From Campylobacterales bacterium (GTDB lineage Bacteria; Campylobacterota; Campylobacteria; Campylobacterales; Sulfurimonadaceae), in the NCBI GenBank assembly GCA_026390075.1, contig JAPLGP010000028.1:56312-100980 (forward strand): DNA of 44,669 nucleotides. The letters run 5' to 3'. A program made the translations under genes and the position numbers. Each line of letters begins with the position of its first letter. Position 1 is the first letter of the stretch. The notes beneath the pieces were generated by a model, which saw only the letters and a list, made by a program, of their open reading frames with translations, did not search any database and was not told the DNA's origin. Shown piece by piece: positions 1 through 44,669 of the stretch.

Positions 1-725
1 TCACATTTTTCAAGATAAGTAATCATGAGATGGTGATTGTTTTTACCAATTTGTTGATAGATTTTTTTACCAAAAAGATGTAAATTTGAGTGGAGTTTGA
101 TAATAGCCTTGTATTTTGAATTGTTGGAGATGAGTTTTTTTGCATCTTCTTTGAGCCACTTACCAAAATTACATGCAACATCGTCTAATTCTGGAAAAGA
201 ATCTGTACTGTTGTCTCTCACACCCTTAGCCAATTCTGTGAGCCATATAAGATGCGCCTCATAGTGCCCGATAATCTCTTTATCTATCAAATCAGACATA
301 GAATTTATTCTTAAGTTGTTGATTGATAAAAGCTTATTGATATGTTCCATAAAATAGATGTACGCAACTCGATTGTTGATGCTTTGAAAAAGTTTTAAAA
401 GGCTAAGAACATTAGAAGTTGTGTTGTCGTCTATCATTTTAGATAATAAAATATTTTTTAACCCCAAAATTTCATTGGTTGTAGCGATATAAGGTATATC
501 TTGTAAAACTTTCAGCGTAGCTAATTTTTCAAAATAGTCCAATATTTTTTCTTCGCTAAAACTACTATTAAAAGTATCTAAAATAATTTTATAGCTCTTT
601 ATTAACTCCGATATTTCTTCAAAATTATCTTCAGCAACACTCATATAAGGCGTGTACAGCTCAATGAAATCATTAAAAGTTTTATTACTATGGCTATTGA
701 AAAAGTTAGAAAAATTATATGTCAT
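1..725 (-). CDS. CZB-domain sensory protein, partial (C-terminus outside window)
   Basis: The minus strand is open from an ATG at 725-723 to the window edge, giving about 241 residues with no stop. AAGGA lies 6 bases upstream of the ATG. The N-terminal 150 residues are helical and unrecognised. Residues about 153-220 match the chemoreceptor zinc-binding (CZB) pattern: a His pair before a Trp (HYEAHLIW), then CNFGKWL near residue 185, then two His near 212 and 216. In known proteins these His and Cys residues bind zinc. CZB domains are usually joined to GGDEF diguanylate cyclases (as in DgcZ) or to chemoreceptors, so the missing C-terminus probably carries one of these; a cyclase is my guess because no membrane segment is visible. 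It sits 76 bases upstream of the next minus-strand gene end. Confidence 0.6.
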   Translation of the reverse strand, partial: MTYNFSNFFNSHSNKTFNDFIELYTPYMSVAEDNFEEISELIKSYKIILDTFNSSFSEEKILDYFEKLATLKVLQDIPYIATTNEILGLKNILLSKMIDDNTTSNVLSLLKLFQSINNRVAYIYFMEHINKLLSINNLRINSMSDLIDKEIIGHYEAHLIWLTELAKGVRDNSTDSFPELDDVACNFGKWLKEDAKKLISNNSKYKAIIKLHSNLHLFGKKIYQQIGKNNHHLMITYLEKC

Positions 726-801
726 CTAGTATCCTTGAAGCGATATTGCACATGCGTAAGGGCACATGATAATATTTTGTGATTAAATTGTAACTTATAG
801 C

Positions 802-2244
802 CTAAAAAACAAGAGCCTCATATACATAAATATCGGCATCTTTATACTCATCTAAGGGGATATTTGCTTTTTCATTTGCACAATGTTTTACAAACTCTTC
901 AACACTCCAGTGCATCTGCGTTGCTACATGAGGTAGATAAGTACCATTTTTAGAACCTTTTTGAATATAAATGCCATGTTTGCCTAAAACAATTTCATGG
1001 AGAGAATCTATCTTTTTTCTAGGTGTTAAAACTGAAATTTCTATCTCTAACTCTTCAAGTTCTTCAGGAGTCACTCTTGCAAATCTTTGGTCATGTTGCG
1101 CCGCTGCTACTGCCATGTTTATAATTACTTTGTAGAGTGGTTCGTTTGGTTCAAATGTGCCTATGCAACCTCTTAAACTATGGTTTTTATAAAGCGTTAC
1201 AAAAGCACCGAGTGGTTCTTTTAATTTTGCTGACAGTTTACTCTCATCTATGGATATTTTTTTGTTATGCAGAGTAGCTTCGTAAAGAGAGAGTTTTGCA
1301 AGGTTGCGTAATTCCTCTTTTTCTTGTTCATTTAAACGAAACGAATCATTTTTTTTATAAACTCGTAAAGCTCCATACCCTACAACTCTCTCTTTATCGC
1401 CATAAGAAGTGTCTCCAGAATTTTTGTACTCTAAGAGTTCATATTTATAATTTTGCCCCTCTGTGAGAAACATCAGCGTAATAATTGAAGTCCATCCACA
1501 TGCCGAAGTTTTTAACTCTTTTATGGAAGATTCTTCATTTTTTATAAGTGCGTTTATAAACTCTTCTGGTGAGCCTTTTTCTATAGCGTCCAGTGTGAGT
1601 TTATCGACTTCGTTGGCATGTGGATAGGATGGATAATGTGATAAATCACTGCTTATGACAAAAAGGTTTTCATCATTGAAGTAAGGACGAAGAGCCTCTG
1701 CAATAGTTTTGATACTTTGCATATTTTGTGTTGCGATTACAATTGGCACGATGCTTAAATCTTCGCCATAAATAGTTTGTAAAAAAGGAAGTTGCACTTC
1801 TATGGTGTGCTCTTTTTTATGTGCCTCAGGATGAAAAGTAAAAAGATTGGATGTTCTCATAAGTGCAGAAACTATTGTTTGATTGACTTTTACTTCGCCC
1901 AAAGGTGTTTCATAATTTCCTATAGAGTAGAGTGCAGCACCATTAAAACTTACATGATGGCTTGAACCTATGATAAAAATATTTTTGTATTTTTTGCTAA
2001 GTGTCGAGTACGCAGTTGCCGCGACACCGCCTGAGAATACATAGCCGGCATGTGGAACTATAATCGCTTTTATATCTTGTGTATCAAATTTTTTAGTAGC
2101 GTGCAAAGCTTCTTTTAGCTCAGACGAGAGTTCTGCACTGTTGCTACTATAAAATGAGCCAGCTACAGCAGCTGGTCTTGGGTTAGCGTTCATGATTTGT
2201 GATACCATCAGTACAATGAGCGCTAGTTGGCGTTTTTTACACAT
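802..2244 (-). CDS. AmmeMemoRadiSam fusion: Memo-like (AmrB) + AMMECR1 (AmrA)
   Basis: A 480-residue two-domain protein. Residues about 20-290 are a Memo-family domain with the metal-site-like VPHAGYVFSGG near residue 63 and the IGSSHH, HTIEVQLPF and SSDLSHYP blocks. Residues about 305-480 are an AMMECR1 domain with LRGCIGTF near residue 356. These domains are separate or fused partners of a radical SAM protein in the AmmeMemoRadiSam system, whose reaction is unsettled; no radical SAM gene is in this window. The N-terminus (MCKKRQLALIVLMVSQIMNA) resembles a signal peptide, which would be odd for a cytosolic enzyme. The start overlaps the upstream DUF1566 gene by 22 bases without an obvious ribosome site, suggesting translational coupling. 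Start uncertain; family call firm. Confidence 0.85.
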   Translation of the reverse strand: MCKKRQLALIVLMVSQIMNANPRPAAVAGSFYSSNSAELSSELKEALHATKKFDTQDIKAIIVPHAGYVFSGGVAATAYSTLSKKYKNIFIIGSSHHVSFNGAALYSIGNYETPLGEVKVNQTIVSALMRTSNLFTFHPEAHKKEHTIEVQLPFLQTIYGEDLSIVPIVIATQNMQSIKTIAEALRPYFNDENLFVISSDLSHYPSYPHANEVDKLTLDAIEKGSPEEFINALIKNEESSIKELKTSACGWTSIITLMFLTEGQNYKYELLEYKNSGDTSYGDKERVVGYGALRVYKKNDSFRLNEQEKEELRNLAKLSLYEATLHNKKISIDESKLSAKLKEPLGAFVTLYKNHSLRGCIGTFEPNEPLYKVIINMAVAAAQHDQRFARVTPEELEELEIEISVLTPRKKIDSLHEIVLGKHGIYIQKGSKNGTYLPHVATQMHWSVEEFVKHCANEKANIPLDEYKDADIYVYEALVF

Positions 2245-2633
2245 CGGATGTGTCTATCATAACTTTTTGCTATGATATCCGTTTTTGCATCTCTAAAATT
2301 CACAGCCCAAACTTTGTCTGCATCATCTACAAAGCGCGTGGATGACCAATAGACTTCGTTGTCAACAGATGTAAATCCTTCCACAATCGCAGGTTTGAAA
2401 CGAGTGTAATCTGCGATAGTGAGAAGCTCTTTGAGTGTTGGAAGACGAAAATCTTTTTGTCCAGCGATAGAGAGTTTGGAACAATACTCTTGTGCTTCAT
2501 AAAAAGTTATTTGTAACTCTTTGGTATCTTTGTTGTCCTGCCAAAGCAAAGATGTAGACGAATCGTGTATCAATTCAGTTGCACTCATAGAAGTAACGAA
2601 AAGGAGTGCCCAAGCCAAATGTAGTACTTTCAT
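2223..2633 (-). CDS. Exported DUF1566 (Lcl-type) domain protein
   Basis: A 136-residue protein with a signal peptide (MKVLHLAWALLFVTSMSA) followed by one DUF1566 domain. Visible marks are the opening LLWQD, the FRLPTLKELLTI block, the YWSST block and the closing RHIRCVK. DUF1566 is related to the Lcl adhesin C-terminal domain; the function of such small single-domain proteins is not known. It is probably periplasmic or surface-attached. It is the first gene of a two-gene unit with the Memo-AMMECR1 gene. A second DUF1566 protein lies at 8229-8651. Confidence 0.75.
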   Translation of the reverse strand: MKVLHLAWALLFVTSMSATELIHDSSTSLLWQDNKDTKELQITFYEAQEYCSKLSIAGQKDFRLPTLKELLTIADYTRFKPAIVEGFTSVDNEVYWSSTRFVDDADKVWAVNFRDAKTDIIAKSYDRHIRCVKNAN

Positions 2634-2659
2634 TTATAAATCCTTTGATATCCTTTTAT

Positions 2660-2763
2660 AGACTTCTTGCAAAACTCTCTCACAAGATTGCTTCACTTCG
2701 TTCGCAATGACTGTCATGTGCCAAGGAAGAATGACGAAGCAATCTGAGTTTTGCAAGAAGTCT
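2660..2763. repeat. Palindromic repeat, copy A (104 bp)
   Basis: The outer arms are AGACTTCTTGCAAAACTC and its exact reverse complement at the other end. Inner arms AGATTGCTTC and GAAGCAATCT sit inside them. Copies B (13482-13583) and C (21246-21347) are 102 bp and nearly identical to each other. Copy A differs in its centre, reading GTCATGTGCCAAGGAAGAAT where B and C read GTCATTGCGAGGAGGAAC. The element lies between two minus-strand genes and could fold into a long transcript hairpin. It encodes no protein, so it is best seen as a small non-autonomous or REP/MITE-like element. Confidence 0.85.
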
Positions 2764-2787
2764 TATGTATTGTACTATAATTTTTTT

Positions 2788-4008
2788 TTATTTAAAATAA
2801 GTTATTTTGTCGCCTTGAAAGCTCATTATGACTTCGCCATCAAGTACATCATTGTTGTAAAGTGACTGAGAATTTTGCACAGTTGTTTTGGCATGTGGAT
2901 TAAATAAAAGTGCATCCGCTTTTTGTCCAACTTCTATAATTCCAGCTTTTTTGTTTATGCTTGAAGCTGGATTTTTTACTGTGAGTTTTACGAGCTCACT
3001 CATACTGAGAATGCCAGATTTTACAAGTTTTGTGTAATAAAGTGAAAGTGCATCTCCAAGGGCTTCACACCCATAATGCGCATCATAAAAAGCTACTTCT
3101 TTATTTACAGGAGAAGAGGGCTGATGTAGGGTTGTAAGCATATCGACTTGATGATTTTTAAGTGCTTCTTGAAGAAGTTTTACATCATTTGCACAGACAA
3201 GAGGCGGATTGAGTTTTGCAGTTGTGTTGAAATTTCCACATGCCGTATCTGAGTGTAAAAGATGATGCAGGGAAACTTCACATCGCACATCCACACCCTC
3301 TTTTTTTGCTTTGTCGATGAGGTAGATTGAACGAGGAGAGGCGATAGCTTTGAAGAGAATTTTTATCTTAAAATGTCTTGCGATTTCTATCATCCGTGAG
3401 ACATGCAAAACTTCACTTAAATCAGGAATCCCAGCAAGTCCAAGTTGTGAACTCATATCGCCCTCAAGCATCACTCCGCTTTGAATCATAGAGTTGTCCT
3501 CAGCCTTACAAAAAAGTGTAACTTTATACATCTGTACATATTCGGCTATTTTTATCGCTAAGTTATTTTTTGCGATGGTACTCATGTAGGGAACTATTGC
3601 CCCTTTTTTAAGTAAAATGGCGATGTTGCTGAGTGTTGCGTCCTCTTTTAAAGTGTTGAGCATCATATCCACTTTTGCCCCATCTAAATCGTGTAAACCG
3701 TTTTGTGCAAACTCTAAAACCACTTCATTATCGATAGCGGGAGTAGAATCAGCATTTAAAACCACATGCCCGATTCCCCCACGAAGAGCCTCTTTTGAAA
3801 TGGCTTTGATATTTTTTGAGTTGAGAGTGGAGTCATGAAGTCTTACATTTGTGTCTATTAAAAGCGGCATGAAGTATGAGCCATCTGCATCTATTTTCAC
3901 ATCATCCACAAGGTTCAAACCTATCTCTGTTATAATCCCATTTTCTATGCGAACATCCGCTTTTTTTTCAGCCTGGGCATCACAAATTATTGCATTGGAT
4001 ATTACCAT
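2788..4008 (-). CDS. Dihydroorotase-like protein, probably non-catalytic
   Basis: A 406-residue amidohydrolase-fold protein aligned end to end with class I dihydroorotases: N-terminal strand cap, barrel, and the closing KAGIIEVGQKADALLFNP. Key catalytic features are missing. The metal-binding HxH of the IDxHVHLR motif reads NVRLH near residue 53, and the catalytic-Asp motif TDHAPH reads TTLHQP near residue 290. The EVSLHHLLH block is kept. Such pyrC-like pseudoenzymes are known as structural partners of aspartate carbamoyltransferase; no pyrB is present here, so this role is inference. It is divergent from the cytochrome c gene across a 53-bp spacer. An active hydrolase of unknown substrate remains possible. 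Confidence 0.7.
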   Translation of the reverse strand: MVISNAIICDAQAEKKADVRIENGIITEIGLNLVDDVKIDADGSYFMPLLIDTNVRLHDSTLNSKNIKAISKEALRGGIGHVVLNADSTPAIDNEVVLEFAQNGLHDLDGAKVDMMLNTLKEDATLSNIAILLKKGAIVPYMSTIAKNNLAIKIAEYVQMYKVTLFCKAEDNSMIQSGVMLEGDMSSQLGLAGIPDLSEVLHVSRMIEIARHFKIKILFKAIASPRSIYLIDKAKKEGVDVRCEVSLHHLLHSDTACGNFNTTAKLNPPLVCANDVKLLQEALKNHQVDMLTTLHQPSSPVNKEVAFYDAHYGCEALGDALSLYYTKLVKSGILSMSELVKLTVKNPASSINKKAGIIEVGQKADALLFNPHAKTTVQNSQSLYNNDVLDGEVIMSFQGDKITYFK

Positions 4009-4024
4009 TTTAAACCACCTTAGA

Positions 4025-4030
4025 TATAAT
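4025..4030 (+). promoter_or_regulatory. Candidate -10 box upstream of the cytochrome c gene
   Basis: TATAAT lies 32 bases before the TTG start in the 53-bp divergent spacer. A second AT-rich match (TTATAAT, 4039-4045) is nearer the start. There is no clear -35 box, which is usual for sigma-70 promoters in this phylum. AAGG at about 4051-4054 can serve as the ribosome site. Confidence 0.4.
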
Positions 4031-4061
4031 GTCGCTAATTATAATAAATTAAGGCTTAGAT

Positions 4062-4421
4062 TTGCGTTTTATACTTCTGCTATTTTTCATAGTTTCATTT
4101 ACACATGCCAAGACGGCGTATGAGAGTGGAAAAACTCTTTATATGGAAAAAGGATGTTACAGTTGTCATGGAAATAATGCCGAGGGGATGCATGTTTACC
4201 CGAAGCTCTCTAACCGTGCAAAAGGTTTTTTGACATACAAACTCAAACGATTTCGTGACAAAATCTCTGATAATCAACAACAAGAGATGATGATAGCGTT
4301 TGCAGTGGGTTTGAGTGATGCAGATATAGAGAACTTAACAACTTATTTGTTTGAGTTTGTGGAAGAAAAAAACAAAACAAAATATGATGATAGTAATCAT
4401 CTAGGAGATGGCGGTTCATGA
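4062..4421 (+). CDS. Periplasmic monohaem cytochrome c
   Basis: A 119-residue protein starting at TTG, with a signal peptide (MRFILLLFFIVSFTHA) and one haem-binding CYSCH motif near residue 36 of the precursor. The short class I cytochrome fold ends with AVGLSDADIENLTTYLFEF, which resembles the final helix of small electron-carrier cytochromes. The axial Met would be one of those after the haem site and cannot be assigned by eye. The gene overlaps lpxB by four bases (ATGA), so the two are cotranslated although functionally unrelated. The electron partner is unknown. Confidence 0.8.
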   Translation: MRFILLLFFIVSFTHAKTAYESGKTLYMEKGCYSCHGNNAEGMHVYPKLSNRAKGFLTYKLKRFRDKISDNQQQEMMIAFAVGLSDADIENLTTYLFEFVEEKNKTKYDDSNHLGDGGS

Positions 4422-5473
4422 AAATTTTAGTCAGCGCATTAGAACATTCGGCAAATATTCATCTCAAATCTCTCAAAAAAGAGTTAAGTGGGCATGTGGA
4501 ATTTGTAGGGATTTTTGATAAAGAGTTGGGAAATCCTATCGTTGATTTGCGTTCCTTCGCCATCATGGGTTTTGTCGATGCACTCAAAAAACTTCGTTAT
4601 TTTTTTAAGTTAAATGCTCAAATGGTAGAGTTGGCTCAGGGCGTGGATAAAGTTTTGCTCATTGACTCTTCAGGATTTAATCTCCCACTTGCAAAAAAAA
4701 TCAAAAAAAAATACCCAGAAAAAGAGATAATTTACTACATTTTACCTCAAGCGTGGGCATGGAAAAAAAAGCGAATTCCTTCCCTTGAAAAAACAATCGA
4801 CCACTTAGCTTCAATTTTACCTTTTGAGAAAGAGTACTACTCCAAGAATGCACCCATTACCTATGTAGGACATCCTCTGCTTGACCAAATTAGCGAGTTT
4901 AAAGAGAGTTTGAATGATGAGGTAAAAAATATAGTTTTTATGCCAGGAAGTCGCAAGGGTGAGATAAAAAAACTGATGCCAATCTTCAAAGAGGTGCGAG
5001 AAAAACTAGGAGTTGAAGGGACACTCATCATCCCAAAACACTTTACTAAAGAAGATATAAAAGAAGTTTACGGTACCCTATCGGGTTTTAAAATAGCACA
5101 TGAGGCGCATAAAGCGCTTTATGAGGCGGATTTTGCATTTATATGTAGTGGAACAGCAACGCTTGAAGCCGCACTTATAGGAACTCCATTTGTGCTGAGT
5201 TACATTGCAAAACCACTCGATTATTTTCTAGCGAGCAGACTTGTGAAACTGAGTCATATAGGGCTTAGTAATATTATGTTTCACAAGTTTAAGGGAAGAG
5301 ATTTACATCCTGAATTTATTCAAGGCGATGTAACGGTGGAGAATCTTGTAAAAGCGTATAAAGAGTTTGACAGAAGTACATTTTTAGAGGATTCAAAAGC
5401 ACTCCGAACTTACCTAAGTCATGGAAGTTCAAAAATAGTAGCATCAATTATAGAGGGTAGAAATGAAGATTAA
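4418..5473 (+). CDS. lpxB: Lipid-A-disaccharide synthase
   Basis: A 351-residue GT-B glycosyltransferase that joins UDP-2,3-diacylglucosamine to lipid X to make the lipid A disaccharide at the inner membrane. Recognisable blocks are LLIDSSGFNLPLAKKIKK, YYILPQAWAWKKKR, YVGHPLLDQI, FMPGSRKGEIKKLMPI and CSGTATLEAALIGTPFVLSY. The length is slightly below the E. coli enzyme (about 380). It overlaps the next gene by 11 bases. Together with the following aminosugar genes it suggests a lipid A locus. An uptake-like motif (4491-4499) encodes GHVEF. Confidence 0.93.
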   Translation: MKILVSALEHSANIHLKSLKKELSGHVEFVGIFDKELGNPIVDLRSFAIMGFVDALKKLRYFFKLNAQMVELAQGVDKVLLIDSSGFNLPLAKKIKKKYPEKEIIYYILPQAWAWKKKRIPSLEKTIDHLASILPFEKEYYSKNAPITYVGHPLLDQISEFKESLNDEVKNIVFMPGSRKGEIKKLMPIFKEVREKLGVEGTLIIPKHFTKEDIKEVYGTLSGFKIAHEAHKALYEADFAFICSGTATLEAALIGTPFVLSYIAKPLDYFLASRLVKLSHIGLSNIMFHKFKGRDLHPEFIQGDVTVENLVKAYKEFDRSTFLEDSKALRTYLSHGSSKIVASIIEGRNED

Positions 5474-6570
5474 TTTTATAGATTTACAAGCGCAGTATGT
5501 GGCATATAAGTCAGAGATAGATAGTGAAGTTTTAGAGGTTTTTAGTACGGCAATGTTTATTGGTGGAGAGAAGTTAAACAGACTTGAAAAATCTCTTGCA
5601 ACTTACACAGGTGCGAAACATGCAATCGGTTGTAGTAGCGGAACAGACGCTCTTTTACTTGCTCTTATGGCTTTAGATATTGGCGTGGGCGATGAGGTTA
5701 TCACAACTCCTTTTACTTTTATTGCTACGGCTGAGGTTATTGCACTTTTGGGTGCGACTTCTGTTTTTGTGGATATCGAAGCGGACACTTACAACATAGA
5801 CCCGACAAAAATCGAGAGTGCTATTACGAGCAAAACAAAAGCGATTATTCCAGTTTCACTTTATGGTCAATGTGCTGATATGGATGCTATAAACGCAATC
5901 GCTGCAAAACATAATATCGTGGTAATCGAAGACTCTTGCCAGAGTTTTGGGCCAGAGTTTTGGTGCGTCCTACAAAGGTAAAAAATCTTGTAACCTTTCA
6001 ACTATCGCATGTACAAGTTTTTTCCCTTCAAAACCTCTTGGTGCGTATGGCGATGGCGGAGCGATTTTTACGAGCGATGATGACTTAGCACTGAAGATGA
6101 GAATGCTTCTAAATCATGGTCAAAACGAGCGATATAAACATAAATACATCGGTATCAATGGACGACTTGACGCGGTTCAAGCAGCGGTTTTGAATGTAAA
6201 ACTGAAACATTTTGATGGGGAAGTAGCCCTTAGAGAAGAAATCGGCGCGAGATATTCTCATTTACTAGAAGATGCAGATGTTATCACTCCAAAAATACAA
6301 GAGGGTAACACAAGTGTTTATGCACAGTACTCTATCCGAGTAAAAAATAGAGAAGCGATGGTTGCAAAACTCACGGCAAAAGAGATTCCAACTGCAGTTC
6401 ACTATCCTGTGCCTCTTCACCTTCAAGAAGCTTTTGCTCCACTTGGTTATAAAGTAGGGGATTTCCCAATCAGTGAGTTGGTTGCAACTGAGATTATGTC
6501 GCTTCCTATGAGTCCTTATCTTACACAAGAACAACAAGATTTTATAGCAGATGCTATCAAAGGGAACTAA
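5463..6570 (+). pseudogene. DegT/DnrJ/EryC1 sugar aminotransferase (GnnB/WbpE type), frameshifted
   Basis: Two overlapping frames (5463-5981 and 5947-6570) together make a complete PLP-dependent sugar aminotransferase. The N-terminal part has the GCSSGTDAL and TTPFTFIATAEVI blocks and EDSCQSFG; the C-terminal part has the Schiff-base lysine block TSFFPSKPLGAYGDGG and the GINGRLDAVQAAVL block. The frame breaks exactly at a 13-bp tandem duplication of GCCAGAGTTTTGG (5938-5950 and 5951-5963). Removing one copy restores EDSCQSFGASYKGKK. Next to lpxB and a Gfo/Idh oxidoreductase, the best guess is GnnB, which makes UDP-GlcNAc3N for amide-linked lipid A; a WbpE-like O-antigen role is the alternative. 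The break may be a real mutation, a reversible slip, or a sequence error. Confidence 0.85.
5938..5963 (+). repeat. 13-bp tandem duplication causing the frameshift
   Basis: GCCAGAGTTTTGG is present twice in direct contact. Thirteen is not a multiple of three, so the duplication shifts the aminotransferase frame by one base. The two units are identical, which suggests a recent event or an assembly artefact. Confidence 0.9.
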
Positions 6571-7478
6571 TGCATAAAATCGCTATCGTCGGCTTAGGTG
6601 CAATGGGGAAAAATCACTACCGCGTTTTAAAAAGTATGAAAAGCGTGGAGATTGTCGGGCTTTGTGATGTTGTAAAAAATGGCGATTTTGATGAACCGTT
6701 TTATACAAACTTAGAGTTGATGCTTGAAGAGACACTTCCACATGCCGTAATCATTGTAACGCCTACTTTTTTACATAAGGAAGTGGCGTTAGCGGTTGCT
6801 GCTAGAGATATAAATATGTTTATAGAAAAACCTGCTGCTTCAAATGTAAAAGATGCAAATGAGATGCTTATCGCGGTAAATGCAAGAGGTGTAAAGAGTT
6901 GTGTTGGGCATGTGGAAAGATTTAATCCTGTGGTCAAAGCTCTTATAAAAGAGATAGCAAACCATGAAATTTTATCTATTTCTATCACAAGAAGCGGTTC
7001 ATTTCCTTCTCGCATTGCCGATGTTGGAATTTTGACGGATTTATCTGTGCATGATAGCGATTTGATACGATTTATTACCCAAAAAGAGATAGTAAAAAGT
7101 GCAGTTTTTAAATCGCAAAAAATCCATAAAACACATGAAGACAATGCTATTTTGGCTTTTGAGTTAGAGGGCGAAGTGGTAGGCGATATCACGACAAACT
7201 GGTTCACACCTTTTAGAAAAAGAAGTATCATCGTTGCATGTCGAGAGACAAAAGAGTCTGCGATAAAGTATTTTGAAGCAGATTTAATCTCGCAATCACT
7301 GAGCGAATACATCAACATAGACGGGAACTCTCATAGCACAAGAGCTTGTTTTATACAAAGAAGCGACGCACTCAGCGATGAACTCGAAGCTTTTGTACAT
7401 TACTTAGAAACAGGCAACAGAGGCTCTTTAGCTTCGATAGAAGATAGTATAATCACACTCGAAATAGCAAGTAAATAG
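6570..7478 (+). CDS. Gfo/Idh/MocA-family oxidoreductase (GnnA/WbpB type)
   Basis: A 302-residue NAD(P)-dependent sugar oxidoreductase. The N-terminal Rossmann motif is [12 protein letters not shown] (residues about 4-15), followed by the family EKPAA motif near residue 91 and the [10 protein letters not shown] and [12 protein letters not shown] blocks of the substrate domain. It starts at an ATG overlapping the aminotransferase stop (TAATG). In the GnnA/GnnB pair this enzyme oxidises the 3-hydroxyl of UDP-GlcNAc before transamination; that assignment is from context. Motif sites at 6738 and 6907 encode LPHAV and GHVER. Confidence 0.82.
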
Positions 7479-8228
7479 ATGTCTAAGGAAAATAATTTGA
7501 TTCATGAATCCGTAACGATAGAAGAGGGTGCAAAAATTGCCGGGGATGTCATCATCGGTCCGTTTTGTTTTATAGGAAAAGATGTAACGATTGAGAGCGG
7601 ATGTACTTTGGAATCAAATATTATCCTCAAGGGCAAACTTCATATAGCTAAAGATGTGAAAATTTTTAGTTTTGCAATCATTGGTCGTGAAGATTCAGAG
7701 ATTAGTGTAGGCGAAAACACACATATTCGAGAATTTACGCAAATTGGCTCACAAGAGGATGAAAATGAAGTACCAAAAAAGATAACGATAGGTGCAAATA
7801 ACTTTCTGATGGGTTATGTTCAGCTTTTAAGTGGCGTTGCACTTGGAGATAACTGTATTCTTACAAACGCTGTGAGACTCTATGAAAATGTAAAGTGCGA
7901 AGAGAGAGTTATCATCGGTGGACTAAGTAGCGTTATGGCAAATAACACTCTAGGAACAGGTGTAATGATAGGCGGTGCTTCTTTGGTAAGTAGCGATATT
8001 CCTCCTTTTACTTTGGTTGAGGGGAATCATGCGACCGTTAAAGGTTTAAATGTTATAGGGCTTAGACGCAGACTTGAAAATAAAGATGACATAGAAGAGA
8101 TAAAATCAGCTTATAAAAGAATCTTAGGCGAGAGTGTTGATAAAGAAGCTGCACAAGAGATAGCGGCAGCACATGAAAACGAGTATGTAAAAAGATTTGC
8201 TTCGTTTATTGCAACAAGTAATATGTAA
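7479..8228 (+). CDS. LpxA-like left-handed beta-helix acyltransferase without catalytic His
   Basis: A 249-residue hexapeptide-repeat protein that follows LpxA along its length. It has the repeats, the IREFTQIGS block, NFLMGYVQ, and the LpxA-type C-terminal helix region (VEGNHATVKGLNVIGLRRR). The catalytic histidine region of LpxA, AHIAHD in E. coli (H122, H125), reads VQLLSG near residues 112-117, and the later His in GGMTAVHQF reads GGLSSVMAN. It is therefore unlikely to be the ordinary UDP-GlcNAc acyltransferase. Its position right after the GnnA-like gene suggests it acts on, or scaffolds enzymes for, an aminosugar nucleotide. No spacer separates it from its neighbours. Confidence 0.7.
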   Translation: MSKENNLIHESVTIEEGAKIAGDVIIGPFCFIGKDVTIESGCTLESNIILKGKLHIAKDVKIFSFAIIGREDSEISVGENTHIREFTQIGSQEDENEVPKKITIGANNFLMGYVQLLSGVALGDNCILTNAVRLYENVKCEERVIIGGLSSVMANNTLGTGVMIGGASLVSSDIPPFTLVEGNHATVKGLNVIGLRRRLENKDDIEEIKSAYKRILGESVDKEAAQEIAAAHENEYVKRFASFIATSNM

Positions 8229-8651
8229 ATGAAAAAAATACTTTTAGTTATGATAGGTCTGAGTGTTGGTTTGATGGCTGACTTTGTGCGTGATGCAAAT
8301 ACAAAAATTGTGAGTGATAGTGTAACAGGATTAGAGTGGCAAGATGATGAAATAGGCAAAGTCAAGACATGGCAAAGTGCCATAGACAGATGTGAAAATC
8401 TCACCTTAGACGGAAGTGGTTGGAGATTACCAAACATCAATGAGCTAAAAAGCATCCTAGACAAAGACAGAGTAAATCCAGCCATAGCAAATGCATTTAC
8501 ACAAACTGATATCACATATTATTATTGGAGTTCTACTGAGTATAATGGTTATGAAGATGGTGCATGGGTCGTGGACTTTTATGATGGCAGTGCACGCAGC
8601 AACTATAAAGGAACTACTCTTTTTGTGCGTTGTGTAAGAACAGGAGAGTAG
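8229..8651 (+). CDS. Exported DUF1566 (Lcl-type) domain protein
   Basis: A 140-residue protein with a signal peptide (MKKILLVMIGLSVGLMA) and a complete DUF1566 domain: VTGLEWQDDE, WRLPNINELKSIL, YYYWSSTEY, WVVDFYDG and the closing FVRCVR. It starts at the base after the stop of the LpxA-like gene, so it is the last gene of that operon. Its role is unknown. It shares the domain, but little else, with the protein at 2223-2633. Confidence 0.78.
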   Translation: MKKILLVMIGLSVGLMADFVRDANTKIVSDSVTGLEWQDDEIGKVKTWQSAIDRCENLTLDGSGWRLPNINELKSILDKDRVNPAIANAFTQTDITYYYWSSTEYNGYEDGAWVVDFYDGSARSNYKGTTLFVRCVRTGE

Positions 8652-8668
8652 CTTATATTTTTAAAACC

Positions 8669-9052
8669 TTAGTGCGCTTTTACTTCTTTAAGTTTTTTTA
8701 TAAAACTTTCAACTTTTTTCCCACCATCAATTCTGTCTATTTTTTCCCCATTTGCATTGATAAAATGAAATGTAGGTGTTCCAAAATAATCTAAATCACT
8801 AGGTATTGAATCCTTATGTATATCTATATGAACACCGATAAAACCATTTGTAAATTCGCTTATGACTTTCTCATCTTCTAGTACTATATTTTCCATAAAA
8901 TCACATGCCCCACAGCCCTTTTTAGAGAGCATAACCATTACGATTTTATTCTCTTTTTTTGCCTTTATCACGGCATCGCTATATTCCATCCACTCAATTT
9001 CTGCGAAAAGTGAGCTCACAAGGAGTGTAACAAGCAGTATTGTTTTTTTCAT
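8669..9052 (-). CDS. Periplasmic thioredoxin-like protein
   Basis: About 127 residues with a signal peptide (MKKTILLVTLLVSSLFA) and a thioredoxin fold of the thioredoxin_7/SoxW-like kind. The redox pair is CGAC near residue 47, and the cis-proline block is GTPTFHF. I prefer the ATG at 9052 because AGGA lies 8 bases upstream; an in-frame TTG at 9058 is too close to that site. The gene begins about 10 bases after the dsbD stop on the same strand, so DsbD very likely supplies it with reducing power. Targets may be cytochrome c maturation or sulfur-oxidation proteins. Confidence 0.8.
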   Translation of the reverse strand: MKKTILLVTLLVSSLFAEIEWMEYSDAVIKAKKENKIVMVMLSKKGCGACDFMENIVLEDEKVISEFTNGFIGVHIDIHKDSIPSDLDYFGTPTFHFINANGEKIDRIDGGKKVESFIKKLKEVKAH

Positions 9053-9062
9053 TATCAATTTC

Positions 9063-10811
9063 CTATATTTGGTTTAAATGTTTTAAAAATTCATCTGGTT
9101 TGACAAAACCTGTAATAGTTTTAGCTTTTAGAACTTCACCTTTTTCATCAAAAAAGAGTATCACTGGAGGACCAAAAACTCCATATTTTGCGCTCAAATC
9201 TTTTTGCTCTTTGGAGTTTTCAGTTAGATTGGCTTGGATGAGAACAAACTCACTCATTTTATCTTGAACTTTTGTATCTGAAAAAGTAACTTCTTCAAGC
9301 TCTTTACAGGAAGTACACCAATCAGCGTAAAAATCTAACATGATTTTTTTGCCTTTGTTTTTTGCTAAAAGGGTATCCAACTCTTTTAAGGAACTCACTT
9401 TTATAAATTCCACATGCCGAGCTTTTTCTTTTGAGGTACTATTTGTTGCTTTTAAAAACTCGAGTGGTTTACTCATACTTTGTGAACCGCCGAGTGCGCC
9501 AATGAAGAGAGAAACGGAGTAGATAAAAAGGATAATAGCAATACTCTTTCTAAAAATATGAACACCTGGCTCAAAAGCTTCGAGATAAATCGCAAAACTA
9601 ATTCCAAGTAGAGACCATAAAATCATAGTAATATAAACATCAACAACTTTTTCTAGCATCCAAATAGCAACACCAAGCATCATCACACCAAAGATAGCAT
9701 TGACCATAACCATCCAATGCCCTGGTTTTGGCATAAATTTCCCAGCACTCACACCAACTACAAGGAGTGGAAGTCCCATTCCTATGCTCATAGCAAAGAG
9801 TGCCGCACCGCCTAGAAATGCGTCGCCAGTTTGACCTATGTAAACTAAAGCTCCTGCAAGTGGAGCAGCAACACATGGACCAACGATAAGAGCCGATAAA
9901 AAGCCCATCACTGCAACACCTAAAATGCCTCTGTGTTGTCTTGATTCACTCACGGATGTGAGTAAAAAAGAGGGTGGTTTTAACTCATAAAATCCAAACA
10001 TACTCATTGCAAGTGCAACAAAGATAGCTGAAAAAGAGAAGATAACCCAAGGTGTTTGAAGAGCTGCTTGAAGGTTTGAGCCAAAAAGACCAGCTAAAAC
10101 ACCAGCGATAGTATAAGCAACAGCCATCGCCAAAACATAAATGAGCGAAAGAAAAAATGCTTTTTTCGTTGTTAAGCCTTCGCCTTGAGAGATAATAATT
10201 CCAGAAATAATTGGAATCATAGGAAAGGTGCATGGAGTAAGAGCGAGTAAAAGACCAAAACCAAAAAATGTTAAAAGAATGAGACCAAGACTTCCTGAAA
10301 TAATTGTATTTGCAATAGAATCAGCTTCTGAGAATTCTTTTGGCTTAGCATCTGATTTTTTAACTTCAGAAGCTTCTTGTTTTACACCCAGTTTTGAACT
10401 ATCTACATCAAACGAGTATGTTTTACTCAGTGGCTCATAACAAAGACCTTGTCCAGAACACCCTTGATAGGAGAGTTTGAACTCTACTTTTTTGATATCT
10501 TTAGTATCACTACTTTTTTGTAAATGAACAAGAAAGTCAGGTGATTCTAAATAAACCATAGCATCATCATGCTTCACACTTTTAGGCGACACTATCTCTT
10601 TTATTTGTATTATATTACTCGTGTCAATGATTTCAAGTGTTACTTTATCTTCGTACAAATAGATATCTTTTGCGATTGTAACACCCGCTTCAATCTGCAT
10701 TTGTTCATTTATCTTGGCATGTGGAATAAACGCTTCATCAGGCATTAAAAATTTAGGAGGTGCTCCAAATAAAAAAACACTTAGAAATAGAAATAGAATA
10801 ATTTTTGACAT
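9063..10811 (-). CDS. dsbD: Thiol:disulfide interchange protein DsbD
   Basis: A full three-part DsbD, about 582 residues. It has a signal peptide (MSKIILFLFLSVFLFGA), a periplasmic alpha domain with the CSGQGLC cysteines near residue 120, a membrane domain of about eight segments with the paired cysteines in ALTPCTFP and VGPCVAAP, and a C-terminal thioredoxin domain with WCTSC near residue 500. It carries electrons from cytoplasmic thioredoxin to periplasmic thiols. An in-frame ATG at 10826 adds five residues; I chose 10811 because it gives the cleaner signal peptide. Motif sites at 9410 (HVEF) and 10716 (IPHAK) lie in the soluble domains. Confidence 0.93.
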   Translation of the reverse strand: MSKIILFLFLSVFLFGAPPKFLMPDEAFIPHAKINEQMQIEAGVTIAKDIYLYEDKVTLEIIDTSNIIQIKEIVSPKSVKHDDAMVYLESPDFLVHLQKSSDTKDIKKVEFKLSYQGCSGQGLCYEPLSKTYSFDVDSSKLGVKQEASEVKKSDAKPKEFSEADSIANTIISGSLGLILLTFFGFGLLLALTPCTFPMIPIISGIIISQGEGLTTKKAFFLSLIYVLAMAVAYTIAGVLAGLFGSNLQAALQTPWVIFSFSAIFVALAMSMFGFYELKPPSFLLTSVSESRQHRGILGVAVMGFLSALIVGPCVAAPLAGALVYIGQTGDAFLGGAALFAMSIGMGLPLLVVGVSAGKFMPKPGHWMVMVNAIFGVMMLGVAIWMLEKVVDVYITMILWSLLGISFAIYLEAFEPGVHIFRKSIAIILFIYSVSLFIGALGGSQSMSKPLEFLKATNSTSKEKARHVEFIKVSSLKELDTLLAKNKGKKIMLDFYADWCTSCKELEEVTFSDTKVQDKMSEFVLIQANLTENSKEQKDLSAKYGVFGPPVILFFDEKGEVLKAKTITGFVKPDEFLKHLNQI

Positions 10812-10892
10812 CACTAACTCACTCATTAAAAAAATTTGTTCGATTATAGCTACTCTTAAATAATAACTATCTTTTTGTTCTCTTATTCGTGA

Positions 10893-11246
10893 TTAAAATG
10901 TGATGACTTGTTTAGAATTTATAACCCAATTTGAAAGAACTTCCATAGTAGAAGATATTTTCTCATCAAAATAGGGTTCATTTTTGAAAATACCACATCG
11001 TGCATTACAAGTTCCACATGCCTGTAAGTTTATGCCATTGGCATACATTTTTTTGAGCATTTCAACTAAATCATACTCATAATAATCAGGTTTAGCACTT
11101 TTATCACGCGCGAGATCAACAGCATCATTCATCAAAAAAACATTTACTTCTTCCCCATTTTTGTGAAGTGTTTTTGCCAGTCGCAAAGCATTCCAAGTGA
11201 CATCCGTTCCATCATAGGGCTGATGATTGAGTATTATAGTTATCAT
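10893..11246 (-). CDS. DsrE-family sulfur-carrier protein
   Basis: About 117 residues, starting at the ATG at 11246 preceded by GGAGGAAG; the longer frame upstream is rhodanese sequence read out of phase. The fold matches DsrE/DsrF-like proteins: ITIILNHQPYDG at the start and NVFLMNDAV in the middle. It has a cysteine cluster ACGTCNARCG near residue 75, of which one Cys is the usual persulfide carrier in this family. There is no signal peptide, so it is cytoplasmic. The start overlaps the rhodanese stop (ATGA). It probably accepts or relays sulfane sulfur. The cysteine cluster overlaps a motif site (11014-11022, ACG). Confidence 0.8.
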   Translation of the reverse strand: MITIILNHQPYDGTDVTWNALRLAKTLHKNGEEVNVFLMNDAVDLARDKSAKPDYYEYDLVEMLKKMYANGINLQACGTCNARCGIFKNEPYFDEKISSTMEVLSNWVINSKQVITF

Positions 11247-11713
11247 TTTTCTTCCTCCGTTAGTTTTGTTATTCCAAGACCAGTTTCTATAGGATAGCCA
11301 AGTGTCGCCCATCCTTTGAGTCCACCTTTGAGATTTGTAGCATTTTTATACCCAAGATGTCTGAGTGTTTGCGCAGCCAATGCACCACGACTGCCACCAC
11401 GACAAAAAGTTACAATTACAGCATTCTTATCTTTGATTTTGTTCATCACTTCAAACTCTAAATTACCGCGAGTGATTGCAAAATTTTTATCTGTATAAAT
11501 CTGACCCTCCGCTCTTTGTTCTGACTCTCGTACATCAAGAACTATGACAGCTTCTTCTTTATCTATCATCTGTTTAAGTTTCTGAGGTTCCATTTCACCC
11601 GCTTCTTTTACGGCTTCAACCAGCAGTTTATCTGTTTCTACTGACCCAGCAAAAAGAGCTGTTGTTGAAGAGAGCGTAACTACCAATACTATATATATAA
11701 AGCTTTTTCTCAT
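11243..11713 (-). CDS. Exported single-domain rhodanese
   Basis: A 156-residue protein with a signal peptide (about residues 1-22, ending TTALFA) and one rhodanese domain. The active-site loop is CRGGSRGALAA near residue 104, and VLDVRE is the usual N-terminal strand. It would transfer sulfane sulfur in the periplasm. AGGAG precedes the ATG. It is the first gene of the minus-strand sulfur unit (rhodanese, DsrE, then DsbD after a 66-82-base gap) and is divergent from the ArsR regulator, which probably controls it. Confidence 0.87.
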   Translation of the reverse strand: MRKSFIYIVLVVTLSSTTALFAGSVETDKLLVEAVKEAGEMEPQKLKQMIDKEEAVIVLDVRESEQRAEGQIYTDKNFAITRGNLEFEVMNKIKDKNAVIVTFCRGGSRGALAAQTLRHLGYKNATNLKGGLKGWATLGYPIETGLGITKLTEEEK

Positions 11714-11729
11714 TTTTTCTCCTAAGTTT

Positions 11730-11754
11730 ATAGTAAATACCTAATTAGGCATTT
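11730..11754. promoter_or_regulatory. Palindromic operator candidate for the ArsR regulator
   Basis: AAATACCTAATTAGGCATTT (11735-11754) is a 20-bp inverted repeat with 18 symmetric positions around CCTAATTAGG. On the minus strand it sits directly upstream of TACTAT (11735-11730), a plausible -10 box for the rhodanese gene, so bound protein would block that promoter. It also lies upstream of the regulator's own promoter. A palindrome between a divergent ArsR gene and its target is the classic arrangement; binding itself is inferred. Confidence 0.6.
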
Positions 11755-11776
11755 AACTAAATAGATTCAAGTATGG

Positions 11777-11782
11777 TATAAT
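11777..11782 (+). promoter_or_regulatory. Candidate -10 box of the ArsR-family gene
   Basis: TATAAT preceded by GTATGG, 27 bases before the chosen ATG at 11810. The palindrome at 11735-11754 lies 22 bases upstream of it. Confidence 0.5.
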
Positions 11783-11809
11783 TTTTCAATAACAATGTCA
11801 AGGATTAAA

Positions 11810-12184
11810 ATGCTAGATATGAAACAAAAAATAAAAATTTTCAAAGCACTTGGGAATGAGACTCGTTTTTTAATTTTTAAAAATGTGTTTACGGGTGGTT
11901 ATACTTGCTCAATTGACAAAAAAGATAAAAATGTAAAAGTAAGTCCACATGCCACTTGTGTGAGCACAATTGCAGAGCATTTTGATTTTGCCCTGCCTAC
12001 TATTTCAAAGCATCTCAAAGAACTCAGAGAAGCGGACATCATCACGATGGAAAAAAAAGGGAATAAAATATATATAGAACCAAATATAGAAACTATTCGT
12101 GAACTTGGTGGCTGTTTTACTACACTTGTAGAAAATTTTGAGATAAACCGAGAACTCTTTTTTGGAGATGTTGCCGTAAGTTGA
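11810..12184 (+). CDS. ArsR-family winged-helix regulator, possible sulfur/persulfide sensor
   Basis: About 124 residues. I chose the ATG at 11810 because AAGGA (11800-11804) precedes it; an ATG at 11795 adds five residues without a ribosome site. The core is IFKALGNETRFLIFKNVF, and the recognition helix region is FDFALPTISKHLKELREADII, followed by the wing. Three cysteines stand out (YTC, HATC, GGCF; residues about 33, 50 and 102 from this start). BigR/SqrR-type ArsR proteins sense persulfides through two such cysteines, and the divergent rhodanese-DsrE-DsbD genes fit that role. Arsenic or metal sensing is the alternative. Confidence 0.8.
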   Translation: MLDMKQKIKIFKALGNETRFLIFKNVFTGGYTCSIDKKDKNVKVSPHATCVSTIAEHFDFALPTISKHLKELREADIITMEKKGNKIYIEPNIETIRELGGCFTTLVENFEINRELFFGDVAVS

Positions 12185-12244
12185 AAACAGTAAAATAAAT
12201 GATATTATTTGACATAGATTGAATTATTTATTTTGGAGCTACAA

Positions 12245-13345
12245 TTGAAAAAAGATGAAACTAAAGAACTTTTAGCACAAATCCAAACAATAAAATATGA
12301 GCTAGAAGTCCTCGTAAAAGCATTTGATACAAATGTAATATTCTCAAAAACAGATTTGGACGGCAAAATTACACATGCCAGTAAGGCTTTTTGTAAGATA
12401 AGCGGATACGAAGCTTCTGAACTTTTAGGACAACCACATAGCATTATAAGACATCCAGATATGCCTAGTGAAGTTTTTAAAGAGTTGTGGGATTCTCTTC
12501 ATAAAACGCTTCACTGGTCTGGAGAAGTTAAAAACAAAAAAAAAGATGGTAGCTTTTATTGGGTATCTAGCAAGATTGAACCCGATTATAATAGTCACGG
12601 TGAACACATTGGATACCACGCAGTTCGTGAGGATATCACTTCTAAAAAAGAGGTGGAAGAGTTAAGTAAAGAGCTTGAAAAATGGAATACGCATTTAGAA
12701 GCACAGATGACACAGAGAATACGAGAGATTATTATTTTAAACAAAGATATAAAAGAGACACAAAAAGAAGTTCTTTTTACTATGGGAACAATTGCTGAGA
12801 GCAGAAGTAAAGAGACAGGAAATCATGTTAGACGCGTGGCACATTACACAAAAATATTGGCGCTTAGTTCTGGCATACCAGAAGAAGAAGCAGAGATGCT
12901 CAAACAAGCTAGTCCAATGCACGATATTGGTAAAGTGGCAATTCCTGATGCAGTTTTAAATAAGCCAAGCGGATTTAATGAAGATGAGCGAAAAATCATG
13001 GATAGCCATCCAAAATTAGGCTTTGATATGCTCAAACACTCTGAGAGAGAACTTTTAAAAATGGCTGCAACAGTAGCGTATGAACATCATGAAAAATGGG
13101 ATGGTTCGGGGTATCCAAATGCTCTTAAGGGTGAAGAAATCCATATTTATGGAAGAATTACCGCACTCGCGGATGTTTTTGATGCACTGGCAAGTGATAG
13201 AGTTTATAAAAAAGCTTGGGATTTAGAACATATTATTACATTTTTTAAAGAGGAGCGAGGCAAACATTTTGACCCGCAGTTAGTCGATATATTTTTTGAA
13301 AATCTTGATGAATTTTTAGCGATTAGAGATAGGTTTGTGGATTAG
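12245..13345 (+). CDS. PAS - HD-GYP c-di-GMP phosphodiesterase
   Basis: About 366 residues. I chose the TTG at 12245 because GGAG (12235-12238) lies 6 bases upstream; a TTG at 12233 is in frame but has no such site. An Aer-like PAS domain spans residues about 20-125 (IIRHPDMPSEVF, then GEVKNKKKDGSFYWV), followed by a coiled-coil linker and an HD-GYP domain. That domain has HDIGK near residue 226 and HHEKWDGSGYP near residue 281, so it looks catalytically intact. It should hydrolyse c-di-GMP under control of the PAS signal, possibly redox or oxygen. No membrane segment. Its PAS closely resembles the second PAS of the cyclase at 17621-19297. Confidence 0.88.
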   Translation: MKKDETKELLAQIQTIKYELEVLVKAFDTNVIFSKTDLDGKITHASKAFCKISGYEASELLGQPHSIIRHPDMPSEVFKELWDSLHKTLHWSGEVKNKKKDGSFYWVSSKIEPDYNSHGEHIGYHAVREDITSKKEVEELSKELEKWNTHLEAQMTQRIREIIILNKDIKETQKEVLFTMGTIAESRSKETGNHVRRVAHYTKILALSSGIPEEEAEMLKQASPMHDIGKVAIPDAVLNKPSGFNEDERKIMDSHPKLGFDMLKHSERELLKMAATVAYEHHEKWDGSGYPNALKGEEIHIYGRITALADVFDALASDRVYKKAWDLEHIITFFKEERGKHFDPQLVDIFFENLDEFLAIRDRFVD

Positions 13346-13426
13346 AATATTTATTTTGATAGTAATACAAACTTTTTAATGTTAGAATGTAAGTAGCTAT
13401 TTAATAAACTTTTTTATCAGAATATC

Positions 13427-13432
13427 AAGGAG
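13427..13432 (+). promoter_or_regulatory. Ribosome binding site that fixes the lipoprotein start
   Basis: AAGGAG, five bases before the ATG at 13438. This strong site supports initiation upstream of repeat copy B, so the repeat is translated as part of the protein rather than lying in a leader. Confidence 0.7.
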
Positions 13433-13437
13433 ATGTT

Positions 13438-14421
13438 ATGTTCATCCGTTTTTTAACAGAAAACTTCCTTCGTGCAAGAGTAGATTTCTTGCAAAACTCT
13501 CTCATAAGATTGCTTCGCTTTGCTCGCAATGACCGTCATTGCGAGGAGGAACGACGAAGCAATCTGAGTTTTGCAAGAAGTCTAGTTAAAACTTTTCAAA
13601 AATATCTGTTTCTTTTGGCATGCGGATTTATAGTGGATAATCACGATTTGAGAGCTTCTGAGAGTGTTTATTCTTTTGGTGTGCTTCCTGTAAGAAGTGC
13701 CGTATTGACGGCGGAAACTTGGAATCCAATACTTGAATATATATCTTTAAAAACAGGAAAAAAACTTCTTCTCAAAACAGAAAGAACAGGTGGTAACTCA
13801 AAAGATGAACTCATCAAGGGAACATACGATTTTGCATATACAAATCATATTCTTGAACCCTCTGTAAAAAAATCTGGCTATTTTGTAATTGCTCGTCCAA
13901 ATTCTGCTGGTATAACTTGTAAAATCATTGTTGAACAAAACTCCTCCATTGGCTCTATTGAAGAGCTAAATAATTTGAAAGTTGGGTTTGCATCCCAAGC
14001 TGCTTTTGTAGGCTACATTGTGCCAATGAACTATTTGGAGCAAAAGAAATTACACATACAGCAGATTTTTGGCGGAAATCAAGAAGGTGTTATGGCACAA
14101 CTCAAATCCGCTCAAGTAAAAGCAGCCGCAGTCAATAGTGTCGTTTTAAATTCCTATGCAAAACGCGTAAATTTTTCTTATGACACACTTTGGGAATCTG
14201 AAAATTTTAAAGATTTTCCACTCTCTGCGCATCCAAGAGTTTCAAAAGAGGATGTAAAAGCAATTGGCGAGGCTTTTATAAACATGTCAAAAGACCTTGA
14301 GGGTGCTAAAATACTCAAACAAAGTGCCACTATTGCAAGTGAACTCATGAACGGTTTTGTGAATGCTGATGAGCGTGATTACAATAACTATAAAAAATAC
14401 TACTCAGATGAGAAAAATTAA
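13438..14421 (+). CDS. PhnD-like substrate-binding lipoprotein with in-frame repeat insertion
   Basis: A 327-residue precursor. From about residue 75 it is a phosphate/phosphite/phosphonate-type periplasmic binding protein (YSFGVLPVRSAVL, YDFAYTNHI, LKVGFASQAAFVGYIVPMNYL). Residues 16-49 are encoded by palindromic repeat copy B, which adds 34 codons without a stop. After it come KTFQKYLFLLACG, a hydrophobic stretch ending in a lipobox-like LLAC, so export as a lipoprotein is plausible even with the long N-terminal extension. It abuts the hybrid kinase gene with no spacer, suggesting it acts as a ligand-binding partner of that kinase rather than of a transporter, of which no genes are seen. 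Confidence 0.75.
   Translation: MFIRFLTENFLRARVDFLQNSLIRLLRFARNDRHCEEERRSNLSFARSLVKTFQKYLFLLACGFIVDNHDLRASESVYSFGVLPVRSAVLTAETWNPILEYISLKTGKKLLLKTERTGGNSKDELIKGTYDFAYTNHILEPSVKKSGYFVIARPNSAGITCKIIVEQNSSIGSIEELNNLKVGFASQAAFVGYIVPMNYLEQKKLHIQQIFGGNQEGVMAQLKSAQVKAAAVNSVVLNSYAKRVNFSYDTLWESENFKDFPLSAHPRVSKEDVKAIGEAFINMSKDLEGAKILKQSATIASELMNGFVNADERDYNNYKKYYSDEKN
13482..13583. repeat. Palindromic repeat, copy B (102 bp), inside a coding region
   Basis: Nearly identical to copy C. Outer arms are AGATTTCTTGCAAAACTC and GAGTTTTGCAAGAAGTCT, inner arms AGATTGCTTCG and CGAAGCAATCT, with a central hairpin CTCGCAATGAC / GTCATTGCGAG around one base. Its length is 34 codons and its reading in the host frame has no stop, so the gene stays open. 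Confidence 0.88.
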
Positions 14422-17400
14422 ATGTTCAAAAATAACAAAGCATCTATATTAAACAAAGTCATACTCTTAACATCCACTTCGATTTTTACGCTCTCATTCT
14501 TTGTTTTTGTATTTTATTCTTATTTTAATATTCAAGAAATGGATGCTAATCTAAAAAGCACTCTATCGGATCGTTTGAAGGTAATGCCGAGCACGGTAAT
14601 AAACACCGTAATAGTTGGTGATTTGGCGACGGTAGAGCAGATATTACAAGGGTTTGTAATCGATAGAGATATTGCAATCATAAGATTTAAAAGTTCTTCT
14701 GGTGCAACAATAGAGGTCACGGATTCTTCCTATAAATCAAATGCACCACAGTGGTTTATAAACGCTATGGGAATAAAAGATATTGCAAAAAGCACTGAGG
14801 TTGAAGTTGGTGGGTTTAGTTATGGCACGATAGAAGTTGTCGCTACTCCAAAGTTTTATATTGATGAGATATACAAAGATTTATTGACGGCATGTGGATT
14901 ATTTATAATTTTTATAGTGGCAAATGTTTTTTTCGTTTGGTATGTGTTACGAAAAGGTTTATTACCAGCACTCAAGGCTATTGAAAATGGGGCAGATGCT
15001 ATCTCGGAGGGAAACTTTATTTTCATCAAAGAAAATAGTGCAAAAGAGTTACAAACAACTTTTAAAGCTTTCAATACAATGGTTTTGGCAATTAAGAAAG
15101 ATAGAGAACTCTTAGAAAATCAAGCTTTGCAGATAGAATCAATAACGAACACTATGCTTGAAGCTCTCTATGTTACTGATATAAGTGGCAGAATAATAAG
15201 TGTAAATAAGTATGCGACAAAATTGCTAGGTTATGCTAAAGAAGAGCTTTTAGGTAAAAGTGCACATGACCTCTTTCATACAGATTCTGCAAATAAAACG
15301 CCGATTTCTAAGTGCAATATCTATCAAGTTATCCAGAAAAAATCAGAGTATATTGGTGAAGATAAATTTTATGATAAGCATGGAAAAGAATTTTTTGTTG
15401 AGGTTGCAGCCAAAGTATTGATTGAAAACGATAGAGTTATTGGTTCGGTAGTAACTTTTAGGGATATTTCAGAGCAAAAAAAATATCGTGACACACTCTT
15501 AAAATTATTAGAGTCAAGTCCTATTGCGGTAAGAATTGCTCAAGAAAATGGCAAAAAGGTGGTTTTTGCCAATAGAGCGTATTCGTCCCTCATTAAACTT
15601 GAACAAGAAAATGTTATTGGTCAAAATCCTAAAAACTATTATGCTAACAGGGAAGAATACGATGCTATCGTCGAGCAAATTAGCCATAATGAACCTATTC
15701 ACAATAAACTAGTTCAGCTTAATGTAGAAAATAAAATTCGATGGGCATTAGCATCCTATATGTCAATGGAATTTGAGGGTGAAGAAAGTGTTTTAGGTTG
15801 GTTTTATGATATTACTGATCAAGAGTCACAAAAGATGGAACTTCAATTTCAAAAAGAAAAGGCAGAAATTGCTAACAGAGCCAAAAGTGAATTTTTAGCA
15901 AATATGAGTCATGAGATACGAACACCTCTCAATGGAGTTTTAGGCTTAACTGAATTGGTTTTAAAAACAAATCTTGATGCACAACAAAGAGATTATCTTG
16001 AAAAAGCAAAAACCTCTTCTAAAGCACTTTTGTATGTTATTAATGATGTGCTGGATTATTCTAAGATAGAAGCAGGAAAATTAGAGTTAGAGCATCGTCT
16101 TTTTGAGCTTGAGAGTGTGATGAAAAATATAGTAAATTTATTTGAATATCAAGCAAATAAAAAAGGATTATCGCTCAATATATCTAGTTATAACAAACTC
16201 ACCCTTGTCGGTGACGCACTTCGTTTAACTCAGATACTTACAAATATAGTAGGAAATGCAATAAAGTTCACAGAAAAAGGTTCTATCAATATAAAAATTG
16301 AGCTGATGCATGAGGATGAGCACTATAAAAAGTTAAAGTTTTCCATAAAAGATAGTGGGGTTGGAATGAGTAAAGCGCACCAAGAAAATCTCTTTAGAGC
16401 GTTTACTCAAGCAGACAGCTCCATAACGCGTCAGTATGGAGGAACAGGGCTTGGTCTTTCTATCTCTAAACGACTTGTTCAGATGATGAGCGGTGAAATC
16501 TGGGTGGAGAGTAAAGAGGGTGTGGGAAGTGAATTTATTTTTAGTGCTACTTTTGCAAATGTGGATGAAAAAGAGGAGAGAGTAATCATAGAAGTAGAGA
16601 GTGCAAAATTAAATACTGACTCAATAAAAGGTGCAAAAATATTGCTAGTAGAAGATAATAAAATAAATCAAACTGTAGCAATCGGAATGTTGGAAAATCT
16701 AGCAATTACAGCAGATATAGCAAATAACGGTAGGGAAGCCGTGGATAGGATAGAAGAGGGTAGAGAATATGACCTTGTTTTAATGGATCTTCAGATGCCA
16801 ATCATGGATGGATTTGAAGCGAGTAAACAAATCAAAAAAATAAATGAAAACATTCCAATAATCGCACTGAGTGCAGCTGTAATGCAAGAAGATATAATAA
16901 AAACAAGTGAAGCTAAAATGTCTGCTCATTTAGCAAAACCTATCAATGAAGATGAACTCATTCGCACTCTATTGCAATTTATAAAACCAAAAGAATCTAA
17001 TAAACAAGTTTTTAAAGAGGAAGAAAAAGCATTTCCACATGCCGTGTCTGAATTTTATGGAGTAAATTTAGAAGAGTTAAAAAATAGAATTGGCGATAAA
17101 CCAAAAACAATCATAAAACTGCTTTCAAGCTTTTGTGAAGAGTTTGGGGACATTGAACAGATTTTAGATATATCAAAAATAGAGACAGATGAATTTAATC
17201 ATGCGCTTCATTCACTCAAAGGCGTGAGCGGAAATATCTCACTTAAAGATATATATAAACTCTCAAAAGAGATATATGAGACAAACGATTTGCAAGTAAA
17301 AAAAGAGAATGCCCCAAAACTCATTGAACTACTCAAAGAGACCGTGAAAAATCTCACGCTTCAACTCAGCCAAGAGGCGAATGAAGTGACACACAAAGAG

Positions 17401-17619
17401 TACAAAAAAGAGGAAATCCTGAAATATTTACAAGGTATTCAAAAAGATATAAAACATTTCAGAGCTATAACTGGGGAAAGAGTTGCGTTGTTAGAAGAGA
17501 TGTTATTTTGGCATGTGGAAGTTGAGATAATAAAAGAACTTTCTTCTTCTCTTCTTGGCTATAAATATAAAGAAGCAGATAAAATGTTTAGTGATATTTA
17601 TGCGTTGTTGGCGGACTAA
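14422..17619 (+). CDS. Hybrid sensor histidine kinase (HAMP-PAS-PAS-HisKA-HATPase-REC-Hpt)
   Basis: A 1065-residue membrane kinase. It has a membrane segment at about 13-32, a periplasmic region to about 150, a second segment at about 152-174, then a HAMP-like linker and two PAS domains (about 240-355 and 360-470). HisKA carries the phospho-accepting His in MSHEIRTPLNG near residue 494. The ATPase domain ends GTGLGLSISKRL. The receiver domain (LLVEDNKINQ near 740) has its Asp in LMDLQMP, and a C-terminal Hpt has HSLKG near 930. All relay residues are present. It follows the PhnD-like lipoprotein directly and precedes a REC-GGDEF protein, giving a probable phosphorelay to c-di-GMP. Motif sites at 14889, 17035 and 17510. 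Confidence 0.9.
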   Translation: MFKNNKASILNKVILLTSTSIFTLSFFVFVFYSYFNIQEMDANLKSTLSDRLKVMPSTVINTVIVGDLATVEQILQGFVIDRDIAIIRFKSSSGATIEVTDSSYKSNAPQWFINAMGIKDIAKSTEVEVGGFSYGTIEVVATPKFYIDEIYKDLLTACGLFIIFIVANVFFVWYVLRKGLLPALKAIENGADAISEGNFIFIKENSAKELQTTFKAFNTMVLAIKKDRELLENQALQIESITNTMLEALYVTDISGRIISVNKYATKLLGYAKEELLGKSAHDLFHTDSANKTPISKCNIYQVIQKKSEYIGEDKFYDKHGKEFFVEVAAKVLIENDRVIGSVVTFRDISEQKKYRDTLLKLLESSPIAVRIAQENGKKVVFANRAYSSLIKLEQENVIGQNPKNYYANREEYDAIVEQISHNEPIHNKLVQLNVENKIRWALASYMSMEFEGEESVLGWFYDITDQESQKMELQFQKEKAEIANRAKSEFLANMSHEIRTPLNGVLGLTELVLKTNLDAQQRDYLEKAKTSSKALLYVINDVLDYSKIEAGKLELEHRLFELESVMKNIVNLFEYQANKKGLSLNISSYNKLTLVGDALRLTQILTNIVGNAIKFTEKGSINIKIELMHEDEHYKKLKFSIKDSGVGMSKAHQENLFRAFTQADSSITRQYGGTGLGLSISKRLVQMMSGEIWVESKEGVGSEFIFSATFANVDEKEERVIIEVESAKLNTDSIKGAKILLVEDNKINQTVAIGMLENLAITADIANNGREAVDRIEEGREYDLVLMDLQMPIMDGFEASKQIKKINENIPIIALSAAVMQEDIIKTSEAKMSAHLAKPINEDELIRTLLQFIKPKESNKQVFKEEEKAFPHAVSEFYGVNLEELKNRIGDKPKTIIKLLSSFCEEFGDIEQILDISKIETDEFNHALHSLKGVSGNISLKDIYKLSKEIYETNDLQVKKENAPKLIELLKETVKNLTLQLSQEANEVTHKEYKKEEILKYLQGIQKDIKHFRAITGERVALLEEMLFWHVEVEIIKELSSSLLGYKYKEADKMFSDIYALLAD

Positions 17620-17620
17620 G

Positions 17621-19297
17621 ATGAAAAAACAAACTATTTTAATAGTAGATGATGAGAGTACAAATATATCTGTTTTAGTAGAAATACTTTGCGAAAAATA
17701 TAATCTCTTAGTTGCGACGGATGGTACGACAGCATTAGAAATCGTAAATTCAAATGAGGAAGTTGACCTTATTTTACTTGATATTCTTATGCCTAAAATG
17801 AATGGCTATGAAGTGGCGTATCAACTAAAACATACGAAAAAAACATCGAAAATTCCTTTTATCTTTTTAACAGCAAAGAGCGATAGCAAAAGCGTTGTCA
17901 AAGGTTTTTTAGAGGGAGCAGTGGATTATATATCGAAGCCTTTTGCCAAAGAGGAGCTTTTAGCCAGAGTGCATAACCATCTTCAATTTCATACACTCAA
18001 CAGTGAACTCTTTCAAAATAAAAATTTTTTACAATCTGTTTTGGACTACTCAACACATGCGATTATTACTACAGATACAAATGGCACGATTACACTCTTC
18101 AATAGAGCTGCACAACTGATGTTAGGATATAGTTCAAGAGAGTTGGTTGGCAAGAAATCACCAGCTATTTTTCATGACATAAACGAAATTCAAGAAAGAG
18201 CAGATGAGTTTTCAAAAGAGTTAAACACAAAGATTGAGGTAGGATTTGATGTATTTGTTGCAAAAAGCAGAGAAGGATTTGAGAACACACATGAGTGGAA
18301 ATATATAACAAAAAACAAAAAAACAATTATTGTTAATCTTGCAGTGAGTGCACTCAGAGATGATGCCGGTGAAATTATTGGATATATTGGCATAGCAGAA
18401 GATATTACCCAGAAAAAAAGAGATGAAAAAAAGATAGCACAATATTTAGAAATTATGGATAAAAATATCATCTCCTCTTCAACGGATTTAGATGGCACTA
18501 TAGTTGAGGTTTCAGAGGCATTTTGTAAACTAACGGGTTATTCAAGAGAAGAGCTCATAGGGAAAAGTCATAATATTTTACGGCATGTGGATATAAAAGA
18601 GAGTGCATATAAAATAATGTGGGAGACCATAATCAACAATGAAATATGGAAAGGCGAAGTAAAAAATAGAAGAAAAGATGGTTCTCTCTATTGGGTAAAT
18701 GCAACGGTATTTCCACTCTTAGATGATGAAGATACAAAAATAGGGTATATGGCAATACGACAAGATATTACAGATAAAAAGCGAATAGAAGAGTTGTCTA
18801 TAATGGATGAACTTACAAAACTCTACAACCGTCGCTACTTCAATGAAGTTTTTGCGAGTGAGCTTAATCGTGCAAAAAGAGAAAATAAAAGCATCTCATT
18901 TTTGATGTTAGATGTAGATTATTTTAAATTATACAATGATACTTACGGGCATCAAGAGGGTGATTCTATACTCTCAAAAATAGGTGAAGTTTTAAATACT
19001 TTTTCAAAGCGTGCAGGGGATTTTGCTTTTAGACTTGGTGGAGAAGAATTTGGAATAATAGTCCATGAAGATAGCCCCGAGGAAGTACTAAAGTTCGCAA
19101 ATAATCTTCTCAAAGCAATAGAAGCACTCAACATTCCACATGCCAAGAACTTAGTTTCAAAATTTGTAACGGTTTCCATAGGTTTAGTTTATAAAAATAT
19201 TGACAAAACAACTACAGTAGAGACTCTCTACAAAGAAGTTGACGAGTGTTTATATAGAGCAAAAGAGTCTGGAAGAAATAGGCTTGTGAGTAGCTGA
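17621..19297 (+). CDS. Response regulator diguanylate cyclase (REC-PAS-PAS-GGDEF)
   Basis: About 558 residues from the ATG one base after the kinase stop; a longer in-frame extension overlaps the kinase and is not needed. The receiver domain has ILIVDDE and the phospho-acceptor in LLLDILMP (residue about 51). Two PAS domains follow, the second with ILRHVDIKES and GEVKNRRKDGSLYWV. The GGDEF domain carries an intact GGEEF near residue 475 and an RAGD inhibitory site five residues before it, so it should make c-di-GMP and be product-inhibited. The kinase upstream is the likely phosphate donor. Motif sites at 18582 (RHVD) and 19136 (IPHAK). Confidence 0.92.
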   Translation: MKKQTILIVDDESTNISVLVEILCEKYNLLVATDGTTALEIVNSNEEVDLILLDILMPKMNGYEVAYQLKHTKKTSKIPFIFLTAKSDSKSVVKGFLEGAVDYISKPFAKEELLARVHNHLQFHTLNSELFQNKNFLQSVLDYSTHAIITTDTNGTITLFNRAAQLMLGYSSRELVGKKSPAIFHDINEIQERADEFSKELNTKIEVGFDVFVAKSREGFENTHEWKYITKNKKTIIVNLAVSALRDDAGEIIGYIGIAEDITQKKRDEKKIAQYLEIMDKNIISSSTDLDGTIVEVSEAFCKLTGYSREELIGKSHNILRHVDIKESAYKIMWETIINNEIWKGEVKNRRKDGSLYWVNATVFPLLDDEDTKIGYMAIRQDITDKKRIEELSIMDELTKLYNRRYFNEVFASELNRAKRENKSISFLMLDVDYFKLYNDTYGHQEGDSILSKIGEVLNTFSKRAGDFAFRLGGEEFGIIVHEDSPEEVLKFANNLLKAIEALNIPHAKNLVSKFVTVSIGLVYKNIDKTTTVETLYKEVDECLYRAKESGRNRLVSS

Positions 19298-19346
19298 ATG
19301 ATATTTTCTTTTAGGATTTTGTAGGCATCTTCTTGTTTAAAAAAAT

Positions 19347-19355
19347 CCACATGCC
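19347..19355 (+). other. Intergenic uptake-like motif CCACATGCC
   Basis: One of only four motif copies outside genes. It lies in the 118-base spacer before nadA, 27 bases upstream of the nadA -10 box, and is part of the 35-copy family. Confidence 0.85.
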
Positions 19356-19382
19356 GACAATAAACTTGTTTTTGAATTTTGC

Positions 19383-19388
19383 TATAAT
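19383..19388 (+). promoter_or_regulatory. Candidate -10 box for nadA-nadC
   Basis: TATAAT in TTTTGCTATAAT, 27 bases before the TTG start of nadA. GAGGA (about 19404-19408) serves as the ribosome site. Confidence 0.55.
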
Positions 19389-19415
19389 AACGCACTTTTA
19401 AATGAGGATACTTTT

Positions 19416-20414
19416 TTGCAGTTTACAAATGAAGAATTAAAACAAAAAATTAATGAATTAAAAAATAAATTAAGTGTGACGGTTGTTGCACATTTTTACC
19501 AGCGAGATGAAGTTCTTGAGATGGGCGATATTACGGGGGATTCCCTTGAACTTGCTATGCGAACGCGTGATGATGATGCGGAATTTGTGGTGTTTTGCGG
19601 TGTTGGGTTTATGGGTCAAAGTGTTAAGGTTCTCTCTCCAGAAAAAAGAGTAGTTATGCCAAAAGTCGCATGTTGTGCTATGGCTCGAATGATTGACTCT
19701 ATTTACTACGATGAATCTGTAAAATTTTTGGAAGAAAACGGCATAAGCAAAGAGAACATTTTACCAATTACTTACATAAACTCAAACGCCGATGTAAAAG
19801 CAAAAGTGGGCGAAATGGGCGGTATGGTTTGTACAAGTTCAAACGCTAAAAAAATCATCACAACCGCACTTGGAGAGGGCAAAAAAATCCTTTTTGTTCC
19901 TGATAGATGTTTAGGGCAAAATATTGCAAATCAGATGGGTCTGAAATCTATGGTTATCGGACATGGCGGAGACCCAAAAGAGGCGGACATCATCTGTTAT
20001 GATGGTTTTTGTTCTGTGCATCAGCTTTTTAATGTGGATGATATTCATTTTTACCGTAAAAAATACCCTGGAATTTTGATAGCAACACATCCTGAGTGTG
20101 ACCCTGCAGTTTGTGCAGCGAGTGATTTTGTCGGTTCGACTTCACAACTCATCAAGTTTATAAAAGAACTTCCTGAAGAGCAAAAAGTGGCGGTTGGAAC
20201 AGAGTTTAACATGGTAAATCGTCTTCGCCCTAAAAATACTTTTGTGCTTTCTTCAACAAAACCAGAATGCCCGACGATGAATGAAACGACGCTTGAAGAT
20301 TTGTATTTGACACTCAAAGCGATAGATGATGGCGAACCGATAAATGAGATAGAAATAGATGAAAGTACGCAAAAATGGGCAAAAATCGCACTAGAGAGAA
20401 TGTTGGCATTATGA
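19416..20414 (+). CDS. nadA: Quinolinate synthase A
   Basis: A 332-residue NadA starting at TTG behind GAGGA. It condenses iminoaspartate with dihydroxyacetone phosphate to quinolinate using a [4Fe-4S] cluster. Typical blocks are VVAHFYQRDEVLEMGDITGDSLELA, FCGVGFMGQSVKVLSP, VPDRCLGQNI, ATHPECDP, GTEFNMVNRL and KPECPTMNETTLEDLYLTL. The cluster-binding cysteines expected in the CGVGFM, DRCLG or THPEC and PECPTM blocks are present. No nadB is adjacent. It overlaps nadC by four bases. Confidence 0.95.
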   Translation: MQFTNEELKQKINELKNKLSVTVVAHFYQRDEVLEMGDITGDSLELAMRTRDDDAEFVVFCGVGFMGQSVKVLSPEKRVVMPKVACCAMARMIDSIYYDESVKFLEENGISKENILPITYINSNADVKAKVGEMGGMVCTSSNAKKIITTALGEGKKILFVPDRCLGQNIANQMGLKSMVIGHGGDPKEADIICYDGFCSVHQLFNVDDIHFYRKKYPGILIATHPECDPAVCAASDFVGSTSQLIKFIKELPEEQKVAVGTEFNMVNRLRPKNTFVLSSTKPECPTMNETTLEDLYLTLKAIDDGEPINEIEIDESTQKWAKIALERMLAL

Positions 20415-21226
20415 TAGAAGCGTTTGTAAAAGCAACACTTGCTGAGGATGTTGGTCGTGGAGATTTGTACGCTTTAGTTGAGCCAAGTGTTGTGGCATGT
20501 GCAAATATAATCGCAAAAAGTGATGGTGTAATTGCTGGAGTAAAATATATAGCCGTTTTAGCAAAACTTGAGGGTTTTGAGATTATTTGGAACAAAACAG
20601 ATGGTGAAAAATTTGTCAAAGGCGATATTTTGGCGATGCTTCAAGGCGATTCACACACACTTTTAAAAATCGAGCGAACACTTCTCAACATGCTTTTACA
20701 TGCAAGTTCTATCGCAACTTTGACACGCAAGTATGTTGACATCATCGAGCCGTATGGTGTAAAACTTTTGGATACAAGAAAAACAAGACCGATGTTACGA
20801 GTGTTTGAAAAATACGCTACAAGAATAGGTGGAGCGGTCAATCATCGTATGGGATTAGATGATGCGTTGATGATAAAAGATACACACCTTAAAACGATTC
20901 AAGATTTAAAATCTTACATACAAAAGGCGAGAAAACAGATTCCTTTTACTGCTAAAATCGAAGTAGAAGCGGAAACATTTGAAGTTGCTTGTGAGGCGAT
21001 GTCTGCTGGAAGTGATATTGTGATGTGCGACAATATGACTCCTGAGCAGATAAAAGAGATAGTCACTTATAGAAATGAGAACTTTCCACATGTCCTTTTA
21101 GAAGCGAGTGGGAATATTTCGTTAGAGACAATTGAAGTCTATGCAAAAACAAAAGTGGATGCGATAAGTACAGGTTCGTTGATTCATCAAGCCAACTGGA
21201 TAGATTTGTCTATGAAGATTGATTGA
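20411..21226 (+). CDS. nadC: Nicotinate-nucleotide pyrophosphorylase (carboxylating)
   Basis: About 271 residues from the ATG overlapping the nadA stop (ATGA). It converts quinolinate and PRPP to nicotinate mononucleotide, the step after NadA. Visible blocks are EDVGRGDLYA, KSDGVIAGV, LLDTRKTRPMLRVFEKYA, GGAVNHRMGLDDALMIKDTH, KIEVEAE and EASGNISLETI, including the substrate-binding TRKT, HRxGL and KDxH residues. Degenerate motif copies occur at 20494 and 21086. Confidence 0.95.
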   Translation: MIEAFVKATLAEDVGRGDLYALVEPSVVACANIIAKSDGVIAGVKYIAVLAKLEGFEIIWNKTDGEKFVKGDILAMLQGDSHTLLKIERTLLNMLLHASSIATLTRKYVDIIEPYGVKLLDTRKTRPMLRVFEKYATRIGGAVNHRMGLDDALMIKDTHLKTIQDLKSYIQKARKQIPFTAKIEVEAETFEVACEAMSAGSDIVMCDNMTPEQIKEIVTYRNENFPHVLLEASGNISLETIEVYAKTKVDAISTGSLIHQANWIDLSMKID

Positions 21227-21245
21227 AATTGAGTTATCTTTTAAT

Positions 21246-21347
21246 AGACTCCTTGCAAAACTCTCTCGTAAGATTGCTTCGCTTTGCTCGCAATGACCGT
21301 CATTGCGAGGAGGAACGACGAAGCAATCTGAGTTTTGCAAGAAGTCT
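21246..21347. repeat. Palindromic repeat, copy C (102 bp)
   Basis: Located between nadC and flhB, starting 19 bases after the nadC stop. It differs from copy B at only a few positions. A perfect inner hairpin CTCGCAATGAC / GTCATTGCGAG is nested within the larger palindrome. In RNA it could end nadC transcription or stabilise its 3' end. Confidence 0.88.
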
Positions 21348-21357
21348 AATGATTTAT

Positions 21358-21366
21358 GGCATGTGG
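21358..21366 (-). other. Intergenic uptake-like motif (GGCATGTGG on + strand)
   Basis: Falls between repeat copy C and flhB, directly before the flhB ribosome site (AGGAGA, about 21371-21376). Confidence 0.8.
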
Positions 21367-21381
21367 AAGTAGGAGACTTAA

Positions 21382-22434
21382 ATGGCTGATGACGCAGAAA
21401 AGACCGAAGAACCCACCGACAAGAAGATAGAAGATGCCAGAAAAGAGGGGAATGTACCAAAGTCCCAAGATGCTTCGGGTGTTGTTACTCTTTTTGTAGC
21501 TATTCTTGCACTTTTAATGCTTTTTCCATTTATGGCTGAGCATATGCTTCGTTTGTTTAAATACTATTTTTCACTCATTGGCACACCGTTAGATAAACTT
21601 TTTATGATTGATATAGCTTTGATTACTATGAAAGAAATTCTTTTGATGGTAATGCCATTAGCCTTTGCTGTTGCTGTTGCTGGTGTTCTTGCCGCTATTT
21701 CACAGTTTGGATTTTTATTTACACTTGATGCCATTCAACCAAAATTTAGTAAAATTAATCCGATTTCTGGCATGGCAAATTTATTTTCAATGAAAAAAAT
21801 TGCTGAAAGTATAAAAATAACTTTTAAGTCATTTATAACGCTTGGTGTAGGATTTCTTTATTTTTTTTATTTTATTAAAGAACTTCCAACGGTGGCTATG
21901 TTCGGACTGCATGACCAATTAGATTGGCTTGTACATAAGATGCTTATTATTGCTTTTGTAATGCTTTTTATAACTTTTATCTTTGCAATAATCGATGTTA
22001 TTATGGTTCGAAAACAGTACTTTGATGGCTTAAAGATGAGTAAGCAAGAGATAAAAGATGAGATGAAAAATATGGATGGAGACCCGCTCATAAAGTCTAA
22101 AATCCGCCAAATTCAGATGCAATCTGCAAGAAAAAGAATGATGGCAGAAGTTCCACATGCCGATATTGTCATTACAAACCCAACACACTACGCTGTTGCT
22201 ATAAAATATGATGAACAAAAATCACGCGCACCAATAGTGGTCGCAAAAGGTATGGATCACATTGCGCAACAAATTAAAAAAATAGCAAGAGAAAACAATG
22301 TGCATATTGTTCAGAATCCACCACTAGCAAGAAGTTTATACAAAGAAGTAGAACTTGATAAAGCCATCCCAGAATCATTGTTTGCAGCTGTGGCAGAGGT
22401 TCTTGCTTATGTTTATAAGATGAATAGAAAGTAA
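21382..22434 (+). CDS. flhB: Flagellar type III export protein FlhB
   Basis: A 350-residue inner-membrane component of the flagellar export gate. The N-terminus (EKTEEPTDKKIEDARKEGNV) is the family signature, followed by four membrane segments between about residues 30 and 210. The cytoplasmic domain has the autocleavage motif NPTH near residue 266, which switches export from hook to filament substrates. The region just before it, EVPHADIVITNPTH, is usually VPKADVVITNPTH; the Lys-to-His change is produced by a motif copy at 22153-22161. It is separated from the other flagellar genes, which start at 37502. Confidence 0.96.
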   Translation: MADDAEKTEEPTDKKIEDARKEGNVPKSQDASGVVTLFVAILALLMLFPFMAEHMLRLFKYYFSLIGTPLDKLFMIDIALITMKEILLMVMPLAFAVAVAGVLAAISQFGFLFTLDAIQPKFSKINPISGMANLFSMKKIAESIKITFKSFITLGVGFLYFFYFIKELPTVAMFGLHDQLDWLVHKMLIIAFVMLFITFIFAIIDVIMVRKQYFDGLKMSKQEIKDEMKNMDGDPLIKSKIRQIQMQSARKRMMAEVPHADIVITNPTHYAVAIKYDEQKSRAPIVVAKGMDHIAQQIKKIARENNVHIVQNPPLARSLYKEVELDKAIPESLFAAVAEVLAYVYKMNRK

Positions 22435-22456
22435 AAAAAATGTATAATTTCAAATC

Positions 22457-23395
22457 ATGAATGAAATATTAAAAAGAATTGAAAGTGCTAAGCATGTTGT
22501 TGTAATTTCGCATGTAAATCCTTATGCAGATTCACTTGGAAGTGCTAGTGCCATTTATACGCATTTACTTAGACTTCATAAAAAAGTTTCATGGTTTTGT
22601 GCAACAAAAAATATAAATCAAAAGTTTCTTTTTTTACCATGGAGTGAAAATATAAGAGATACATTTGCTTCTTCTGCAGATTTAGCTATTTCACTTGATT
22701 GTGAAAATTTGGATAGACTTGGTGTTGCAATAGAATGTGATTTGATAAACATTGATTATCATAAATCTAATACAGAGTATGGCGCGTATAATTTAGTTGA
22801 TTCTCAATGTATTAGTACGACAGAAGTTTTATATAAGTTATTTAAAGAAAACGGCATAAGTTTAAATCCGAAAATGGCAACGGCTCTCTATGCTGGACTT
22901 TTAAACAATTCAAAAGGCTTTTTGGATGAGAGATGCGATGGCACAATATTTGCTTTAGCCAAGGAGTTAATAGACTTTGGTGCGGATTATAAATTATGTA
23001 ATAAATTTATAATGAAATATCAAACGCTCGGTGCATTTAGGCTCAAAGCGATTATGCATAAAAATATGCAACTCTTTTATGATGCGAGAGTTGCTGTTTT
23101 TTGTGTGAGTCATGAAGATATGATTGCTTCAGGTGCTGTTGCATTAGATTGTGAAAATACGCTTGACGAGGCTCTTTGGCTTCCTAGTGTAGAAGTATCA
23201 CTGCTTCTAAAGCAAAACAGTGATTTAAGTATTCAATGCTCTTTACTCTCACGCTCTAAGGTAGATGCGAGCGAGATAGCATCTAAATTTTCTGGTGGCG
23301 GTTTTGCAACTAAATCAGATTTTAGTATAGTTGATGGCACAATTATGGCATGTGCAAAAGAAAAAATCTTAAAATTAATTTGTGAGGAATTGTAG
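22457..23395 (+). CDS. DHH-family phosphoesterase-like protein (NrnA-like), degenerate active site
   Basis: A 312-residue protein with the two-domain DHH/DHHA1 layout of NrnA-type oligoribonuclease/pAp phosphatases. Several metal-binding positions differ. The first motif, usually HxNPDGDAxGS, reads HVNPYADSLGS (residues about 19-29). The DHH motif reads IDYHKSN near residue 100. The GGGH motif of DHHA1 reads SGGGFA near residue 278. SLDCENLDRLG is kept. It may be inactive or have altered specificity. It is followed by the M23 peptidase gene, whose start lies just past its stop. Confidence 0.75.
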   Translation: MNEILKRIESAKHVVVISHVNPYADSLGSASAIYTHLLRLHKKVSWFCATKNINQKFLFLPWSENIRDTFASSADLAISLDCENLDRLGVAIECDLINIDYHKSNTEYGAYNLVDSQCISTTEVLYKLFKENGISLNPKMATALYAGLLNNSKGFLDERCDGTIFALAKELIDFGADYKLCNKFIMKYQTLGAFRLKAIMHKNMQLFYDARVAVFCVSHEDMIASGAVALDCENTLDEALWLPSVEVSLLLKQNSDLSIQCSLLSRSKVDASEIASKFSGGGFATKSDFSIVDGTIMACAKEKILKLICEEL

Positions 23396-23396
23396 T

Positions 23397-24764
23397 TTGA
23401 ATAGAAATAAAAGTAGTTCATTGGGTTTGTTGTTAATCTTTGGTTTTATTATAGCATCTGTGGTGTATGTATTTAATTCATCTTCATTTGAAAAAGACAT
23501 CCCTGTCATAAAGATTAACAACGGTGGATATTGGAATTTAAGAGACCCGCTTGAAATTACAATAGATGATGCGAGTGGAGTTAAATCTTATAAAGTTAAA
23601 TTAAAAACAGGCAGTGATAATGTTGATTTTAAACATGAGCAGTTTGTAACGCCCAACAAGCATGTGAGTGTAGAAATTAAACAATTGAGTAACACACTTA
23701 AAATGCAAGATAATAAAGTAGTAATTGTTGTGGAAGCTCTTGACGCAAGTAGATGGAACTTTTTTAATGGCAATAGTGCGACGGCTGAGTTTATGATAAC
23801 TGTTGATAAAAAGAAGCCACTTGTAAATATTGTTGCTAATTCATATATGGTGGCAAAAGGTGGATCAGCCTTAGTTGTTTTTAAAGCAACTGATGAGAAT
23901 ATGAAAGATCTATATATTGAAGTAAATGATAAAAAATTTCTTGCACAACCTTTTTATAAAGAGGGGTATTATGCAGCACTTATAGCATGGTCGATTTTAA
24001 ATCAAGATTTTAGAGCAAATATTGTTGCAAAAGATTATGCAGGAAACATTACACAAGTAAATGTTCCACTCTATTTAAAACCAAAAAGTTATATGGTTTC
24101 AAATATTAAACTTGAAGATAGATTTTTAAAAGGTAAAATTGCTGAATTAGCAACAGAGTTTGATGAAACTCAGGGTGTTGAAGATTCAATAGAACAGTTT
24201 AAGATTATTAATGAAAAAATAAGAGCAAAAAATGAAGCGTTAATACATAAAATTACATCTGTTGTTCCTCAAGAAAGGATGATTGATTTTAAAATGGTTC
24301 CAATGTACCCACTTAAAAATGGTCAAGTAGTTGCACACTATGGAGACTATAGAAAATATTCTTATAATGGTAAAGATGTAAGTGAATCCTACCACATGGG
24401 ATTAGACTTAGCAAGTAACGCTATGTCACCTATAATTCCACAAAATAGTGGTCAAGTTGTTTATGCTGATTATAATGGTTTGTACGGAAATATGCCAATC
24501 ATACATCATGGTTTAGGACTTTATACTTTATATGGTCACTGTTCAAGCCTCAATGTATCGAGTGGTACTTTTGTAGATGGAAATTCAAATACCGTAATAG
24601 CCAATACAGGAAAAACTGGTTACGCAATGGGTGACCATTTACATTTTGGTGTTTTAGTTCAAGGAATAGAAGTACGCCCTGAAGAGTGGATGGATAAAGA
24701 GTGGATAAAATTGAATGTAACGCAAGTAATTGATAGCTCAAAAGCTCTCATTGACAAAATGTAG
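23397..24764 (+). CDS. Membrane-anchored M23 metallopeptidase
   Basis: About 455 residues from a TTG preceded by GAGGA (23384-23388); a GTG at 23382 is the longer alternative. One N-terminal membrane anchor (LGLLLIFGFIIASVVYVF) is followed by a long beta-rich periplasmic region and a C-terminal LytM/M23 domain. Zinc ligands are visible as HMGLD near residue 333 and HLHFG near 414, with YGHCSS in between. It should cut peptidoglycan cross-bridges, like the Csd-type endopeptidases that shape cells in this phylum. Which Csd counterpart it is cannot be told by eye. Confidence 0.88.
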   Translation: MNRNKSSSLGLLLIFGFIIASVVYVFNSSSFEKDIPVIKINNGGYWNLRDPLEITIDDASGVKSYKVKLKTGSDNVDFKHEQFVTPNKHVSVEIKQLSNTLKMQDNKVVIVVEALDASRWNFFNGNSATAEFMITVDKKKPLVNIVANSYMVAKGGSALVVFKATDENMKDLYIEVNDKKFLAQPFYKEGYYAALIAWSILNQDFRANIVAKDYAGNITQVNVPLYLKPKSYMVSNIKLEDRFLKGKIAELATEFDETQGVEDSIEQFKIINEKIRAKNEALIHKITSVVPQERMIDFKMVPMYPLKNGQVVAHYGDYRKYSYNGKDVSESYHMGLDLASNAMSPIIPQNSGQVVYADYNGLYGNMPIIHHGLGLYTLYGHCSSLNVSSGTFVDGNSNTVIANTGKTGYAMGDHLHFGVLVQGIEVRPEEWMDKEWIKLNVTQVIDSSKALIDKM

Positions 24765-24786
24765 TTAGACTTTATAAGGAATACAT

Positions 24787-25671
24787 ATGTATCAAACTAC
24801 TATAAAAAAAGCTGTTGAACTCGTCGGTATAGGTCTGCATAAAGGCTCTCCTGTAAGGTTAAGATTAGAGCCTTTAGAACAAAACAGCGGCATTATTTTC
24901 TATCGTAGTGATGTGAATGTTTCCATTCCTTTAATTCCTAGTAATGTTGTTGATACAAAAATGGCGACAGTTATTGGCAAAGATAATCATGTTATTTCAA
25001 CAATAGAACATCTGCTCTCAGCTGTTTATGCGTATGGCATTGACAATTTAAGAGTTATCGTAGATGCGGATGAAGTTCCTGTTATGGATGGAAGTAGTGC
25101 GAGTTATTGTATGCTTTTAGATGAAGCTGGTATAAAAGAGTTGGATGCTCCAAAGAAAATAATGAGAATTAAAAAAGATATTATTATTCAAGAAGGTGAT
25201 AAGTATGTAAAATTATCACCATCGCCTGATTTGAGATATGACTTTACAATAAAATTTGCACACCCTGTTATCAATCAACAAGAATTTGTTTTAGAATTTA
25301 CGAAAGAAAATTATAAAAATGAAATAGCAAGAGCTAGAACTTTTGGTTTTTTACATGAAGTACAATATCTTCGTTCAAAAGGTCTAGCACTTGGTGGTTC
25401 ACTTGAAAATGCTATCGTTTTAGATGATAAAAAAGTGTTAAATCCAGAAGGTTTGAGATTTACAGATGAGTTTGTAAGACATAAAATATTAGATGCAATT
25501 GGAGATATGTCTCTTATAGGTATGAATTTTATTGGAAATTATGAAGCAATGGCAGGTAGTCATGACTTGAACCATAAATTGACTTTAGCACTTTTAAAAG
25601 ATGCACAAAATTATGAAGTTATAGAACTTGTGAGTGAAAAAACAGCGGAGTTAGAAAAAGCGTATGCTTAA
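24787..25671 (+). CDS. lpxC: UDP-3-O-acyl-N-acetylglucosamine deacetylase
   Basis: A 294-residue LpxC, the committed, zinc-dependent step of lipid A synthesis. It opens with [18 protein letters not shown]. Zinc ligands appear in [12 protein letters not shown] (His near 78), in [13 protein letters not shown] (His and Asp near 238-242), and the catalytic His in GSHDLNHKL. The MDGSS block near residue 104 is also present. AAGGA precedes the ATG. It overlaps tsaB by 8 bases. Confidence 0.96.
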
Positions 25672-26122
25672 AGGTGTCGATGTAGTTCTAGTAGCTCTTT
25701 CTTCTCCCATTTTAATTGGAGTTTATGAGCATAATAAGCTAATAAATACCATAAAAAGTGAAGAAAAAAGCTCAGATATATTGCCAAAAATATTTGATGA
25801 GCTTTTTAAGAAATATAAAATAGAAAAGCTTTTTTATGCAAACGGACCAGGTAGCTTTATGGCTATTAAAGTTGCGTACATATTTTTGAAATCTATCAGC
25901 ATTTTAAAAGATATTCCACTGTTTGCAGCAGATGCATTTTATTTTAATGAAAATAATCCTATAAAAGCGATTGGAAAGCTATATTTTGTTAAAATTTCAT
26001 CAGAAATAAAAACTCAAAAGTTAGAAACAGTTCCAGAAGCAGATTTTAGACTTCCAAATGAGCTTGATTATAATGAGTTTAGTGCAACAACAACACCTCT
26101 TTACATGATAGGTGCTGTTTGA
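25664..26122 (+). CDS. tsaB: tRNA threonylcarbamoyladenosine biosynthesis protein TsaB (short form)
   Basis: A 152-residue ASKHA-fold protein, shorter than the usual 200-230 residues. [20 protein letters not shown] (residues about 65-84) corresponds to the GPGSFTGLRVG signature of TsaB. The N-terminal ATP-site-like strand is weak ([14 protein letters not shown]). TsaB supports TsaD in making t6A37 on tRNAs and is often degenerate in this phylum. It starts inside the end of lpxC. Confidence 0.8.
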
Positions 26123-26141
26123 TAAAAGGGAGATATCAGTA

Positions 26142-27023
26142 GTGACAATAAGTGTACCAGCCACAAGTGCAAACCTAGGACCAGGATTTGATTCTTTGGG
26201 TTTAGCAGTGAATTTGCTTAATAAAGTTGAATTTCACCAGTCAAAATTTTTTAGTGTATGTATTAAAGGTGAGGGTGAAAATAATCCTAGATTAAAAGGT
26301 AATAATCTTTTTATTAGCATATTTAATGACCATTACAAGCGCCTAACACAAAAACAACAAAATTTTAAGTTTACATTTTACAATGAAATTCCTATGTCAA
26401 GAGGTTTAGGAAGTTCATCAGCTGTGATTGTAAGTGCTATTGCAAGTGCGCATGAAGCTGCTGGAATTAGAGTTTCAAAGCGTCGTATTTTAAATCATGC
26501 TCTTGTATATGAATCACATCCAGACAATATAACTCCTGCAGTTATGGGCGGATTTAATGTAGCAACAGTAGAAAAAAATAAAGTTTTTTCACAAAAAAAG
26601 CATCTTCCAGATTATATAAAAGCAGTAGTCGTTATACCAGATAAGCAGATGAGTACATCAAAAGCAAGAACACTTTTACCAAAATCTTATTCTAAAGAGA
26701 ATGCTGTTTACAATTTATCTCATACTGCTCTTAGCGTTGGAGCTTTTTTTAATGAAGATTGGGAGATGTTAAAACTCGCATCACAAGATAGATTTCATCA
26801 AAAAGCTAGAATGAAAACATTGCCTGAATTATTTAATGTTCAAAAACTAGCATATGAAAGTGGTGCACTTATGAGTACACTCTCAGGAAGTGGTTCTACA
26901 TTTTTTAATATGGTATATGATGAAGATGCAGTCGCAATATCAACTAAATTGACTCAAAAATTTCCTGAGTTTATAGTTAAAGTATTAGATTTTGACAATG
27001 CAGGATTAATAATAGAGAAATAA
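26142..27023 (+). CDS. thrB: Homoserine kinase
   Basis: About 293 residues of a GHMP kinase that phosphorylates homoserine for threonine synthesis. I chose the GTG at 26142 because GGGAG (26128-26132) precedes it and the protein then begins [19 protein letters not shown], the normal N-terminus; an upstream GTG at 26112 adds ten odd residues. The ATP-binding [14 protein letters not shown] is near residues 85-98, and [13 protein letters not shown] is the C-terminal glycine loop. No thrA or thrC is adjacent. Confidence 0.93.
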
Positions 27024-27054
27024 TCTCTATTAAATAAGGTAACATTTAGATATA

Positions 27055-27318
27055 ATGGCGAAAAAATTTCATCTACCTATCAGAATGTGTATCTCATGTA
27101 GAGAGAGACAAACTCAAAATCAATTATTGAGAATTCAATGTATTGATGGTTCTATAGAGATTTTTGATGGAAAAGGCAGAAGTTTTTATATATGTAAAAA
27201 TTGTCTTACTCAAGAGAACAAAGTTTTAAAAGCACTTATGCGCCAATGCAGAAGTGGAGATAAAGATAAATTTACATCCAGACTAAAGGAGATCATCACT
27301 GATGATAGAAAAAGTTAG
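27055..27318 (+). CDS. ylxR: YlxR-family RNA-binding protein
   Basis: An 87-residue DUF448 protein with the family opening [10 protein letters not shown] and the [10 protein letters not shown] block, giving two CxxC pairs. YlxR lies beside infB in many bacteria; in some it binds RNase P RNA (RnpM). It overlaps infB by 17 bases, which fits the nusA-ylxR-infB type of operon, although nusA is not here. Confidence 0.9.
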
Positions 27319-29902
27319 AGTACACGAAATTGCAAAAGAGCTAGGAATAGCTTCAAAAGATGTTCTAAAAAAAGCTACAGATATGGGTATTGATGTTAAA
27401 TCAGCACAAAGTACAGTGAGTATGGAAGAAGCTGATAAATTGATGAAATATATTATGAATGCAGAAACACAAGAACATTCACATAAAGAAATAGTGCAAG
27501 AACCAAAAAAGGTTAAAAGTGATACTCCTCAAGATACTCCTGCTAAGTCAGTACAAGCTGAATTAATAAATAAAATTGAAGTAAAAACACAAACAATAGT
27601 TAGCCAAGAGTTGATGAAAACTAAAGAAACAGAAGAAAGTTCTAAAGAAGATAAATCACTTATGACAGAAAAAGAAGTTGAAAATGAAAATAAACTTTCT
27701 GAAATTGTGCCGATGCAGCAGATAAAAAAATCTGGCTTAAAAATTGTTAAAAAGAATAAACCAAAAATTGAAGAAATATTTGATATTCCTGAAAAACAGA
27801 CAAGTGTTTCTTCTTATGGAAAAATGAGTGCAGAGGTTTTAGAAGAGTTAGCACAAAAGAAAAAATCAAAACAAAGTTCTATGATTGCTAAAAAACAAGA
27901 ACAAGGCGTGAAAATAGATATTTTTGGTGGTTCTATGAGTGAAGTATCTATGGATATGGATAACCAAATAGTATTACTTGATTTAAATTCAACTGAGAGA
28001 GCAAAACTTCCAGTTGAAGAACCTAAAAAAGCACGAGAGCCAAAACCAGCAGGTAGAAATGCAAATAAAAAAGCAAGTAGCAAAGGTAGAAAAGTTTCTC
28101 GTGATAAAAGAAAAAAATATACAAAAGATAAACAAGAAGATGAGATAATTACGCATGTGGAAATTCCTGAAGATATCCGTGTTTATGAATTTGCAGAAGC
28201 ACTGAATAGACCAATCACTGATATTATTAAAGTTCTTTTTGACCTTGGTTTGATGATGACAAAAAATGACTTTTTAGGAAAAGATGAAATAGAAATTTTA
28301 TCTGAAACTTTTGAAGTTGAAGTAACTATTATTGACCCTAAAGATGCATTTAATTATGAAGATGATTTAAATGAAGAGATAGATGAGCATGCGACTGAGA
28401 GACCTCCTGTTATTACAATTATGGGACATGTTGACCACGGTAAAACATCACTCTTGGATGCGATTAGAAAAGCGAAAGTAACAGAGAGTGAAGCGGGTGG
28501 AATTACACAACATATCGGTGCTTATACAATTGAGCAACACGGCAAAGCAATCACTTTCTTAGATACTCCCGGACATGCGGCGTTTAGTTCAATGCGTCAA
28601 AGAGGAACTGATTTAACAGATATTATTGTAATTGTTGTAGCAGCTGATGATGGAGTGAAACCTCAAACAGAAGAGGTTATTAAACTTGCAAAAGAATCTG
28701 GCGTTCCGGTGATTATAGCACTGAACAAAATGGATAAAGAAACAGCAAACCCTGATCATGTTAAAGGTCAAATGGCTGAGAGAGGCTTAAATCCAGTCGA
28801 GTGGGGTGGAGATATAGAATTTATTCCTATTTCTGCTAAAACAGGTATGGGCATTGATGATTTACTTGAAAATATTTTAATTACTGCAGAAGTTTTAGAT
28901 CTTAAAGCAAACGAAAATGCAATGGCAAAAGCTGCTGTTGTTGAATCATCACTTGAAAAAGGTCGTGGTCCAGTTGCAACTGTTATTGTTCAAAATGGTA
29001 CACTTAAAGTGGGCGATTATGTTGTTTGTGGAAGTGCGTATGGTCGTGTTAAAGCACTTCTTGATGAAAACAAAAAACAGATAAATAATGTAAAACCAAG
29101 TCATACTGCTGTAGTTGCAGGACTCAATGAAGTTCCATCTTCTGGCGAAATTATGATGGCAATGAATAGTGAAAAAGAAGCAAAAGAGTACGCACTTAAA
29201 CGCCATGAGTATGATAGACATAAAGAACTTTCACATAGTACTAAGTCAACTCTTGAAGATATGACTTCTATGATTGCTGAGGGTCGTCTTAAGTCTCTTA
29301 AAGTTGTTCTTAAAACAGATGTTCATGGTTCACTTGAAGCTATTAGAACTGCATTAAACGAACTTAGAAATGAAGAGGTAAAAGTAAATGTTATCTCTAG
29401 CGGTGTGGGTGGAATTACTGAAAATGATGTTGAGTTAGTTTCTAACAGTGAGAACTGTGTTCTTCTTGGCTTTAATGTTCGCCCAACTGGTAATGTAAAA
29501 GCACTTGCTAAACAAAGAAATGTTGATATTAGAACTTACTCAATCATCTATCAACTTCTTGATGATATTACTGGAATGCTCACAGGTATGATGGCGCCTA
29601 AATTTACTGAAACAAATACAGGTCAAGCTGAAGTTAGAAATACATTCAAAGCACCAAAAGGTATGGTTGCTGGATGTGTTGTGGTCGATGGTAAACTTAT
29701 TCGTGGTGGACTTGTTCGTGTTATTCGTCAGGGTGTTGTTATCCATGAAGGCGAACTTACTTCACTCAAACGCTTCAAAGAAGATGTTGAAGAGATTGGT
29801 AACGGTTATGAGTGTGGTGTAATGATCAAAGGCTACGACGATGTAATCGTTGGCGATGTTATTGAAACATTCAAAAAAGTTGAGCAAAAAGTATCTCTGT
29901 GA
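27302..29902 (+). CDS. infB: Translation initiation factor IF-2
   Basis: An 866-residue IF-2. The N-terminal IF2N module ([21 protein letters not shown]) is followed by a long charged linker (residues about 60-275), a second IF2N module ([21 protein letters not shown]), and the G domain with GHVDHGKT near residue 376, DTPGHAAF and NKMD. Domains II-IV end with the fMet-tRNA-binding C-terminus. GGAG lies about 10 bases before the ATG. No exact motif copy occurs in this 2.6-kb gene; one mismatched copy (28152-28160) encodes THVE. Confidence 0.97.
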
Positions 29903-30255
29903 CAGACGCAAAAGTAAAGCTAAAAAGAACAGAATCAATTCTTCTCGAGTTGGTTCCTGAGGCTCTGGGCGCACTTAACGATAAAAGACTTCATGAGTTA
30001 AATGTGATTGAAGTCAAGTGTTCCCGTGGAAAAAGTGATGCTAAAGTTTATCTTGACCCTGCAGCGTTTACGGAAGAAGAGAAAAAAACTTATCTTTCTC
30101 TTTTGAAAAAAGCGCGTCCTATTATTGAAACGCATTGTTTAAAAGACCAAGGTTGGTACCGTTGTCCAACATTTACATTTGAGTTTGACGAACAGCTTAA
30201 ACAATCACAAAATATGGAAGAACTTTTTAGAAAAATTGCAAAGGATATAAAATGA
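29899..30255 (+). CDS. rbfA: Ribosome-binding factor A
   Basis: A 118-residue RbfA with the KH-like fold, beginning at a GTG that overlaps the infB stop (GTGA). Blocks include [41 protein letters not shown] and [24 protein letters not shown]. It helps mature the 30S subunit. The order infB-rbfA-rimP, each overlapping the next, points to one translational unit. Confidence 0.93.
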
Positions 30256-30704
30256 GTTTAGAAAGCGATATAAAATCATTGGTAAAATCTCTTGATTTAG
30301 AACTTTATGACACTGCAATTGTAAATGAAAATGATGAAACTATTTTTCGAGTGAGTGTTGTTTCTGACAAAATGATAGAAGATGGTAAAAGAGAAGGTGT
30401 GAACATGGACACTTATGTTGAACTTACACATCTTATTTCTCCACTTCTTGATGTAACATCTCCAGTTTCAGGTGAATACAGACTTGAAGTCGGTAGCCCT
30501 GGAATAGAGAGAAAATTATCTAATTTGAACCATTATAAAATGTCTATCGGTGAAAAAATCTCTATTCTGGCAACAGACAAAGAGAAATATAAAGGAAAAC
30601 TTTTAAGAGTTGATGGCAATAAAATATTTTTAGAAGTTGATGGCAAAGAAGTTGAACTTGAATACCCAAATATTGCAAAAGCTAAAACATACTTTGAATG
30701 GTAA
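30252..30704 (+). CDS. rimP: Ribosome maturation factor RimP
   Basis: A 150-residue RimP, starting at an ATG that overlaps the rbfA stop by four bases. The family block YRLEVGSPGIERKLSNLNHYKMSIG near residues 76-100 is clear, preceded by ELTHLISPLLDV. It acts in 30S assembly. It overlaps ribD by seven bases. Confidence 0.93.
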   Translation: MSLESDIKSLVKSLDLELYDTAIVNENDETIFRVSVVSDKMIEDGKREGVNMDTYVELTHLISPLLDVTSPVSGEYRLEVGSPGIERKLSNLNHYKMSIGEKISILATDKEKYKGKLLRVDGNKIFLEVDGKEVELEYPNIAKAKTYFEW

Positions 30705-31708
30705 TCGATAACGACTTTTTTATGAACCTAGCCTTGCAAGAGGCTTGGAAATATCAAGGTTTAACTTATCCAAATCCAGCAGTTGGTTGCACCATTGTTG
30801 GAAAATATAACGAAATTTTAGCTGTAAACGCACATCAAAAAGCTGGAACTCCACATGCCGAGATTCTAGCACTTCAAGAGACTTATTTCAAACTCACAAA
30901 AGACGCATCCATTTTAAACATAACGATTTCAAGTGAAATTCACAACTTTCTTTTAGCAAATCATAATGGATGTTTTAAAGATATTTCTCTTTACACAACC
31001 TTAGAACCTTGTTCTCATCAAGGAAAAACACCCTCATGTGCTACACTTATTGCAAATTTAGGAATCAAAAAAGTATTTGTAAGTTCTCGTGATTTGAATG
31101 AAGAAGCGGCATGTGGAAATGAGAAACTCTTGGCATGTGGAGTTGAAGTGGAGAGTGGTGTCTTGCACGAGAAGTGTGAGAGTCTTTTAAAACCTTTCGG
31201 CATGTGGAAGAGAGACAAATTTGTCTTTTTTAAATGGGCGCAAAGATTAAATGCAACTACAGATGATGGCGTGATAAGTTCAGAGAGTTCCAGAAAAACC
31301 GTTCATGCTATGCGAGATGTGTGTGATTTGCTCATCATCGGTGGAAATACAGTGCGAGAAGACAGACCAACACTTGATGCGAGGCTGGTCAGTGGCAAAG
31401 CACCCGATGTTCTCATCCTCTCAAGAGAAAAAGAGTTTGACAGAACTATACCTCTTTTTGGTGTGGCGGGGAGAAAAGTAATTATTTCAGAGAACTTATC
31501 CACATGCCAAGAGTATAAAAATATCATGATTGAAGGAAGTTCAAAAATGTTTGAACTCACAAAAGATATTGTGGATTATTATTTATGTTTTATCGCACCT
31601 AGTTTTGGCGGAAGCAGTGGATTTGAAAATCAAGAGGAAAAATTTGAGATTTTAAATTTACACCAAGATGCGCAAGATATAATTATTTGGATGAAAAGGA
31701 AGATATAA
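30698..31708 (+). CDS. ribD: Bifunctional riboflavin biosynthesis deaminase/reductase RibD
   Basis: A 336-residue RibD. The deaminase domain (residues about 1-145) has the zinc-site TPHAEILAL and the Cys pair in PCSHQGKTPSC. The reductase domain follows (FFKWAQRLNATTDDG, HAMRDVCDLLIIGGNTVREDRPTLDARL). There is a 20-residue insertion between the HAE and PCSHQGK motifs. Five uptake-like motif copies (30851, 31108, 31132, 31199, 31500) fall in this gene, three within 100 bases, giving PHA, ACG, ACG, GMW and STC; the first coincides with the catalytic HAE. The C-terminus is the least conserved part. Confidence 0.92.
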   Translation: MVIDNDFFMNLALQEAWKYQGLTYPNPAVGCTIVGKYNEILAVNAHQKAGTPHAEILALQETYFKLTKDASILNITISSEIHNFLLANHNGCFKDISLYTTLEPCSHQGKTPSCATLIANLGIKKVFVSSRDLNEEAACGNEKLLACGVEVESGVLHEKCESLLKPFGMWKRDKFVFFKWAQRLNATTDDGVISSESSRKTVHAMRDVCDLLIIGGNTVREDRPTLDARLVSGKAPDVLILSREKEFDRTIPLFGVAGRKVIISENLSTCQEYKNIMIEGSSKMFELTKDIVDYYLCFIAPSFGGSSGFENQEEKFEILNLHQDAQDIIIWMKRKI

Positions 31709-31710
31709 CT

Positions 31711-32448
31711 ATGCATAAAAGAGAAGAAAACCAAAGAAAAGAGAAACAAAACAAGATAGTTTCGATGTTCGATAACATCGCACCGACTTATGATACTGCA
31801 AACCGTGTGATGAGCATGGGTGTGGATAAAAGTTGGAGACGCAAAGCCTGTGACAAAGCCTATAACTTTTACAACAATGATTCAATAGATAAAATCGTAG
31901 ATGTGGCATGTGGAACTGGCGATATGATGGATTACTGGAGAAGCAGAGCAGAAATCAGCGGTATTGCGATTGGCGAAATTGTTGGAGTTGACCCATCGGT
32001 CGGAATGGTTGATGTTGCGCGTGAAAAATATCCTAAGTTTAACTATCATATCGCAAAAGCGACAGAAATTCCTCTCTCAGATGCGAGTGCCGATATTTTG
32101 AGTATCACTTATGGTATTCGGAATGTTGTTGAGAGAGAAGCAGCACTTAAAGAGTTCAACCGTGTTTTAAAACAAAATGGTTTAGTCGTGATTTTAGAGT
32201 TTATGAGAAATGAAAATCCCTCTTTACTTGGGAAAATCAGAGATTTCTATATGAATAAGATTCTGCCAAAAGTAGGCGGATTTATCTCTAAAAACTTAGA
32301 AGCGTATGAGTATTTGCCAAACTCAATCGGAGATTTTGCAACAGTTGGACAGATGAAAAAAGAGTTAGAAGATGCTGGATTTGTCATACTTTATGCAAAA
32401 AGTTTTTCTATGGATATTTCCACACTCCTCATTGCACAAAAAGTTTAA
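31711..32448 (+). CDS. ubiE: Demethylmenaquinone methyltransferase (UbiE/MenG)
   Basis: About 245 residues from the ATG at 31711, two bases after the ribD stop, with AAGGA upstream; an ATG at 31687 inside ribD is the longer alternative. It is a class I SAM methyltransferase with the UbiE signatures MFDNIAPTYDTANRVMSMGVDKSWRR, VDVACGTGDM (SAM site), ITYGIRNVVEREAALKEFNRVLK and the closing MDISTLLIAQK. In this phylum it would act on demethylmenaquinone. Motif copy 31905-31913 encodes the ACG of the SAM motif. Confidence 0.93.
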   Translation: MHKREENQRKEKQNKIVSMFDNIAPTYDTANRVMSMGVDKSWRRKACDKAYNFYNNDSIDKIVDVACGTGDMMDYWRSRAEISGIAIGEIVGVDPSVGMVDVAREKYPKFNYHIAKATEIPLSDASADILSITYGIRNVVEREAALKEFNRVLKQNGLVVILEFMRNENPSLLGKIRDFYMNKILPKVGGFISKNLEAYEYLPNSIGDFATVGQMKKELEDAGFVILYAKSFSMDISTLLIAQKV

Positions 32449-33698
32449 TGCAAACACTTAGTGTTTCATCACTCAACGAGCAGATAAAAACTCTTTTAGA
32501 GACTAGTTTCTCTCATGTTTTTGTTGAGGGTGAAGTCTCTCGCATCACTTTTCACAACAGCGGACATATCTATTTTACGCTCAAAGATGCCACTTCCGCC
32601 ATTAGTGCTGTGATGTTTAAAGGCAATACTCAAAAGCTAAAATTTCAGCTCAAAGAGGGTTTAAAAGTCATCTTAGATGGTGCGATTACGCTCTACAAAC
32701 CTCGTGGCGAATACCAAATAAACTGTTTTAACATCGAACCAGCAGGGCGTGGAGCTTTGGCTTTGGCGTATGAGCAACTCAAAGAAAAACTCTCCTCTCA
32801 GGGTTATTTTGACTCATCACGAAAAAAAGAACTTCCTAAGTTTCCCTTTCGCATAGCACTTATTACCTCTGCAACAGGGGCAGCTTTACAGGATATGCTT
32901 AGAGTTGCCAACAGCAGATATAAACTTTTAGAGATAGACATTTATGATGTTTTAGTCCAAGGAGAGAGTGCAGCGTCAGCGATTGCACATGCCATAAAAG
33001 TGAGTGATACGAAAGAGTATGACATCCTAGTCATCGGTCGTGGCGGTGGAAGCATAGAAGATTTGTGGGCTTTTAATGAAGAGGTTGTAGCCAATGCCAT
33101 TTTTCATGCTAAAACTCCGATAGTCTCGGCTGTCGGGCATGAGATAGATTGGGTCATAAGTGATTTTGTAGCAGATTTAAGAGCTCCAACTCCAAGTGCC
33201 GCAATGCAGATGATTTTGCCAGATATGAATGAACTTTACCAGTCTTTAGATGCCATCGCATCGCAGTTTTCACAGATACTTTCTCAGAAAATTTTTAACA
33301 AACGGCAAGAGCTATCGCATCTTTTCAACTCCTATGCACAGCACTCCATAGAGAAAAAATTGAAATTAAAATCCGAGGAAGTGCAACGACTCAAAGAGAG
33401 TTTTACACAACTTATCTCGTTTAAAATGCAAAACTTTACAAAAGAGCATGAGCATATCAAAAGTAGATTTCCACATGCCATTGATTCTCTGGTAAATCAT
33501 AAGCTAAATCAACTTTTGAATCTTCAAAAAATGTTAGAATCCAACAATCCAAAATTTAAAAGTAAAAGCGGTTTTGCACAAATTTCACAGAATTCTAAGG
33601 TAATTGATTTGTCATCTTTGAGTGAGAATGATATTTTTGATGTTCAGAGTGCTGAGATTAGTATAAAAGCGAAGGTACTTAAAAAAAGCCATATTTAA
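32448..33698 (+). CDS. xseA: Exodeoxyribonuclease VII large subunit
   Basis: A 416-residue XseA with an N-terminal OB fold (VEGEVSRITFHNSGHIYFTLKD), the catalytic core (LITSATGAALQDMLRVANSRY, VLVQGESAASAIAHAI, IGRGGGSIEDLWAFNEE, VSAVGHEIDWVISDFVADLRAPTPSAAMQM) and a C-terminal coiled coil. It degrades single-stranded DNA with the small subunit XseB, which is not in the window. It starts in the ubiE stop (TAATG). A motif copy at 33471 (FPHAI) lies in the coiled coil. Confidence 0.95.
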   Translation: MQTLSVSSLNEQIKTLLETSFSHVFVEGEVSRITFHNSGHIYFTLKDATSAISAVMFKGNTQKLKFQLKEGLKVILDGAITLYKPRGEYQINCFNIEPAGRGALALAYEQLKEKLSSQGYFDSSRKKELPKFPFRIALITSATGAALQDMLRVANSRYKLLEIDIYDVLVQGESAASAIAHAIKVSDTKEYDILVIGRGGGSIEDLWAFNEEVVANAIFHAKTPIVSAVGHEIDWVISDFVADLRAPTPSAAMQMILPDMNELYQSLDAIASQFSQILSQKIFNKRQELSHLFNSYAQHSIEKKLKLKSEEVQRLKESFTQLISFKMQNFTKEHEHIKSRFPHAIDSLVNHKLNQLLNLQKMLESNNPKFKSKSGFAQISQNSKVIDLSSLSENDIFDVQSAEISIKAKVLKKSHI

Positions 33699-33707
33699 GG
33701 AAGAAAA

Positions 33708-34307
33708 ATGAGTTATCCAAGTTTTTTCGACACAATAGAAGTTATAAAAGTAAAAGACCCTCTTTCAACTGTTTTAGGTGCGTTTGACAATGGTGAGTAT
33801 GAGTTTACTTACCTCGATGTTGTAAAGTCAGCAGGACACAGTTGCCCAACGGTGGCGGGTGCGTACATCATCACGCTTTTGGCTCTCAAAGCTCTTTATC
33901 CAAATGAAAGAGCTGTGCGAGGAAATATAAAAGTTGAGTTCGCAGAATCTCTTGAAGAGGGCGTAGCTGGAGTTATAGGAAATGTCATTTCTCAAATCAC
34001 GGGTGCAACTGACAAGAGCGGTTTTAAAGGTTTACAAGGCAAATTCGCAAGACACTCTTTGATGTTTTTTGAAGCAGATATAAATGCTTCTGCTAGATTT
34101 ACAAGAGTCGATACCTCTAAAAGTGTAGATGTTACTTACAACCCATCAAGCATCATGCCTCGTCCAGATATGCAACCACTCATGCAAAAAATGATGAGTG
34201 GAAGTGCAACCTCAGAAGAGTTAAAAGAGTTCGGTACTCTTTGGCAAGAGAGAGTGAAGAGAATATTTGAAAATATAGAGAGTGTTGCGAAAGTTGTAGA
34301 GTTATAA
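33708..34307 (+). CDS. FmdE-like protein of unknown function
   Basis: A 199-residue protein with a putative metal or cofactor motif SAGHSCPTVAGAYIITLLALKALYP near residues 41-65, like the GHxCPG motif of FmdE-family proteins linked to formylmethanofuran dehydrogenase. The rest is not familiar. It lacks a signal peptide and membrane segments. GGAAG lies about 6 bases before the ATG. It is the last gene of the long plus-strand run and converges on sppA across a palindrome. No methanogenesis genes are nearby, so the subunit role does not apply here. Confidence 0.55.
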   Translation: MSYPSFFDTIEVIKVKDPLSTVLGAFDNGEYEFTYLDVVKSAGHSCPTVAGAYIITLLALKALYPNERAVRGNIKVEFAESLEEGVAGVIGNVISQITGATDKSGFKGLQGKFARHSLMFFEADINASARFTRVDTSKSVDVTYNPSSIMPRPDMQPLMQKMMSGSATSEELKEFGTLWQERVKRIFENIESVAKVVEL

Positions 34308-34310
34308 ATT

Positions 34311-34336
34311 TTTCCACATGCCATGGCATGTGGAAA
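34311..34336. terminator. Bidirectional terminator-like palindrome made of two inverted uptake-like motifs
   Basis: A perfect 26-bp palindrome with half-site TTTCCACATGCCA. It contains CCACATGCC at 34314-34322 and its inverse at 34325-34333. It lies 4 bases after the FmdE-like gene and 5 bases before the convergent sppA end. A-rich and T-rich runs flank it on both sides, so RNA from either strand would form a stem of about 12 bp followed by U-rich sequence. Confidence 0.8.
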
Positions 34337-34341
34337 CAAAT

Positions 34342-35211
34342 TTATTTTAAAGTAAGATTTGGGAAGTATGTGTGAAGCGTAATCGCCGTAGTTGCAGAGA
34401 GCTTTTTGATTATTTTCTCAAATTTATCTTCCTCATTCCAAACGGGTTTTGTCACTCCGCTAAGTTCTACTAATTTTACTTTTGCGTCATATCTTACACC
34501 TAAACTATCAACAAGTCCAACTTCTTTAGCTTGAGAAGCTGTAAAGATATGCGCATTTGCAAAGAGATCTCTTTTTGTAATGTCTAGGTTTCTGGCATTT
34601 GCGACATCCCCAGTAAACATATCGTAAGTTCCTTGAATGACTTTGTTGAGTTCATTGACTTCATGAGGTTCCCATTCTCTGTCCATCGTGCCAATTTTTT
34701 TGTACTTTCCTGCTTGAACAGTTTGTGTTTTAACTCCAAACTTGCTCATGATGCCACTCAAATCCGCACCTTCCATAATCACACCAATACTTCCAACCAT
34801 TGCACCAGGATTTACGATGATTTCATTTGCCCAAATACTCGCATAGTAGCTTCCACTCGCAAGCGTTCCACTCGCATACGCTATGACAGGTTTTTTTTCT
34901 TTGAGTCTTTTTACCGCATACGCTATCTCGACGGAGGGAGCAACTGCACCACCGGGAGAGTCGATTGTGAGTAAAACACCTTTTACAGTGTCATTGCTTG
35001 CAGCATCTTCTAGCTGTTTTAAAACTTCTGAAACTTCCATAATCGGGCCAATTAAAGAGATTTCTTGAAGATTGTTTTGTCTTAAATCTCTCTCAGTTGC
35101 TGGTGCAAAAAGTAAAAAGAGCAGGAGTAAAAAGAGCATAGCCTTAAAGTTGTTTTGTATCAATCCAAGAGTTGCAGTGATTGGAGTGAAGAGTTTTTTC
35201 ATAAATTCCAT
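34342..35211 (-). CDS. sppA: Signal peptide peptidase SppA
   Basis: A 289-residue S49 protease, the short single-domain form. One N-terminal membrane anchor (AMLFLLLLFLLFAP) is followed by a periplasmic ClpP-like domain. Blocks: LLTIDSPGGAV, YASGTLASGSYYAS with the nucleophile Ser near residue 122, GSIGVIMEGADL, and QAGKYKKIGTMDRE with the general-base Lys near 172. AGGAA lies upstream of the ATG. It overlaps the stop of the amidohydrolase gene (TAATG). It degrades leftover signal peptides. Confidence 0.93.
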   Translation of the reverse strand: MEFMKKLFTPITATLGLIQNNFKAMLFLLLLFLLFAPATERDLRQNNLQEISLIGPIMEVSEVLKQLEDAASNDTVKGVLLTIDSPGGAVAPSVEIAYAVKRLKEKKPVIAYASGTLASGSYYASIWANEIIVNPGAMVGSIGVIMEGADLSGIMSKFGVKTQTVQAGKYKKIGTMDREWEPHEVNELNKVIQGTYDMFTGDVANARNLDITKRDLFANAHIFTASQAKEVGLVDSLGVRYDAKVKLVELSGVTKPVWNEEDKFEKIIKKLSATTAITLHTYFPNLTLK

Positions 35212-36431
35212 TATTGTTCCTTTTTGAGTTCGCCGTTGATGTAAACTTTTGAGATATTATATCGATGCAATATTAAATGAAGTGCTAACTCATCCGTTGG
35301 TTCTTGGTCTAAATCTAGCACAATCATATCTGCATTTTTGCCCTCAGCTATTGCACCTGCATTGATTCCAAGTGCCTCAGCGGCGTGAATTGTAACACCT
35401 TTTATAAGAGCCTCAGCAAATTTTACAAGAGGCGCATTTGCGTGCATAAAAAGAGATATTTTCATCTCTTCAAACAAATCGAGTTTATAGTTTGAACTTA
35501 AACCATCGGTTGCTACTATCCATCTTATATTATTGTCATTGAGTTCTTTGATGTTGAGTGTTTTATTTCCTAAAAGTCTATTTGAAATAGGGCAATGAAT
35601 AACTGTGTGTCCATTCAAAGAGAGCTTTTTTAACTCTTCATCATTTGCTTGTACGACATGAGTAAGAAGCGTACCAAACCCATCAAAATGCTCTAAAAAC
35701 TCTTTTGAATCACTCACCGCAGAGTTTTGTTTTAGAAATTTTTCAAAGAATTCTTTAAACTCACCCTCATTTTCATCCAACCATCGTCTCTCAGCTTCAC
35801 TTTCCATGAAATGAGCGGTAAGTTTCAGGTTCTCATTTTTTGCGATTTGTATCGCTTTTTTGACTAAAATCGGATGCACAGAATAGGGCGAATGGATAGC
35901 AATCGCAGGAGTAAAACCCTCTCTATTTACGGTTTTTGAAGCATCCAGTCTTGCTTTAAAATCAGCAAAAAGTGCATCTGCCATTGTCGCTTGTGAACCG
36001 ATAAGTTCATTAAAAAAGAGTACATTTTGAGGTGCATTTGCACAGGCTTCCAAATCCATTCCATGTGAACTTATCGCTCCAAAAGTTGTAATTCCACATG
36101 CCAACATAGTATCAATTGCTTTTTGCATACAGTCGTTTTTACATCCACCCACAAGGGTCTCTCTATTTTCTATCACACTATAAAGCCAATTTATAAAATC
36201 ACCATAACTTAGCTCAGTTTTATTGGCACTAAATTCTATGTGAACATGCGCATTTATAAGCCCTGGCATCAAGAGTGAATTCTTCTGAAGTTTTGTTATC
36301 TTGGCATGTGGAAACTCTTTTTGTAACGCATCAAGAGGTGCTATTTTGTGAATCTTTTTATCAAAAGCAACCGATACATTACTGAGTAATTTGTCTGGAG
36401 TGAGTATAAAGTTTGGTACTATTATTTGCAT
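35211..36431 (-). CDS. Amidohydrolase, possible aminodeoxyfutalosine deaminase
   Basis: A 406-residue TRZ/ATZ-type metal hydrolase with complete metal ligands: LMPGLINAHVHIEF (HxH near residue 60), KLTAHFMESEAER, THVVQANDEEL, HCPISNRLLG and VATDGLSSNYKLDLFEEM (catalytic Asp). This family includes the deaminase that turns aminodeoxyfutalosine into futalosine in menaquinone synthesis, and a homologue is commonly annotated so in this phylum; the ubiE gene nearby fits. Another aminohydrolase of the family cannot be excluded. Motif copies at 36094 (ACG) and 36303 (FPHAK). Confidence 0.78.
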   Translation of the reverse strand: MQIIVPNFILTPDKLLSNVSVAFDKKIHKIAPLDALQKEFPHAKITKLQKNSLLMPGLINAHVHIEFSANKTELSYGDFINWLYSVIENRETLVGGCKNDCMQKAIDTMLACGITTFGAISSHGMDLEACANAPQNVLFFNELIGSQATMADALFADFKARLDASKTVNREGFTPAIAIHSPYSVHPILVKKAIQIAKNENLKLTAHFMESEAERRWLDENEGEFKEFFEKFLKQNSAVSDSKEFLEHFDGFGTLLTHVVQANDEELKKLSLNGHTVIHCPISNRLLGNKTLNIKELNDNNIRWIVATDGLSSNYKLDLFEEMKISLFMHANAPLVKFAEALIKGVTIHAAEALGINAGAIAEGKNADMIVLDLDQEPTDELALHLILHRYNISKVYINGELKKEQ

Positions 36432-36488
36432 ATTGAGTCTTTGAAGTTTATTTTTTGAAAATTTAAAATAGATTATGCTTAATTTCGC

Positions 36489-36494
36489 TAAAAT
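36489..36494 (+). promoter_or_regulatory. Candidate -10 box for the aroQ-mnmA run
   Basis: TAAAAT in TCGCTAAAATTAG, 42 bases before the aroQ ATG, in a 105-base divergent spacer. AAAGG at about 36526-36530 is a plausible ribosome site. No clear -35 box. Confidence 0.35.
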
Positions 36495-36536
36495 TAGCCC
36501 TTAAAAAATTTTAATATTTTACAAAAAAGGTATAAA

Positions 36537-37013
36537 ATGAAGATAATGGTAATTCAAGGTCCAAACTTAAATATGCTTGGCGTGAGAGAGAAACAGATTT
36601 ATGGACCAATGAAATTAGAGCAAATTCATGCTCAAATGAAAGATTTTGCAGAGAGTAACAACACGGAGATAGAATTTTTTCAGAGTAATTTAGAGGGAGA
36701 AATTGTAGATAAAATTCAAGAGTGTTATGGTGAAGTTGATAGCATTATAATTAATGCCGCGGCATACACGCATACTTCAATAGCTATTCGTGACGCTATT
36801 TCAGCAGTTGGAATTCCTGCTATTGAAGTTCATATTAGCAATATTCACCGTCGTGAAGAGTTTAGAAAAACAAATATGATAGCTCCTGTATGTGCATCAT
36901 CTGTGGTTGGTTTTGGTGCTTTTGGGTATCATTTAGCTATGATGGGCGCACTTCAAATTATGAATGAAATTCGAGCTGTTCAAGAGATGCAACAAGCGGC
37001 TTCTGCAGAGTAG
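36537..37013 (+). CDS. aroQ: Type II 3-dehydroquinate dehydratase
   Basis: A 158-residue AroQ of the shikimate pathway. It has the type II signatures [19 protein letters not shown] (with the catalytic Tyr), [55 protein letters not shown] and [11 protein letters not shown]. It is first in a tight run leading through folK into flagellar regulation genes. Confidence 0.96.
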
Positions 37014-37016
37014 TTT

Positions 37017-37505
37017 ATGTACTTAAAGTGTAAATTAAATGAGAGTTTAACAACTTTCAGGGGTTTACACTTTGGGTATAAAAAGAGTAAAAAAAGCTCT
37101 CACAGATATAAAGTTACAGTAGGCATAGGTGGAAATGTTGGAGATGTCAAACGAAGATTTGAGCATCTTTTTGTACATTTAAAAAAAGACAAAAGAGTAG
37201 AAATTTTGCAAACGGCGTTGATTTTGAAAAATCCTCCTTTTGGTTTTATAGACCAAGATGATTTTTTTAACTCAATTATTGTTTTACAAATTAGTATGCA
37301 ACCGATGAAATTTTTAGATTATTTGATGAGATTAGAAAAGAGATTTGCAAGACGAAGAAGTTTTGCAAATGCCCCAAGGACTTTAGATTTGGACATTATA
37401 TTTTTTGATAAAAGAGTTGTTAAAAGTGACAAACTTACAATTCCACATGCCAACTGGTCTCAGAGACAGAGCGTTTTGATTCCATTAGCTGGTTTAAAAA
37501 AATGA
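37017..37505 (+). CDS. folK: 2-amino-4-hydroxy-6-hydroxymethyldihydropteridine pyrophosphokinase
   Basis: A 162-residue HPPK with an N-terminal extension of about 35 residues before VTVGIGGNVGDVKRRFEHL. The family blocks FFNSIIVLQ, RLEKRFARRRSFANAPRTLDLDIIFFD and IPHANWSQRQSVLIPLAGL are present; the last is usually IPHPRLHER, and the Ala here comes from a motif copy at 37443. It adds pyrophosphate to the pterin in folate synthesis. It overlaps flhF by four bases (ATGA). Confidence 0.92.
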   Translation: MYLKCKLNESLTTFRGLHFGYKKSKKSSHRYKVTVGIGGNVGDVKRRFEHLFVHLKKDKRVEILQTALILKNPPFGFIDQDDFFNSIIVLQISMQPMKFLDYLMRLEKRFARRRSFANAPRTLDLDIIFFDKRVVKSDKLTIPHANWSQRQSVLIPLAGLKK

Positions 37506-38776
37506 AAATACTTACATTTACTGGTAAAACACCATCCGAAGCTTTAAAAAAAGCAAAGCAAGAGATTGGTGATGAGGGTATGCTCATCGAGACAAGAGAA
37601 ATTCAAAAAAAGGGACTCGGTCGTGAGCCTCTTTATGAGATTGTCATAGGTATAGAAGAGAAGCAAACAGCGACTACTTATTCAAAAGTCAATAAACCAT
37701 TACATAATCATCAAGCACCAGTTTTAAAACAGAGTGAAGATGTGCTTTTTGATATTTCAAGTGCTGCGCAACAGATATCTAAAATATCGGATGTAACAGA
37801 TCCTAATTATTCATACGCAAATGCTAAAGTTCCACATGCCAACATCGAGCCAAAAGAGTTAAAAGAGATTAAATCCGAGATTTTAAAACTTGGCGATAAA
37901 ATTAAACTGATACAAAATATGTTTTGGGATGAAAAAGCACCAGACATTGAGAGTCAGATTCCATCAGAATTTGCTGAAATATATCGTCTAGCATCTCAAA
38001 GTGGGATGAATAAAGAACATCTTGATGCTATTATGCAGATGACTTTGCAACATATGCCATCTAAAATGAGAGAAAATTCTGCAACTGTAAAACGCTATTT
38101 TCAAACATTACTTCGAAAAATGATACCGATTCGACTTGAGAGTTTGCCAGATAAAAATCACAAAAAAGTTATTATGCTTGTGGGTCCAACGGGTGTTGGT
38201 AAAACGACTTCCATAGCAAAACTAGCGGCGAGATACTCATTTTTGATGCAAAAAAAGTATAAAGTGGGTCTCGTCGTTTTAGATACTTATCGCATAGGTG
38301 CGGTTGAGCAGTTGATGCAGTATGCGAGAATGATGAAACTTGGCATTGAGACAGTTGTTGACCCTCCTGAGTTTTCTACAGCACTGAACTCTTTGAGATA
38401 TTGTGATTATATACTTATTGACACGATGGGTTCTAGCCCTTATGACAAGGGGAAAATCGAGAAAATCTATGAGTGCCTTGAAGCGAATGACACAGGATAC
38501 AGTATAGATGTTGTCCTCGTTATGCCAAGTTCTATAAAATATGAAGATTTAAAAGCAACTTATGATAATTTTGAGAGTTTAAATATTGATACAATAATGT
38601 TTACAAAGTTAGATGAAACAAGAGGTTTTGGAAATATTTTTTCACTAGCTTATGAGACAAAAAAGCCAATAAGTTATTTTTCTGTTGGACAAGAAGTACC
38701 AGAAGATTTGGTATATGCAAGTAGTGACTTTTTAGTTGAGTGCTTATTAAATGGATTTAATCGGAGCAAAGTATGA
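37502..38776 (+). CDS. flhF: Flagellar biosynthesis GTPase FlhF
   Basis: A 424-residue SRP-type GTPase that sets flagellum position and number at the pole. It has an N-terminal B domain ([23 protein letters not shown]), a variable linker, an N domain and a G domain with [18 protein letters not shown] near residue 228, [13 protein letters not shown] and [11 protein letters not shown]. The linker holds motif copy 37832 (VPHAN). It overlaps flhG by four bases. Confidence 0.95.
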
Positions 38777-39648
38777 TGGGACATCAAGCGCAAAAGCTTG
38801 AGAAGCTCGTTGCTTCTAGCTCAGAAAAAAGGTCTAAAAAGACGCGATTTATAGCTATCACAAGTGGAAAAGGTGGAGTTGGAAAGAGTACTATAAGTTC
38901 AAATTTAGCGTATGTTCTCTCTCAAACTGGACTCAATGTTGGCATTTTTGATGCAGATATTGGTCTTGCAAATTTAGATGTTATGTTTAATGTAAAAATC
39001 AAAAAAAATATTTTGCATGTCCTTAAAGGCGAAGCTACTGTAAGTGATATTTTGATTCCAATTACGAGAAATCTTATTCTCATACCAGGTGAAAGCGGTG
39101 ATGAGATATTAAAATACTCTAACATGTCACTTTTTGAACATTTTATGGAAGAAGCCAAAGTTCTTGATAAATTGGATGTTATGATAATTGACACAGGTGC
39201 TGGAATTGGTGAGCATATTCAAATGTTTTTAAATGCAGCAGATGATGTTATTGTTGTAACTGTACCAGACCCTGCCGCTATTACAGATGCTTATGCAACT
39301 ATTAAAACGATAGCAGTCCTTCGTAATGATGTAAGTATGATTATGAATCAAGTTAAAAATAGAAAAGAAGCAGAAGCTGTTTTTGAAAAAATTAAAAAAG
39401 TGGCTTTAGCAAATATTGGAGAAAAACTTGATTTAAAACTTATAGGAAAGATAAATAGTGATGAAAAAGTTTCCTCTTCTGTGAAACAGAGAGCTCTTTT
39501 TAGTGTGAATTATCCTTCCTCAGAACCTCATAAGGATGTAGTAGAAATTGCGAATGTTATTATGAAGAAATTGGAACGAAATATGCTAGTTACATCCAAT
39601 GAAAGTGGCTTAACAGGACTCTTTAAGCGTTTAATGCAACATTTTTAG
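38773..39648 (+). CDS. flhG: Flagellar number regulator FlhG (MinD/ParA-like ATPase)
   Basis: A 291-residue MinD-family ATPase. The deviant Walker A motif is [17 protein letters not shown] near residues 35-51, followed by [13 protein letters not shown] and IIDTGAGI. The N-terminal QAQKLEKLV resembles the FlhF-activating DQAxxLR motif. It works with FlhF to control flagellar number. Confidence 0.94.
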
Positions 39649-39674
39649 TCTTTTTTTTGGTATTGGGGTAGTGG

Positions 39675-40010
39675 ATGATAGGTGAGAATTTTGTATATTT
39701 TTTTACTGTTCAAGGATTTTTCATTGGAATTATTTTTGGAATACTTAAATCTTTTGATGCCGAAGGTTTGGTGACTTATACTTTTTTTATAACTACATTT
39801 TTTTACCTATTTTCGCATATAATTATTGCTCTTTATTTTCAAACTCTTCATGCTAGACCCTATTTTTTCCCAAGAGATTTACATGAAAAAGAGCTGGATA
39901 TGTTTGTAAAAGAGATAAATAAAAGAGAAAAATTGATTGATTCAGTTTGTAAGATGACGGATGCTACGATAAAAATGAATGCGCAAGATGCAATTGGAGT
40001 TAAAGCATGA
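39675..40010 (+). CDS. Small membrane protein between flhG and fliA
   Basis: A 111-residue protein with two predicted membrane segments (about residues 6-24 and 33-53) and a charged helical C-terminal tail. I recognise no domain. A small membrane protein holds the same place between flhG and fliA in Campylobacter and Helicobacter, so it is likely a conserved member of the flagellar locus. GGTAGTGG precedes the ATG, and it overlaps fliA by four bases (ATGA). Confidence 0.7.
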   Translation: MIGENFVYFFTVQGFFIGIIFGILKSFDAEGLVTYTFFITTFFYLFSHIIIALYFQTLHARPYFFPRDLHEKELDMFVKEINKREKLIDSVCKMTDATIKMNAQDAIGVKA

Positions 40011-40693
40011 CACCAAATGTATATGCCAAAGAACTTAAACATAAAAAAGATGAACTTGCCATTGCTTATCTTCCAGCTGTTCGAGCTATGGCTTTTAGAC
40101 TCAAAGAGAGACTTCCTAGTTCTATTGATTTTATGGATCTCTCAGCTATAGGCACTGAAGAACTTATAAAATTAGCAAGAAAATATGATGAGAAGCTTAA
40201 TGATTCTTTTTGGGGTTATGCTAAAAAAAGAGTATATGGGGCTATGCTTGATTATTTAAGAAGTTTAGATATTTTAAGTCGTGCGAGTAGAAAGCTTATA
40301 AAAGCTATAGATTATGCTGTTGAGGAACATAGGTTGACGCATGAAGATGAGCCAACAGATGAAGAACTCTCAATATTATTAGAAGAGAGTGTTGAAAAAA
40401 TACATGAGGCAAGAATAGCGTCGAGCATTTATACTGTAATGCCACTTCATGACCAATTACAAGTTGGCGATGAGGGTGCGGCGCTTGAGTCTATTGAAAA
40501 AGAAGAACTTATCAATGTTATTAAAGAAATTTTATCAAGCTATAAAGAGAGAGAGCAGTTGGTAATACAGCTTTATTATTTTGAAGAATTGACGCTCAAA
40601 GAGATAAGTGATATTCTGGGTATTACTGAATCAAGAATTTCACAAATACATAAATCAGTACTCCATAAAATCAAAGAAAGTTTAGAGGCATAA
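40007..40693 (+). CDS. fliA: Flagellar sigma factor sigma-28
   Basis: A 228-residue FliA-type sigma factor. Region 2 is visible as FMDLSAIGTEELIKLARKYD and FWGYAKKRVYGAMLDYLRSLDILSR; region 4 is KEREQLVIQLYYFEELTLKEISDILGITESRISQIHKSVL. It directs late flagellar genes such as flagellin. It sits one base before fliM. Confidence 0.95.
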   Translation: MTPNVYAKELKHKKDELAIAYLPAVRAMAFRLKERLPSSIDFMDLSAIGTEELIKLARKYDEKLNDSFWGYAKKRVYGAMLDYLRSLDILSRASRKLIKAIDYAVEEHRLTHEDEPTDEELSILLEESVEKIHEARIASSIYTVMPLHDQLQVGDEGAALESIEKEELINVIKEILSSYKEREQLVIQLYYFEELTLKEISDILGITESRISQIHKSVLHKIKESLEA

Positions 40694-40694
40694 A

Positions 40695-41792
40695 ATGGCA
40701 GATATACTTTCACAAGAAGAGATAGATGCTCTTTTAGATGTTGTTGAAGATGATGGTGATGATGTCTTTGAAGGTGCAGATGATAATCTTCTTCCTCAAA
40801 GACAAGTTACACTTTATGACTTTAAGCGACCAAATAGAGTTTCAAAAGAGCAACTTCGTGCATTTCGAGGTGTTCATGATAAAATGGCAAGGTCTTTAGC
40901 TTCTCAAATATCTTCAATTATGCGTTCTATTGTTGAAATTCAACTTCACTCAGTTGACCAGATGACATATGGTGAGTTTTTAATGTCACTTCCAAACCCA
41001 ACAAGTTTTAATGTGTTTTCAATAAAACCTTTAGAGGGGAGCGGTATTATTGAAATCAATCCATCGATTGCTTTTCCTATGCTTGATAGACTCTTAGGTG
41101 GTAAAGGTGAACCATTTGATACAAGTCGTGAGTTTTCAGATATTGAGCTAAGTCTTTTTGAAACAATTCTTCGTGTTATGATGAGTACGCTCAAAGAGGC
41201 TTGGGGTCCAGTTATGGATGTGTATCCGACCATAGAATCTAAAGAGTCCAGTCCAAATGTTGTTCAGATTGTTGCGCAAAATGAGATTGTTGTTATGGTT
41301 GTTATGGAGATAATTATTGGACACAGTTCTGGTATGATGAATATCTGTTATCCTGTAATATCATTAGAACCTATTTTACCAAAATTGGCTTCTAGGGATT
41401 TAATGCTCAATGAAACAAGCTCCAAAAAAAGTAGAAATACAGAGTTACAAGTTCTACTAGGTGGTGCAAAGGTTAATGTAGAAGCAACACTTGGTGATGC
41501 AGAACTTACTCTTGGAGATGTTTTGGAGTTAAAAGTAGGCGATATAGTAAGACTCTCTAGTGCAGCGAATGATATTGTAACTGTTTGTGTAGATGGTAAA
41601 GATAGATTTAGGGGTGAGATAGGACTGAGAAGATTTAGAAAATCTATCCAAATTTCAGAAGTTATTTATACAGAAAGAGATGCAGTGAAAAGAGCATTAG
41701 AAAATCTTGAGCAGCTTAGACATGATAAAATATCTGGTGTAAAGGATATTATTAGTGAGGAAGCTAATTATGAAGATGATGATGAGGACTAA
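40695..41792 (+). CDS. fliM: Flagellar motor switch protein FliM
   Basis: A 365-residue switch protein. The N-terminal CheY-binding peptide is LSQEEIDALLD (residues 4-14), followed by the CheC-like middle domain with GSGIIEINPSIAFPMLDRLLGGKG and a C-terminal SpoA domain (LGDAELTLGDVLELKVGDIVRL). It forms the C-ring with FliY/FliN and FliG. Confidence 0.96.
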   Translation: MADILSQEEIDALLDVVEDDGDDVFEGADDNLLPQRQVTLYDFKRPNRVSKEQLRAFRGVHDKMARSLASQISSIMRSIVEIQLHSVDQMTYGEFLMSLPNPTSFNVFSIKPLEGSGIIEINPSIAFPMLDRLLGGKGEPFDTSREFSDIELSLFETILRVMMSTLKEAWGPVMDVYPTIESKESSPNVVQIVAQNEIVVMVVMEIIIGHSSGMMNICYPVISLEPILPKLASRDLMLNETSSKKSRNTELQVLLGGAKVNVEATLGDAELTLGDVLELKVGDIVRLSSAANDIVTVCVDGKDRFRGEIGLRRFRKSIQISEVIYTERDAVKRALENLEQLRHDKISGVKDIISEEANYEDDDED

Positions 41793-41796
41793 TTAA

Positions 41797-42654
41797 ATGA
41801 GTGGATTTATAAAATTATTTGAAAATGAAACGATTGGCACTATAGAAGCACTTGTTGGTGAACCACCGTCTCTTAGCCTTAAAGAAGAGCAAAACTTAAG
41901 TATTATTTCAAATATTATTCCTCCGATAGTGCTTGTAAAAATGAGTGTATCAGGCGGTGTTAATGCAAATATTATGGTAGCTTTACCACCAAATCTTTCA
42001 ACATCTTTATCTGATATGATGATGGGTGAAGAACCTAGTGATAGAGAAGATGTTTCAGATGATGATTTGGATGCGACCAAAGAGATCATATCTAATATAT
42101 TTGGAGCGATATCAAATAGTCTTTCAGGTCAAAAAGAGATGCCAGTTCTCTCTTTTTCAATAGATAAGATTGAATTTCAACAAGATGAATCTGAAGTTAG
42201 TTTAGAAGAATATAGCAAGATGTATGTCTATAAATTTAATCTTGGTAGCATAAACTCGTTGCTGATGTTTATAATAGATGAGAAACTTCAAAATGCACTT
42301 TTTTCTCCAGAAAATAAAGTAAATCCAGCATCTGAATCCATGTCCTATAATGATGCTATGCCTTCGAATGTAAATTTAAGTTCTGGTGAGATGAATAATA
42401 TTTCTCTTATTATGGATGTTAAGCTTCCTGTAAGAGTTCGTATAGGTAAAAAGAGAATGCTTTTAAAAGATGTGCTTAATATGGATATTGGCTCTGTTAT
42501 TGAACTCAATCAATTAGCGAATGACCCATTGGAAATATTAGTTGATAATCATGTGATAGCATTAGGTGAAGTTGTAATAGTTGATGGTAATTTTGGGGTA
42601 CAAATTACTTCTATTGGTACTAAAAGAGAAAGATTGACCCAACTAAAGGCATAG
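41797..42654 (+). CDS. fliY: Flagellar motor switch protein FliY
   Basis: A 285-residue protein with a CheC-like N-terminal and middle region and a FliN-type SpoA domain at the C-terminus (MDVKLPVRVRIGKKRMLLKDVLNMDIGSVIEL, residues about 205-236). It fits FliY, a C-ring component related to FliN. The order fliA-fliM-fliY is typical of this phylum. Confidence 0.92.
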   Translation: MSGFIKLFENETIGTIEALVGEPPSLSLKEEQNLSIISNIIPPIVLVKMSVSGGVNANIMVALPPNLSTSLSDMMMGEEPSDREDVSDDDLDATKEIISNIFGAISNSLSGQKEMPVLSFSIDKIEFQQDESEVSLEEYSKMYVYKFNLGSINSLLMFIIDEKLQNALFSPENKVNPASESMSYNDAMPSNVNLSSGEMNNISLIMDVKLPVRVRIGKKRMLLKDVLNMDIGSVIELNQLANDPLEILVDNHVIALGEVVIVDGNFGVQITSIGTKRERLTQLKA

Positions 42655-42655
42655 T

Positions 42656-43414
42656 ATGCAAGATAGAAGAAATGAGTTAGCTAAAAGATATATAAAAGAT
42701 ATAAAGTCTGCTGATGTGTGGAGTGTTTTTAGAATTATTGCTGATTTTGTAAAAGGTTTTGATGATCTTGGAGATTTAGGTCCATCAGTGACTATTTTTG
42801 GTAGTGCAAGAACAAAAGAGAATGAGTTTTATTATACTGAGGCTCAAAAACTTGCTTTAATGCTTGCAAATAAAGGTTTTAATATAATAACAGGCGGTGG
42901 ACCTGGAATTATGGAAGCTGCAAATAGAGGTGCAAAAGAGTGTCCAGATGTCGAATCGATTGGATTAAATGTTGACCTTCCTTTTGAGCAAATAGCTAAT
43001 AAATATACTACTAAAGAGTTATCATTTGATTACTTTTTTTCAAGAAAAGTAATGTTGGTTAAATATTCAATTGCGTATGTTATTTTTCCAGGTGGTTTTG
43101 GGACTTTGGATGAATTTTTTGAAGCATTAACTTTGGTTCAAACTCGAAAAGTAACTGGTGTTAAAATTTTTGTAATCGGTGTTGATTTTTACAAGCCACT
43201 TCTTGATTTTTTAGAAAATAAATTAGTAAATAATGGAATGATTGATAAAGAGGATTTACATATTATAAGATTAACAGATGATTTAGAGTGTATAGCAAAT
43301 GAGGTGGAAGAATCTCTTTTAACACAGATTGGCATATTGGAAGAAGTTGGACTTGAAAATACCAAATATTATAAATCATTGTCAGATTTTAAAGATGAAC
43401 AAAGTACAAAGTAA
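42656..43414 (+). CDS. LOG-family nucleotide phosphoribohydrolase
   Basis: A 252-residue Rossmann-fold protein with the LOG signatures GGGPGIMEAANRGA near residue 80 and PGGFGTLDEFFEAL near residue 145. Such enzymes release the base from nucleoside 5'-monophosphates; plant versions activate cytokinins, while the bacterial substrate is usually unknown. It begins right after fliY and before mnmA. Confidence 0.88.
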   Translation: MQDRRNELAKRYIKDIKSADVWSVFRIIADFVKGFDDLGDLGPSVTIFGSARTKENEFYYTEAQKLALMLANKGFNIITGGGPGIMEAANRGAKECPDVESIGLNVDLPFEQIANKYTTKELSFDYFFSRKVMLVKYSIAYVIFPGGFGTLDEFFEALTLVQTRKVTGVKIFVIGVDFYKPLLDFLENKLVNNGMIDKEDLHIIRLTDDLECIANEVEESLLTQIGILEEVGLENTKYYKSLSDFKDEQSTK

Positions 43415-43416
43415 TA

Positions 43417-44445
43417 ATGAAAAATAAAAAAGTTTTAATTGGCATGAGTGGAGGAGTTGATTCAACAATCTCCGCATTAATGTTAAAAGAAGAGGGGTAT
43501 GAAGTTGAAGGTTTATATATGAAACTTCATTCAAAACTTGGATATCATGAAATACACCAAGTAAGAGCGCAAAAAGCTGCAGATTTTGTTGGTATTAAAC
43601 TTCATGTTATAGATTTGCAAAAAATATTTAATGAAAAAGTTTTTCAACCATTTATAGATACTTATGCAGAGGGTAAAACACCAAATCCTTGTGCCTTATG
43701 TAATAGAAACTTAAAGTTTGGCGAAATGGTTAAATTTGCAGATAGTATCGGTGCAGCTTTTATCGCAACGGGACATTATATAAAAACCGATGGAAAATAT
43801 TTTTATGAAGCAGATGATGAGACGAAAGATCAAAGCTATTTTTTGTTTTATGTTCAAAAAGATATTTTAGGAAGATTGCTTTTTCCCCTTGGTGGTAAAA
43901 AAAAGAGCGATATAAAAAAAATGGCTTCTTCTGTAAAAGGACTGGAAAGTTTTGCTTCTCAAGGTGAATCAACCGAAATATGTTTTGTTGAGACTACTTA
44001 TACTGATTTATTAAAAGATTTTGTAGAAGTAGATAAAGTGGGTGAAGTTTTAGATAGTAGCGGTAATGTTGTTGGCGTACACAAAGGCTACATGCATTAT
44101 ACAATAGGTAAAAGAAAAGGCTTTTCAGTCAAAGGTGCGCATGATCCGCACTATGTAATAAGTATAGATGCAATAAAAAATCAGATAGTCGTCGGTAAAA
44201 AAGAGGAGTTGGCATGTGGAAGTGTTGTACTAAACAATCTAAACATGTTTAATGATGTAAAAGAGTTTGATACAACTGTGAAGCTTAGATACAGAACACA
44301 TGCCGTACCTTGTCATGTGGAAATTATAAATGACAAAGCATTCGTTACATTAAAAGAGAGTGTTTTTGGTGTTGCTGTTGGCCAGGCAGCTGTTTTTTAT
44401 GATGACGGAAAACTAATTGGCGGCGGTTGGATAACGCAAGCTTAG
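43417..44445 (+). CDS. mnmA: tRNA-specific 2-thiouridylase
   Basis: A 342-residue MnmA that thiolates U34 of Lys, Glu and Gln tRNAs. The PP-loop is GMSGGVDSTISALML (residues about 9-23). The catalytic cysteines appear in TPNPCALCNRNLKFG and STEICFVE, and GYMHYTIGKRKG follows. The C-terminal beta domain holds one exact motif copy (44211, LACG) and two mismatched ones (44296, 44312). It is the last gene before the rRNA-leader-like region. Confidence 0.95.
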   Translation: MKNKKVLIGMSGGVDSTISALMLKEEGYEVEGLYMKLHSKLGYHEIHQVRAQKAADFVGIKLHVIDLQKIFNEKVFQPFIDTYAEGKTPNPCALCNRNLKFGEMVKFADSIGAAFIATGHYIKTDGKYFYEADDETKDQSYFLFYVQKDILGRLLFPLGGKKKSDIKKMASSVKGLESFASQGESTEICFVETTYTDLLKDFVEVDKVGEVLDSSGNVVGVHKGYMHYTIGKRKGFSVKGAHDPHYVISIDAIKNQIVVGKKEELACGSVVLNNLNMFNDVKEFDTTVKLRYRTHAVPCHVEIINDKAFVTLKESVFGVAVGQAAVFYDDGKLIGGGWITQA

Positions 44446-44669
44446 ATATAAATAGCCCTAACTAAAATACAACTTTTAAATCTTTCCAAACTTCCCCCAC
44501 AATTTAAGCAACATCTAAGCAACTACTCTCTATAATTCCCGTCCACAAACACAGAGACCTAAAGTTTAGGACTAGAGGGACTTCAAGTAGAAGCCATCGA
44601 ATGGGTTTGAGATCATTGAAAACTAAGCAAGTAAATAGACTTAATAACAACAATTAAGTTGAAGTTACT
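44446..44669 (+). other. Probable rRNA operon promoter and leader
   Basis: This 224-base stretch has no reading frame. TATAAT (44531-44536) is followed by a C/G-rich discriminator (CCCGTCC), a common pattern at rRNA promoters. Downstream come a hairpin CCTAAAGTTTAGG (44558-44570) and TTGAAAACTAAGCAAGTAAATAGAC-like sequence (about 44616-44640) resembling leader and spacer sequence next to rRNA genes. I expect a 16S rRNA gene just past the window edge. This rests on resemblance only. Confidence 0.5.
44531..44536 (+). promoter_or_regulatory. Candidate -10 box of the rRNA-like promoter
   Basis: TATAAT with upstream AT-rich phased sequence and no good -35 box, followed by CCCGTCC as a G/C-rich discriminator. 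Confidence 0.5.

Follow-up and report, generated by a model that had tools for sequence, protein, structure and literature searches.

A dispersed motif with core CACATG in part of the genus Sulfurimonas, probably an uptake sequence, and its head-to-head pair in the fmdE–sppA gap

Known dispersed motifs and the Sulfurimonas motif

The DUS and the USS, restricted to the proteobacterial families Neisseriaceae and Pasteurellaceae, have been described as the only known cases of uptake sequences (PMC12616744). The DUS has an essential inner core, and its inverted pairs are associated with terminators (PMC3630211). The Sulfurimonas motif described here resembles it in being a 10–12-bp motif present in hundreds to thousands of copies with a short, change-intolerant inner core, and in having many copies within genes together with intergenic inverted pairs, which in the DUS are tied to terminators (PMC3630211, PMC12616744). 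However, the DUS has a CTG core and belongs to Betaproteobacteria, whereas the Sulfurimonas motif contains no CTG on either strand and belongs to Campylobacterota. The DUS also has the receptor ComP and occurs in dialects, whereas the motif-rich Sulfurimonas species share one motif.

The USS of Pasteurellaceae is similar in having a short core motif, comparable copy numbers and inverted pairs, linked in that family to rho-independent terminators (PMC12616744). It differs in its GCGG core, absent from both strands of the Sulfurimonas motif, and in its phylum; the USS receptor is itself only predicted (ComN/PpdA). AT-rich flanks are a feature of the USS, as they are of the Sulfurimonas motif. 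Since the motif shares the architecture and lacks both the CTG and the GCGG core, it is not a member of the DUS or USS by descent. A search of openly accessible journal papers for uptake sequences in combination with Campylobacterota or Sulfurimonas found nothing; for Epsilonproteobacteria one paper came up.

The third comparison is with cyanobacterial HIP1 (GCGATCGC), which is likewise short and dispersed, reaches a very high copy number and is abundant in a lineage-specific way. HIP1 is self-palindromic and linked to orphan methyltransferases (PMC4390886). The Sulfurimonas motif, by contrast, has no such symmetry; it has an inner core and AT-rich extensions, and its inverted pairs lie at gene ends. 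On the basis of the observations below, it is quite probable that the palindrome reported here joins head to head two copies of a dispersed uptake sequence, with consensus AWTTCCACATGCCR and invariant inner core CACATG, present in a subset of Sulfurimonas.

The palindrome between fmdE and sppA and its motif

The source is a draft genome of Sulfurimonas (Campylobacterota) of 2.40 Mb in 61 contigs, its genus taken from named relatives that were retrieved by means of sppA; the window is the whole stretch of 44,669 nucleotides that was analysed. Profile matches identify a gene for a FmdE-domain protein (PF02663; 33708–34307, + strand) and, facing it, sppA, encoding signal peptide peptidase S49 (PF01343; 34342–35211, − strand). 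They are separated by a convergent intergenic gap of 34 bp (34308–34341, no strand assigned). The perfect palindrome of inverted motif copies that the earlier note placed between these genes is exact at 34311–34336. Its 26 bp read TTTCCACATGCCATGGCATGTGGAAA and are composed of two abutting copies of AWTTCCACATGCCR, as 13-mers TTTCCACATGCCA placed head to head, so that either strand can form an RNA hairpin (strand therefore not assigned). The two TCCACATGCC half-sites lie at 34313–34322 (+ strand) and 34325–34334 (− strand).

The possibility that this palindrome is a chance or purely local structure is negligible. The 26-mer is present at 17 places in the genome at no more than two mismatches, 8 of them exact, while the reversed control gives 0. 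In addition, the same gap holds full inverted pairs in three relatives (G137, G116 and G056), whose loops measure about 12 nt or longer, and degenerate ones in G111 and G045. Given the loops in these relatives, the loop-less palindrome of the source genome may derive by shortening from an older pair. In the motif-rich G117 (L114) the fmdE–sppA gap is 2.1 kb long and contains inserted genes, with near-identical motif-bearing sequences at both ends.

The window has 34 copies of the 10-mer TCCACATGCC, or 44 when one-mismatch copies are included, against 1.4 in shuffled sequences. The whole genome has 1302 copies, 639 on the + strand and 663 on the −, and the reversed control 1; an 806-kb sample has 454 against 0.87 expected. 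The following details of the motif are all from this 806-kb sample. One-mismatch variants of the 10-mer number 185 against 27 expected, and nearly all are altered at positions 1, 2, 9 or 10. At positions 3–8 (CACATG) each variant is found 0–2 times, near chance level. Judged by this over-representation of variants, the core is intolerant and the periphery tolerant. The flanks favour A at −3, T at −1, A or G at +10 (93–100%) and A at +11, giving AWTTCCACATGCCRA when added to the 10-mer. It follows from these preferences that the 26-mer is two full half-sites abutting without a gap, and the extended half-site proposed earlier holds up. The commonest variants include G or A at position 2 and C at position 1. 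Near-copies changed at position 1 or 2 (TGCACATGCC, TACACATGCC and ACCACATGCC) are also seen in the window, at 3761, 4100, 12370, 20494, 23347 and 32984, and are possibly weaker functional forms.

Apart from the two half-sites, the motif search of the window located copies on the + strand at 1495–1504, 3235–3244, 6737–6746, 9409–9418, 11013–11022, 11944–11953, 17034–17043, 19135–19144, 19346–19355 and 22152–22161, and on the − strand at 1615–1624, 2047–2056, 2890–2899, 4491–4500, 6907–6916, 10716–10725, 14889–14898, 17510–17519, 18582–18591 and 21358–21367. Copies found by the motif search and also covered by orthologue comparison lie at 31499–31508, 36093–36102, 37442–37451 and 37831–37840 (+ strand) and at 31199–31208, 36303–36312 and 44211–44220 (− strand). 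Orthologue comparison shows that the copy at 30850–30859 (+) is kept in most of the rich species, and that those at 31108–31117, 31132–31141 and 31905–31914 (all −) are perfect in all seven rich species compared. The copy at 33470–33479 (+) lies inside xseA (exonuclease VII large subunit, 32448–33698); it is perfect in seven motif-rich species and altered in all four relic species. Elsewhere in the window, the gene for a DegT/DnrJ/EryC1 aminotransferase is divided between two overlapping reading frames (5463–5981 and 5947–6570) that match successive parts of one profile, which is a frameshift, either real or a sequencing error.

Gene context, inverted pairs and hairpins

Gene calls came from a simple caller based on hexamers and covered two samples of DNA, one of 406 kb consisting mostly of stretches picked for pairs (though not by gap type) and one of 400 kb not picked for pairs. 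In the 400-kb sample, 82% of motif sites (168 of 205) are inside genes, and these are mostly single. Convergent gaps in the same sample are enriched 12-fold and tandem gaps 2.9-fold, with 18 of the 22 tandem-gap sites closer to the 3′ end of the upstream gene; divergent gaps there have no enrichment (3 sites against 2.3 expected). Of 302 coding copies, 217 fall in the one reading frame that is preferred on their strand, and the resulting peptides are xPHAx, LACGx and similar.

Stretches that lack the motif were considered as possible mobile islands, with mixed results: one contains a filamentous prophage and another the ATP synthase operon. Since conserved operons such as the latter are motif-free as well as prophage, absence from mobile DNA provides no clean signature. 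The prophage example is a low-GC, motif-free stretch of 13 kb in contig C29 of G000, with filamentous-phage-like genes for a GPA/G2P replication protein and a Zot-domain protein (L010:11258–13920).

Inverted pairs were counted genome-wide, because the 400-kb sample held few of them, pair-bearing stretches being already in the other sample. With spacers of 0–12 bp, 34 pairs are head to head and 37 tail to tail, against about 2.3 of each orientation expected from motif density alone. A null model that keeps the sites within their gene-context class raises the expectation to 6.5 and 6.6, or about 13 in total against 71 observed. Direct pairs are not in excess (2 against 4.3 expected). The spacer is exactly 2 in 16 of the 27 head-to-head pairs in the 806-kb sample, and in half of the head-to-head pairs overall. 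The first 406 kb contain 38 inverted pairs within 30 bp; convergent gaps account for 21 of these, tandem gaps for 15 and divergent gaps for none. Two expectations of the earlier note are thereby borne out, namely that inverted pairs are commoner than motif density predicts and that they fall at convergent gene ends. It had also taken such pairs as independent support for uptake. The excess at gene 3′ ends is real, but a plain terminator repeat would fit it too, and the pairs are therefore not independent proof of uptake.

The inverted pairs begin a median of 10 nt past the nearest stop codon (quartiles 6–16.5), and their hairpins have median energies of −16.5 and −20.5 kcal/mol. A tail with at least 5 T in 8 is found on 30% of the sides of head-to-head pairs against a background of 11%; tail-to-tail pairs have no such enrichment (12% against 11%). 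The RNA fold at 34311–34336 has an energy of −18.3 kcal/mol on one strand and −18.8 kcal/mol on the other (z about −5), and a terminator scan of the + strand finds a stem of 11 pairs, 5 of them GC, with a tail, CAAATTTATT, that barely passes, where 0.7 hits are expected by chance. These features lend moderate support to the proposal that inverted pairs double as transcription terminators, and termination at 34311–34336 would be plausible. In the relic species G138 and G171 the hairpin in the sppA gap has been kept, with matched changes on both arms (TTTTTACATGCC..GGCATGTAAAAA) that break the CACATG core. Because the hairpin survives while the core does not, a separate hairpin function is suggested in this gap, in two cases only.

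It could be argued on this basis that the motif is primarily a hairpin repeat for transcription termination or RNA processing, and that the single copies in genes are left over or have spread from pairs. Such an origin would account for strong hairpins placed about 10 nt past stop codons, for their absence from divergent gaps, and for the survival of the hairpin in the two relics. It does not account for the large majority of sites in the 400-kb sample that lie within genes, mostly as single copies, and these genic singles are conserved between rich species far above their flanks and beyond codon constraint. Moreover, many congeners have an sppA gap of only 5–17 bp without any hairpin, and the T-tracts are weak. 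We regard this explanation as improbable.

Rather less improbable, though still unlikely, is a site bound or methylated by a factor that acts across the chromosome and is unrelated to uptake, such as a nucleoid protein, a segregation protein or, as proposed for HIP1, an orphan methyltransferase. HIP1 is a precedent for an abundant dispersed motif tied to methyltransferases and not to uptake (PMC4390886), and the gain or loss of a binding protein could produce lineage-specific gain or loss of its site. However, the Sulfurimonas motif is a non-palindromic 10–12-mer with AT-rich extensions, unlike the palindromic HIP1, and pairs with exact spacing near stop codons, together with avoidance of divergent gaps, fit uptake sequences better. 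A polar segregation site or a Chi-type site would be expected to have a strand skew by contig, whereas the contigs are alike in strand use (p = 0.37).

Distribution, decay and a possible uptake system

Eleven of 135 congeners are rich in the motif, with 1302, 1298, 887, 859, 840, 758, 721, 401, 357, 314 and 260 copies, figures that include some incomplete assemblies; the named motif-rich genomes are metagenome assemblies, as are most of the relatives. G000, G117, G137, G056, G116 and G127 are among the rich species. Eight congeners have 31–183 copies, and the remainder of the 135 have 13 or fewer. Outside the genus, the 11-mer occurs 0–1 times in 39 genomes representing further genera and families of the same order. 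De novo k-mer counts show that all rich species sampled share TCCACATGCC. The odd arms in some sppA gaps (TTTTTACATGCC and TTTGCACATGCC) resembled DUS dialects, but according to the k-mer counts are mostly decayed copies. Samples of 20–40 kb from motif-poor congeners contain no other motif of comparable abundance. A palindrome, TTACATGTAA, occurs 5 times in 20 kb of the motif-poor G011 (L031) against 0.03 expected, and related words, TACATGTA, are frequent in G032 and G055.

Conservation was compared at about 10–17 orthologous sites per species, mostly around sppA and hence not independent between species. In seven rich species the sites are perfect in 15/16, 12/14, 10/13, 10/14, 9/17, 8/12 and 5/10 cases, where background 10-mers predict between 3.5 and 0.8. 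The proportion identical is thus 50–94%, against 8–22% for other 10-mers. In the relics G138, G172, G166 and G171 the corresponding counts are 2/17, 0/14, 1/12 and 0/16 (expected 3.1 to 1.5), and identity at motif positions is equal or close to that of the flanks.

In a tree built on one gene, sppA, the relic clade G166/G138/G172 adjoins the rich G117 and G000 (supports 100/98, 99/89 and 100/99), and G171 with G043 forms a second few-copy lineage nested among rich ones, with weaker support (91/68). Since the first clade is nested beside rich species, and its motif has decayed while the flanks stayed conserved, maintenance of the motif has been lost there. Conservation that stops with the flanks still similar cannot be explained by protein sequence or gene order, but can be explained by loss of a trans-acting user of the motif. 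More telling evidence for uptake than the inverted pairs comes from the many single copies in genes, which are conserved at their positions and, in sister species, have decayed.

The same alignments bear on the idea of a mobile repeat family of the REP/BIME or MITE type that inserts copies, to which the high copy number and the palindromic arrangement of some copies might point. The conserved unit is only about 12–16 bp, and coding sites differ from their motif-free orthologues by substitutions in gapless alignment, so that the motif has not spread by insertion. A mobile repeat is largely refuted and is very improbable.

The source genome has an intact comEC (ComEC of 420 aa), a T2SS-like ATPase, GspF, GspG and nine pilin-like genes; the literature searched holds no record of natural transformation in these species. 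ComEC is found in nearly all congeners, whether they bear the motif or not, which implies that presence of the motif depends on something besides competence as such. Plausibly, this is the specificity of the receptor. In the repertoires of 15 species, no pilin group is confined to motif-rich species, the groups being common to rich, relic and poor ones. Loss of comEC was considered as the cause of decay and rejected, because relics G166 (in the relic clade of G138) and G171 keep the gene intact. The apparent absence of comEC from G172 was also set aside, since the whole dnaB–comEC region is unmatched and an assembly gap is likely. In contig C15 of G138, comEC is split by an insertion of 8.1 kb (L212:2224–10345) with an apparent 5-bp target duplication, GTCTC. 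The insertion carries TnsA-like, KwaB (Kiwa defence), UDG-family and radical SAM genes and a pilin-like reading frame, and may be later than the motif decay.

With the motif as an uptake sequence, the following mechanism can be proposed. Free DNA that carries the motif would be recognised by a receptor on the cell surface, probably one of the minor pilins of the competence apparatus, and the uptake of kin DNA through ComEC would be favoured. Recombination of the imported DNA would then spread the motif and preserve its copies at homologous positions, as a form of molecular drive. Copies within genes would be tolerated in the frames that give harmless residues, as in the peptides listed above. 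Where two inverted copies fall in a short gap at gene 3′ ends, the RNA would form a stable hairpin about 10 nt past the stop codon, which probably ends transcription from one or both sides. We infer uptake function, receptor, drive and termination each from sequence. The uptake-like character of the motif seen in the earlier note holds up, and the comparative data strengthen the uptake reading, which we regard as probable.

It is probable that this motif of Campylobacterota represents a third uptake-sequence system, one that evolved independently and has a new core, CACATG; it would be restricted to a portion of one genus in which it has been lost at least twice, with relic motifs remaining in sister species. 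A third origin in another phylum, if true, would mean that evolution has repeatedly produced the tagging of DNA as self. With rich, relic and empty species side by side in a single genus, there would then be a natural experiment on how such a tag spreads, persists and decays, and the comparison of sister species would offer a route to the receptor.
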